Source: Hydractinia symbiolongicarpus
Lineage: Eukaryota; Cnidaria; Hydrozoa; Anthoathecata; Hydractiniidae
Assembly: GCF_029227915.1 (NCBI RefSeq)
Contig: NC_079882.1
Span: 28,884,001-28,948,000, forward strand
Length of the DNA stretch: 64,000 nucleotides
Direction: 5' to 3'
Of this stretch, positions 1 through 64,000 are shown in pieces. The notes under the pieces are model-generated. The model had not been told where the DNA came from. It was given only the letters and a program-made list of their open reading frames with translations, and made no database searches. The stretch's first letter is position 1, and each line of letters starts with the position of its first letter. Position numbers and translations under genes: made by a program.

Positions 1-224
1 AATTGAAAATGCTGTAATAAAACCTTCAAAGTAGAGCGATTGTATATTTCGTTCACAACGCCGTTAGATATAAGGAACAAAGCTGCAAAACTATGGACAA
101 AAATACTAACTAACAAGTTTCAATGCTCCTCTTAAATGGAGAATATTTAAATAATATAAGATGAACGAAATAAAATGTTGTTTCATATAAACATGTTTTG
201 CGATAAGTGAATACAGCCACTACA

Positions 225-506
225 TTAGAGAAAGTAAGCTTTCGACAAAATTATTGACAATGTAACAGTTTTGGTTTCTTCTTGTCCTAAGATCGGATCC
301 TTATCAGTTAGATTAAGTAGACGATAAGCAGGGATACTTTTTGCATCGTAGCCGCTATTCATCGACAATTTCCTGTTGTATTGAAGGCATTCTATAATAA
401 AATCGTAATTGTCTTTTCGTAGAGATCTAGGTAGTCGTTCCTCGCAACAAACACAGCAGATGTAAAAAAAAGCTAATATCAAAAGTATCAAAACTTTCAT
501 CATCAT
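225..506 (-). CDS. Hypothetical small secreted protein or first exon
   Basis: The open frame gives 93 residues. The first ~20 (MMMKVLILLILAFF, then a Cys-rich stretch) look like a signal peptide, followed by a charged, mature-looking region with one N-glycosylation site (NLT). I do not recognise the family. It could be a complete small secreted protein or the first exon of a gene running left out of the window. The last ~15 residues are less convincing and may be intron read-through. No partner exon was found downstream on the minus strand within the remaining 224 bases. The signal peptide is seen directly; coding status is inference. Confidence 0.35.
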   Translation of the reverse strand: MMMKVLILLILAFFYICCVCCEERLPRSLRKDNYDFIIECLQYNRKLSMNSGYDAKSIPAYRLLNLTDKDPILGQEETKTVTLSIILSKAYFL

Positions 507-1429
507 AAAATTTTACATACGCTTAAATTTTCTTGTCAAACTAGTCTACATATTGACACTTAACTTTAAGATGCTCTTGTTTCTGTCGTTCATTTTCAAC
601 ATTGCAATTTAAAAAATAAGTACGAATATAGAAACCGTTTTTAAGTTAATTAATTAATAATTTATTAAAAGGAAAGATGTTTCCATTAACAAGTAGACGG
701 TAACGGTCGATAACGGAACGAAAAGCAGTTGATTTTATCACACTTGCAATTTTTGGCGCACCTTGGATGAAATTCCGAATTTATTGGATCCTTGTTCTGT
801 ACACGTTCGGACCCGATAATTCCAAAATCGTAACCAAAGTGCTCCAGAAACGCAAGTCTGTTAGAATTCGGCTGCTTTTACGCCGTGATCCATGATTCCT
901 ATCTACTACTGTTCTGATCCAGTGGAGGGGGCATGGATGATAATGATAATAATAGTTTTATAATATATGCGCCAGGGTTAAAAAGATTCAAAGCTAAAGA
1001 AATGGATGCAATGAAATAAGCTGCTAAATCGTTATCCCTGACCAAATAAACGCTGTTTGGTCTGCTATCAAACCCTTTATAATAGAGAAAGAAATTTACA
1101 AAATAGTTTTAGGAAAAAACCTAAATTAATAGAGACTGCGTCATTAATGGTGTGAAAAGTTGCTGTTTTGATGGTACTGCAGATCTTGATGTCAATCGAT
1201 ATGTAAAGATATGTACAGGCGGCTTCTGGAGGGTTATAAAGGAAGAACATACAGTCGCCCATGTTGAAATAGTAGAGTCATACCCGATCACAAATGAGTA
1301 CAAAGATGATAACAATAATCCTTGCATATCCAAGATAAAATATCCATGACGATCAATTTGATCATATTTTCAAGGAATTCCTCGACAGACTGGAAAACTG
1401 GGCGATTCTAACAAATCTGGTTCGATGAT
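507..1429. other. No clear gene; possible decayed coding remnant
   Basis: No convincing gene. A 65-residue plus-strand frame at 1152-1349 has a protein-like composition (Cys pair near its start, GGFWRVIKEEH) and may be a remnant of an element, but I see no family motif, start context or splice borders. Confidence 0.3.
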
Positions 1430-1790
1430 GACATAGATTGTAGCTATGGATGTGGAAATCTATGTGTTTAAATGACATAGATTGTAGTGACATAGATTGT
1501 AGCTATGGATGTGGAAATCTATGTGTTTAAATGACATAGATTGTAGCTATTGATGTGGAAATCTATGTGTTTAAATGACATAGATTGTAGCTATGGATGT
1601 GGAAATCTGGTTCGATAATGACATAGATTGTAGCTATGGATGTGGAAATCTATGTGTTTAAATGACATAGATTGTAGCTATGGATGTGGAAATCTATGTG
1701 TTTAAATGACATAGATTGTAGCTATTGGTGTGGAAATCTATGTGTTTAAATGACATAGATTGTAGCTATGGATGTGGAAATCTATGTGTT
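1430..1790. repeat. 44-bp minisatellite, about 8 units
   Basis: Tandem units begin with GACATAGATTGTAGCTATGG and repeat every 44 bases, at 1430, 1489, 1533, 1577, 1620, 1664, 1708 and 1752. A 15-base partial unit lies at 1474-1488. The unit from 1577 is 43 bases long and carries a variant tail (CTGGTTCGATAATG) that resembles the sequence just before the array (CTGGTTCGATGATG). This suggests the array grew by duplicating a block that included its left flank. The last unit is cut at about 1790 by a palindrome. Confidence 0.95.
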
Positions 1791-1846
1791 GTCATTTTTG
1801 TAACGTTTATCACAACAAAGGTTGTGATAAACGTTACAAAAATGAC
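1791..1846. repeat. Perfect 26-bp inverted repeat with 4-base loop
   Basis: The arm at 1791-1816 (starting GTCATTTTTGTAACG) is exactly repeated in reverse complement at 1821-1846, with AAAG as the loop at 1817-1820. It directly abuts the last minisatellite unit. It could fold as a long hairpin, be the remnant of a transposon with close inverted ends, or be a fold-back artefact of sequencing or assembly. Confidence 0.95.
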
Positions 1847-2840
1847 AACAAATGTCTTACGTACACAATACTATCAGCACTTTATCAACAAAAGGATGCA
1901 CAAAGAAGAACAAAATACAAAATGCTCTATCTCAACGATCTCAACTTCAACAACATTGAATTTCCGGTAGCCATCATAAAACATAACTAATTTTGAGCAA
2001 CAAAACAATATCAAGATTAACGTCTTCGGTTATGAAAAAATAGTCTAACTCGCACGACTAGCACACTACAAAGAACCAGTCAATATTGTTATATAAGGAA
2101 CTTTCCAAAACTATTATCATCACAGATGAATTACAATGGTCACGCCAATTTTTTATGCAAGCGTTGCATCAACCCTTTCCAGGTAGAATTTGCATGTCCA
2201 AATATGCCAGACAAAAAGGGGTTGTTGTGATCGATGTGTTGAAATGCCATTTAAAGCGTCATTCAATTTCTATATCTTTCTGTGACATATTTGATGAATT
2301 TTAATGTCGCCAGGATTGTATACTGTGGACTGCGAACACAGATCTAAATGCTAGAGATCATAGTAAGGCGATGATTGCGGGTGCAGATGCTTATGCCCCT
2401 ACACCGAAAAAAGTACTCACACATTCAGCTCTACAACATAACAACACTTTACGGACGATCTCTTGCAACTTTATGCTTATCCACATCTTATCCCTTGTTG
2501 ACCTCATTTCGCTGCAGTACACCTTTATAATATCAGCATTTCCTTGTTTTTATTCCGGTGGAGCGGATGGAAGTTTTGGATAGATCTCTTAGACTCCCAT
2601 TTTTGCTTGCCTGGAAAAAAGCGATGGATGGACCTATAGATATGCAGAATTTTGATGATGGTATGCTGAAGATGATAATTTTTATGACACAGTCGACCAG
2701 GAAGAGGAGACAGATAATGATGAAAGTCTGTCACAACTGACCAGAGTGGTGGGAACTAAGATGAATGATGTTTATTAAAATATTGACAATGAGTTTGCGT
2801 ATTTATCAGTTTCCATTGTTAAATGTTATGATATTTTTAA
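1847..2840. other. Decayed sequence with short ORF fragments
   Basis: Only short open frames are present, for example plus-strand 2086-2304, whose product begins MLYKELSKTIIITDELQWSR. They look like remnants of a longer coding region, perhaps of the element to the right, but no domain is recognisable. Confidence 0.25.
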
Positions 2841-4700
2841 TATAGAAGGAAAAATCAGATGGTAGTAATAACAACAAGGCAAAAGGAGGAAGAGATAGTA
2901 GACAAGATACCAGATGCTGTTGAGATATAAGAGTTGGAGGTGAAGGTGATAAGTTGGTGAGTTTTTCGGGCATGTTGAGATTTTGTAAAATATTAATGTA
3001 GACGCTTTAGTTTATGATGTATTTGAGGGATATAGTGGTTCATTGCGGGATATTAGGGGTGAGTTTAAGGTTGCTACAACGAAATATGTTATGGCTAAGA
3101 ATCATTTGGATCTGGAGTATGTGCATGACGAAGAAATTTTGATTTTAGTAGGTAAGTTGTCCAGTGGGTTTGCAAAGATTAAGTAGTCGTTAAGCAGTTG
3201 ATAATATCTGATGTTGCATTAAGGGAAAGAGTAAAGACGTTGCTTAGGGAGCAGGGGATTACCATTGTCTCTATACTGGAATGACAATTAGTACTTATGT
3301 GTTGGCTGTGGAGAGTGATAGTAGAGGTGGTGGTGATAATGCTGGCCGTAAGCCCAAAGGTGGGGCAGGTGAATGGGCTAAGAAACAATTGTGAGCTTTG
3401 TCAAGGTTACTGGGTAAACTAAGGGAGAAGGCAACGGATGCGCTTCCTGGTCTTATTGGGTCTGTTCTAGCATGGCTGTTTAATGCTGCTAACGGGACTA
3501 TGAAGTTCGTTCCTTGTATATCTCAAGAAGAAAGGAGTATTTATAACTACAAAACGGGTGTGAGTTATTCGATTGTGACAGGAAGAGAGTATAGAATTGG
3601 TGTTGGGTTCCTATTTATTGTGCTTCTACGTGTTTAGGAGTTTCAGCCGAATATTTAGAGAAAGGTACTTGGATGTTGAAATCTCTTTATAGGTTGTCCG
3701 AAGGATGTTACACAATCTTCAGGTGAAGTTACCTGGTGAAGTGGTTTTTCTCAAAATTATAATGTTTGGTCGGTTGGGGGTTATAAAAGTGTTTTTGATG
3801 AATATGGTACTGATAGGGACGTGAAATATGACCCTGAGAGGTCGTTTATGTGTTGGGATAAGAACGGTCAAAGTAATTTGTTAGAGAATTATAAGTATTT
3901 CGGGTGGAAAAATCATAAAAGTAGAGGATGTCGAGGAATGATTTACCGTTGATCTCTGGAAGTGTGAGAGAATATTGTCATTGGTTAATCGTTAGTCAGG
4001 TTGATGCGAAGAGGAGTATTTATCACCCGGATGACAGGAGGAGATATCTTCAAAAAGTTGAGGTTATGATTGTTGTTGACGGTTATATTAGGAGATGTAA
4101 AAGTTTGTTAAAATATGTCAGGAGTAAAGTTGATTTATCTGTAGCTTATTTTAAGGTCGAATACGTTGTTAGGGTTTGGTATTTTTGAAGGTTACAACTA
4201 TATTACTAAGCTAGCGGGAAATAGTAGGAGGATTGAGGAGCCTAATATTGAGGTTAATATTAATCATGTGTCTAATAATCACGTTTCGAAGATGAGTCAT
4301 GTTGTTGTTGTTTTCCGTCATAATATTCATGTTGTTGGTAGTAATTACGTTACCACAGTAAGCAGTTTTTCGAATATTGGTAGATTGCATGAAGAGGAAA
4401 AGACGGCGTTGGTTTAGTTGGTCGGTGGAGGAATTGGATTTATTTTGTTTTTAAGGAAGAATAGCGATGATGGTTGATTTTGTTGTGGTTAATGCTGTTG
4501 CTTTTCTTGGTGGTGTTGTGATTGCGAGAATTCTTAGTGGTATTGACGAGGAAAGTTGTGGTTAAGATTGAGTCAGATGAACTTGTGTCTATTGACGATT
4601 TTGATAAGTTGAGGAGGTAGGAGCGAATTTTGACTGGAGTGGGGAGAGGGAGAGTAGGGTTCGTCAGGTCATTCGTAGTGAGAATTTAAGGAACTTGCAA
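2841..4700 (+). mobile_element. G/T-rich decayed element with broken ORFs
   Basis: The plus strand is visibly rich in G and T and poor in C, unlike its flanks, and carries broken reading frames in one direction. Around 3190-3290 a frame reads LREQGITIVSIL. Around 3398-3490 it continues, after a stop, with LGKLREKATDALPGLIGSVL and a hydrophobic stretch. Further frames lie at 3928-4188 and 4166-4417, and a short hydrophobic one near 4468-4565. The pattern 'REQGITI...SIL ... KL..KA..ALPGIIGSI' is one I recall from a repeated ORF family in cnidarian genomes, probably carried by a mobile element, but I cannot name the superfamily. Several stops and frame changes show that it is dead. Confidence 0.4.
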
Positions 4701-4765
4701 AAAATATAACGCAGCAATGACGAGGTTGTTAAACAGTGCAGTATTTGCAAATTTATAGCTGCGAT

Positions 4766-4835
4766 TTCATGTGCCAGGCACGCCTCCTGATAAGGCAACC
4801 CCTTAGTATGCTCAAACCACCTAAAGTGTCAACCA
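4766..4835. repeat. Short dispersed repeat (CCAGGCACGCC family)
   Basis: The sequence TGCCAGGCACGCC, then a GGGCA/GGCAACC-like stretch, TTAG-ATGCTC and AACCACCT, recurs at 5830-5885. A fragment of it (GCTTGCATATGCCAGG) occurs at 5988-6003. A reverse-oriented core (GGCGTGCCTGGC) occurs near 60753. The family is seen directly; its origin is unknown. Confidence 0.65.
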
Positions 4836-5814
4836 AAAGTCTTTCAAGCATTGGTTAAAGAAAAAGTATGTTTTCTTAATGAAGTCAGAGTTGAATACAA
4901 GGGTGTTTGTTAAGAATACCAGTTGCGAATAAATACGATCATGATGCTATACTTTAAGTGTAAAAAGACACCATCCTCACCAGGTGTCCAGGAATCGAGG
5001 TTGAAGATTACAATAAAAATATACTGAATATTATATATAGCACTGTATTTCCTTAAAAAAAGCACCGACTCATGCATATTCCATTCCTTTACTAGTCAAA
5101 AGTCCGATTTCTTGTAGAAACACTAAAAGTTGTTGAGCTAAAATCACTTTAACATTTTGCCATTCTAATTTTCTACCACCCAATGAAAATTAATATAACC
5201 TAGAAGAATTTATTACGGCGCTTGAAAATTTTACAACCCTGATATAAAAGTTGTTGTTGACAAGTTGGCGATTATTTATTACTAGAAAACTATTATTAAA
5301 AACCGTGGTGATAAGTTATTTAAAAATTAATCGGGTTAATCTTCTTCGGCATTAGTTCTTCCAGCTCCTCCACATCTATCAGGTGCATATTTAGGGAATG
5401 ATGACGTACACGCATGAACTTCTCTTTCTGTTGCATACTTGTGATGTTTGATAACAATTTCTACAACGTCACAAAATTCTTATCACATATTGATGGAGGT
5501 AGTTTACAGTACAACTGGACAAATAGATTTCCTCAGATTAATGTGTATTTTTTGCCCTGAACGCCGACTACTTAAATGTCACAATTTTTTGCGAATCGAT
5601 CGAGTTCAGATATTTCGCGGGAATAAATTTTTGTCAATATGACTTTTCATGAAATGTTAAATTTTTTAAGTCAAAACAAATTAGAAGAGTTTACATGGGC
5701 TTTGGAACAAAATATGCAGCTTTTTAAATATGATGATGTATAAATAAGAATTACTAAATACTTGATATTTAACTTCAGCTATATGTACATTTTTGTCACA
5801 ATGTTTTCAAATAG

Positions 5815-6005
5815 ATTGCTATAAATGCTTGCATATGCCAGGCACGCCCTCTTATAGGGCAGCTTGTTAGCATGCTCCAACCACCTGTGTGTGTGTGCAT
5901 AACTGGTGCACATGAAAGCACAATAGCAAAAATTTTAAATGGTTATTAAATCAAAAGTTATATCTTCAAATAGATTGCTATAAGTATGCTTGCATATGCC
6001 AGGTA
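5815..6005. repeat. Two adjacent copies of the CCAGGCACGCC repeat
   Basis: AGATTGCTATAA followed by GCTTGCATATGCCAGG is present twice, at about 5813-5845 and 5974-6005. The first copy continues into the conserved ATGCTCCAACCACCT part and the second breaks off. This looks like a local partial duplication of the same dispersed repeat found near 4766. Confidence 0.65.
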
Positions 6006-7239
6006 TGCATTAATTTCGCGAATCAGTCAATGAAAATTTTCTCCGCCAAATTTAATTTTTTTTGTTATCTGCCAAATTTTCTTCCCGCCAAAATTTTTGG
6101 ATTGCAAATATGTGTAATGTACTGTAAAATAATAAAAAAAGCTGGAAATACAAAATAACCTGGCTGAACATTAAAAAATAAGACCACCTCAGCTTGGGGA
6201 TTATATCCATTAAATATTTTTTGAGAAATCTAGCTAGCATTGTTTTTTCAGAGATAAGTCTCTGGAACTTCATTCTGAAAAATCCCCATCTTTCTTGTAC
6301 TGAAATGCCGATGTGTTGACATGCAGACAAATAACATCATTTCGGCAATTTTTTGCTGACATGGAAAAAATTGATTTAAAAGAGTAGGGTCAAACGATTT
6401 ATTTCTAGAATTTGTCAAATATCTTTAGATTTTGCTACGAATGCGACCGAAGCAAAGTTTACGAATTAGCATGTAATGTACAGAAATGTTCTGTACATGT
6501 TGTACAGAAATACTTTACTCACGTCTGTGGTTCTTCGCCCTTTTCGCCTTGTGAGTTGATACGAAATTCACAAATCTTGTAAAGGGGCTTAGGCGCGAAT
6601 TTCCTCATCAAAAGTTTCCCGTCAATGACTAGAAAGGATATTACATGCGACAAAGTAAAGGTTTAAATATGCGAAAGCGAAGTAAATAAACAGTTATTAT
6701 GGAATTATAAATTATAATTTGACAAAATGGATTGTATTTTAAATGTCTTACATCCATAATATAAGTTGAAATATTTGTTTCTCTCGAAATACGAAGACAA
6801 AAGACCCCCTGATAAATATTACAAAAAATAAATCGAACGTTTGTTACGCTCTGTTGAAAAAAAATCCATTGAATGTTTTGTGTACGTTTCATGTTTGTGT
6901 TCATTCATTCTCTGATGTTAAATCACAAACGTTTTAACATAGCATAAGAGAATGATGCACATTCGGCTCTTATGTAAAAAAGTACATAGATGCGGCTGTA
7001 GTAAAACTGCGGTAAAATTAGCGATACATATGAAAAACAACATAACGTTGGCATTCATATATCCAAAACAAAAAAATAAGTAAAACGTGCGTTGTTTATT
7101 CCTAGTTTGTGACAATCTTTAACAAACACCGAGTACGCTTCGTTATTTTGTTGGACAGTTTTGAACACTTCTATGAACGTCTTTTTGAGATATAACTTTG
7201 CAGGCCAGTGTGTGACGAACTAAAACAAATGAGATTTGA

Positions 7240-7686
7240 ACGAAACAAGGTCTCGGTAAAAATTTAATTTGATGCAACGTTGAATAAACGTCGATAAGAC
7301 GTCGGTTGAATCAACGTTGCGGGTGGGACGTTGAATTGACGTCGGTTCAATCAACGTTGCTGGTGTGACGTTAAATAAACGTTGATAAGACGTCGGTTGA
7401 ATCAACGTTGCAGTGCGACGTTGAATAAACGTATGGTTACGGTCGTTGAAACAACGTCTTTTTTTCGACGTTGTATCAACGTTGATATCACGTCGGTTGA
7501 AACAACGTTGTGGAAACGACGTTGAAAAGACGTCAATGATGCGACGTTGTATTCATATCGGAATTTACGTCGGTTGCATTGACGTTGCAGACCCAACGTT
7601 GATTAGACGTTGAATTTTTGGTTGCGACGTCGCGACAGAATATAACGTCTAATCAACGTTGAAAAGACGTCGTGTGCCCACTGGGT
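7240..7686. repeat. AACGTT/GACGTC-rich repeat ending in a GTGCCCACTGGGT border
   Basis: The block is built from degenerate copies of CAACGTTGA and GACGTCGGTTGAATCAACG, which are self-complementary words. It is CpG-dense in an otherwise CpG-poor region. Its right end reads GACGTCGTGTGCCCACTGGGT, a terminal motif I associate with a dispersed animal repeat made of the same words. The minus-strand ORFs at 7220-7405 and 7402-7596 are just translations of the repeat. Confidence 0.8.
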
Positions 7687-8130
7687 CATGATTTTCATAA
7701 CTTAATCGCATCCGAATACGTTTACTTTGGTTGCTTTAATTCTTAGCAAACATGTTAGTCAATTTTTAAATAGGTGTCTTTTTAAAGTTTTTCTAGAATA
7801 AGCTTGGGTGTTATACAGTTACGTCTTAAAACTGTGAAGAACCGCAACTCAGCTCTCCTAACTGTTGAAAAGTGCCACTTAGCTCTTCTAACTGTTGGGA
7901 TTAGACAGTTAACTTTTACAATTATGAGTGTACCTAAAAATGTAATATACATGCCACCGTAAGTTTATTGTGCTTTTTATCACTTACAAAATAACTTTTT
8001 GTCAATTTCATTTAAAAGAATAATTGAACAATCAATTAAAACATTTAGTTTGAACGAAATAGACTACAATAATAACAACTTTAATTGATGGTGAATTTAT
8101 CCGGAAAATAATTTATAATAAAGCATTACT
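7687..8130. other. No gene seen
   Basis: AT-rich spacer. A short imperfect duplication lies at 7829-7890, where AAACTGTGAAGAACCGCAACT and CTGTTGAAAAGTGCCACTTAG-type segments alternate with AGCTCT(C/T)CTAACTGTTG. Confidence 0.4.
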
Positions 8131-8228
8131 ATTAGTATTATTATTTAACCTTTTACCAGCGAAGGGGGTCCTAGTGGACTTAAAACTCCCATTTGAGCTA
8201 TGGAAGGCGTGCCTTTACAACAATCAAT
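8130..8228 (-). repeat. 3' fragment of the SINE seen at 40.6-40.9 kb
   Basis: Read on the minus strand, TAGCTCAAATGGGAG then GTCCACTA-GACCCCCTTCGC matches the 3' half of the tRNA-like SINE at 40810-40860 (TAGCTCAAATGGGAGATTC, CACTACAACCCCCTTCGC). It is followed by an AATAATAATACTAATAGTAA tail. Only the 3' part is present. Confidence 0.6.
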
Positions 8229-11160
8229 CAATAGACAACCGCCTAATATATAAATTATATTTCCATGCTAAGCATTAAGCAGAAAGGATCTATACACGCT
8301 TTCACAATCTCTGGCATGACTGCACCGGACGCAAACGCTCTACCGCAAGGCCACCATTCGAAAAATTTAGGCTGGAAGTCAGCGACTAAAACTTTGGCAT
8401 AGAAATTTTATAATGCTTTTTGAACGAAAACAAAACGACAATGTAAAGAAAAAAATGTGTACTTATGGTTATAAAATATATTTAGGAGTCTTTTTAAAAG
8501 AAAAAAAGATCGACTAATTCACTAAATGGCAAACAGTCATGAAAAACAACAATAAAACGGTTTAAAAACATAAACATAGGGTTGCTTTTACAAATGAAAT
8601 AGCTATTTAGGCGGAACAACTTTGGTAGAAGTTGTTGTTGTTCAGTCATATATATTGAATAATATAGATATTATGATGTCGTGAGTAAGCGAGTTTATTC
8701 TCGGCTACGGCTTTACGGAACGGTCGAAACGTAGCCTACATAAATGATACAGAGTTTTCATTTTAGCATATAGCATTTCCTCCTACTAACTTAAATTATA
8801 TTTCAGAAAAAAAAAAGCTTTCCTCATAAAAAATAAAAAATGCTATTTTTTAAAAAAAAATTAAAGCTCATCGCTACGAAATCGCCATTTTGATTTTTAA
8901 TTCCCGCAAGGACTTTCCGAAAGCAGAGTACAAGATTGTTGTTTTTAGCAATCCTTACACACTTTTTCTATGACGTCGTCGGAAGCTTGGAATGTGTAAA
9001 GTTAGTTCTAAAACAAATTTTTACATTTTTAACATTTTTAAAATTTATTGAATAAAATTTTCTGCTTTTCACGTAATTCGCATAGAAAAATCCGTTTTGT
9101 TTTTTAATAACACGTTTAAATGGTGTTGCTAACCCTCTTTGTGTTATATTGACATGGGTAAGATGTTGGAATCGAAGAAAACTTGAATTACTGACTTTTA
9201 TAAAGAGGCAAGAGAGGATATATTGTTGATGTTGGTTTTAGCGGTTGGCTTCCTGTTGCAAGCTACATATACCATACATTTTGTGTTGTGAGGAATAAAG
9301 TAATGGTTAAAAAGGAACACTATTCTATCATTATCAGTGCACTTTGGCAAGAAGAAATAAAAATTACAGCTAGCTATAGACAGACTTAAAGGAAGTTTTT
9401 TTACAGTAAGCTATAGCTTAGCTAGCTATATATGGATCTGCAAGTTTGACATGGATTAACGTGGAAGAGCATTTAATAAAGTATAGCTAACTAGTTATAT
9501 AAAAAAAAGCACAGATGAAATCGATTGAAAATAAAATACACACTTCAATGATATAATGACTGGCTTTGACTTTTTGTTAAAAATATTGTATATAAATATT
9601 ACATAACTAGCTAGGAAGGGATATATATAATAACATGTTACACTGTATTACTGTGTTTTTAATTTTGGTAAAATGCAGGAATAAATTTAGGCAAAGTTCA
9701 CTTTTACAATTTTGTGATAGCGTACTAATTTTGGTACATTGACATAAGAAAAAATTGGCAACCGAAAATATTTGACGAAAACATTTAAAGTCACTAAATT
9801 TGTTTAAAAAGTTATTTTCTATTAAATTTGTTTATTTTAACCGCAGTATATTATTTTACACAGCGGTCGAAACTTTGTACTTTACAGATTAAAATTATTC
9901 CAATGCAAAATTGAGACGTAGCAATTTTTAAGGCTAAGTTGTTGATCAAACTGCACTGTTTGATGTTTTTTGAAGGTGAGTGATCTTAGAAATGAGTTTT
10001 TATGATCCTATTTTTAGCATCTTGGCACTTGCCCACCTATATATCTGATTACTCTATAAATAAGGCTGCGATATATATGAGTGACCCAGTGTGACCCCTA
10101 GCTAACAAAAATTACGAAACAGATACAGCCAGCTTTTTGACAATTTTAAATTTGGTTTATAAAAAATGTAGGTAGCTTCGCCCTGGTTAGTTAAATAAAG
10201 TTTCCTAGCAAACACAAAATAGAAACACAAAATAAGAAATTTTGGAATTGTTTTTAAATATTATAGCTAGCTAGGTATCTTTTTAATGGGCATGAAACTA
10301 TTAGTTTAGAAAAAAAACTCATTGTTTTCTTTACTTGTGTTTAATGAGCTACATTATTTTGGCTGTACTAGTAGTTATATAAATCTTGAATGACATACTA
10401 GCAATTCCTCTTTGATCAGCACTGTGACATTTTTAAAACAATATTAAAACTTGTGATGTAACTAACTACCAAAATATGGTTTCTTTCTCTTTTGGCTGCC
10501 AACTTTTTATGATGAGTGTACCCCACAACTTAAAGCAATTAAATTAATATCCATGTTTAGATCTTGAACTTTCATAATATGCAATCTGATGTCAATACTG
10601 AGTATCATTCCTTTAAATAAATGTAGAATCAATATATTGCACCAGTTTAAAATGTGAAAGTACAAAGAAAAAAGTGAATAATTCTCTGCGTACTGCATGT
10701 TTTTCTTAGCAAATGCCTTACGCTCTGCGGGGGATATAAAAGTTTGTCCCTACAAGCGCTTCGCTAGTGCCCAGACCTGGGCGGTAGGAAACTCCGTAGA
10801 GCAAAAAATTTAAACAAAAAAGATTTAGGACAGAATAGTTTTTAGAGACGAGAATATAATCAACTCTTACAGATAAATAAACATGATATCCATAATCTTT
10901 TTTAGACATACCAAGCTACAGTGATTATCATCACAAGAGATTAGGTTACGATATTTACAGTAAGTAATATCATTGGTGCTAGAAATAACTTTGCTTAACA
11001 TTACCTTTGTTTAGAATCTATTCTAATAATGCGCAGACTGTGTTCGTCTGTCACAGACAAAGTGGATGTGTTCATTTTATTTTGATGTAGCCATTAACGT
11101 CATCTTTAATTTGGTTTAGGCCATCAAAAAAAACTTTTATCTCCCCCTGTAACCATAAAG
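8229..11160. other. No gene seen
   Basis: About 2.9 kb of AT-rich sequence with frequent AGCTAGCTA words (9360-9500, 10260-10280) and homopolymer tracts. A minus-strand frame at 10718-10909 covers a GC-richer patch at 10720-10800 of unknown origin. No splice-bounded coding segment was found. Confidence 0.45.
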
Positions 11161-11164
11161 CGTC

Positions 11165-11208
11165 ATTATTCCAGCCTCGAACCCAGGGCCTGTAGCGTTT
11201 TTTAAAAA
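11165..11208 (-). repeat. SINE-like 'CTACAGGCCCTGGGTTCGAGG' repeat, copy A
   Basis: The reverse complement reads CGCTACAGGCCCTGGGTTCG then AGGCTGG, preceded by an A-rich stretch. It belongs to the family listed at 11884, and GGTTCGAGG resembles a pol III B box. Confidence 0.6.
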
Positions 11209-11883
11209 ACTTATGTAAAGGAATTGAACTTTTTTTTTCAAAATATTTTAAAAAAATTTCACTTTTCTTCATGGTCTTTTTAATTTATAACGGTTTACTT
11301 CCTTTTTTTATTTCTCAATAACTGAGAGTTGTAACAACAGAGAGATTTATTTAAACAATAGTTAACTGAAACTGTGTAGTCGTGTATTAAATATTTTTCA
11401 TCTTTTTTTCAATTTGATGACATCTGGTAGCTAGCTAACAGTTGAAAAATTAAAGATTTTCCATATTCTTTCGATAACACTACAATGACTTGTCCTCGTA
11501 CTATTGACTCTAAGCATTTGACGTGTTAAGGTTAGGAAAACTTGGATTCTCCAAAAGATCTCTGAATTTTCTCCCAACATTGCTAAGTGGTTCATTCTTT
11601 TATCTCTTATTTTTGCAGCTGGTGTAAATTATTCTTTAATATTCATAAGTACTGTAGTTTTTACTATATGTATCATACACCACAGGATGACTAGAAAGCC
11701 ACCAAGGTTTATTTATTCTGTAATTTTACGGTGTGGTGGCTATAAGTAGCTCACTAGCTATAAAAAATCCAGTAAAAGACTTTTATAAACTACTGCCACT
11801 AAAACTCCATCTTTGATCGAAAACGTCACGCATGCATTACTTTTCTCTCATTGCTAAATTTTGGGCAAATTTCAATCTGTTGT

Positions 11884-11955
11884 GCCAAGGCCTTGTACGC
11901 GTTTCATCTTCATATCAAAAAAGGCTACAGGCCCTGGGTTCGAGGTTGGCATTGT
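11884..11955 (+). repeat. SINE-like 'CTACAGGCCCTGGGTTCGAGG' repeat, copy B
   Basis: TTGTACGCGTTTCATCTTCA, TATCAAAAAAGG and CTACAGGCCCTGGGTTCGAG follow one another. Related copies occur at 11165 (inverted), 55520 (inverted, diverged) and 55949. In one frame the consensus reads as VRVSSSYQKRLQALG, a peptide I remember from many spurious cnidarian ORFs. The open frame at 11832-12125 is that artefact. Confidence 0.7.
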
Positions 11956-12620
11956 TCTATACATATTCTTTTATCAGAATTTTTAGCTCCAAACATAACA
12001 GCAAGGCTAAACAGACTTCTTGTGTGTACATCAGAGGAACTGCTGAAAAAACCTATATTTTTTCCATTTGTCTTCAATGGGTTTATGGACTAGTCCATTA
12101 TATTAATACGTGTTTATGTTTGTAAGGGAGTGTGGTGACATTTACTTTTTTTCCTTAAGAATAAGTAATTTACTATATCTCAGTTGCTAACTAACACAAT
12201 GTCTTTTATGGGCCTTTTATTTGGAAAAGACGCTATAGAAAAATAAAAAATGTCTGACAGAAAAAGAGAGGTTAGGTATATAATAAAGCAGATATTGCAG
12301 AATCATTTGTTGAATATCAAGATTTATGCCATCGAGGTGAGAAATATTTCACAAGGGGCAGCAGAGTGGAATATTGCTCACCAAGAGTGAGTTATTAAGT
12401 TATTATAGAATTATTAAGTTAGTGAAGCCATTGCATTTCACTTGTAAGTTTGAGCAAAAAAACGTGGAAACCGGTAGTAATAAATGACGTCTTCTCCTGC
12501 GTGGGTTATTATAAACCACTTGGGATTAAAGTTGCACCAATGGCCTACACCTGCGTTAACTCATATTATTTTTGTTCTTTATATTTTCTCTTTGATTTGA
12601 ATCATTTCTAATGACTAGAT
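11956..12620. other. No gene seen
   Basis: AT-rich spacer. A 45-codon frame starting MSDRKREVRY at 12250 is open but unsupported. Confidence 0.4.
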
Positions 12621-13204
12621 ATAGAGCGCCAATACTGCCTCATACTACTTCCTTATTATGCGAGTTTTTAACAATATGATGCTTTGCCGTTAACACTTTA
12701 ACATTATATTATGACTAGTCGATAAGGCCCGTGGAAAAATTCACTGCGGCGGGATAAAAATGAAAAAGAATCGTCATTTGAATTTTATGACTAGCAACCC
12801 ATCCACAAAAAAAATTGGAACCTTGTTTTCACGTTGCCTCTATTGTGTAGAGCTTAAAACGCTGATCAAGAAAATGTATATGATCATGTGATGAGGGGTT
12901 TTATGAGATATAAGGGTTTAAAAATTTTGCTAACGTCAGCAATGGCTCGTCAAAACCTGAAATGCTTTTTTTTCACCACCTCGTTTCCAAGTTATTTAGT
13001 TTCAAAGTTTTAGGTGCATTGTAATGGCTTCATTAATTTAATATAAGATATATAAGATCGTGAAGTAGTAGAATTGACGTCTCGCCGTAACGTCAGAAAA
13101 TTAAACATATTAGACATGCACTTTTCGGAAGAATCAAAGAAAAATGAAGACATCCACTTTGCCTGTTACAGTCACACAGACACACTCTCCGTATTATTAT
13201 AAGA

Positions 13205-13385
13205 GAAACTGTGGCAAGGTATTGCGATAGCTTGACATTATGATACTTGGCATTATATTATGATAGTTTAGCATTGTATTATGATACTTTGGCATTATGA
13301 TACTTTTGTAATATGATACTTTAATATTACAATAGTTGAAAATTATGATAGTTTGACATTATGATACTTGGACGTTATTATATAG
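13205..13385. repeat. Left subterminal repeats of the transposon
   Basis: Short words of the form TT(T/G)GCATTATGATACTTT, with TAATATGATA variants, repeat 7-8 times. The same words occur in reverse complement at 16410-16530. Such arrays can serve as transposase binding sites; here that role is inference. Confidence 0.8.
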
Positions 13386-13419
13386 ATGATATAAAAAAGT
13401 TAAAAAAGGCTGACAAAAC

Positions 13420-14450
13420 ATGTGTAGAGTGCTACAAAAACTGAATCTAGAGAAAGAGTTGTTTCTAGAGTTTCTACAAGAAAAGATAACTGTCGTCATT
13501 TGTAAGCTAACTTATGCGCAGCTTGGAGTTGTGGATATAACTTTATTTATGAAACTAAGGGTTGAGCGCTTGAAATATGGCAGCGAATCTTTAATGACAG
13601 TATCAGAAACTAAGAAGTATTATAGTTCAAAGAACGTTCTAGAGAATCTCATTAAAAAGGGTTTTACTCTTTGTAAAATAGCTGCTATCCTGTGTGTTTT
13701 AAAGAGAACCATATCGTCATATGGCAGGGTTTCATCTCTTAAGAAGAAGTCTTTCAGAGATAACTGATAAAGAAATTGATTGTGTTATCTCAAACTTGGT
13801 TTAGAAATTCCATGTCATGGAGAATAAATGCTTAATCAGCTATTGAAAGCAAGAGGTTTACATGTACCAAGATTTCGGCTTAGATGAGATTGGTGTGCAA
13901 CCTAGGAAGAAAGGTCGACTTAAAAACAATAAGACTGCCGAAAACCACCTTTGGCATGTAGATACCAATCATAAATTAGTGAAATGGTATTTCGTCGTCT
14001 TTGGGGCTATCGATGGCTTTAGCAGACTTCTTGTATCTTTGAATGTATTATCAATAACAAAGCGGAGTTGTTCTTTTCATCTTTTTTGTCTTTGATGAAG
14101 TGTGATCACTTCACTATGAAATGTTTTACTTCATGGAAGTAAATGATATTTTGGATCCCCTGATCCAATTTATATTTCAGCTCTCCACTACGTTTAAAAT
14201 TACACACATGAAGGACGCTTTGCTAAAACATTGAATACGCAGTATCAAAACTTGACCAATACAGTTATGGGTACCAGGACAATTGAATTGTCCCGTAGAT
14301 GTTGACATTGGAAGGGCTATTATTTTATTTACAAAGCACCTATTGACGAAGGCGTGTCAGATTCATTGAAAATCATTCTGATGGAAACTTTTCCGTTTGA
14401 AACTAACCCTATCAATCATGATATTGACAAATTCATTCCTGTTTAATCCT
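13420..14450 (+). pseudogene. Integrase-core (DDE-like) transposase relic
   Basis: The first frame (13420-13767, 115 residues) ends with a helix-turn-helix-like segment, LIKKGFTLCKIAAILCVLKR, then TIS. After frame changes, 13862-14095 carries the integrase-core signature ENHLWHVDTNHKLVKWYFVV followed by GAIDGFSRLLV, matching the 'LWHxDxNHKLxxW...GxIDGxSR' family with the first catalytic Asp in HVDTN. Downstream, around 14160-14215, DPIYISALHYVF, and near 14245 QNLTNTVMGTRT, correspond to the C-terminal part of the same family. At least three frameshifts or stops break it. The first Met is not trustworthy. The family is recognised from motifs; which named superfamily it belongs to is uncertain. 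Confidence 0.75.
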
Positions 14451-15340
14451 ATTATACCTGAGCTTTTTTGGCCATTGTTACCCTATGGGGATGACAAAGT
14501 GCCCACGGGCCATAAATCCTGAACCACTTGTGCTTAAGTGATGAAACTTGGCTCAGTCGGAGAATTTCTTAATACAAACTCAATCCAGGTAATAAAATAA
14601 TTTGATGATGTCATAGGGATCGGAAATGAAGTCACACATGTGAAAAAACACATTTCATTTTCCCAATTTTTCAGTACGTTTTAATTTCTCACGTGTTACT
14701 AATGATTCTTGCTGGATTTGTGGATTGAATACCAAAATATGTGTTTCACATGAAAAAAATAATTTTAATGACGTCATTGGGATAATAAAAAATGACGTCA
14801 TTTCGGCAAGAAAATTTCTTATTTGAACGATAAAGATAAAAAAGACCCGTCCTAGCAAAAATATTGATGCTCATGTCATTAAACTTGGCATATGTGTAGA
14901 ACAGGGCATTTAAAGACAATAAAGGGAAGGAAAGCAATATAATGACGTCATTGGTATCCGAAATGACGTCGATTTGCTGGATCAATATTTCTTTCAAATC
15001 TAGTCGGTTTTTTCTCCTTAGTAACCATGTATCACCTTAGCAACACCTTGGTTACCACTTAGTAACCAACATACATGTAATAAATATTTATATGCCCAAT
15101 ACAACATCTTATGACATTCTTACTTGAATGTCAACGGTTTTCCAAATTCCAAAAAATTTACCCCTGTCCAAAAAATGCAACACCCCCCGCAAAGCACAAA
15201 ATTTTTTCAATATTTTTTTTTCATCAGAACCCCTAATAAAAGTTAGAAATAGTCCTAAAATTTTAGTATCCAAAGTTATGCCCAGTCAAAGAGTCCGCGG
15301 GTACTTTGTGCCAACACCCCCCAGGTATAATAGGGTTAAC
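14450..15340. repeat. TGACGTCA-palindrome repeat inserted in the transposon
   Basis: Several exact or near TGACGTCA palindromes occur in pairs: AATGACGTCATTGGGATAAT, AATGACGTCATTTCGG and ATGACGTCATTGGTATCCGA followed by ATGACGTCG. The left part carries GTGCCCACGGGCCATAAA and GATGAAACTTGGCTCAG. The block separates the transposase and HECT relics, so it is probably a later insertion. Its exact borders are unclear. Confidence 0.5.
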
Positions 15341-15429
15341 GAACCATTGATGAACATCAAAGATTTATAACTTGATAAATCACTTTTACAATGAAATAAA
15401 AGCCGTGAAAATTAGTTTTAAAAAAGATA

Positions 15430-15800
15430 TTACACTCTTTTTATATAAACAAGTATATGTAAGTATATAAAAAATATGTATGAAAATATATAATATATAT
15501 AAAATATAACCAAAACAAAACGATGAAATAAAAATATTATAACTAGGTCATAGTATTCATTTTGAAAAGCGTAATCGTAAAAGGTAAAAATAAATGTTTT
15601 TAGCAACGGCTTCATTGGTACCGCAAGGAAGTTTTAACTGGCTTATACATGTGTAACCTATTGGATCTGTGGAAGAAAATTTAATTGACGAGTAAATGGT
15701 GAAACCAAGGATAGGCTCATTATCGGCTCCTGTCGCAAAACGTAGTACTTTTTCCAGTCTCATCGACCCACGCCTTCCACCTTGAGAGAAAAAAAAGTGG
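15430..15800 (-). pseudogene. HECT-type E3 ligase C-terminal relic
   Basis: On the minus strand a frame reads LEKVLRFATGADNEPILGF, then SSIKF, then YTCISQLKLP. In another frame it continues with YDYAFQNEYYDLV. This follows the order of the HECT C-lobe: 'FxTGxxxxPxxGF', the 'xTCxxxLxLP' segment that holds the catalytic Cys, then the final helix. I recall the 'G2E3-like' HECT proteins multiplied in cnidarian and fish genomes. The copy is frameshifted and lacks the N-lobe. Its place between the inverted transposon ends, convergent with the transposase, suggests it is element cargo. Confidence 0.6.
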
Positions 15801-16409
15801 ATGCAGATAAAAGTAATCTTAATCCATAAAACAATAAGTGGCTTTTTTGTCCTTTTGACAATAGTACATATTTGAAGACCAAAAAATATGAAAAAACAAT
15901 AATAAAAATAAAGGATTTTGATTGAACTCTCCACAAATGCAAAATGAATTGTAACTTAATATTGCAACTAATAACCTTGAGCAATAGTGATATGTGAAAA
16001 CAGCATAACCCTCTTTTTCCATATTAAGATTTAAGGCCTGCATTCTATAGAACCAATTTTTGTGTCAGCGTTGGCACTTCTGTGCTTTGAGGGTCTGATA
16101 GGTACACAAATTGAGCATTCCATATTTAATTTTTTTAACTGCATTTTCCCGTTACTTGCAGATTTACTTTTTCTGTGAGTTCCAAGATCTAGCTAGAAAG
16201 ATCTTCATTACTTGAATAAATGATGACATCTACATCACTTTTCTCTGCATTCAAAGTGTCAATGAAGTGATTTCCTCTACCGCTGTAGCTGTCATCCTGG
16301 AGATGTGTACAAGTGTTCCCGCGTTCAGACCAAAATGCATTACGATTACTTAAAGAACAAGCCAAAGGGGCAAAAGGGACAGCAGTTCCGCACACTACGT
16401 GCCGAATGA

Positions 16410-16530
16410 ACTATCATGATACCAAACTATCATAATGTCAAATTATCATAATACAAAAGTATCATAATGTCAAATTATTATAATATATTTTCAGACTAAT
16501 ATAACTTAATGCCAAAGTATCATTTTGGTA
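16410..16530. repeat. Right subterminal repeats of the transposon
   Basis: Words such as ACTATCATAATGTCAAATTA and AAAAGTATCATAATGTC repeat here and are the reverse complement of the array at 13205-13385. The outer end of the element follows at 16529-16573. Confidence 0.8.
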
Positions 16531-16577
16531 AAAACTCGCATAATAAGAAAGTAGCATAAGGCAGTATTGGCGTTCCA

Positions 16578-17120
16578 TAACTGAATACAAGGAAACATAT
16601 AATTCAACTGTGCATAATTATAATGGAATGACCGAGAAAACATTAGTTTTACTTACTAAATTATTACCCAAACAGGAAAAAATATAAGTTTTTCGCACGC
16701 TTTCTTAGCCAAACAAAAAAAATACAAGCTTTTTGCACTAAAGCGAAGCAAAGAAAGAATATTGGCTAGCAGAACTGAGAAAAGGAAAAAGTGGTTTCTT
16801 AAAAAAAAAAAATAGCATACATTTGTGCAGATTAGGCAATCAAAATTTTTTAACATCAGTGCCTCCAACACATTTTGCAACATTAGGCGTCAGATGTGCT
16901 AAAGTTTCCTTCTATCTTTTAGCAGGTGAAGCCTTTTTATTCGTTGAAAAAGCGTAAATCATACCTCAGTTTATTACTGAACAAAAAAAAGTTCTGCAAA
17001 TATCTGTAAATTAAGTTTAGAGGAACTATGTTGATTTAAGATAGTCCCTCTGTGATCAAATAACAAGCAAGTGAAAAAAGAAACTATTAATAATCTCCAT
17101 ACAAACATCTCTGTTTATAG
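16578..17120. other. No gene seen
   Basis: AT-rich spacer with homopolymers and no supported coding content. It ends in a good splice acceptor, TCTCTGTTTATAG at 17108-17120. Confidence 0.4.
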
Positions 17121-17258
17121 ATCATATCATGTTTGGTTGCTGGCACACACGGGGCCATAATGACTATTACTTCGGTTTTGGGTTGAATAGGAGCCCTTAC
17201 GTAGGTTTCCTCGAAGAATCACCTGATACAAATGTGCCATACTATGGCTATATACTAG
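17121..17258 (+). CDS. Isolated exon candidate, phase 1-1, extracellular-looking
   Basis: A pyrimidine-rich acceptor ends at 17120, 138 bases stay open, and a consensus donor GTAAGT starts at 17259. The translation includes MFGCWHTRGHNDYYFGFGL and then SPDTNVPYYGYIL, an aromatic, secreted-looking composition with no known domain. Both borders are phase 1, the same as most exons of the FN3-channel gene. If spliced to the exon at 30162 it would read YGYIL-G-HNSKNF without a frame break. The intron would be 12.9 kb and contain the whole nested retrotransposon block. The exon shape is seen; membership of that gene is inference. Confidence 0.5.
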
Positions 17259-18345
17259 GTAAGTTCTCTTTTCCTCGTGTGAAGATATTGAGTTGATTTG
17301 CGCGTGTACAAAATACACATCACAGTGTTAAGCAATTTTTCAAAGAATATAAATTTGTTTGTTTTTCAGATTTTCTTTAAAAAATAATATGCCGATTGCA
17401 CAATCTCTCATAGTGTTTTTTTAAGAAAAAAAGTTTTATTCGCAATCAAACGCATTAGGGATTAGGGATTTTGTTTTATCACCAGAAAAATAAAAATTTT
17501 ATATTAAAGTAAAAAATACCTTTCTTGAATTTTTCGCTCAAAAAAACTCACAGTAACTTACGTTATTTTAATAATAAAAAAAATGATTGACAGTCATATT
17601 TTAAACAGCGCCTTTTTTAGATTGCAAATTAATGCATAATTACCCTTTTTAAAAGGGCAGTTTATTAATTTTTCATTAATTAAAGGAATTCCGAGGTACT
17701 TTTTAACGTTGGACTGGACTTGAAAACTTTAAGGAGGAATTCCCAATGACGTATCCACTTTTTGTCAAAAATTCATGTAACCCCAGATATTGCTCCTCGA
17801 CCACCACTTTGAACTTCTTCTTCGTTACAAAATGCAAACCAGTTCCACTCTTTTTGTGTGGAACGTGACCCTAAGATTTACTTAAGATGTCATTCTGACA
17901 CTAGAATTGACGGCTTTCATAGCCAAAAACACTTAATATCCCTTCACAACGACATTAACATCGTTATCTGCACGAATGATTTTTGTTTAAAAAATACAGT
18001 TAACATTTTATCTTCTTATGTGACCAATAAAAATATTTTTTATATATTAGCAACAGGTGTGTACATGATTTCTTGCTTTGAATTTAAGCTTGGTTTTCAT
18101 TGCGCGCTAACGCAACGATAATCTTGGTGGGCATATTTGTGTTAACGCTGAAAAAAAATCAAAAATTTTTATTTTGATTTTCCCGTTATCGCGATTCTTA
18201 GCAGGTGTCCAATGGGTGCCGACAAAAAATGTTCTGAAAATAAGCAGTTTGTTTTGAACATGAAAGTTTATGTATGTTTCTGTTAAAAATGGCGGACGGA
18301 CAGATCAGAAATGCGTCCCCCCTTTGGCTGTCAGAAGAGGAACTT
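17259..18345. other. No confident gene; weak Cys-rich frame at 17858-18010
   Basis: The frame at 17858-18010 has spaced cysteines (FCVERDP, LRCHSDTR, VICTNDFCLKN) faintly like a small secreted domain, but its splice borders are poor and there is a stop shortly upstream. The rest shows nothing. Confidence 0.3.
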
Positions 18346-18510
18346 TTAGCAGAAGAAGTGAAGTGTTTTTATTGTCCAAAACCGCTTCTTCCTTTTCTGA
18401 ATTTTTCCCATCTTTTCTTCTCTTTTTCTTCGCCTTCTTCGCCTTCTTTGGAATAATAAAAGCAGCAGTAATTTTTTCTTAAGTACAAGTTTGTCCGCCA
18501 TTATGTTTTG
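18346..18510 (-). pseudogene. N-terminal relic of a PIF/Harbinger-like nuclease
   Basis: From an ATG in ATGGCGGAC (about 18502) the minus frame reads MADKLVLKKKLLLLLLFQ, then a run of seven arginines, then basic residues and KKRFWTIKT. 'Leu run, Arg run, RFW' is the start I recall for many cnidarian HARBI1-like transposases. The rest of the nuclease is absent. The longer open frame upstream (to 18729) is repeat-like 5' sequence, not protein. Confidence 0.45.
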
Positions 18511-19029
18511 TGAAAGTGTTAAGATAGAAATAAGTTTAGAGGTTGTTATGTAAAGGGGTGGATCGGACATAGCTATGGCGTACTGGCATAAATATTTTGC
18601 ACTCGAAGTCGGACAACATGCGCATGCCCTCGGCGTATAAAACTGGTTTTCGGAGTCCCCGTTCCTCGCGTCCGGGTTTGATGCTCTTGTTTTTGTGAGA
18701 AAATACAAATGTGGCATTTCATCCTGCAAAATATTTGATTTTTCGTGTCGGTGCTACACCAGTTCTGCTGGAGAACATTAGTTACAAGAGTCCATTGGTA
18801 GGTTCAAAATTTCGCAAAAAAAAAATAATCCAAGTTCAACCTGTAGTAAAGCAATAACTCTTATCCAAATCAGCCAAAAATACCCAAAAATACGTTCACA
18901 CTTCATTTCCAGGCTTTCCTTTCTTTGTTCGATCTCTTCATTTAGCACATTCTCCTTGCAGTTGCTCATGTCCGCCATTTGGGATACTACAAAGGCATAA
19001 AATGTACTCGAATTTAGACTAATTTAGAG

Positions 19030-19332
19030 ATACACACGCTGTTTGTTTCACGAGGGTATTTCACATTAGCTATGCATATCCAGTGCAGGGATCCTGTGTG
19101 CCAATCTCGTTCCCAGAGCTTTTTTTCACTTTATGTATGTTTTGATTTTTTCAAAACCGTTAGCCAGCGCAAGCGTTGTATCAGGGTGTCTATCAAATAT
19201 TGGGAACTGTTTACGCAGTAGATTTTGTGCCATGTTGATGGATTCATCGGTGAGCATTTTGTTTTCCAATATGACGTCTTTCTCCTCAGGTAAAAAACAA
19301 AGTTTCCTCTGGGTTCTTTTCGGTCCTTCCAT
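19030..19332 (-). pseudogene. Ulp1-like (C48) protease relic from a mobile element
   Basis: The minus frame contains MLTDESINMAQNLLRKQFP, which matches the 'WLxDxxINxAQxLLKxQFP' start of a Ulp1-like protease family common in cnidarian mobile elements. About 25 bases after that frame stops, another frame reads TGSLHWICIANV, like the region around the catalytic His of the same family. The gap between them contains GCTCTGGGAACGAGATTG, a dispersed inverted-repeat motif, perhaps an insertion. Catalytic residues cannot be assigned securely. Confidence 0.4.
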
Positions 19333-20230
19333 GGACCTTTTTTGCTTATGATTCGTACTTCGTCATTTTCCTAACAGTCCACCTGTACATCACAATCTTT
19401 TGGCAATGATTGCCTCTACCCCTACAGCGTTTGTGTTTTCATCGTCTTCAAGATTCTCATTTTTAATCTCATTTCATCATGTTCCGTTTCATTAATTCAT
19501 TCATTCGCGATAGCTTTTTAAAATTCTTCATCACTCGATGAATCTAAAAAAAGATGTTTTATAGGACCATTTTTTTCTAATGTAACATAAGAACAAGCAT
19601 TTTTTTTTACAGTTCTAAACTTACCTAACGATATTGGATTAAATTTAACCTCCGCCATCTGGTAAAGAAAAACATTTAGTTGGTAAAAAAACATTCAATC
19701 AGTGAAAATGGAAACCAGAACAAGTACTAACAATAACAGATAATAACAAAAACTGTACTTTCATTAAGTTTTATTAATCAGCCATATATCTTCTTCTTGT
19801 CCTTTCCCCAATCTGTTTACCTCCAACGCCAAAATGAAGGCGAATCGATCGCGAAATGTTTTTAAATGAAATGAAATAAAATTAAAAAAAAAGCACGAGT
19901 TATCAATTTTATATAAATTGCAAATCTCACATTTTTTTACTAAATAGAAAAACCACGTGCGCAAAATTTTATGTTACTGTGTTGCTTTGTTCGGTATTTT
20001 CTCAGTTTGCTCTATGTTCGGCAATTCTCCAGTGCAAGTACGACATGATAAAAAAACCAGAAATTAAAAAAAAGGTTGCGAAGCATTTCGTAAATTGCAA
20101 GCAAAATTAAACTAAAAAATACTTTGTCCCTAGCGCTTCTTGTTTCTTTGGCGCTAACATCTTCCGAAATACATCAAAATTGAATATCATAGCGTAGAAG
20201 AGCCCTGGGGACGAGGTAGGAAAATGAACG
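19333..20230. other. No gene seen; GAGCCCTGGGGACGAGG half-repeat at its right end
   Basis: AT-rich spacer. AGAGCCCTGGGGACGAGG at 20199-20216 is the reverse orientation of the CTCGTTCCCAGAGCT motif at 19106-19120. Whether the two are ends of one 1.1-kb element is uncertain because the Ulp1-like relic appears to cross the left one. Confidence 0.4.
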
Positions 20231-20245
20231 CTCTGCAGAACAATT
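20231..20245. repeat. Left copy of the 15-bp flanking direct repeat
   Basis: CTCTGCAGAACAATT directly precedes the 3' tail of copy 1 (minus strand; AATAAA at about 20262-20267). The same 15 bases stand at 29822-29836, and the bases on either side differ between the two sites. Confidence 0.8.
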
Positions 20246-20395
20246 AGAATCAATGGTGTCTTTATTTCACTAAATAATTTTTTTTACAATACAACACTAA
20301 AGGACGTAGACGTTATACGTGGATAGATAACAAAAAACATTGATAGTTAACATTACTGAACGACACAACATAAACTAAAATATCGATTTAACAGT

Positions 20396-23300
20396 TCAAC
20401 TTTCTCGGATTATTGCTAACTCATTTGTAATCCGCACGTCGTCGTCGCACATGCTACGGACGGAATAGTTTCTGGAACCACGCAGACATAGAATTGCCGA
20501 ACGCACCAAACTAAACGAAATTTTGCGTCTCAGCCACGCTACCACTTCTCCCTTTGTTTCATCTTTTTTTTCCGCGATCATGTCGGCTAGTCTGGATACG
20601 AAAACACTTGTTTCTCGACTCATACCCTCATTGATGCTAAATATCAGAGGTGTAAACGTCCCATGTTCGACGTCTATGATGCGTCTGTTATAAGATTTTT
20701 TTTTCTCTTTTTCTTGAGAAGTAAATAATGAGAATAAACGTTGTCCTCTCTGCCAAAAACTTCTTACACTTATGTCAGCTCTTGCTTCTGCGTCTGTAAC
20801 TGCAGAACGGGGAAAATCAGTTGCTTCAGTGGTCAGGGGAATCAGGGGAGGTTCACAGCGTATGTCCCTGCATACCTCCTGCAATAAGGTAACCATCAGA
20901 TCGCGCAGTTCGTTGTGGCGAATATTCACGAAACCATCAACATGACATGACAATGCATGCTCAATAGAATTTTGTTTGCCACAAGCACAAACTAGTGGCA
21001 ATCCTTTAATGCTCCATCCGTAACGTAAAGAAATACTGTCAAGAAATTCACGCTTATTCAGGCAAAATCCATGGTCTTTTAATGGTAGAGTTGTTAACCA
21101 ACTAGAAGCACCATTCGACCTTGCAATTTCGTTAATTTTGCTTCATCTTGGGATAATCGTGTCGTCACATCTTTTAGCTTGTTTAAATAGAATACATTTC
21201 TTTCCCTGGAAACCTTTGACTTAATTTGTTTGCTCGTCAAAGCACTTGTTGTCACCATCAAGTTTTGATGCTTTATCTCTTTCGTGAGTTCGTTGGTGAC
21301 AAGTTTTGAAAATTCATATTCCATTTTCGAGATCTCAACAACATTTATCAAACCAAGGCCTCCCATTTTCACCGGAAGAGACAACAATACTCTCTCGTCA
21401 TCGCTACATGCCCTTCCATCACATAAGGATGGGATCCATTTTGTGCGAATTACATTTTCTACTGGTTGCAACAACTCCGAAATACCAGGTATTGTACGAA
21501 TATAATAGTTAAATTTATGCCTGTATCCAGATATAAAGGCAGAATAAGCAGCTTGAGGTTGAACCTCTGCAATTGCTGATAAACTCAGCAGTTCGTTCAC
21601 CCATGTATTGACCAAGTCTTCTACGTAACGCTTCTTGTATTTAAGGGAACCAATTGAGGCGCCTAGATGTTTTCTTCCTTCCGATGTTATGTTGATGTTA
21701 AAGCTTTTGAATACCTCACTAGCCAGCTCCTCCTTGTCAGCTTTATCTATCAGCCATGATTTGGACGCTTCTGGATAGTAGCCAATTAACGGGCCCTTTT
21801 CGATAAGCATTTGCCACCAATTTTTTAAGCGGGCTAGCTCGCCCCCAGCACTGATATCATCAGCATAAGCTACATGTTTTACCTCGTGTATCATCAAAAG
21901 TTCTAGCAGTGGGCGAATACCAAGTGCATATATTGCCATCGCTGTAGGATCTTCCTGAGTGGTTCCCTCACAAGACGATATCTCCAGTCCACCAGTAACA
22001 AATAATCTCGCTTGAGTCTGATAGCAGTTGGTAACATAAATAGCTAGTTTCGGATAAATAACTTTCAGATTGTGCAATAAAACTCTTCTGTTCAAACTAT
22101 TAAAAGCATTTGATGCGTCTACTAAAAGTACACCATCAGTTTCTTCATCTTCGAATATATCCTTCATTGCATGAACCGCTGCTTCGCACTCGGAGTCTTG
22201 TCCAGCACATAGTTGGAGATTTCCAGCTGCATCGATAACGTCGCTTTTAACAAGACACATTATGGATTTGCCAATGATTCGTCTTAGTACCTCCCCAATA
22301 CCAATGGGGCGCACACCAGGTGATTTGTCCAAGGGTATGAGGCGACAAGCGGTATAGCATTCTAGAGAATTGTCTCTCTCACTAATTTCTTCCATACACA
22401 AGGTTCTAGTCATTTTAGCGATAGCATTGCATAAATCTGTAGAGTATGAACCAAATGATTTCGACGCCAATATTCTTCTCCACCCATCAGCGTCCAGATT
22501 TGATGGTCCAGCAGCACCTTTCGTTCTCAAGGCAGCCTTTCGTATCGCATCACCGGTTAATTCATTAAATGCAGCACTATCAATCAATTCAACAGGTCCT
22601 TGAAGAAGAAATTCATCAAAACGTTCTTTCGCCGCAGGGTGTTTCATTTTCAAAATTCTTTCAGTATCATCATTAATTTGCAATATGCCCTGTTTTCCTT
22701 CACATGATAGTAGCTTCAATGCCGCGTTCACTTTTCCTGAAAACATCAAATCTCTAAAAGACTTTGCTAGAGATTCTGTCGATCTTTGATTTCTGCCAGC
22801 TATTAGATTTTTTTTAATCGCTCTGGACTCTCTCACAAGTGCATCAAAATCGCCATCTATCCATGATTGCAAACGAATATTCAAGCAATTAGAGTGTTCT
22901 TTTGATATTGATGACCTGCTTGGTTTCTGTAAAAGAAGGGAAGGCATGACCATCAGCGCTTTAATAGCCACATTCCGTAATGCGCTGTTGTTGTTCCATG
23001 AGTCGATAAGTCTCGTGCATTCAGCAATGAATTTCTTTCTTTTCTTTCTTTTCAATTTATTTAAAGTCGATTATTCACATATTTACAATAGTTTCCAAAA
23101 AAAAGTAATTAAGAAAACTAATCTAAATCGATTAAATTTTTTTTTTGTTTACAATTAAATAAAATCATTTTTTTTATATATATAAACAATAATAACAACA
23201 AAGTTCTATAAAGGGACCTTACATTCATCACAGTTACATTTAGATCCGTCCCACATTTTATTCATGCTTTTAAAAACTTTGAGGTTGTCACATCGTTTCA

Positions 23301-26300
23301 AATGTGATGGTAGGTTATCCCAAATCTTTGGTCCCAGGGCTGATAAGCTATTAGTTCCAAAAGTCGCGGTCCTTTTCCTTGAGACTACCAAATTATTTGT
23401 ATTTTGTTCTCTGACTATCCTACCGTTATCATTTAAACAAAATATATCTTTCATAAAAAGAGGGCTGCTGTTATTTATAGTTTTAGAGATTTCTATACAC
23501 AATGACCGTAAGCAATTTACATTCATGTGACTCTTGCTGGAATTTTTAAGTAAATTTTCGTATGTACTTACCGTATCATTATACAGAAATCTTAATGCTC
23601 GTTTTTGTATCATTTCGACTTTAGATAAAGATTTAGAAGAAGAAAAATGCCATATAAGGGAACAATAATTGAAATTTGCGTTGAACTAAAATATATTTTG
23701 CTTGAAAGGATAAGAAACTTCTAAATCGAAATAAGGCATTTAGTTGGGCTGATGCTTTGCGACACAAATCACTAACGTGTCTGTCAAAATTTAATTTATT
23801 GTCTATAGTCACACCTAGTAATTTCACGTTATTTTCACTTTCAATAGTTTTATTTCCTATATTAAATTTTAGACCTAAATTATCTGCCTTATTCTTTGTC
23901 AGAATTATCGAGTGAAACTTTTCAGGGTTTGCAATCATTTTATTCTCTTTTAACCAGGAGAGGGCAGTTTTAGCTTCGTTTTCTAAAGTATTTATCAAAT
24001 TAGGAATAGAATTTGAGAAGTTGGATATTGTGTTATCATCAGCGTAATTATGTAGCTTATATTTTTCTATAAAAAGAAACAAATTATTTATAAATATATT
24101 GAATATGATAGGTCCCAAAATAGAACCTTGTGATACACCAGATAAGATAATTTGAAATAGACTATAGATCCCATTTATTCGAGTGGCTTGCTATCAGTAA
24201 GATAAGATAGAATGAATTGAAGAGACTTATTGTCAAATCCATAAGCAGCTAATTTCGCAATTAGTAAGTCATGTGGTACACAGTCAAAAGCTTTTGAAAG
24301 ATCCATCAAGATCGCACCCACCACATAATTCTTATCAAGTTTACTCTTCCATTCCTCTATTAAGCGAATTAGTACTTGTTGGGTACTATAGCATTTCCTA
24401 TAGGCGGAGAGAAAGGTCGACAATTTTGATTCCATATAAGCGGTTATTTGTTCTTTCATAACCCTTTCGTAAAATTTAGAAAAAACATTTAAAACACTGA
24501 CAGGCCTGTAGTTTGATATTTTAGTTTTATCTTTTCCTCCCTTATCCAATGGCGTTACAGCAGCTCGCTTAGCTTTGCTTGGAAATTTGTTTGAAACTAT
24601 GCTACTATTTATAGCATCTGTTAGTGGCGTTACTAGGTGCCTTTTTGCTAATTTTGTCAGCTTTGATGGTATTGTATCTTCACCTGTTGATACTTTGGTG
24701 TTTAAATCATTAAACAGTTTAGAAATTGTATTTTCATCAACTTCTTGGAATGTAAAGTTCTCATTGTTGTTAGAATCATTGATTTCCTTTATTTTAATGA
24801 TACTTGGATGATTTTCAAAACTATCAACAATTTCTTCAATCATTTTTGACTTATCATTTACATTCTTATATTTTATAGGATTTGGTTTCATGCCACAAGA
24901 ATTTTCTAAAATATTGATGTAGTATTCGTTGAAAAGTTTGGTTAGCTGTTTTTTATCAGTAACTAAACTTTCATTTTGAACGATCGCTATATCTCCTTTG
25001 CTTATTCCACTTTTATTTGATATCAAGGGTTTAACAGTTTCCCAAAACGTTTTTTTGGAAATAAAACCTGATTCTGTTACCCTTTTGAAATGGTTTTTGA
25101 TAGCCTTTTTGCTTAAATTTACACACTTGTTTCTCTGTTTCTTGTACGTGATTTTGTTTTCAGAAGTAGGATTTTTATTGTATTTATTTTTGAACCTAGA
25201 CCTTGTATATATTGCCTTTTTTAACTCTTTTGTCATAAATGGTGCCTCGTTTCCACGCAGAATTTTTTGCTTCTGTGGGGCATGCTTTTCTATAATAGAT
25301 GTGAAAACATTGATGAGGTTTTCATAATTCAGTTCAGGATCTTTACTATTACAAATAAAATTTGCGTTCTCAACATCACGTAAAAAGTTGGCTTCATTAA
25401 AATTTTTGTAACTTCTGTAAATAATTTTTTTGGATGCTAAGCGTGCTAAATGAGATTTTAAAAATGTTGTTACCATTTGATGATGATCACTTAATCCTGT
25501 TTCACATGTTAGTGTGTGTTAAAAACATCTGGGTCTATTTGTAAGAATGACACCTATAGCTGTTCCGTTAGGACTAGCAAAACAGGTTTTGTTTTTGACA
25601 AGATTTTCAAGACTAAAAATATCACAGAAATTATTTAAGGTTTCGAAACCAGAATCGTTCGAGTTATGGCAATCGATATTTATATCACCCATAATTATTA
25701 TGTTTTCGACTTTAGATAGAGCTTTATTTAAAGCTATCTCTAATTCCTCAAAAAAGTTGTTTAAGTTTGAATAATGAGGTGGTCTATAAATACTGATAAC
25801 TGTCCATTTTTTATTTCTTATCGTTAATTCTGAGCAAATGATCTCATTATTTGTTATACCCAAATCATTAACTTGTCTACAGGCTATTCCTTTCTTAACA
25901 TATTCAATTAACCCTCCTCCATTTTTGTTCCTATCTTTTCTAGTTCTAATTTTATAGTTATCAATATAGAATTGTTCGTTTGGAAAACTCTCATCTAGTT
26001 TGGTTTCAGCAAATACAAAATAATCAGGTGAAAATTTTGTCAGAATTTCTCTTGCATCAATTATTTTGTTTCTGAGACTATTAATGTTTAAATAGCCTAA
26101 AAGAGGATTGGAAGGGTACTTAATTCGTAATTTATGTATTTCATCTAAAGAACTTTGGTGAGAATTATGTGTCTTTCCAGCAGAGCCGCTCGGCAAAATA
26201 AACATATTCCGTCTCCATTTGACCACTTCATCGTACGTAGCATTTAGGATAACTGTCAAATCATGGATCGTATGATGACCCCAAATTCCTTTAAAACGTA

Positions 26301-26688
26301 AAGATGATGGCACTGCTTTCGTCAAATCATCACCGTTGTAAAGCGCTGTAGTGGCTTCACTGTCGTTTCCGTTATCTTCCAAATTCTGTTTTAAATTAAA
26401 AACAGTGCAACTTCTCTGGTGGTTGTTAAGTCCAGACACGCTCTTTAATATTCGTCCACAACTATTACAGGTCCTATTAAAAATGCCTATATTAACTGCC
26501 GACTTCTGAATCTTTTCTGCATTATTGTTCGTATCTTTAAAAATAATATTCGTAGCCATTGTCTCAGTGTCATGAACGGAGGTGTTGTTGGAAGAATATT
26601 CCTCGACTGAGACGTTTAAGGTTGTAGAATCTTCTCTCGTTGTATATGCATTTTCCGCGGAAAAAAATTTCTTTATCATTTCATCCAT
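20396..26688 (-). pseudogene. Reverse transcriptase with C-terminal endonuclease-like region, copy 1, split by a LINE
   Basis: The N-terminal part (26688-26178) has a C2H2-like finger (CNSCGRIL...HQRSC) and the segment WGHHTIHDL...WRRNMFILPSGSAGK. The rest resumes at 23034 with KFIAECTRLIDSW, so the two halves join once the LINE is removed. The RT core runs to 21094, with LLVDASNAFNSLNR, a changed TTQEDP where the family has TTQGDP, and AYADD. After a stop, 21001-20396 holds the knuckle CACG...HALSC and the endonuclease-like region. That region lacks about 20 residues found in copy 2, including DVRVF. The copy is dead: insertion, stop, motif mutation and deletion. The family is a poly(A)-type non-LTR-like lineage abundant in cnidarians; I cannot name the clade. 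Confidence 0.8.
23040..26172 (-). mobile_element. APE-type LINE (jockey/CR1-like) inserted in copy 1
   Basis: The segments, in order on the minus strand, are as follows. An AP-endonuclease domain (26160-25519) with YLNINSLRNK, FVFAETKLD, ISIYRPP and IIMGDINID, followed after a frame break by SDHH. An RT (25476-24175 and 24118-23633) with ILMDLSKAFDCVPHDLL, GVSQGSILGPIIFNIFI and YADD. A C-terminal part (23613-23206) ending CNCDECKVPL. At least three breaks inactivate it. The 3' end carries GAAAAGAAAGAAAAG. CTTTC occurs on both sides (23035-23039 and 26173-26177), fitting a short target duplication. No ORF1 is present, so it is probably 5'-truncated. Confidence 0.85.
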
Positions 26689-27081
26689 GTCTAGTTGTCA
26701 AATCATTGGATCACTCAAATTTCTTTTGGTATATAATGAAAGAACACTTTAAATATTATATATCAGCAACAAAGTCTCTGAAAATAATCTAGTAATCTTG
26801 CGGCAGTGTTTCTTTACGTTTTAACGTCACGTCGCTGCATTACCAGATAAATTTTTCACTTCCGATTACAAATTCATATTCATGCATCCGCCATCATTAA
26901 TTTTTTTTTTTTTTTTACATTATATTATATTTAGAAATTATAAAATTACATAGTATCATCCGTTTATTCGGCTTGATACCTTGAAAATTCAAACATACGT
27001 TATTTTATATAATTTTGTTTTGGTCTATTTCTATAGCGAGAGACCGCCGATCAAAATATATAATATATAATGCTATTTCGG
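26689..27081. other. Junction of the two tandem retrotransposon copies
   Basis: It holds the 3' UTR of copy 2, ending in a poly(A) tract (T run at 26901-26916 on the plus strand), and then the 5' leader of copy 1 (about 26900-26689). The first bases after the tract include CCGCCATCATT, close to the YY1 motif that marks L1 5' ends. Confidence 0.6.
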
Positions 27082-29799
27082 CTATCGGAATTCCCTTATT
27101 TCCGATAGTGTGTTGGTCAAAGACATGTCGATATCAGATATGTTAACATCCCGCCGCAATGATCTTGATCCACGCAGGCATAGCAATGTCGATCGGAGTA
27201 ACGAAAAGCAAATTTTCGTTCTGACAAACGTCGTAGCGATAGACGTTGGTATACCACGTTTATCTGTTATCAACTCAGCAAGACGTTGATAGAATCTCTT
27301 GCATTCTCTTCCTAACCCACCGTGTGTAGAAAACACCAAAGGTGTAAAAGAACCATTTTCAACCTGCAAAACCCTTTCGTTGTATAACCTTTTCTTTTCT
27401 TGCTCATTTCTTTCATAGCAACGTTTGATTTCTGTGTTCCTATACCTCTGGGCGTTAAGGTCAAAGACCCTGACATCGCAGAATACCCGTTGGCCAGGAA
27501 TCCAAAAACCAAGTGCGCTAACATCTAATCGAGCTTCATTGGATGTGATCGCACTTTTCTGGTCAAAGCGTTCGTTTTGTAGTGGAGCAAGCATCGGTTC
27601 AATTCGTACGTCTTTACACACTTCTTTCAAAAGCTGAGCAGTTATATCACGAACTTCGTTATGACGTTGTGTGACAAACCCACCCTTTTTGCAGGATAAC
27701 GCATGAGCAAGATCAAACTTTGAGCCACATGCACATTCAAATGGTAACCTGGGTAATTCCCAGTTATATCGAATTCTCAATGCGTCGAAAAACTGCTCCT
27801 TTGTGAGGTAGTAACCACTCTCTTTTATTGGCAGAGTCGTCAACCATTTTGACGCACCTATTTCCTGATTTGCTTCGTTCTGCCTCTTAGCACTTTCATC
27901 CATTTGTGACAATAGTCCTTGCAGAATATTTTGATGGCTTTTATTTCTCTCAGACTTTATTTGGCTTTTCGTTTTGCTGATCTCGTTCGCATTTTCATTT
28001 TGTCTGAGAAGAATATTTACGAGCTCCGTCGTCATTTTCCGAGAATTCTCGTATTCTGTGTCAGAAACATTCTCAAGGATTTTTATTCCTAGACCCCCGA
28101 GACGTGGTGGCAAGGACATTAGCTCCCTCTCTACATCGTTTACAATATGACCACCAGTAATAGCCGGCAACAGTTGGTGTCTTATTACACTTTCCACTGG
28201 TCGCGATGATATTTCTGTGATGGTCCGTAAATAGTATGTGAAGCGATGTTGATATCCACTAACATAGCATGTGTAAGCTGCTTGTGGTTCGATAACAGCT
28301 ATTTCTGAAATTAGTGTGATTTCTTTCACCCATTTCGCGACAATGTCTTCAACGTACTCTTTTCGAAAAGTCTCACTGCCAATAACTGCTCCGAGATGTC
28401 GTTCTCCTGTACATGTAATTTGGATATTTGTTTCTTTGAAGTGTGTTTTTGCTCCTTCAATGTTCTTATCTTTCACAATTAGCCATGATTTCTTTAGCTG
28501 TGGTTGGTAACCAAATTTTGGGCCTTCCACAATGAGCTCGTCCCACCATTTCCGAATGGTGGAAAAATTTCCAACAGCTGTTAAGTCATCAGCAAAAGCT
28601 ACCAATTTCATATCCATATCAGCAATGTTTTTCATTCTATCAAGTAATGGTGTGAGTCCTATTGCGTAAATGGCCATCCCCAACGGGTCGCCTTGAGTGG
28701 TACCTTCTCTTAAACTCAGTTCAGTTCCACCAATCACAAAAAGTCTCGCAGGCTTTATGTAGCAGTTGTTGATGTATGTTGCTAGAATCGGGCAAATGAT
28801 CTTGGTATTATGAAGTGTTGCACTACGGTTCAAGCTATTGAAGGCATTTGCAGCATCAACTAATAAGACACATTCGGCTTCTTCACTAGAGTATGCATCT
28901 TTCATTGCATGTATAGCAGCTTCGCACCCAGATTCATGACCGGAGCACATTTGAATTTTTGAACAAGATTCAATAACATCATTCTTTGATGCGTGCATCA
29001 CGGCTTTTCCAATAATGCTTCTTAAAACCTCTCCTACTCCGATAGGTCTAAGACCAGGGTTCTTGTCTAAAGGCACAAGACGACATCCTAAATACGCGTC
29101 TAAAGAATTATCGTTTACTTCTTCATGGCAAAGTCTTCTTGCAAACTTAGCTATCGCTTTCCGTAAATCTGTTCCAGTGTCGCCATAAACTCTAGACGCT
29201 ATGATTTTGATCCATCCATTCGCATCCATTCCAGATGGTCCGGAGCCGTCTTTTGTTGTCTTCGCTGCTCGCATTATCATGTCTTCGTCAATGACGTCAT
29301 ATACAACGGCATTAACTGATTTGATCGGACCTTGTATCAGCGTGTCTTCGTATGATTCACTTCCTTCAGGATGTTTTTGTCTTAGCATTTCAAGAGTTTC
29401 GTCATTCAAAGGAAGTATTCCTCCAGACATATTGTTCGTCACCACATTAATCGCTTTATGAACATCTCCTTTTTGCATATGGTTCCGGAACTTCCTTGAA
29501 ATAACTGCAATATCTTGCTTTTTTATTACTTTAGGTAGTCGGCTTTAAATCGTCTGTGCCTCATCCATTAGGCTCATAAAATCTCCTTTAAACCATTGTG
29601 TTAGACGTCTGTTTAATGCTTCTACGTGCTCCTTAGATTTCGATGCTTGTGATGGTTTTTGCAGCAGCAGAGCAGGCATGATATGTATAGCTTTTAATGC
29701 TATAGCTCTTAAAGGTGTGTTTTCAATCCACGCATTGAGCAATCTTGTGGTCTCACGTATGTAGGATATATGTATGTAGGATATGTAGGACGCCATCAT
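27082..29799 (-). pseudogene. Reverse transcriptase with zinc knuckle and endonuclease-like region, copy 2
   Basis: An 84-residue frame (29799-29545) and a 798-residue frame (29478-27082) are the same reading frame, separated by one TAA at 29545-29547 and a short uncalled stretch. The RT motifs are intact in appearance: LLVDAANAFNSLNR, EGTTQGDPLGMAIYA and FADDLTAVG. Downstream are a knuckle CACGSKFDLAHALSC, RHNEVRD, and an endonuclease-like region with ARLDVSALGFW, VFCDVRVFDL and YN. It resembles the restriction-like endonucleases of R2-type LINEs. The N-terminal finger and WG region of copy 1 are missing. The first residues are encoded by short ATATGTAGG repeats. It is nearly intact but 5'-truncated. 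Confidence 0.8.
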
Positions 29800-29821
29800 A
29801 ATTCTGTTAATCGCCGTTTAA

Positions 29822-29836
29822 CTCTGCAGAACAATT
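29822..29836. repeat. Right copy of the 15-bp flanking direct repeat
   Basis: It is identical to 20231-20245. It lies about 20 bases upstream (minus-strand sense) of the first recognisable codons of copy 2 and fits a target-site duplication. Confidence 0.8.
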
Positions 29837-30161
29837 CGTTGCGCAAAAAAAGTTTTTTTTTTTGCGAATAGACTGCGGGAGTATTTAATGTGCGTGGGAC
29901 ATTCTTTTCAAAATGTGCGAGAAAATTAGATTACGCAAAACTAACAAAACTTATTAAAATACTGCCGCGGAATTTTAACTCGTTTTGGTAAAAAATTTGT
30001 AATGTAATTTTTTAACTTAACAAAACAAAAAAACTGTTTTAGCTACCACTCCCCAAATCAAAAAGAACAATTTTTACTAGACAAAGTATTATATTTATAA
30101 CAAATAGTTGTCTAAAAAGTCTCAGTACTAAGTTAATTTTGATGTAACAACGTTTTTTCAG
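29837..30161. other. Non-coding sequence before the first seen exon of the channel gene
   Basis: AT-rich, probably the end of an intron. It closes with the acceptor CGTTTTTTCAG at 30151-30161. Confidence 0.5.
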
Positions 30162-30332
30162 GACATAATAGCAAGAATTTTATCATATCCACTTCAAGTG
30201 CGTGTCATTATTCACAATGTGGTACTGGTGTATTAGTATATACACACAATTGTGAAGTCAACTATCCTTTATGGAAAGACAGTTTTTGTCCTCGATACAG
30301 TAATGGCACATGTATCGAGAAAGAATGTCCAT
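30162..30332 (+). other. TSP1-like cysteine-rich exon
   Basis: The exon is phase 1-1. It encodes SACHYSQCGTGVLVYTHNC, then FCPRYSNGTC and KECP. The spacing C-x3-C-G-x-G, a later C, C-x-G-like NGTC and a final CP resembles a thrombospondin type-1 repeat, but the usual Trp residues are absent. It could be another small disulfide domain. It is the most N-terminal piece linked with certainty to the FN3 array. Confidence 0.5.
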
Positions 30333-33300
30333 GTGAGTATTAATTACAATTATCTCCTATTGTGTTTTACTTAGACAATAGTACATATCTAAATGTTCTA
30401 GTTGATGAACCTCAAAATCTACAAGTGTTAAGCACTGGTCAATATAACATTCACATTGAATGGGATTCTTATGACTTAAGCAGCTTGTATTCGCAAGGCA
30501 GTTTCATTCTTATCGTAAGAGCATATGACAGTGACAATGTGTTGGTTGCTTCCCATCATATATCGAGAGGAAGCACTCAATATAACTTTGGTGGACTTAA
30601 TATATTTTCAAACTATACTTTGAGCGTAGAGGGATATTCCCATCTTGGAAAAGTTAGAGGAAATGCAACAAAAATCTCTTCAAGAACTAAACAAGGAGGT
30701 AATATTTATTTAAATATATTTCCAGCAATTTTGCCTAACGGTAAACTTTATACTCCAGTTGTTAAATCATTACCTTAGTTAACTAAGCTTGTTTGAGGAT
30801 GATAAAATTAGTTTCATTTATACATAGCCAACGTGGCTAAATTTTACTCTTTTAAGTAATAGAGGAATTAATTATGTTACTTGGAGTGAGTGAGGCCATC
30901 CGCTTTTCAAAACTTGAGGAAAAACTTGCAATAAAGATCACGTGAACAAAGAACAATAAAAGAAACCAAGCCCTGTCATATTCTGACTGTAGAAAGTTCA
31001 TTTGCAACCCCAAGTAATTTTTCTTCCCTCAACTATTTCAATTATGTAATAAGAAAATTATGCTAAGGTCTTCTGGCTATAAAATCATTGTAATAAAATA
31101 TTCATAAGTCTCCTTCGTTCTTCCATTGATCGCGTGATCAGTGACGCTTAAGTAAGGAATACCACAAAAATGTGTTAAAAGGTGAATAAAAATTTCTAAG
31201 TTAACACTTACCATACATTCCCTAACAGAATGGAAGTAAGGTGCTAGTTTGAGGGAAGTGATTTTTGTTAGAACTTCTTGACCTTAAACTCTAGTGAACA
31301 AGTTAGGAACAAAAACACTTGGGCTTGAAACACTTTTGACTTAACTTGGGATATTTTTCAAGCAAAAATACATTTTTTTATATTTACGCGGCAGCAAACA
31401 TGACAAGAAACCAAAACGCGTTTAGCTACATCACTCATTCCCTTCAAAAATAGGTTTATTATTTTTAAAAAATTGTGAAAATTATTGTTGCAATTGATCA
31501 TTTTTTATTGATTCGGCCTGAATTTTCTATTTAGGTAGACTCAACCCAATAACATTAAATTAGGTCACTAATATTCCATCTTTCTTTATATATAAATATA
31601 TATCTTTTCATTGATTTTTTAGTCCCAAATGGTGCAGCATCGTTTATATTTGCAGAGCCCTATAATTCATCCTGCATGGAATTAAAATGGGAGCATATTC
31701 CAGAAGAGAATGTATTGGGTTATCTTCGGAGTTATGAACTTAAGTATTCTCTTTGGCCTCCTTCAAATTATGTATTTGTTGAAACAGGATTGGTTAATGA
31801 ATATTTGGTCTGCGGATTAGATCCTTTCAGTGATTACAGATTTGAATTACGAGCAAGAAATGATGATTATCTTTCAAATATATACGACCAAATTGAAAAC
31901 AAAACAGGAGAAGCAGGTTAGTGGTTGCTCGAGATTATTAAACTGAAAGCATTAATATTATTGTGCGTCCTTGACAAGCATTTTATATTTGTTGTAGAAC
32001 CGTCAACAGCTCCTGCTATCCAATCAACCACGAATTCAAGTAACACATCCATTTTAATCAAATGGAATAGTGTTGAACTACCAGAATGGAATGGCGTTCC
32101 ATACCTATATTACGTTTTCTACAGTTTAAATGGAACACAGTCATTTCAAAATATGACAGTAGATGCTCCAAATACAGAAGCAAATATTGTTGATTTGTTT
32201 AGCTACACTCTGTATGATTTCCAGGTTGCGGCAGCAACTAGGGCTGGGATTGGACCTAGGAGCAGCATTGTGACAGAAATAACTGGAGAGCATTGTATGA
32301 ACTTCTTTAACTAAGTTTTGTATTTCCATTCAATGTCAACATTGTACACAGTGTCTGTAAATAAAAAAATCTTGACTAAGAAAGGTTCTGTAGTCGAACT
32401 TTAACTATATATAGCTGTTGAACTTTAACTAATATATATATAGCTTTTTTTTATCATAGTACCACTGAGTCCACCTCTCAATGTAACAGGTGAAGACATT
32501 AATGAAACAAGCATAATTGTTCATTGGCTAGAAGTTCCAGAGAGATTACGCAAGGGAATAATTATTGGCTATAATGTTACATGTTATTCCAGCAACTTGA
32601 CGGAAATTATTCAAATCATCCAAATCAATAATGGATCACAACTTGCAACAAACATACACAATTTAACATCATTTACTTGGTATGCTGTGACTGTCACTGC
32701 ATTCACATCTGTAGGTGCTGGTCCGGAAAGTAACGCAACATTAATTCAAAGTGGTATTGGACGTAAGGAAAATAAATTATATGCATAATTTTACTTGTTT
32801 TTACAACCTGCTTTTCTGTCAATGCACTCTCTCTACATCTCGAACTAAAAGTTATCCAGAAAATGTTTCTGAAGTAAAGTGTAAGAGTTAGCTAAAAGTA
32901 CGAAAAATTACCAATGCATGTGTTTTAAGTTGGAGATAGTTTCAGTGTATACGTTTGTAAAGAAAAAGACAATTTTTTACTCATATGCACTTTATTTTTA
33001 GCACCGGATGGATATCCCTTGCATATTTCGGGATATAACATGTCTTCAACATCTATTTTTGTACGATGGGATAATATTTCATTTGATCAGTGGAATGGTG
33101 CATCAGATGGATTTACTCTTCATATCTCACCTCCCGACATTCCTGGTGGTGAAAGAAGCTATCATAGGTAAATTATCGCAGCATATAATTCCTAGATGCT
33201 AATAACGATGTAATTGCTAATTGGTACCTTTTTTTTTCTTTTTGTTTCAGAAGTATAACATCTGCTGTAATTGCAAATTTGGAAGAATTCACACATTACA

Positions 33301-36300
33301 ATATAAGGATTAAATGTTACAATGAAAAAGGATCAGGACCAAAATCACCAGCTGTGACAATCTTAACGGATCAATCCAGTATTAAATTTACTTTCTCTAT
33401 TACTTTCAGACTATTTAAGAAACTTTAATCCTCTTTAATTTCTGATTTTTTTTATAGTTCCTCTAAAGTTTAAAAAAAATGTGTGGGGATATGACACTGG
33501 TTCTTACTCACTTAAAGTTAAATGGAACGAAGAAACAAATGTAAGAGAATGGCTTGGTTATCCATACCAATACCATGTGTACTATCGTCGTGTTGGAAAG
33601 TCGGAATTTACTGACCACATAATTGTTAATGCAAGCACTTATGAAGTTGAAATTGATGATTTGGAAGGTTACAGAGAATATGAAGTAGCTGTTGCAGCGG
33701 CAACAACAATTGGTGTTGGAGCATACAGCGATATTGAAATAATAAAGACTGGAGAAGCTCGTAAGAAAAAAGTTAATTTATTTTGATGAATTTTAATGCG
33801 TTTCCTAGCTAGCAATAACATTTCTTCTTTTAAAGCTCCTACTGGACCGCCTCAAAATGTTACTGGTGCGTACAATAATTCCCGTAGCATTTATGTCAAC
33901 TGGACCGAGCTCATTGAAGAAGATACGCGTGGAATTATCACTAAATATTTAACCATTTGTATTACATTGGATGAAGTTGAAATGGGAAGGCAAAACATCT
34001 CAAGTAACGATGAACTAACTACCATATTTGGAGGGCTTGAAATATATACACCATATCTAGTTACTATTGCTGCATACACTGTTGCTGGCCTTGGACCTTT
34101 TAGTGATCCAATCACTGTTTGGACAGATGCAGAAGGTAAACAGCAAATAGAAAAGCTAAGCTTAACCCTCTTTTCTCAAATAAGAATTAATATGAACCAA
34201 AATGTTGAACCAACAATTGACCAAATTTTAAGTAAATGTGCAGTTGTCTCCTCATAGCTAATGTTCTTTTTAGCGTATCCTCACCTATAAATTTCTATTT
34301 TTCAGCACCATTTAGAGGGCCTTATAATCTCACGGGTTACAACACAAGTTCGACATCGATCTACATTGAATGGAATGACATATACGATATAGAATGGGCT
34401 GGAGTTGTTGGGGATTTTAGGTTGACTATCCAACCTGTTGACAATCCAACGGACAAAAATACCACAAATATAACACGAAAAGGGTTAGTGTGTGTTAAGC
34501 TTACAAAGAAATAATTAGTTTATCTTTCTGTAAAGTACCAATTAGACAAATTTATATTCCTTTTTCTGATTTAACCAATACAGTATGACTCTTTTTAGTA
34601 ACGAAAAAACATTTAGCTACGAAGCGAAGGATCTGAAGTTTTTTACTATCTATCGGATTGAAGTTACGTGTTTTAACTTTAAAGGAGTGTCACCTGTTTC
34701 TAATATTACTGTAACAACCGAAGAATCATGTAAGTTCAGCATATATTTATTCATTAAAACGCTGTCCTACATTAGATTCCGCTCTGGATGTTCCAAGTGC
34801 TCCATTTGGAGGAACTTTTCGAAGAGTAGTTTACTTGGAGCATTTAGAGCAATTCGTACTAATAATTGCACTGACTACAGTCATAAGCCTCCTTGTTCTA
34901 AAAACCTATTTCTTTGGCACAATATTTTTTCGCTGGTAAAACTCTTGCAGTGAGAAACTATTATGAACACTTTGCATAAATAAAAAGCCACGGGAGTGGC
35001 AACTTAATTATGCCCAAAAGCAGGACAGCTTTCATTATAAATTAACTATCCAAGTCTTACCAGATATGTCTCAGATTTAACAACTACACACACGATTTCC
35101 AACACATAGTTTCAAGCTTTGTCTATTGGACTTCATTACATTCAACTGTGGAGTGCTCTGAAGTGAACGTTTTGGCCAAAAACATTCTAGCCCAGCCAGC
35201 TCAGGGACTTTCTTCTTACTTTAAGGAGTACTTTTTGTTTGTAGCAGACTATGCAAAGATCATGTTAATACTGTATTTCCATTAGTTAAAAAAATGAAAG
35301 AAAGCATTCTTATTGGTTTCTCAAAACCCCGCAATATCTGAGGCACTGGTTGAATGGACTAGCAACCCTACGCGTCCAGGCTCCGCGCTATCTCTATTTG
35401 TATATCATCAGGCGATATTAAGGATTTCTCCTTACATGGCAGAAATCAACAAGGTTTAACCAAAATTAAAAGTAATGTCATTTATAACACTCATGCCGTG
35501 AATGGAGATGATTACAAAACTACAGTTTGTATTTACAGTGTATATGGGGGGAAATGATGTAGCTGGAGAACTACGATAGATGCAAGCGCCATAATATGAC
35601 CTGTATGTTCATATCAGATTAAGATTTCGGAGCACTTAGTAACAGTGCTGTGCCGTTTTTAGAAAGAAATATCCCCTAACTCAAACTTTCCTTAGTATGT
35701 CCAATTTTTTTAGTTTGTTTAAACTTGTTACCGTATTTACTTTAGGGTCAATTATTTCTCCCCCAAACCTACAGGCTGTGGCTACAGGGTATAATAATAT
35801 AAGCATTTCATGGGAGCTTCCTGACGAAACAAAAATTCCAGGCATTATAAGAGGTTACACTGTGAGGTTGCAAGCGATATATAGAGCTGAAGATTTGACA
35901 ATTGGAACGTACTCAACACGACAACGAAGAGATGCATCAAGTGCACTCTGTGTGGAGGGACAGTACTGTGATGGATTGCCGATGGAGATGTAGATATTTT
36001 TTATTTTTTTCACAAGTACTTTAATATGATATATAACACAAAGAGTTTATATATTAAAAAATGACCAATACGTGCCTTATTTTTGCCGCACCATAGTTTT
36101 TTTATGCTCCTATGCTTCAGAACTTTAACAGAAAACATATAGAACAAAAATAAAACATTTAGGTTAGAGGAATGAAATCACTATGAAAAAATTCATAAGG
36201 TATACTTGCCTTTAAAACAATAGAAGTAAAAACTATAAGTAAAAATTGGTTGACATCCACGTATGTTTTCTTCTGTATTCTCAAGTCAGTTATTTCAGAT

Positions 36301-39300
36301 TAGTTAACCTGTGATAGCTAGTCGTGCGCGCTGTGATGGATGAATTTATGTGGACTTTTTCGATAGCTTGCTACTAATTTAAGGTATTTGCACTGTGAAC
36401 CTGAGAATAAATCTATTCGCGTATTAGTTTTGTAAAGAAAAGATATTTTTACTTTTGTTGCGCTCACTTGATTAGTAATTTATTTTTAACTTTCCCATAG
36501 GGACAACATCACTGTTCCTGGTACTAGTACTGTAAGCTTCAACACTACTGGATTGCGTGGCTATACATTCTATAATATCAGTCTTTCTGTTGATACGAAA
36601 TTTATTGGTCTGGCTAGTCCACCTATTCAAATTTTTACGCCTGAAGGAAGTAAGTATTAAATAATGTGTCAGGTTTCTATATGTTGAATACGTCGCAGAG
36701 ATGTGCTGTTTAATGATTCTTCCTGCTTTTCGGTAATTTATCCTTGCCAATAATAGGTGATTTCTAGGATGAAAGGCTATATAGTAATAAACTCGTGCAT
36801 AAACCGTTAACTTTTAGCACCATCGATGTCTGCTTACAATTTTACCTGCGAAGGAGTGAGTTACAGTTCACTTCTACTGCAATGGAAACACTCTCCTCCT
36901 GCTTATTTGGAAGGTATTCGAACAAAATATATGATTTACTACCAACTTGGCAATAAAATAGTCAATGAAACTGATGAACCATATAAAAGAAGAATGGAGT
37001 TATTTTTCTTGAAAGCAAACACACAATACACGGTTTGGATGACAGCTTTTACCAGTGTGGGGGAAGGAAAGCCAACTGAAAAGTTAAACTGTTCAACGTT
37101 TGAGACAGGTAAGAATCTAATTTTAAAGTATGACTGATGAATTTGCAACATGACTAAAAAATTTTACTCTATAAAATTAGGTAAGGAAGCGTTTTAAAAA
37201 AGGAAACATTTAATCAGATTTATTTTATTATTACACATTTTGGTTAACTCTGATATTTATTTTATTTTTAATATAATGTGTATTAACTTTTCATTATCCA
37301 GGGTTTCGCGGAATTTGTGTCAAATTAAGTTCTCATTATTGGCACTAATATTTGTTTAAAATGATGTATGTCTCAATTTATTTATTTATTATTTTTTTTA
37401 ATGAATACATTGACATTACAACACTATCCGCTAGAAAATTTAAAATTAATAAGTATGTAAATTAAAAACAGGCTTAAAATAAGTGAAAAAAAGACAAATG
37501 ACAAAAACCGAAAGCAAATATATGCAAGTTATGTATTATACTAGTTAGAGATATCCACAGAAATTTCCCCAAGCTTGGTTCTGACTACGGGCTAATGATA
37601 AGCTAACCATAGTGTGCATGGTGTTAGCTGTTTTCAATTCTTAAGCTACAGCTATCTCACGTTTTCATTTCACTGTCACATTGCGAGGCATCGTTAGCTC
37701 TTTTGCAGCCGAAACAAATATTATTGCCAATTAACACTTTCCATTTACGATAAATTCAAGAGAATTAGCAGTCTTTCTTTTTGTATTTCCTATCCGTCTT
37801 GTCAAAAACAAAATTTTAGAATGACCTTTTACAACGATCCATACTACTATATTTAAAAACATAAATCCATACTACTATATATAATCCATACTCTACTATA
37901 TTTAAAAACATAAATCGCTTGTAGCACGATTTTTTGCCGGCTGCCTTTATAGATTGCTGAAAGTCAGATAAGTCTGCCGATTTATCAAAACTAGTCGATG
38001 TCTTGTGGAAAAATCCAAGGGTTCGCCTGTCCTATTTATATCGCATTGCACGTGTCTCGCTACTTGCAGTACCATATATAGATATTTTGATAATTTTTTT
38101 TCGGCTAACGACTGCTGCAGCGAGTTCAAGCTAAGCAGATATTTTTATGTTCACACTATGGGCTAAGGTCTCTAGCGAAAATTATATATATTTTTGGAGT
38201 AGATGGACTTTTCTTCAGCTCTAAATACAGTTTTTGTTCCTGAATTAGGTTTTGGATACGTGCTTGTTCTTTCAACCAAACATTATATAGCAAAATGAAG
38301 TAGTACGACAACACGTTTGTAGTATTCAATGTTCAGGCAGAGATAACAAAATTACCACAATTATAGAATTTTTAACTGAAATTTGTGAACTTGCTCTGCA
38401 ATAAAGAACCGCTGATAAAAATTAATTTTGCTCTTTAAAACTTCTGTACATAACTGAAAGTAACTAACCTGCACCAAAACTATCTCGTATGCCTTGATTT
38501 TCCCATTCTATATTGCGTATTTATTATTTAAAAAATTGTGGTACTATCAGTAAAAACGTCTATTGCGCAAGGACTTTTTCAAAATTTCTTTTATTCGTAA
38601 GTTTTAAATTTGTTTAGAACCCACTGCAGCTCCTTCTAATGTACGTGCATCTAGTTTCCATTATCCATATGCAAGCTTAATTCAATGGGAACATATACCA
38701 GATGATCAATGGCAAGGATCTAAACAAGGATATACTATCTTCTATGAAAAGTTATCTACCGGTGAAGTCGATGTTGATGATGGATGGATAAAAGCTACAA
38801 GAGTCGATGTCCCTTTAACAACTTCTTATGTTCTCGAAGGTTTAGAATTGTATAGTGTTTACAGAGTTCGTGTAGCTGCAAGAAGTAATGCAGGTGTTGG
38901 TTTTAAAAGCGATCCAGTTCGACTTGGTGAGTTACAAGTTATATTAAAAAAACTTCTGACTATTTCATTTTATTTTATTTCGTTTGATTTGATTTTACTT
39001 TATTTTACGTTTACAGCGCATTTTAAACTTTTCACACTTAGAAACATGCCATGTTCCACAAGCAAAGTTGATTCTCAATTACATGGTATATCCTCCCTAT
39101 GTTGATTATCCAAAAGGTAACAATTTGCGTCCAGAAGGTATTGTAATGGATTTAACTGAACAAATGCTGCTGACATGTGCTCACAATTGCACTTCATTCA
39201 ATCAAAGTGTTTACATCTCTTACAATCGCGTCGATTTGGACTCGTTCAGTGATATAAAGAATTTTACGGTAAATGGCACTGCATTGCAAGTTCCGAGGTT

Positions 39301-42300
39301 GGACACCGGAAAGTTTACACCCCATTACTCTCTTGTTGTTACTACAACCAGTCCTGGATTTATCATTCTTGAAGTTCCTGATAGTCCTGCACAGGCCTCT
39401 GCAAAAGTTGAAGATGGATTACTTGATGGGATATTTTCCACGCTGCCTATATGTGCTCTATATTTTATTCTCAATTGGTTCTTTGGAGCAATGTTTTGGT
39501 TTTGTGTAAGTCTAGTTAATTTTTTATGCACTTTAAGAGCATGAGCATGGATAAAAATAAAATATTTCATATCTTTAACTTAAAAACTGCTGACATAAAC
39601 AGAACGAATCACGAGACTATAGCGGTATCTATGAAAAAAATAAATGCTCTATATCACTTCTTATTCACTTATAATTGAATTATATTTATATTTGGCATGA
39701 CTTTTTAAGTAATTTAGGTAATTTATAAGACGTGTAAATAGCTGGTTACGTAATCAAAATATTTCGAAACTTTTACGATTATCTTAAGGAATACTTGTTC
39801 CATATTGTCAAAATGAAATAATTTGATGGTAAAGTAGTCGATTACAAAACAGAATATGGGGAGTTGTATGAACCAGAGAAAAATCTGCTATAAGAATTAA
39901 AATATTTAAAATGGTTAAAGATTAAATCCTTTATTAGATAAATTAAACTTAACTTAAATGTCAAAAATGCTTTGATAATAAAATCATTTTTTGTGCAACA
40001 ACTATTTCCCCATGAGAAAATCCACTTACACCTATCATAAATATCACATACACTCAGGCTTATCGTATTATTTATAGACGATAACGAAACTTAACTCATT
40101 ATTCTTTAGGAACCAACAAAAGTCGAACACAAAGGTCGTGGAATGTCACTTGCTGGAATATTTGAAGGTTTATATTTGGCTATTATGACAAGCACCACTG
40201 TTGGGTCAGTTCTTGTTGTTATTTTTATTGTTTTTGTTGTTGTTTTTTGTTGTTTCCTTTTTGTGTTAATTATTTTTCCAAAGCATCATAAGTTTTAAAT
40301 TAAAGGGGATGAAACACTTAAGCTTGGTTTCCAGTGGTTTACTAACATAAAATAACATGAATTAATTTTTAAACATAATTTCTTACTTCATTTTAGACCA
40401 CAGTGAAAATATGTTAAATTTCTGTTATTTCAAAATCACCTTCTTATTATTTCATGAAATAACGTGAACTTGACATACCAAGTTCACGTTTATTTAATAA
40501 GATAATAAACGTTGAATGTATACGGATATTTTCATGCGAATGTGCAGTGTGAGAATTTGTAAAATAAAGACATTTCAAAAATCAATTTTTAAGGTTAAAA
40601 ATTGAAATTTTATGCTCTTTTTTTTAATTTAAAGTGGTAGAGCGCTTACTACTAGTGTGGGACGTCTTGGGTTCAAACCCAGGCCGAGTCTTGCCAGAGA
40701 CTATAAAAGTGTATATCTATTATTTTTCGTTAGAGTTCAGCATGAGAATAGGATTGATATCTTAGGCGGTTGTCTAGTTGAGCGATTGCTGTGCTTGCAC
40801 GACTTTCGTAGCTCAAATGGGAGATTCAAATGCACTACAACCCCCTTCGCAGGACCCTTGTTGATAGCAGTATCAATAGGAACTGCAGAGCCTATCCTGG
40901 GTAAAAAAATTCAATAAACTGAAACATGACTACCTCGTTTCTTAACAGAATTTAGAAAAGACAATGGTACTCCCTTATTTTACTTTTTTGAAAATGATTT
41001 TTATCAGGACTGAAGGTGAGAAAGTTGGTATGGCTATATTTTGCTTAGGTCTGCAAAAATTGTGCTCAAAAACAAGCGAAAAATTGATGTGTGATAATAC
41101 CTGTGGATGTTTCCATGGGTACCAACTATTTTAATTGAAATTCAATTCTATTTTTTTTTTTTTTTTCATATTTTCAACAAGGACAACATTATCAGCCTTT
41201 TTCAAAAATGCCATGCCTTTGTTGGTTCTCTTACCGGGAAATAATATTTATCCTCAGTTGAAATGCAAAGTTTAATTGGTGAAACTTTCGCGAGAGAAAC
41301 TTTCTCGAATTCGCGATTTTTCGCCATTTTCGCGAAAGTTTATCTCGTGAAAATGTGCGAGTTTCTTCATTCGCGAAACTTTATCTCGCGAAAGTTTCGA
41401 ATTTTTTCATTCGCGAAAGTTTACCCAGTAAGCTATTTTATCTTTTTTTTCACCAAAAACGCACAAAATACTTAGAAATCTTATTTCAAGAAAGAAAATT
41501 TATAACATTTCTAAGACTTTTTAGGTTTTTTCTAACTGAAAAATCCTTGTTCGCAAAAGTTTATCTCGCAAAAATGTGCGGGTTTCTGCATTCGCGAAAG
41601 TTAATCTCCCGAAATATTCCGAATTTCTTCATTCGCGAAAGTTTATCCAAAAAATTTCATAATTTTTTTTTTTTTTTTTTTTTTTTGCGAAAGTTTCTCC
41701 AAATAAATTAATCGATTAGATAAACATTTGGTAAACGAAATTTCGCGAAATAAGGCTTCTTCCAGCGAAATATTTTGATTAGATTTTCCGCGAAATAAAT
41801 TTTGCGATCGTTAAATTTTCCTCCAAATCAATTTTATCCTTATTGAGGTTCCGTGCGAAAATTGATAACCAATTCTTTGAAACGATCCAAAAAAACCTGT
41901 TTTTATCGTTTTGATGTTGTTAATATTTTCATACTTATTTGGACAAATAATATGCAACACTATAAACTATCACTATAGCCTATTGTAAAAGTTGCGTCTA
42001 GCACAAAATTTAAAACATTCCATTGCAGATAGTTATTTATTTTAATTTTGCGATATTTTGATTTGCAAAAGTTGCTTCCTCTAAGATAGACCAAATCTAG
42101 GCAAAGTTCAGTTGTCACTACTAATGATAACAACGAGAGAGAGAAATGTAAAACCTATCAAAAAGGTGTTTGACAATAGGTTTATGTAGTCTGTGTGCCA
42201 TGCAAATGAGATGTAGTCTTTATTCTTTAAAAATAGCGAAAATTATATGTACTTTTTACCTCTTAATCAAAAGCGAAATAAAATAATACGTAAAATTCTT

Positions 42301-45300
42301 TTTATTAAGATACGGTGATAAGATACCTGAGACTACATCAGGACGTATATACATTGTGTTTTGGACACTTCTTGGTTTGGTGTTAACTGGAATTGTTACT
42401 GGTAGTCTTTCGTCAGCATTGTCAGTGGCTTCAATTAATTCAATGAAGCAAAACCTCCCTGATGATAAGGTAATGTCTTTATGAGTTCTGAAAAACTGTG
42501 TTTCTGTCGTTGCATAAATAACTGAATCAGGTTTGAGGTCATTCACCATGTTTCTTTGCTAGAAAATCAAATCTTGTTGCTATATATATTGCTTAAATTT
42601 GAATCGAAGTAGTATAATCTTTGTTAGCAAAATAAACAGAACATAAACAATTTTGTAACGCATTGACTGACCGATTTAAACAAATTTATTTCTTTGCAAT
42701 CCTAATACAAAAGAAGAATGCTTTAATCCCACTTATATAATTTATTTTATCCCACTAATATAATTCCTTGAATACCATGCCATGGATCCATAGTTGGAAC
42801 CTCTTTACAAAGGAGAGGAGGGGGTTTCGTCTTTCCGAAATTAAAAATAGAGGGGCTTGAAATTTAACAGTAAAAAGGGTGGGGTGAATCAAAATAGGGG
42901 TAACCTTACCCCTCTGGCAGCTATGGCTAGCTATGTTTACAAAAATGTAAAAAAAAATTAGCAAAAAGCTACTTCAATGGGATTAATATTCGCGGTTTAG
43001 CTTATATGCGAAATTTTTGCATTTCGCGGGGACTTTTTTTCGCGGATGAGGGATGATTTAATTTTTCGCGGGGACGTAATTTCGCGGATAAGGTCATAAT
43101 AGCAATTTTTGAAAAAAGTAAAATAAATATCTCTAAAGGGTTTGGGCCGAATGGCACTATCTTACACCAGTCAATTCTACACTGACCGAGACAAAATGTA
43201 GTATTGCATTTTACTTCAACTAAACGTCAGGTAGAATAAACACAACTAGATAAAAAACGAAATGAAATTCTAATTGAATTCAAAAAAAGTTGATTCTTCA
43301 TCCGTTACATCTACTACTACTATTTCACTTCGTGGGGTGTGAGTTCAATTGTTCATCCGTAAGGCTGGAAAGAGAACTCAAATTCGGTTCATCATCTGCA
43401 ATAGAAGCTGGGAGCAAAGGATTAATATCCTTGAAAGGGTCAACTGATTCGAGACCTTTGTCAGTTTTCCCTCCTCTTTTCATCTTTAGTACTCGGTTGA
43501 TTAATTAAGCCTACAAAAAAGGAAGCCTCAGACTTTAAAAATAAATAAAAACAAAAATATAAAATTTCGCGGATCAATTTATATGTTCAGAATCCAAAGT
43601 AGCTTTTATACACTCTCGGCACTCTCGGATAGTTTAACAGTCAATATCTCGAATACGCTTGTTGCTCTCTTGAACCCCCACTCGCCATTTCCATACAAAA
43701 AACTCGTTATAGCTCAAAATATGAAAACTACATCTCATCATCTTAAACAAGTTTGTTACCCCTTGATAAATTTCTCTGTAACTTAAACCAGTCCCAACAT
43801 CTTCGAGATTTTTGAATAGAATTTTAACATTCGAATGTTTTCGATTTACAGTAGACTCTCGATATAACGAACCCTCAAGGGAAATGGAAAAAAGTTCGTT
43901 ATATCGAGGGTTCTTTATATCGACAGATCAGAAAAAATGAAAATTTTTTCCCAATATTCTCAAAATCGCTTAAATTTTTGTCCATTAGAAGAACTTGGAT
44001 GAAAAACACTTTTTATTAATCGACTTATTATTAATCGACTTTTTTGAACAGAAATGCCAAAACAATTCTGACCTGATTATAGTTTTTAGACTTCTCGGCA
44101 GGTCGAACTCTTTTTTTTAAAGATCCCATAAGACTTATCGGGAGTCAACTGTAGGTGCAAGCTCTAATTCAAAGTTTTTTTCTGTTCACTGAGCTCAAAA
44201 TTAACCATGAAAAGCTATAATGAACTGTATACAACAGTTAAAGATTCCTAACTATTTCTTCATATTAGTGATTTTTTAAATTTAACAGTAATACCGCTTG
44301 AAAAGTCAGTGGTCAGCTTCATACCTATAAATTAGCTGGTTTCATAAATAGTTTAAAAAAGACCATAGTATCTTAAGGGAGGAAATTATTTACCTTATGG
44401 TAGTTAGATTATTGTTATTACTTCTTATTTATATCCTCACATTCCTGTTTTTTTTTAAAAAATAGATGTTAGCATTGTATGGCAGCGCAGAATATACATA
44501 CGGCAAAAAAAGGATTAAGAAATTTGAGAAAAGTAAGTCATTTGTATTATTATTTTTTGTAAAGTTATGGAAAACCGTATAAGGTAAAACATGTAGCAGA
44601 ACGTTATTTTATCGTCATCCCAATTGGCACAATTTAGAAAACTTATCAAGTTAACCATGTGCGAAATTTGATATCAGACAAATGTAAAATGCAGTTGAGT
44701 TGTATTGTACCTCTTTTCTAGACGTTACTTACTACTCATACGAAGAACTTTTTGAACCATTGAAAAACAAAACTGTGAAATATGCATTACTGGATCGATA
44801 TGTTGCTGAAATTCTAAAAAGCAATATTTCTGCTTATGGTTTGACTGTTAATAAAGCTTTTGATGAACCAACTGATTTTGGCGTAGCTGCATTTGGTGAG
44901 ATGGAAAAATTGAAAGTTTGTGGGACAAAATTTGCAAAGGCGAACACAGACCTGACCTCCAAAGCTATTTCAAAGCTTCTACAGGTAATATTCTATATCC
45001 TCTTCCTTAACTTTACACACATTTTTTTCCTGTAAATTATAATTTTCACTTCGTTATACATAGGAAATTAAAAAATCGATTGAAATTAAGAAAGCAAACG
45101 GAACGGCTGAAACATCAAGTGAAACAACCACTGCAACAGAAGGGGAACAGGATATCATCAGCTTCAATGCACCATTATATCAAAAAACGCTACGTATAGT
45201 GCTCATAATGTGGTTGGTGTTTATAGTCATTGGATTGATCTATGAAGCGATCAGAAGAAACAAGTTAGCGAAATTGAAACGTAAAATTTACACCAACAAA

Positions 45301-45938
45301 GGTACGTTTTTTTCGCCTTTGAACTATTATATAATTTGAATTCATGATGACTTTTGTACCGAAGTTAATGTATATAAATCTGTTTGAGTCGAAGTTTACC
45401 TTCTCAATCCTTTAGAGCAATTCATTATTTTTTCCACACATTGCTTGTCGTCACGACCGATTCATGTTTCTCCTTCCCTATTTCCCTAAAAGAGTTGTTC
45501 TTTAGCGATAATATAGTTTTTTTAAATTAAACTAAGAAAATGTGAAGACTTATCGGAGCAATATAAAAAATTGAGGCTGGTATTATCAATTCTTTTATAG
45601 AATGCAAGCTTCAATTCCACAAAGAGCTGAAAGAATTTGCAAATGAAACTATCGAAGAATTCCGTGATTTGGTCGAACGAGTTGAAGATAAAATCGAAAG
45701 GCTTAATTACAAACACGGAAAAGAATTGCTAAAGATGCGAACAGCTATGTCAAAGAAGTATGGTGTCAACTTTAAGTTTGTGAAACCAAGCGAGTTAGGT
45801 GTATCATTGGAAAAGATTTTAGAATACAAGGAGGATGTAAAGAATAGACCGAAAGTACCATTCTCGGTTAAAATGAGAAGAATTGGAGTAACTATTAGTG
45901 GTGTATTTTCGCGCATCACTCGACTTTTCAAACGCTAA
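30162..45938 (+). CDS. FN3-repeat, K+-filter ionotropic-receptor-like channel (5' incomplete)
   Basis: There are 22 exons: 30162-30332, 30402-30698, 31623-31916, 31998-32294, 32460-32762, 33002-33167, 33251-33378, 33458-33760, 33836-34135, 34306-34483, 34584-34729, 35746-35962, 36501-36649, 36818-37108, 38618-38926, 39042-39505, 40110-40204, 42310-42469, 44466-44532, 44722-44984, 45064-45301 and 45601-45938 (stop TAA). They join in frame to about 1,723 residues. The order is a TSP1-like cysteine exon, eleven FN3 domains, an S1-like lobe, TM1, a pore loop with TVGYG, TM3, an S2-like lobe, TM4 and a cytoplasmic tail. It should sit in the plasma membrane and pass K+. GluR0 of cyanobacteria and a rotifer receptor (AvGluR1) also pair receptor lobes with this filter, but I know of none with FN3 repeats. 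The donor at 35962 is weak. The start codon and signal peptide are not seen. Confidence 0.85.
30402..38926 (+). other. Eleven fibronectin type III domains
   Basis: The domains are encoded by exons 30402, 31623, 31998, 32460, 33002+33251, 33458, 33836, 34306+34584, 35746+36501, 36818 and 38618. Each has the conserved Trp of strand B (for example HIEWDS, LIKWNS, VNWTEL, SISWEL, LIQWEHIP) and a Tyr/aromatic plus 'AATxxGxGxxS' end (VAAATRAGIGPRS, ITVWT). Eight are single phase 1-1 exons and three are split by one phase-2 intron, the classic FN3 exon pattern. Many NXT/NXS sites fit an extracellular array. The ninth contains RQRRD, a possible basic cleavage site. It is likely an adhesive or spacer ectodomain; ligands are unknown. 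Confidence 0.9.
37841..37918. repeat. Short tandem duplication in an FN3 intron
   Basis: CCATACTACTATATTTAAAA and ACATAAAT are present twice with a shorter partial copy between them. It lies in the 1.5-kb intron 37109-38617 and looks like local slippage. Confidence 0.8.
39042..39505 (+). other. S1-like ligand-binding lobe and first transmembrane helix
   Basis: A phase-1 acceptor at 39041 follows a pyrimidine tract. The exon begins ETCHVPQAKLILNYM and has PPYVDYPKGN...EGIVMDL, matching the 'PPYV...GxxxDL' start of periplasmic-binding-protein-like receptor lobes. It ends with the hydrophobic helix FSTLPICALYFILNWFFGA. The S1 part is short (about 115 residues), and the usual 'TxxR' ligand-binding Arg segment is not recognisable; the corresponding place reads HYSLVVTTTSPGFIILE. 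Ligand identity, or whether a ligand is bound at all, is therefore open. Confidence 0.75.
40622..40915 (+). repeat. tRNA-derived SINE in the filter intron
   Basis: AGTGGTAGAGCGCTTACTA resembles a pol III A box and GGGTTCAAACCCAGG, about 30 bases later, a B box. A non-tRNA body follows, ending in CCCCCTTCGCAGGACC and an AAAAAAATTCAATAAACTG tail. A 3' fragment of the same family lies at 8130-8228. The plus-strand frame 40657-40917 is spurious. Confidence 0.8.
41280..41700. repeat. TTCGCGAAAGTTTATCTCGCG array in the filter intron
   Basis: Degenerate units of about 45-60 bases carry TTCGCGAAAGTTTATCTCGC followed by GAAA and an AATTTTTTC or GTTTCTTC spacer. CpG and the TCGCGA palindrome are dense in an AT-rich setting. 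It is closed by a 22-base T run (about 41667-41688). Confidence 0.85.
42985..43080. repeat. TTTCGCGG dispersed repeat
   Basis: TATTCGCGG, ATTTCGCGGGGAC, TTTTTCGCGGATGAG and AATTTCGCGGATAAGG follow one another. The same TTCGCGG words recur at 43563, 54399-54500, 55065-55130 and 63948-63972, so this is a dispersed family in the window. Confidence 0.75.
43849..44151. mobile_element. pogo-like MITE, TA-flanked
   Basis: The left end CAGTAGACTCTCGATATAAC and the right end GGGAGTCAACTG (reverse complement CAGTTGACTCCCGATAAGTC) are inverted relatives. TA stands on each side (43847-43848 and 44152-44153). The internal CGTTATATCGAGGGTTC is typical of pogo/Tigger termini as I recall them. The 303-bp element has no coding capacity and sits in the intron 42470-44465 of the channel gene. 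Confidence 0.8.
44466..45301 (+). other. S2-like lobe and last transmembrane helix
   Basis: Exons 44466-44532, 44722-44984 and 45064-45301 encode MLALYGSAEYTYGKKR, then YYSYEELFEPLKNKTVKYAL and LDRYVAEIL, then DFGVAAFG. The order 'SYEELxxxLKxxxVxAxLxDxxVAxxL...xGxA' is the S2 lobe of bacterial and receptor-type binding domains. A linker rich in Thr and Glu leads to the final helix RIVLIMWLVFIVIGLIYEAI, after which basic residues (RRNKLAKLKRK) mark the cytoplasmic side. Confidence 0.8.
45601..45938 (+). other. Cytoplasmic coiled-coil-like, basic tail
   Basis: The last exon begins CKLQFHKELKEFANETIEEF and goes on with charged heptad-like sequence (LVERVEDKIERLNYKHGKEL), then a basic C-terminus (RITRLFKR). 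It could mediate oligomer assembly or anchoring. I see no named domain. The stop codon is at 45936-45938. Confidence 0.65.
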
Positions 45939-47693
45939 CAACTTGGCAGATAAACTCACCTCAGGATCCGCTTATAAACTCACTCTTTTTATCACCGTTT
46001 TAACTTTATTTGGAATCTAAACTTTCCTGCTTGTGTTATATATTCGAACTCAAACAAAATCGGTTAATCTTTCGAGAGATGCACTGGTCAGATATCGAAT
46101 TTGATTTTTTTTTTTTTGTTATTAAATACAACCTTTTCTACCGGTACTCTTTGTTGGTAGATACCAAATCAGATTGCGCATTAACCCACTCATATAAACT
46201 AAATAAAATAGTATCAAACTCTAAGAAAGCAGAATTTTTACGCAACTTTTCCACTTTATGTGCAAACGCGGAGTCAATTTATTTCGCATTTATTTATTTA
46301 TCCTCATTTTTTTATTTTAATTTTCTCTTTTAACTTAAAAAATATATAATCATTTGAATGCATTTTGATCGCTAAAGGTAAATAGCGACCGATGTTCTGA
46401 CGTCATGGACCAACTGAAGTAAGGTCCATGCAAACAACTGAACAATTGTTCAAATTACCACTGAAAATTTACTGTATAAACTTTACGATCTTTCACATTT
46501 GTAGAGGTATCATAATGGTTTAGATGGTAAAAAAAAAGCTTTTCTATATATTTGTCACAATTTTTTAACATATTTATTAATTTATAATATTTATAATATT
46601 TCCTAAAAAAATTATTATATTTACAAAAGCATTTTTAGAATTTACTTGGACACAAAAATATTATTTCGGGAATTTTCTTGCTTAAGGCTTGGCTTAAAAA
46701 GAAAGAAAAAATATTTTGCAATTTTTTGGAGTTTAGCAGATATTTTGAACTTATGAAACTTTCTCCTTTGACTCATTCTCGTCTCCAGAGCTCTTTGAGA
46801 TTAAAACCTCGAAAGTAGTTTATCTCAAAGAGCTCTGGGGACGAGAATGGATATAAGAACGATGTGACGTAATGCGTTGTGGTGTAATGCATTGTGATGC
46901 ATCATTTTTTGCAAAATATATAACAACACAGAAAAATGTATAAATATTGTATTCACTCTTTTTTTAGGTTGAATAAAAATGTTTGCACCAATCACGTTGT
47001 TATAATATGACTAAATATAAAGCCTATACCATATCTGTTTCTTCCTGCAATATACACATGCGAAAACACAGAACAACATAAAAATGAAAAAATGAGCTAA
47101 TTTTTAGTAGTAGTAGTGGTAGTGGTAAACTATGTGTGATGAAAGCCTGCAACTGGGTTGTTATAAGTGACTAGTTTGTAATTTTTTCAGTTAACCAGCT
47201 AGGTATACTGCCTTTAAATGTAACTGTATGACATGCGTAGATAGATAGCTGGCTTATTCAAACAAACGTGCAATTTCAATCAAAATTAGTCATATTGCTT
47301 TCTATAGTGTCAGTTGACCTATTATGTAACGGATTTGATGCCTGGTCTATTTTTACCAAGTTTTTATGCTAAACTGATATTCCACACACTTGTGATTTTA
47401 GATTTCATATTGCACTTCTTTAGGAAAGTTGGACTTTAAACCCCTCATTCTCAGTATTGAAATGTTAACGTATAATGGATTTTTTGAGTGATTTAAAGCT
47501 TCCTGCGGTATGTTCTTGCTTATTTTTATGCTTCATTTTGAGCCATCTAGGTATGTTTGAAAAAAATATTAGTTCCAAAATATGTCAAATAAGATAGATT
47601 GAACGTTCATGATAAAATAAATTTAAATTTACAGTGATTCAGTCCAATATTTTAAATTTTAGATATAAAAACTTTAAAAACACAAAATATTTA
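45939..47693. other. 3' flank of the channel gene; no further gene
   Basis: It contains the probable 3' UTR; AATAAA occurs at 46202-46207. A plus-strand open frame at 46010-46333 is T-rich and chance-like. The sequence is otherwise AT-rich apart from the hairpin at 46774-46849. Confidence 0.5.
46774..46849. repeat. 27-bp inverted repeat (CTCGTCCCCAGAGCTC family)
   Basis: The arms 46774-46800 and 46823-46849 are inverted copies with one mismatch around a 22-base spacer. The core CTCGT(C/T)(C/T)CCAGAGCTCTT recurs singly at 19106, 20199 (inverted) and 55788. It is likely a minimal foldback or MITE remnant of a family common in cnidarians. Confidence 0.85.
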
Positions 47694-47811
47694 CTCGAAC
47701 CATAGTCACAAGAAAAAGAATAGTCTGGGTAATCGGCCATTCCGGGCCGTATCGTAAAGAGACTTCAAAAAACTGGGGTGGCCGGAATATAAGGGCACCA
47801 AAGTTTAAAAA

Positions 47812-49001
47812 ATGGCTGCGGCTGCAGAGGATTTCCTTTATGGTGAAGATCTGGATGCTATTTTGGAGGCAATAGATGAAGATTTTTTACAAAGTAATAC
47901 TGAGTTTGAAGTGGAACTAACTTCAGTAATTGACGAAATACCCAAACAAAAGGCCAAGGTTACATTTACCTGTAGTTTGTGCTCTAAAGTTTGTGTATCA
48001 CAAAGGGGGTTATCTCGCCACAACAACACTAAGCACAGTAAAGAAAAGGAAAGTGATGCAAGTTTGGAAGCTGAACAGGTTCTGCATCCACTGTATTTTA
48101 AGCGATATATCGAGGATTCAATAATAAAATTGACAGGTGATGAATGTTATCCCTCTGAAATCACAAACGAATTCAAGTTTTTTAAAATTGGTAGCCTTGA
48201 CAATGTTTTGCCATCATACAGTCTGGTAAAAAATGTTATCAAATCTTTTGATGGAGATGCTGAAAAGTTTTATCCATTATTTTATAAAAATATTTTGGAC
48301 ATGGAGCACCCCTTTGGAGCAAGTCTAAGCCACAACTGTACTGTTCTTCTAGGATTTGAGTTAGCAAATCAAGTATGTGTCACTTGTCTAAGTCTGATTT
48401 CAAGGATGTTTTGCAAGTTCCAAATAAACCACACACCTTTTCAGATAAGGAAACGTCCATCATATCCTATCTTAGTGGATACATCTTTAGTACTATGTAT
48501 CGGCGAATACGTTTCTCCTCAAAAAACACATGTCAACAAATATATCATCAACAGTATTTGGCAGTTCTTCTGGCTGGAAAATCTGATGACACAGAAGATA
48601 TACCAGAGTATAAATTGGTTAATGCTAGGGATCGTGGTGGTCTATGGAAAGTCAGAAAAGAGATAATTTTAATTTTTACAGCTGCCGAGGAATATTTTCG
48701 ATCATATACCAATAAAGGGTGCAGTAAAATTGATAGCAAGGAAATAGTTTCCTTTCTTATGAAAAATTTTAATGTGAAGTCAAATTTCACGAAAATAGTT
48801 AACCTCTGCGATGTATCACTGAAAAAAGAAGTTTCTTTAAATCTTCTAGAAGACCTACTTATGCTATATGTCAGAGTGAGAACATTTTCTTTTGTCAAAG
48901 ATAAAATGCAGCTTCACAAAATATCGGCCGATACAAAGAGATCAAAATCTCTACGCACAGAATTAAAGAAGAAATCATCCACCCTGGATCAAGGTCATTG
49001 A
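47812..49001 (+). pseudogene. C2H2-finger partner protein of the P-like element
   Basis: ATG at 47812 (MAAAAEDFLYGEDLDAILEA) starts an acidic N-terminus. A C2H2 finger follows near residues 54-77: CSLCSKVCVSQRGLSRH, then H. The first frame is good to about 48370. The matching protein continues in another frame (48375-49001) with HLSKSDFKDVLQVPN, IISYLSGYIF and a basic C-terminus, so a small indel or an unusual intron lies near 48370 (a GTATGT donor-like site is present there). I recall this protein as a regular partner of THAP/P-like transposases in cnidarians. Its role is unknown; DNA binding is inferred from the finger. Confidence 0.65.
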
Positions 49002-49224
49002 AAGTACTGCAACCACTAACAAAACAGCTATTTTTATAGCTACACACCTATAAAAATCATTACCTATGGCATTATTAGCACATAGCTGGATAGCTAGTTA
49101 CTAGCATATAGCTAGCTAGGCTAGCGAGAGGCATAAGTGTAACTGTTTTAAAGCCAAGTATAATGTTTTTAAGAATGTGTGGCTATAAAAATAGCCGTTT
49201 TTTTAAGTGTTTTTCTTCATAGTT

Positions 49225-51972
49225 TTTTCTTTTTTCTGCAAGGAACAGGTTCATCACTAAAATCCACTACAGCATTACCAGCTACATTTCCTCCAGAAAT
49301 AGGCCTGAAGATTTTTTGGTTCCTGATAGTGTTATCATTGTAGCCAAAATCACGCATTGTCTTTTCGTGCTCCCATGGATCTCTGACGACCAAAATAATT
49401 CTCTAAGGGATCTTGACATAAACGTTCAGTAAGAATATAAGGCACATTATTATTTACTAAAAACTGAACCAACTCTATAATAGAATTGACAGTTATTTTG
49501 AGGCCTTCATATGTCTGCCAAGATATAAACATATTTGACTTTGCGTTTTTAAAAAAATCACCTGGTCGTTCCTCAATGGACTTTAACCAATCTTCAAAAT
49601 ATTGAAGGAAAACTTTACGTAGCCATACAAAGCGTGCGTCATCGACTGATGAAAATGGAACAAGAAATGGTTTCCTCTTTTGCTTGTATTCTTCCGTGTT
49701 TCGGATGTTCAAAATATCGAAGAACCCATCCATCATCTCGCAAAACTTAGCAGTACCACCTGCTTCTGGAGGGCCATAATTATTCAAACTTGTACTGACT
49801 GTTGAACTCAAAACTTGTGCTGCTAGCTTAACATTCATTACAGAAAAAGATGATAATTTAATGTGATCATGTGATAATTTAGGTAGAAGGTGTAATCCAC
49901 ATTCACGATCCTCATAAAATATATCAGCCATGTGATTCCAAATGAGGAACATTCCATCATTCCACATAAACCTTGTGCATCTACCAGCACCAGAGTTTGA
50001 CAAGCAATTACGAGCAGTTTTTATCAGATGAGGTGGATCAGAGAGAAAGTAGATGTATCGTTTTTCAGCACTAAAATAATTTACTGTGCGTACTGTGTAA
50101 CATCAACATCTGGATTTATATCGTCAGCTTTTGTTAAGTTGAAATGCATACGGAAAAGCTTCCTGTTTGGTGATGCTCCATCACATGTTGCGGCAACTAC
50201 TTTTAGATTGCATTGTAGTTCACATATGCCAACTGCTTTCCAAAACAAAGGAAACATTTGACTTGCTGTAGCTCCAGTTGTTGCAAAATTAGCCAGACTG
50301 AACTTAAAAGGGTTTACGATACTCCGAACAAGAAAAACCAAAACATGGGATGCTAACTTTTACACTTTTTGTAATGTTGCATAGTTTATATTTATGTCTC
50401 CGAGATCGACAAATCCAATTAGTTCGCCTGTATGTTTATCCCAGACTAAATTTTCTTGGATTTTCATTTCGTCGAATAAAAGGACAACAAACTTTTCAAT
50501 GTCACTGAAATGCTCAACTTTAATTTTTAATTCTTCAACTATACTTTTATTGAATCCTCGTTGTGGATGGATGTAGTTCTTATAATCTCTCAATCTACGT
50601 CGACTAGGTAGAATCACAAAACCAGTACCAGATTTTTCATCATAACGGATATCATCAAAAGTAGCTGGTGACTTTGCTGCCAATGACAAACAATATCTAA
50701 TTACCATTGGGTGGTAACGGACACCAGTTTTTGTAGACGACAAATACTTTTGTTGCTCCTCCCAGAAGAATTTCATGAATGGAGAAATTTTCGATGTATT
50801 GGTGTTTGACATAATGGTTTTTAAATCTGAACCTAGCTCTGAACTAACAGGGACTGAAGAAGAAGATATTTCCTCTTGTAGCAATTTTATTTCATGTTTT
50901 AATGACATGTTCTCAATTTTCAAGGACTTGTTTTCTTCACGTACATTGCGAAGCCTTAGCACAACACGTTCTGGTGATGTTAACGAAATTGGTGCATTTA
51001 ACTTTGCTGGAACAGTCAAATTTGTTGATAAACGTTTTACAGATTTTTGCGACTTTTAAGCAGCACTGTCACATTGCATGCACATTTTTTCATCGTTAAA
51101 TTGTAACAGTGAACAATGCATAGATCGATGATATTCTGACTGTTGTAAGGGTATTTCATCAGAATGAAGACAAAAATTTTTCGAGATGTTATGTTTCTTT
51201 AAGTGGTGTGAATGTACAAATGACAAATCAATAACTCCAGGACAGAATTTGTAGGTGGATACAACTTTTATTAAATTTGACAGTGTAATATTTCGGACTG
51301 ATCGTTTATATGTACTGTATATTTCGTGATCATCAGCAAGACTCCATGTATAGCCTAGAATAGTAAATGACAAACTATCGTCAACATATATTTCAAACTG
51401 TGCACTGGAATGAATTTCATCGCACATCCAAACCTTTACTAAGTCTGGAGATATATCTACACTCCAACTCTCTGGAAGCTTTAGTGATTTTACTCGGCCG
51501 ATGAAGTTGTCAAAGGATTGATAGAATATGTGTTGGTTTTGATCAACAGTTATTGTACTGTTTCTTTTCACAGCAATCTTTTCAGCAGAAGGTCTTGGCT
51601 TGACTGATGTGCTAAATAAAAATATAATTTACTGTAAATATATATTTTTCCTGTGGTCATATTTTCTGTATATGCATAAATGTTTATAAATAGCTAGCTA
51701 TATACGTATCTGTACAAAAAAATATATGGTCTCATACCTGGAAGAGGGAATGCTTTTTATTGGTAAATTTAGTGTTGGAATAGATCCTGGAATTAGTGTT
51801 CTTCTTTTTTCATCTTATTATCAACAACACGATCCTTCGTAATCACAGCAATAAGTTTCTGTCTCCAAGATGTGTTGTACTCATCATTTCCTTGTGGAAT
51901 ACAAAATATTGAGATGCCAGTAGTTCTTCTCGAAGTAGAGCAACCAAAAATCGAACAATTAGCACCAGGCAT
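49225..51972 (-). pseudogene. THAP9/P-element-type transposase, broken
   Basis: Exon 1 (51972-51738) begins MPGANCSIFGCSTSRRTTG, a THAP-like zinc domain start. It lacks the later C..H pair and shifts frame before LIPGSIPTLNLP. An intron (51737-51612, GTATGA...TTTAG) precedes exon 2. The sequence continues through 51571-51056, a stop, then a leucine-zipper-like coil (ENKSLKIENMSLKHEIKLLQ). The RNase-H-like core LLFDEMKIQENLVWDKHTGE and GFVDLGD carries the first acidic catalytic pair. A second in-frame stop lies near 50357-50359 and a frameshift near 50095. Then come YFLSDPPHLIKTARN and LENYFGRQR, a frameshift near 49350, and a C-terminal tail to 49225. The domain order matches THAP9; the copy is inactive. 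Confidence 0.85.
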
Positions 51973-52170
51973 AGCAAATTACAGCATAAATGAAAAATTA
52001 CTTTAAAAAAATATAAGCTTCGCTAAGGTTTCCCGCTTGTTTTTTAAATTTTGGTGCCCCTAAAAGTAGTCTGGGTACTAGAAATGTAGGAACCCGAGTT
52101 ATTTGCCGGGAGCAGAGCGCGTTGGCACGAGTCTCCAGACTATTCTTTTTCTTGTGACTATGCTCGAACC

Positions 52171-52889
52171 AAAGAGGTTTAAAGAGAGAAGATATATCTC
52201 ATAGTTTCTATTAAAACAATCCGTTGGCGATTTGCTGGTTGCTGTATTGTTTTCACATTCAGTTTTGTAAACAAAATGTTTTGAAATTTCGCGCGTAAAT
52301 CATAAAAGTAACCGTTGCTCATTGTTATTTCTGCATAATTATAAATTATTCTTCTAGCGATAAACTTGTTTATTTTGTAATTCGAACGTTCAAAATCAGT
52401 TTTTAAACATTTCTGGTGGTATATGCAGAAAATAAGTAAAATCAGCCGAATATGAGGGTTATTTTTTGAAAATTATGATAAAATAAAAATAAAAAAACAA
52501 TCTCAGAAAGTAAGAACGCAAAGAAAAAAAGTTAATCATCGCCCAACGAAAAACGCTTAATTAGAGATAGTAACAAATGATTAATATTTTTTTTTGTTCT
52601 ATGAAAGAAACAATAGTCACCGAACACCGATTCTATGACGAAAATTCATTAACATTGAAGAAAAAACTATGTACCAATATGCTACCTCTCCTGCAGTAAT
52701 ATTTTTTTAAAGTTTTATCAACCTTTTAACTGACGCTGTGTTAGAAGGGAACATACAGAAATATCTACAAGATAAAAATTATATCATGTATTAGGACAAC
52801 AATTTACACAAGCTGAATCGTTTTGCAAGTTGAAAAAATAAACTTTGCCAGCTTTAATTTTTGTAGTTCAACAGCGCCATGTATTTTAC
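52171..52889. other. No gene seen
   Basis: AT-rich spacer between the P-like element and the TTAA-flanked element. Nothing supported. Confidence 0.5.
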
Positions 52890-52893
52890 TTAA

Positions 52894-53575
52894 AGGTTAC
52901 CTCCCGAGCAAAAATAAGTTGCATTAAAATGATCCACAACAACATGTTATTCGGCAAAATAACAATGTTTTTCCCTATATTTACAGAATAAAGGAGTACC
53001 ATTGGAAAAGAAATTGACTTACTGCGGTTTAGCTACCTCTCCAAACCCTAGTCACGCGGGCATTATGAAAACGGTAAAAAATGCTTACATCAGCAATGTT
53101 ACGTCATCACGAGATAAGCTACTGCCCAGAACGAAAATTGTAGTAAAGATTATGCAGACTTTTCACTTACCCCGCCCCCCTTTTCCTGTATTATAAAGTG
53201 AATTATAAAAGCATGCAGAAGTAAAAACAAATTTTTAAGGAAATTATTAAGTACTGTAATTGTTTGAATAAACCCCCCCCCCCCCCTTCTATTAAACGAA
53301 CCCCCTCGAATAGCCGCCCCTCCTTTTCAGTCATTTTTTAAATAGACGCCCCCCTGTTTATGCGAGGCGTTAGTAAAAGTATACTTACCTACTTTTTTCC
53401 TAAACCTTAGGTTTAAGGTTGAAACGGACGCGAAGCCCATGGTTATGTGGAAGTGTGGTATTTTTTTAATTCCTTATAACTTTCAAAAACAACATTTTTA
53501 GTAGAAAGGGATGTTTTATTAACTATATTCTACTTACCTATTAAGCACAACTTGTTTGTGCTCGGGAGGTAACCT
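52894..53575. mobile_element. TTAA-flanked inverted-repeat element (piggyBac/Kolobok-type MITE)
   Basis: The left end AGGTTACCTCCCGAGCA is inverted at the right end (TGCTCGGGAGGTAACCT), and TTAA stands on both sides (52890-52893 and 53576-53579). Similarity extends inward (AAATAAGTTG and CAACTTGTTT). The 682-bp body has no credible gene. It includes a 14-base C run at about 53273-53286. The TTAA duplication points to the piggyBac or Kolobok superfamilies. Confidence 0.85.
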
Positions 53576-53579
53576 TTAA

Positions 53580-53970
53580 TAGGTTTTTTAAAAGTTCTGC
53601 TTTGTCGTTAAAACTCTCGTCTCACTCTCGGCATGTAAAAGTACAGCAAAAAGCGGTGCAACGGATGGGTTTATAGGAGCACGTAAACAAAAGAAATATG
53701 AATAGAATTCAAGTGGACGTTGCTCAGATGTATCTGTAACAGGTCTGACTGTTTTAATGAATAGAAAATTTGAAAAAAATCTCAGTGTTTTGCAAATAAA
53801 TAATTTGAATACTTCTACAAAATTATTATTTTACGATTTTGCATACAAAAGGGGTGGTAAAATGGTTTGCATTGTTGAGCTTTGTTTGTAAGAACTTGGC
53901 GGCTGAAATGATGCCCTTTTTTTATTTTTTAATAGTTACTAAAAACGCAAAACTGAGCACTCAGGCTATA
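53580..53970. other. No gene seen
   Basis: Spacer between two inverted-repeat elements; nothing supported. Confidence 0.5.
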
Positions 53971-53972
53971 TT

Positions 53973-54185
53973 CACACATTGAGGATAGATGTCGTTCCGA
54001 AATAATTTTTGTTGCGGGTAGGCCTCGCGTTCACACGGATTCGAAGCTATCCGATATGCGAAACGGGATGATTCCGTTCCGCTATAAATAGTAAAATGAT
54101 TTCGCTCCTCTGGTTTTCGAAAAACATGTTTACACGTCATTCCGGAACAAAACGATTCCGAAATGAAACCTATCCGCAATGTGTG
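53973..54185. mobile_element. Small inverted-repeat element
   Basis: CACACATTGAGGATAG at 53973-53988 is inverted at 54170-54185 (CTATCCGCAATGTGTG) with one mismatch. The interior is rich in CCGATATGCGAAACGGG and TTCCGAAAT words that are themselves partly inverted. It is non-coding; the family is not identified. Confidence 0.65.
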
Positions 54186-54389
54186 AGTCTCAAAGTAGCT
54201 TAAAAATTTCCCATCCCAGCTGCTTTTAAGAATGGTATGATAATCGGTTACTTAATTATCTAGAGCACGATTTTACTAAAACTTTCCATAGACGAATATT
54301 GCTGTTGGAGAATATACTAGATATATTAAGTCAATATTTAGAATTTGTTAAAAAGAAATAAAATTCAACAAAATCACTACCTTTTAGTC

Positions 54390-54505
54390 AGAAAATTTCG
54401 CGACATTTTAATTTCGCGATAAAAATTTTGGGACAATTTCGCGATTTTTTTTTCGCGGTTTGTAGCCTTGAATTTTTTTCGCGACATTTAATTTTCGCGA
54501 ATTTC
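54390..54505. repeat. TTTCGCGA/TTTCGCGG repeat
   Basis: TTTCGCGACATTTTAATTTC, GCGATAAAAATTTT and TTTTCGCGGTTTG alternate. The same words return at 55060-55135, and related arrays occur at 41280-41700 and 42985-43080. Confidence 0.75.
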
Positions 54506-55059
54506 ATAGAGTTACGGAGTTGAGGAAAAACAAAATATGATTTTAAGTACGTTTGCTACTCTAATAATGACATCTGTAAAAGGAAGCTTTTTTTCATAAA
54601 AGCTCAATGTTATAATCAATAAGGTAGCGGAAGAACCTTTATTTTTGATCAAGCGATAGTACAACCTTTCAACTCGCCTCGGCGTTTGCCTAAATAATGG
54701 TATTGACGTTAATAATGTGCCTATACCGGTTGAAAATCGAAGCTTCTCCACTGCCATAGGTAAATATTGAAGTGAATTTTAATGATGTAACATCAACAGA
54801 CAAAATATACTCTCGATAAGAGTTTGTATAGTAGATGTTTTATGTTTATACGAACATAACAAACACGAATGTCCTTTGCTTTCAGCTTTACACAGCATGA
54901 TACACCAAATTTCTAACATTTCTAAAATTGTGTTTAAAAGTGCATTTCTTCCTTAATTTTCCCGGGTTTTATCAAACTGGGTATCACCAGAATTACTTTG
55001 TTGCGAAAATTTTACATCTACTACCCTGTGGAGTCTAAAAAATGAAGAAGAAAAGTAAA

Positions 55060-55135
55060 TATTTCGCGGTTTTTATTTTCGTGATTTCGTCAATTAAATT
55101 TTTTTCGCGGCATTTTAAATTCGCGAAAATTCTTA
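55060..55135. repeat. TTTCGCGG repeat, further copy
   Basis: ATTTCGCGGTTTTTATTTTC, GTGATTTCGTC and TTTTTCGCGGCATTTTAAAT match the family at 54390. Confidence 0.7.
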
Positions 55136-55514
55136 TCGTACTTTTATTATTTAACAGAAAAACTGTTAAAAAAAGCTTTCCTATGGTCAGAAAAATTTTA
55201 AAATTGTAAAGTAAAAAGCACTGTTTCTAAAGAACATTTCACAGCAGAGGATCCAGATTATTCCAGAAATAAATAAAGAAATCCTTTCGAAAAGACTTAT
55301 TTTGATGGCTTGTGAACTTTACTAGTATTTTTTTTAAACTAACCTATCGAACAGAAATTCCACTTACGTGTTTTTTTGTTAAATTCAAAAACCAGGAAAA
55401 TCTTCCAACAGTACGCACCTAATTCTAAATAACTTTATGCCACCCTGTACCACCCACGGCAAGCGAAAAAACGGGTTAAGATGTCCAAAATTCGGAACAA
55501 CTGGCAAAGTTGTT

Positions 55515-55580
55515 TGGCAGCCTTGATGGTAGTACCTGCAGAATTTTTGATATGATGAGGAAACCCGCACGACAATCAAG
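55515..55580 (-). repeat. Diverged SINE-like repeat, copy C
   Basis: The minus strand reads CGTGCGGGTTTCCTCATCAT then ATCAAAAATTCTGCAGGTA, a diverged form of the family at 11884. A CTCGTTCCCAGGGCT half-repeat of the 46774 family lies between this copy and copy D, at 55788. Confidence 0.5.
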
Positions 55581-55939
55581 CCTCACTTCAAATTTTTAGT
55601 CACAAAATCTAAAGCTAAATATGGTTATTCGGCAGCTATTTTTTTTGCTTCAAAAATTACTCCATGAAACATCAGTTCCTCAATAACAATTGCTTTGAAA
55701 AAACAATTATCAAATCTTAATTTATTTATGGCAAATAAATCAAATACAATTATTTTGAATTTTTTGAAAGTTTTTATAATTGCAATCTCGTTCCCAGGGC
55801 TATTTTGTTTTTTTGATATTGTAAGAATATGCAGGGTTGTTAAAGTAATGGAACATCACTTCTAGTTTTGCGTCAACAAACACGCCATTTTCTAATTAAA
55901 CATTATTTCTTCTACTTGTTTTATTTCAGGCATACAGTA

Positions 55940-56005
55940 ACATGTCTTATACGCGTCCTATCCTTATATCAAAAAACGCTACAGGCCCTGTCAACGAGAC
56001 TTGAC
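55940..56005 (+). repeat. SINE-like repeat, copy D
   Basis: TTATACGCGTCCTATCCTTA, TATCAAAAAACG and CTACAGGCCCTG match the family at 11884, after which the copy diverges. The open frame 55868-56071 runs through it and is spurious. Confidence 0.65.
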
Positions 56006-56009
56006 CAAA

Positions 56010-57781
56010 CCAACAGAAATTTTTCATTTTACCACTTGCAGGAATTTCCTAAACATTACCGTAAGAGTTAGAGAATTACACATTTTGAAAATTGTGTAGA
56101 ATAGAAAAATGCGAAAAATTTAATTAGCTTTAAAAATTGGTGGAGGAGATTGGAAATTGTTGTGTAACCTTATGCAGTCTATCTATTTATAATTTATTCT
56201 CCTGTAAACGAATTGAAACTGCGCTAGTAGGTCTATTTCCAACCCTATTCAGGTGAAGGGGAAGGCAAAAATAACTAGGTCTTTGGATTGTAATTTCTAA
56301 TTTCTTGGAGTTTAATATATAGATAGCTAATAAAAGAATGAGAAAAATTTAATAAAGCGCTAAGCGATATTTATATATCATTCCCTTTAATTAACGCCCT
56401 CCTTACGCCTGTTGTAGGCTTAAACGCGTAACGTTTCGCAATAACGGCGTAACACGCCCATAGTGTTCCTTTGAATGATATTTTGCCTATTTTTAATAAT
56501 TTGACAACTCCCAAGTGTATGTTTTTATGTTTGAGGGTACATAGACATATCTTTTGTTTTTTTTTTATTTAATTTTAATGTGTGACGCCTGTAATAAAGA
56601 AATATATTCATTAAGGCACCTTATCGTAGCTACAAGAAGATTGTAAGTAGAATTAGGCATTTCACTTGATGATAAATAATGTATGTTTTGATTTTAATAA
56701 AGTAAAATAAAAATTTGATGATGGAAAATGTAGCGTGCGATCACTGACAAACAATCAACTTTATCGAAACATACGATTTTCACTAAAATTGTTAAAATAT
56801 ACATTGAAGTGAGGTGTGATCTCAATATATTACTTGTTTGAACATCTCGTATGTTAGCAAAAGAGTCGTAAAAGTAGGCTTTCTTTGATCAGTTGGAATA
56901 TTGTTTGGATATGCTTGAGTGTAAACCCCTCCTAGTATTACGTCTTAACGCGTTTGTCAACAATATCTTTTAACTGCTCGAAGGTACACTAAGTCTGTAA
57001 GGTATTTGGTAACGTCAACAAAAATCTAAGGGAATACTTTTTTATAAGCAATATAAAAGTTTGCCTGATGCTTGACGTGGTTCACGTTATTTTCTTTACT
57101 ACACTCAACTATTTTTTACTTTTTGTTTGTTCGCTATCTACTTGGAAAGGTCAAATTGACGTGTTTACCTCGAGCATGTGGATCAATTGAAATCAAACTT
57201 TGTAGAAAACAATATCTCAAAATCTATTTTCGTGTTCTATTATTCATATTTTCCTTTTTTATTGTTTCTGGTTGGGATTTTTGTAAAACCTAGGAAGATC
57301 ACGGTAGAAAGTAAACGTAATGCTATCCAAAATGTTCTTTTTAAAAAAATGTTGTGTTTTTGTTCTTCAAATTTCTTCAAATTAAATTAAAGTTATTGTA
57401 AAAAAACACGCGTGTCACCATCTAGCTGATTATGCAATTGGAATCCTGGATAAAAACGTCACCAAACATCCATTCTGTAATTTGAAGTATGCTTAATGAA
57501 AATCTTTTTAAAAAGTACCCGTTAAATATTGCGGAACCTATTTCTTTCTGTAAACTTCCTTCCAAAAAATTATTCATTAATTTCTTATTTTATCTTATTG
57601 GTTTTATTTTTAGAAACATCAACATACTTTAAAAAAGGCGTGAACAAAAGAGATAGGTGACCGAAAATAACATTCAGGAAAAATAAATATTACGTCACTC
57701 GCACGTTTTGTACGGACGAAACGATGAAGAAGGTTAGTTTTTAAAAAGACATACAGAGAGGTTGTGAAAATTGATTCCAAC
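56010..57781. other. No gene seen; upstream flank of the ADAM gene
   Basis: AT-rich sequence. A plus-strand hydrophobic frame at 57072-57293 lacks support. The last ~150 bases before 57782 would include the ADAM promoter and 5' UTR; no TATA box is convincing. Confidence 0.45.
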
Positions 57782-60700
57782 ATGCTTTTCACTGTCTGCT
57801 TTTTTATCTCGTGTTTGAGGTTATCACATGCTGTACTGGGTAAGTCGTCACATTGTATGACTTCAAGAACGGTTATGTAAACGAATTCATTTTTTTTGTT
57901 TAAATAAAATAGCATATTTTTTTCACCTTAACTTGGGTTGGAAGTTTTGACAAACAAATTTTGAGGACAGTTTCCTGTTTCCTTCACATTAATTCCTTAT
58001 TTTTCTTATACAAAAAAATCTCTACATATTGTATCTATTCTTGATTTCGTTGCAACGCTTTGCTAGTCATTACTTTAGGTTTGTTACTTCTTTATTAGAT
58101 ATACCGCAAAGTGTACGGAGATATCAAATCGTCGAACCCATTCAAGTTACACCCTTTCGTAACAAAAGAATATACAGAAGAGACTTGTCAACATTAGATC
58201 ACAAGCAGGTATAAAAAAACTACTTTGTGAACCGAGCGTTCCGTTCTATCGTCCTATTCTTGCACTATGACTTTGACCACAGTTTCAGAACAAGTAAGTC
58301 GTACGAGTCTAAACAATTTTAACTTACTACGCATGCGTCGAAATCTCATTAAGACGGTTTCTGGGTCTATAGAACATTTTATTTTATTATTTTAGGATGG
58401 TAGTCATATGAGCAAGGTTGAATACTTGCTGCGGCTGAAGAATGAAACATTACATTTAGACTTGATTCAAAATAAGTGAGTTTATTGGATGCATTTGAGA
58501 TGTAAAAATATTCTTAAGTGATTTTCTTAAGCGATTTAGTATTTTTCATATGGACCCTAGCCGCATACTTCTTGTTTCATCTTAAAAAAAAAGAAAAAGA
58601 GATCAGTTCCCGGCAACTTTGCTAGATTCATTGACATTTAAAGTTGCTGCTAGCTAAATATTTTGTTGAATTTGATTCTTAACGTTTGGTTTTGGTTGTC
58701 AATTACATGCAGACATTGTAATCATCAACATTTGTATGGATTTTATTTGTGGAGTTGAAATCACACAAAGTTTTTTCTGACAACCCCTTAACATATATTT
58801 CAGATATCTGCTGGGATACAACTTCAATGTAAAGCTTCAAAGTAATTCGACTCATTCTGTTAAGGTGGGTATTTGTTCTTTTGAGATAAGGCACACAACG
58901 GAAAGGTGGGATTTCTCTTTGACTGACAACGAGTAATTGTTGTGTATATATAGCACTCATTCTTTTTGTGAAAAGCCGTGTGTCTTTTCGCTCTAACACA
59001 TAGTGGAACTGCAAACTAAGCATAAACAAATGGTTGCTGTGAGAAATTTTATTTAAGGTTGACAGTTCTCAGCGCTTAATAATCGCTTTCTGATGTTTGT
59101 ATAAACACCGAAAAACACGGTAAATAAACTAGTCGATAGCCCGCAGAGAAATCGCAGTTTTATTATTTCACCCGTCCTTTATTATTTCACTCGTCCTTTG
59201 TTATTTCACCCGTTCTTTATTATTCCATCCGTCCAAAATGTCCAACGAAATCGAAGGTGTCTAACAACCGTTATAGAAAAAAGCTTAATCTGCTAAAATT
59301 ATATATTGCTTTGCCATGCCAGAAGTACAGCAGGGAGAATAGTATCCCAAAAAATACTCAAAAGCTTTTTACAGAAATTCCGCAATGCACAGTTTATAAT
59401 GCATCAATACCAAATCAGATATTCAGTCTATCGCATACACCCTCCCAAAATTTCACTCAAAATAAGAAATCAACGTTATTAACACATAAAATAGAAAAAT
59501 AAAAACTTGAATCATCTCGGTATATTGTATATCTACCGTAATATTCCGATCCAAAATTAAAGGACCCAAACTCATAATCAAGAAAATCAATTATTTTGAT
59601 TTTATGTAGCAAGAAAACAGAGTAAACGTGCTGTGCATGCAACAATGCAGTGTTTTCGAATTTAGAATCGAATATATTTTAAACGATCGTAACGTAACAG
59701 ATGTAAATATTGATTTAAGTTTGTTTACATTTAGGTTTTTCATAACGACATCAACACTGAATCACCCACTTTGTAGCGTTAAAACTAGTAACAAAGGAAA
59801 AATTACTTTTTACATTTTATAAATTTCTTCTCTAGAACATACACCAGTGTATTTTATAAGAATAGTGTTTTTTTCGTTTCAGCCTTGATGTTCTTAACTT
59901 TCTTGACAAATACTATCCTCATTGTTCTTAACATATTCTTAGCATGGCTATGGCCTGAAAATATATAACTTCTTAATGAAAAAGCCTCTATAAGTTGCTA
60001 TAGCCAATGTCAAAGTCTGCTACATGTAACAGCCCGTTGCTTTGGACAGAAAAAAGTTCTGTTTGTTTGATAAGCAATAAAAAAGTAAACTTCTAATCAA
60101 TTTGTGCATCATACAAATTTTTATATTTAGAACAAACAATCAAGCTTAGACATATTTTTAGGATATTCTGAAGTTCTGACCCATTGGTTAGAGTTACAAA
60201 CAAGGTGCAAAAAAAGTACAAAAAAAATTTTTCGGCTCAAGACGCAACAGAGAACTTAATATTTAATGGAGAATTTAGCTCTGAAAGTTAAAACAGCTAA
60301 AAAGTCGCTAGACACCTGAGTTCATTTCTATATCAGATAATCTAAACAACACAACTGCTATTCTTTGGCTTTCTCAGTAGGTCGCTTGCTAGAGTTCTCT
60401 GGCTAAAAGTCCAATCAGTTATTTTTACTTCGGAATAATAAACTTTGCTTCATCCCAGAGAGACGAATTGAAAATGTATACAATTGTCTGATACATTTCT
60501 AATCAGTTCTATTTGTGACGTTATATCATCGTACGTTTTTCTTCTTTTTAAAAAATATTACTGACAACAACATGAACTTTTTATACTCGTTCGACAACAA
60601 CAATTTTATTTTTTACATTTTAGATTCGGATTATTCATATTAGAATGCGATAGTTTTTTTTATAAAAGGCAGCAACCTTGGTCCCAGAACACAAAAATGG

Positions 60701-63303
60701 AAAATATAGAACAGCAAATAAGCTTTAAGCTAACCTCATAATGAGTAAACATTGGCGTGCCTGGCTTGAAATAACTTTTTTTAGGATCAATTTGAAAAGA
60801 GACAACCTTCTTTGCATCGGTTTTCTCTTTTCAGTTGATAAACAACTTGTTTCCGTAAAACACGGCGCGCGCATTGTAAATCAGGAGTAGAATTAGATTA
60901 TTCTAACCGTAACGACCCGTACAGCTTTTAAAACAAACAACAAATAAACCCCCTGTGTAGCAATTTTCTTTAGTTTAGTAAATTTGAGGAGGCAATGCAT
61001 GAGTCATAAATAATTGACCCGTGATTTTATTTATAGTCGATAGTCCCGTGAATAATTCCATGGTTCTTTGTATATCGCATTTCATGTTTCCGTAACACGA
61101 CTTCTCGTGCACAAACAGACATATGGTAAAAAGACGAATTTCGAAAATTGCCTGACTGCTGCAAAAAATATTTTCTGTTTAAAAGATTTTAAGAAAAACT
61201 GAATATAAAATGAAATCTGTCGAATTTTTTATAAGCAACTCTAATTTTAGCATAAAAAATCCTCCACATTGATAGATTGACTGACGGTTGCTTATAGTAT
61301 TATTTGGAATTCTGTCTACGGTCCAAATAAAAAGAGCAACATTTTTAAATAAATTTATCCATTTTTTAGCTTCCCGTGCAGAATTGCCATTATCATGGAA
61401 AACTAAGAAATAGACCCGGTAGAGTCGTTTTGAGTACTTGCAATGGACTTACGTAAGTTTCTTATAGACAATAATATTCGCAAATAAATTTCTCTGTAAT
61501 AATAGTGAGTGATATGTTATGCTAGAATTTAGATGTTACAGTAGAGTTTGCATATAGATCACTTTCTGTGAGAAAATGGCAGTAGTATTTTATCAAACAC
61601 ATAATTTGTTCTTCATTAGAGGGACTGTCTTCGATGATAATGATGGGACTCAATACTATATTAATTATCTGGTAATTTCATTTTTTCATCACGTCTCAAT
61701 TTCCAAACATTTTTGAAAAAGAATTTATTTATTGACGAAGGGCTGTTAAAATTTAGCTTGATGGAAAGCGTTTTAATTCAGATGATTAGATCTCGAAGCT
61801 TTTAAAAGTATCCCGACTTTTCCTGCTATTGTACCTGCATTGTTGTTCCTGGATTTTGACTTGGTTTGCAATTTTTTTAAAAACTGAATTCTTCAGAAAA
61901 ATAATTTACCTTCTCGGTAAACGTAACATATTATTTAAAAGTTCTTGCAATACTTTTCTCTTTTTGTATGCAGGAAGGCTCAAAGAAACATATAATTTAC
62001 AGACCAGAAGATATGAGAGGAACTCCAGATATAAAATGTACGTAGCCGTTGTTAAGATTTGTCAAAATATTTTTTGGATGGAGACAGATTCGGTTTTTAA
62101 CGTGCAATTTAATTTTTAGATCATGTCGACAATATGAAGGATATGTTACTTGCTTCTTCTACAAGCACTCATAAAAGAGTAAAATGCTTAATATAAATTC
62201 TACACAAATAAATATTAAAAATCAAATATCCAGTACTGATATTTTTTCTGTTTAGTTCCGACGCCATTTACGCAAAGATCAGGACAGCTCTGTCACAAAA
62301 TATATATCTTTCGCGATTGTTGCTGACAATGCTTTTGTAGGTTTCCCCATTTTTACATTGCTAAGCAAATTTTAAACGACTTTTAAAGTACGTATCATTT
62401 TTGTGGTTTGATTGTTTTTCGCTGAAAAGTAAATTGGTATTGCCACGACAATACGTGTTTTTAAACGTCTTCAGAACGCGCAATTAGTAGATATAATAAA
62501 AGGAGAATATTTTCTCCAGCCATCCATCGGACGCTTTAAAATTTGTATAAGATCAAAACTTTCAGCAAATTGAAGAGCCTTGTCTTTTATCATAGTGCCA
62601 TCAAAAGGAACGTTTTGGCTCCTTTGTAAATAGAACCATTTAAGAACATCTTTTTCGGATTTTTTGGCTACATTCGAACATTTATTTTCTACTTAGACAC
62701 TAAAAAGTTCGAGTTATTAATCCGAATCGATTATTATTATTACTTGTAAAGAATATCTATACAGGTATAAAACTTCAGCTACATATAAAATATATACACA
62801 CAACTGTTATCAATGTTTCTCCTGTCTCCTGATCAACCAGCATTTCTTGAGTAACAAAATATTCTTTGACTTGTTCCTTTACGTTAAATACGTTAAAGCA
62901 GGGATATCGAAGAAAGGCTGGAAAATATTATCATTCTGAATACGTTTGCATTTTTTTCTTTCAGTTAAAACAGAGAAAAGGTGATGTTCAAAGCGCAGTG
63001 AATTATATTATGACGCTGGCAAACCACATGGACCATGTAGGGCACTACACATGATTGTTCAACTTTCTATCAAATAAACACCAATTCTATTTTTTATTTT
63101 TCACAATTATTTGTTTTACCATCTTAGATGTTCAAGCCAGCTAACGTACGAATAGCCCTCACCAATGTGGAGATATGGGACAAAAAAGATATGTTTTACA
63201 TAACATCGGATGCTGGTTTAAGCTTGAATATGTTTAGTATCTACAACAAAGGAGTGCTGACTCAGCAATATGAGTGGAAGCATAGTAATGCGCATTTGTT
63301 GAC
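57782..63303 (+). CDS. ADAM metalloprotease, 5' part (3' incomplete)
   Basis: Exons, in frame: 57782-57839 (Met and signal peptide MLFTVCFFISCLRLSHA), 58099-58208 (YQIVEPIQVTPF), 58396-58475, 58804-58864 (YLLGYNFNVKL), 61370-61452 (NCHYHGKLRNRPGRVVLSTC), 61620-61671, 61974-62037 (YRPEDMRGTPDIK), 62120-62178, 62256-62336, 62965-63036 and 63128-63303. The order is that of an ADAM prodomain ('CHYxG...LSTCNGL'), a basic cleavage region (KRFRRHLRK), then the reprolysin start (KYISFAIVADNAF, ANHMDH, NVRIALTNVEIW, NAHLLT). About 20-40 prodomain residues may be missing between 58864 and 61370, where a small exon may have escaped me. The window ends before the HExxHxxGxxH zinc site, so catalytic competence cannot be judged. 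Confidence 0.85.
59159..59240. repeat. 19-bp minisatellite in an ADAM intron
   Basis: TTATTTCACCCGTCCTTTA and variants (CACTCGTCC, CACCCGTTC, CATCCGTCC) repeat four times within the 2.5-kb intron 58865-61369. Confidence 0.9.
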
Positions 63304-64000
63304 GTTAGTATGTTAGTATTTGTATAGTGCCTGGCAGTGTAATGTCTTCTTCATATCTTACGTTTTTATTGGCTTATATCGATCACGTGAGCGGGCGCTA
63401 TTTTTCTGTAGCGACCGGTTAAAATGTACACGCAAAAAGTGAACGCTGTCAAACGTCCAAATAAGATCCAAGTTTTGAAGTAATTGTTTTTCAGAGTACG
63501 ATGAAATAGATCAATTTATAATTGACCAACAGTCTCTGAAAAAAAAAGTATGCTACAAAATATGGAAGCAATACCTCCAATATGTTTTGTCAAAACATTA
63601 TAGTGGCTATAAAAATAGAGACTTCTTAAAAGCTACAAAACAGCTAGATAACAAAACTCACCGTTTCTAAAAATCTTACATCTTGAGTTCTTTAAACAGG
63701 GATAAAAAATCCACTAATCATCAACTATCTCTTTAAAAAACAAGTTTACCATGATCTCTCTACATTTTTTTGTTTATTTCTGGTTAATTTCAACAATTGT
63801 TCACTTTCAAATAATCGGACCATCCGAGAAATGCTCGCAGCTCCAAAGAAGAAAAAAACACCAAGTGTTACTGTAGTTGATGACGATCAAACAAGAAATA
63901 AATCATTACTTTTTAAAATTGCCCCGTTTTATGTTGTTATTTTTTATGGTTTCGCGTGAAGAAACTTTCGCGTTTTGATAATTTAGAATATCCAAAAGCA
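63304..64000. other. ADAM intron; no further exon seen
   Basis: A GTTAGT donor at 63304 opens an intron that has not closed by the end of the window. A short frame after 63831 (MLAAPKKKKTPSVTVV) is unsupported. TTTCGCG words appear at 63948-63972. Confidence 0.5.

Follow-up and report, generated by a model that had tools for sequence, protein, structure and literature searches.

Predicted FN3-stalked channels with a K+ filter and an ionotropic-glutamate-receptor segment order form a family on one chromosome of Hydractinia symbiolongicarpus

The window analysed here, a stretch of 64,000 nucleotides of Hydractinia symbiolongicarpus DNA (NC_079882.1, positions 28,884,001 to 28,948,000), carries on its forward strand 22 exons (30162..45938, +) that join into one stop-free frame of 1741 residues with consistent phases, AG acceptors at 22 of 22 and GT donors at 21 of 21 sites. 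The in-frame passage from a cysteine-rich exon through eleven FN3 domains into a channel core with a K+ filter, proposed in the initial annotation, is borne out by this model: Pfam recognises eleven fn3 stretches (1.8e-86) in it, and the array is followed by segments in the order S1-TM1-P-TM3-S2-TM4, with TVGYG. By sequence comparison the gene (P1) belongs to a family that shares one chromosome, the further copies being numbered from P2. The features of the locus are as follows, in window coordinates.

17121..17258, + strand: X2, upstream coding exon of the gene, phase 1-1, without a domain assignment (splice sites, phase; in-frame join to the 30162 exon)
20396..29544, − strand: LINE-type retrotransposon frames (reverse transcriptase, endonuclease), within the 12.9 kb intron from X2 to exon 1
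30162..30332, + strand: exon 1, cysteine module of TSP1-like type (matched in P2, P3 and P4)
30375..37108, + strand: exons 2-14, FN3 domains 1-10, most of them phase 1 modules (splicing, Pfam fn3)
38618..38926, + strand: exon 15, FN3 domain 11, phase 1 out (splicing, Pfam; dN/dS 0.18 against P3)
38927..39041, + strand: fusion intron (115 bases, in phase 1; splicing), two bases 5' of a Thr codon
39042..39505, + strand: exon 16, S1 lobe and TM1, the latter at about 39413-39505 (splicing, hydropathy)
40110..40204, + strand: exon 17, TM1-P loop and pore helix through TVG (splicing)
42310..42469, + strand: exon 18, filter YGD and TM3 (VFWTLLGLVLTGIVTGSLSSAL) (splicing, hydropathy, Ion_trans_2 at residues 1344-1424)
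44466..44984, + strand: exons 19-20, S2 lobe with the conserved acid in KYALLD (splicing, family alignment)
45064..45301, + strand: exon 21, S2-TM4 linker and TM4, the latter at about 45169-45261 (splicing, hydropathy)
45601..45938, + strand: exon 22, stop codon and C-terminal tail, the latter predicted to be cytoplasmic (splicing)

The span first assigned to the gene holds for these 22 exons but not for its start, since coding exons lie upstream, both at 17121-17258 and 337-616 bases before the window. Exons 1 and 2 lack a Met in the model; 30162 is the position of an internal exon, the gene begins farther upstream, and no start codon was found. X2 is matched in P2, P3 and P4, with identities of 69.6%, 51.5% and 42.4% along the matched stretch. 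Of six frames scanned in the LINE region of the intron that follows it, four have a Pfam RVT_1 match (one below its cut-off), one has Exo_endo_phos and one is matchless. The cysteine-rich exon is present as proposed and its identity can be refined to TSP1-like, the P3 copy matching Pfam TSP_1 at E 0.0073, under the cut-off, and the window copy giving no Pfam match. A SUEL lectin was considered for the N-terminus: SUEL_Lectin is found in the P4 sequence (1.6e-20), and a genome search in which all 117 candidates were scored gave 102 matches, with places upstream of P4 and P5 and none near P1, P2, P3 or P7; the domain is therefore not claimed for the window gene. No Rfam family matched the window at gathering scores.

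P2 is a near-identical inverted copy about 105 kb away, with all 22 exons intact (acceptors 22/22, donors 21/21). Its position and its likeness to P1, 94-97% in the longest aligned blocks and down to 79% in others, would suit an assembly artefact of a recent duplication, or a pseudogene. This explanation is rejected, with almost no probability left to it, given intact frames, a P1-P2 dN/dS of 0.24 (Fisher p 3e-12, rounded counts), and a single 3-base indel in exons against 90 gap events in introns, a count inflated because some P1/P2 introns align poorly; the channel modules of the diverged paralogues, moreover, are stop-free up to the end of the tail. Among these paralogues, exons 8-22 are retained in their original sequence in P3, P4 and P5, and a fourth, P7, is known from channel matches. 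Against the window gene, P3-P5 give dN/dS values of 0.10-0.20 over five or six exons from the FN3 and channel parts, and both halves are under purifying selection. Identity to the five other C8 members (P2-P5 and P7) is 69-99% in exon 16 and 58-95% in exon 22, TVGYG is invariant in 4/4 aligned members, and the FN3 exon content differs from one paralogue to another.

Outside C8, the core has matches at 27 places in the genome, of which 25 lie in open frames 283-529 residues long. These K+-filter relatives are probably intronless. The two that were read, L037 and L038, encode TTVGYGD within TM1-P-TM3-S2, and TM4; L037 is a single open frame of 457 residues with S1 and, by eye, a signal-peptide-like start, and L038 scores 66 bits against the family profile from TM1 to S2. 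They share the filter and the order TM1-P-TM3-S2-TM4 with the window gene and differ from it in being one open frame, L037 also in being stalk-less. No FN3 domain was found within 1 Mb of the 27 places among the 150 scored of 501 candidates.

The junction of the two halves lies where the initial annotation put it, exon 15 ending at 38926 and exon 16 starting at 39042 in phase 1. A phase 1 intron in the same place is common to P2-P5 and, by eye, to the distant family member P6, which also shares the filter intron (GG|A); its length is 76, 3539 and 491 bases in P3, P4 and P5, respectively. The chimeric architecture stands, and it is not confined to the window gene: paralogues on the same chromosome carry the same junction. 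The splice model derives from the DNA alone, and unspliced exon 15 stays open to 39105, the T-rich intron encoding a hydrophobic stretch; an intron-retaining, channel-less FN3 product is therefore conceivable, and two adjacent genes, one for an FN3 adhesion protein and one for a K+-filter receptor, might have been merged by eye. The halves are, however, only 115 bases apart, and exon 16 has no in-frame Met before its residue 15 and hence no start or signal peptide there, whereas stalk-less L037 has a signal-peptide-like start of its own. Together with the repetition of the junction phase in P2, P3-P5 and P6 and the selection on both halves, this makes two neighbouring genes very improbable, as had been judged at first, and that explanation is rejected in favour of one chimeric gene.

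A 19-residue hydropathy scan of the 1741-residue model finds three membrane segments only (residues 1325-1356, 1397-1429 and 1586-1616), the first two of which flank the P loop with its TVGYG (residue 1385); Ion_trans_2 is recognised (6.9e-12) and the filter reads TVGYGD, in agreement with the K+-channel filter and iGluR-type segment order claimed at the outset. A single-pass FN3 adhesion receptor does not have this layout: the FN3 array is there, but with three membrane segments and a P loop. N-glycosylation motifs number 36 in the ectodomain against 13.4 expected from shuffling, 4 in S1 against 1.2 (P 0.017), 4 in S2 against 1.4 (P 0.035) and 0 from TM1 to TM3 (0.2 expected). C-terminal of TM4, 9 K+R stand against 1 D+E, and no clear positive-inside bias is seen in the short loops on either side of the P loop. 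Segment order and glycosylation motifs predict that S1, before the pore, and S2, after it, are extracellular, and the P loop would therefore be inverted.

A moderate similarity that runs from the pore into S2 points to a glutamate-receptor-like core. Lig_chan (cut-off 30.8) is sub-threshold in the 1741-residue model (0.0055); the trimmed core gives 21.4 bits against 12.1 for one bacterial K+ channel, and L038 exceeds the cut-off (37.5) while L037 lies below it. In hhalign comparisons with GluA2, the FN3 family profile alone scores 28.6 over the pore, TM3 and into S2, and 38.6 over the pore and TM3 once L037 and L038 are added, where 20 shuffles reach 21.2 at most and the K+ channel 21.0; the program's own probabilities are low (6.7% and 44.7%). 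A second local alignment with GluA2 starts S1 in register at a score of 18.3-19.3, one of 20 shuffles scoring higher (21.2). S1 and S2, whole or in parts, gave no ligand-binding domain match among Pfam and PDB sequences, and a single-exon structure model of S1 (mean pLDDT 39) was of no use. In iGluRs an Arg binds the carboxylate of the ligand, and by eye S1 has no clear equivalent of it. Two contig scans for receptor relatives found none, the second giving a plain bacterial K+ channel, L001, which served as a control.

Animal iGluRs typically carry an ANF_receptor-type amino-terminal domain directly before S1; an FN3 domain occupies this place in the window gene, and no ANF_receptor-type Pfam match was found in the 1741-residue model or in the upstream X1 and X2, the far N-terminus of the gene lying beyond. 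The M3 of animal iGluRs carries SYTANLAAF, where GIVTGSLSSAL stands here, and TVGYG takes the place of the Q/R/N-site P loop.

An ordinary K+ channel pore of the K2P/TOK kind, in normal orientation and with unrelated flanks, would account for the low hhalign probabilities and for the best PDB matches, which are TOK and TASK pores for the window model and TOK and prokaryotic voltage-gated K+ channel pores for the family profile, the latter finding K+-channel-type pores and no iGluR among the 60 matches listed of 257. Neither the second P loop nor the voltage-sensing domain that mark K2P and voltage-gated channels is present, however, the core having one P loop and three membrane segments; the glycosylation motifs would invert the P loop, the GluA2 similarity exceeds all 20 shuffles and the one K+ channel, and L038 combines a Lig_chan score above the cut-off with its match to the family profile. 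An ordinary pore is thus improbable, and is rejected. A K2P origin of the pore was also considered; the TOK and TASK matches are the best, but their lead over other K+ channels is a few bits. The phase 2 intron after exon 17 splits the first Gly codon of GYG; K2P genes have an intron inside GYG, a point on which the literature search gave nothing and which serves here as a lead.

Upon a chimera whose filter, segment order, family and two-sided selection are read directly from the DNA, the favoured reading, with a probability of roughly 0.6, is a tetrameric, ligand-gated, K+-selective and hyperpolarising receptor of iGluR topology on an FN3/TSP1-like stalk. The protein would run (X domain)-TSP1-like-11 FN3-S1-TM1-P-TM3-S2-TM4-tail, and four subunits would build an inverted K+ pore, the arrangement ascribed to GluR0 and AvGluR1. 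A small extracellular ligand, probably amino-acid-like, may bind the S1/S2 clamshell and pull TM3 open, K+ efflux would then hyperpolarise the cell, and the stalk may position or tether the receptor at cell-cell or cell-matrix contacts. Alternatively, and this we hold unlikely but of appreciable weight, ligand gating has been lost and S1/S2 is a mere linker, the K+ pore being constitutively open or else responding to force or contact that the FN3 stalk transmits. S1 and S2 are indeed divergent enough to escape the Pfam and PDB sequence searches, and the stalk is long and its exon content varies as that of a tether might. Yet P1 and P2 differ by 0 nonsynonymous changes in S1 and TM1-P-TM3, and the acid in KYALLD, which on a by-eye alignment we match to the ligand-binding Glu of GluA2, is invariant in 4/4 aligned members; L037 and L038, however, have Asn there.

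Among the systems already described, AvGluR1 (from a rotifer, Adineta vaga), which combines a eukaryotic iGluR architecture with a K+-channel filter, is likewise an animal receptor of iGluR layout with such a filter; the available passages on it mention no FN3/TSP1 stalk, whereas the window gene has a TSP1-like module and 11 FN3 domains before S1 (PMC12332018). GluR0 of Synechocystis and the Group 1 prokaryotic iGluRs (S1-M1-P-M2-S2, filter TXVGYG) share the S1-pore-S2 order with a K+ filter, but GluR0 has two membrane segments only, as against three here, and the group was found through recognisable glutamate-binding domains, none of which is recognised in the window gene (PMC2950845, PMC12332018). 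The AMPA, kainate, NMDA and epsilon iGluRs of animals have the segment order and the GluA2 pore-TM3-S2 similarity in common with it and differ, as far as the passages covered go, in their Q/R/N-site pore (PMC12226733, PMC6307864). GluATCV, in which GluA1 was engineered to carry a viral K+ pore, pairs a ligand-binding domain with an inverted K+ pore, as is predicted here, and is reported to function as a glutamate-regulated K+ channel (PMC12332018); it is synthetic, in contrast to a natural family with a stalk. Among the matches listed, which cover open-licence PMC titles and abstract openings, no report joins FN3 to an iGluR or K+-filter receptor, and AvGluR1 is the sole animal K+-selective glutamate receptor named in the literature passages covered.

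The broader suggestion of a cnidarian-type multigene class of adhesion receptors ending in an inverted ligand- or contact-gated K+ channel, amid many probably intronless, minimal K+-filter relatives of glutamate receptors, is tentative, possible rather than probable. K+-selective glutamate receptors are the supposed link from K+ channels to synaptic glutamate receptors, and an intact family in Hydractinia, as a possible laboratory animal, would allow the K+-selective state to be studied in vivo; close copies with unlike sets of FN3 exons amount to a natural experiment on stalk length. The family would show that an adhesion stalk can drive, or park, a receptor core, and through the combination of FN3 stalk and K+ filter a cell could be switched off by contact with another or by a small molecule; if so, fast inhibitory, hyperpolarising contact sensing would be served by K+-selective kin of glutamate receptors, and not by chloride channels.

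The window DNA (33.7% GC, zero N in 64 kb) carries a chimeric gene in which an array of FN3 domains is continued into a channel core of the order S1-TM1-P-TM3-S2-TM4, with the K+ filter TVGYG and with S1 and S2 as putative ligand-binding lobes. The initial annotation had proposed that the exons join in frame from the FN3 array into the TVGYG channel, and this was borne out by scripted splicing: each of the 22 exons has an AG acceptor and the first 21 also have a GT donor; phases are consistent throughout, and the frame comprises 1741 residues with its stop at 45938. Pfam recognises 11 fn3 stretches and Ion_trans_2 across the pore of this model, together with a Lig_chan match below cut-off, and a hydropathy scan finds only three membrane segments, all within the last third. 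The probability that this is a real chimeric gene is estimated at about 0.95. Exon 15 and the unspliced 115-base intron that follows it form an open frame over window 38608-39105, encoding a hydrophobic stretch; a channel-less product by retention of this intron is conceivable. Repeated units like TTCGCGAAAGTTTATC were seen by eye at window 41290-41690, in the intron that separates exon 17 from exon 18.

The finding turns out to be larger than a single gene, since a family of such genes, P2 to P7 besides the window gene (P1), lies on the same chromosome (C8) of the searched genome (480.9 Mb, 76 contigs), where the window itself occupies C8:28884001-28948000:

C8:28793172-28808593, strand opposite to the window gene: P2, near-identical inverted copy, 22/22 acceptors and 21/21 donors kept
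C8:27808215-27817341, minus strand: P3
C8: about 27912061-27928169, minus strand: P5
C8:27875728-27889730, minus strand: P4
around C8:27654775-27664711: P6 (L016, L017), distant member, from tblastn and the family profile
C8:25025598-25029362: P7, putative member from channel-module matches; FN3 places adjoin

Constraint is visible in the coding sequence of these copies. The exons of P2 differ from those of the window gene by a single in-frame 3-base indel, with zero premature stops; the introns show 90 gap events, 70 of them not multiples of three, a count inflated because introns 9, 14, 16, 17 and 18, where 19-44% of aligned sites differ, probably contain unrelated insertions. By the Nei-Gojobori method, dS between P1 and P2 is 0.048 and dN 0.012, and dN/dS is 0.26 for the FN3 part against 0.14 for the channel module. 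S1 and TM1-P-TM3 are free of nonsynonymous changes, and S2 has one nonsynonymous and no synonymous change; exon 1, a TSP1-like cysteine module, and the TM4 part are loose (0.52 and 0.82, each on few sites). Measured against the window gene over exons aligned gap-free, dN/dS comes to 0.10 for P3 (n=6) and 0.20 for both P4 and P5 (n=5 each). These three paralogues retain exon 3 and, in unchanged order, exons 8-22, and their best matches to exons 4-7 all land on other exons; P5 has exon 8 twice, and exons 1 and 2 without a good match. The FN3/S1 intron is in phase 1 in P3, P4 and P5, with lengths of 76, 3539 and 491 bases, respectively.

The distant member P6 does not appear among the 65 genome matches listed for the window gene's channel module at E 0.001 (80 of 126 candidates scored), and the family profile scores 27.4 bits on its pore exon and 19.2 bits on its S2 exon. 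Its pore reads TTLGYGD (Ion_trans_2, 1e-13), and the S1, S2 and TM4 pieces were assigned from their place and by eye; no relevant Pfam family matched the S1 and S2 pieces, and a frame change divides S1 between two frames. Pfam matches in the scanned exons are TSP_1 (1.8e-11, 1.2e-11 and 1.4e-6) and fn3 (3.7e-11, and a second at 0.0012, below cut-off). The ectodomain appears as a mixture of FN3 and TSP1 modules, plus one exon without domain assignment. Compared by eye, an intron in phase 1, placed two bases ahead of Thr-Cys, connects the FN3 array to S1, and a GG|A phase 2 intron interrupts the filter, both as in the window gene; separate origins of the fusion in P6 and the window gene would be unlikely, because these two introns are common to both.

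The span first given, from 30162, does not include the start of the gene. The model's first two exons lack Met, and 30162 therefore belongs to an internal exon, to which an upstream exon joins in phase. The upstream exons and other elements in the surrounding DNA and near the paralogues are:

L036:9385-9664 (DNA preceding the window), 337-616 bases 5' of the window start: exon X1, conserved, phase 1 out
window 17121-17258, plus strand: exon X2, conserved in upstream DNA of paralogues, linked by splice sites and phase to exon 1, which begins at 30162
window 20396-29544, minus strand: a number of LINE-type retrotransposon frames, matching reverse transcriptase and endonuclease, that occupy part of the X2-exon 1 intron
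window 49350-51055, minus strand: TNP-like transposase frames, matching PF21787 and PF21788
C8:27893475-27893711: SUEL lectin exon 5' of P4
C8:27929991-27930221: SUEL lectin exon 5' of P5

Over the matched stretch, X2 is 69.6% identical to P2 and 51.5% to P3; the conserved X1+X2 region, which precedes the TSP1-like exon, has zero Pfam matches, and no start codon of the window gene was found. Signal-peptide-like exons accompany the SUEL lectin exons at the N-terminus of P4 and P5, these two paralogues only, and the matches of the genome search include no SUEL place near P1, P2, P3 or P7.

At E 0.001, the window gene's channel module has 65 genome matches among the 80 of 126 candidates scored; 38 fall on C8 and 27 outside it. 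Among the 27, all but two sit within open frames, which span 283-529 residues, and 23 of these 25 frames reach at least 420 residues, a size that would fit a complete intronless receptor. The 27 places are probably a large set of intronless, K+-filter glutamate-receptor-like genes, two of which were read:

C13:7828839-7829318: L037, channel-module match
C4:24856335-24856826: L038, channel-module match

Read by eye, L037 (457 residues) has a signal-peptide-like start followed by S1, TM1, TTVGYGD, TM3, S2 and TM4; the frame of L038 covers TM1 onwards. The family profile matches both across TM1 to S2 (66 bits for L038, 61 for L037), and Lig_chan (cut-off 30.8 bits) scores L038 above (37.5) and L037 below (24.6). 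A stretch of C13 from 7.74 to 7.85 Mb carries eight of the non-C8 places.

Several scores favour a relationship of the core to glutamate receptors. The window gene's trimmed core reaches 21.4 bits with Lig_chan and P6 reaches 20.9, both below cut-off, against 12.1 for one plain bacterial K+ channel used as a control. Compared with the animal iGluR GluA2, the family profile scores 28.6, running from the pore through TM3 to the beginning of S2, and 38.6 across pore and TM3 once L037 and L038 are added, against at most 21.2 in 20 shuffles and 21.0 for the K+ channel, the single and hence thin control channel. Other results count against the relationship: hhalign's own probabilities for the GluA2 matches are low (6.7% and 44.7%), and S1, though aligned with GluA2 in register, is outscored by one of 20 shuffles. 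By eye, PPYVDYP..NLRPEGIVMDL resembles the start of GluA2 S1, and KYALLD in S2 resembles KYAYLLE, its acid being invariant in 4/4 aligned members and replaced by Asn in L037 and L038. Also against it, no Pfam family matched S1 or S2, PDB sequence searches with them retrieved no iGluR, and the PDB matches of the family profile were K+-channel-type pores in the 60 listed of 257. Taken on sequence, the family stands as one of FN3/TSP1-stalked, K+-filter, putatively glutamate-receptor-like channels.

The ectodomain, S1 and S2 each carry more N-glycosylation motifs than shuffling would predict, the stretch from TM1 to TM3 has none, and nine Lys/Arg against one Asp/Glu follow TM4; both fit an extracellular S1/S2 and an intracellular tail. 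The short loops flanking the P loop have no clear charge bias; with S1 and S2 predicted outside and the tail inside, the P loop would therefore enter from the cytoplasm, as in iGluRs. The subunits would assemble as a tetramer, S1 and S2 would form a clamshell, and gating of the channel would carry a K+ current, so described a ligand-gated K+ channel, which is the somewhat favoured product of the window gene; the FN3/TSP1-like stalk would have a role for which adhesion is a tentative suggestion. The FN3/TSP1-stalked family may represent a novel variant among K+-filter iGluRs, with a putative ligand-binding domain.
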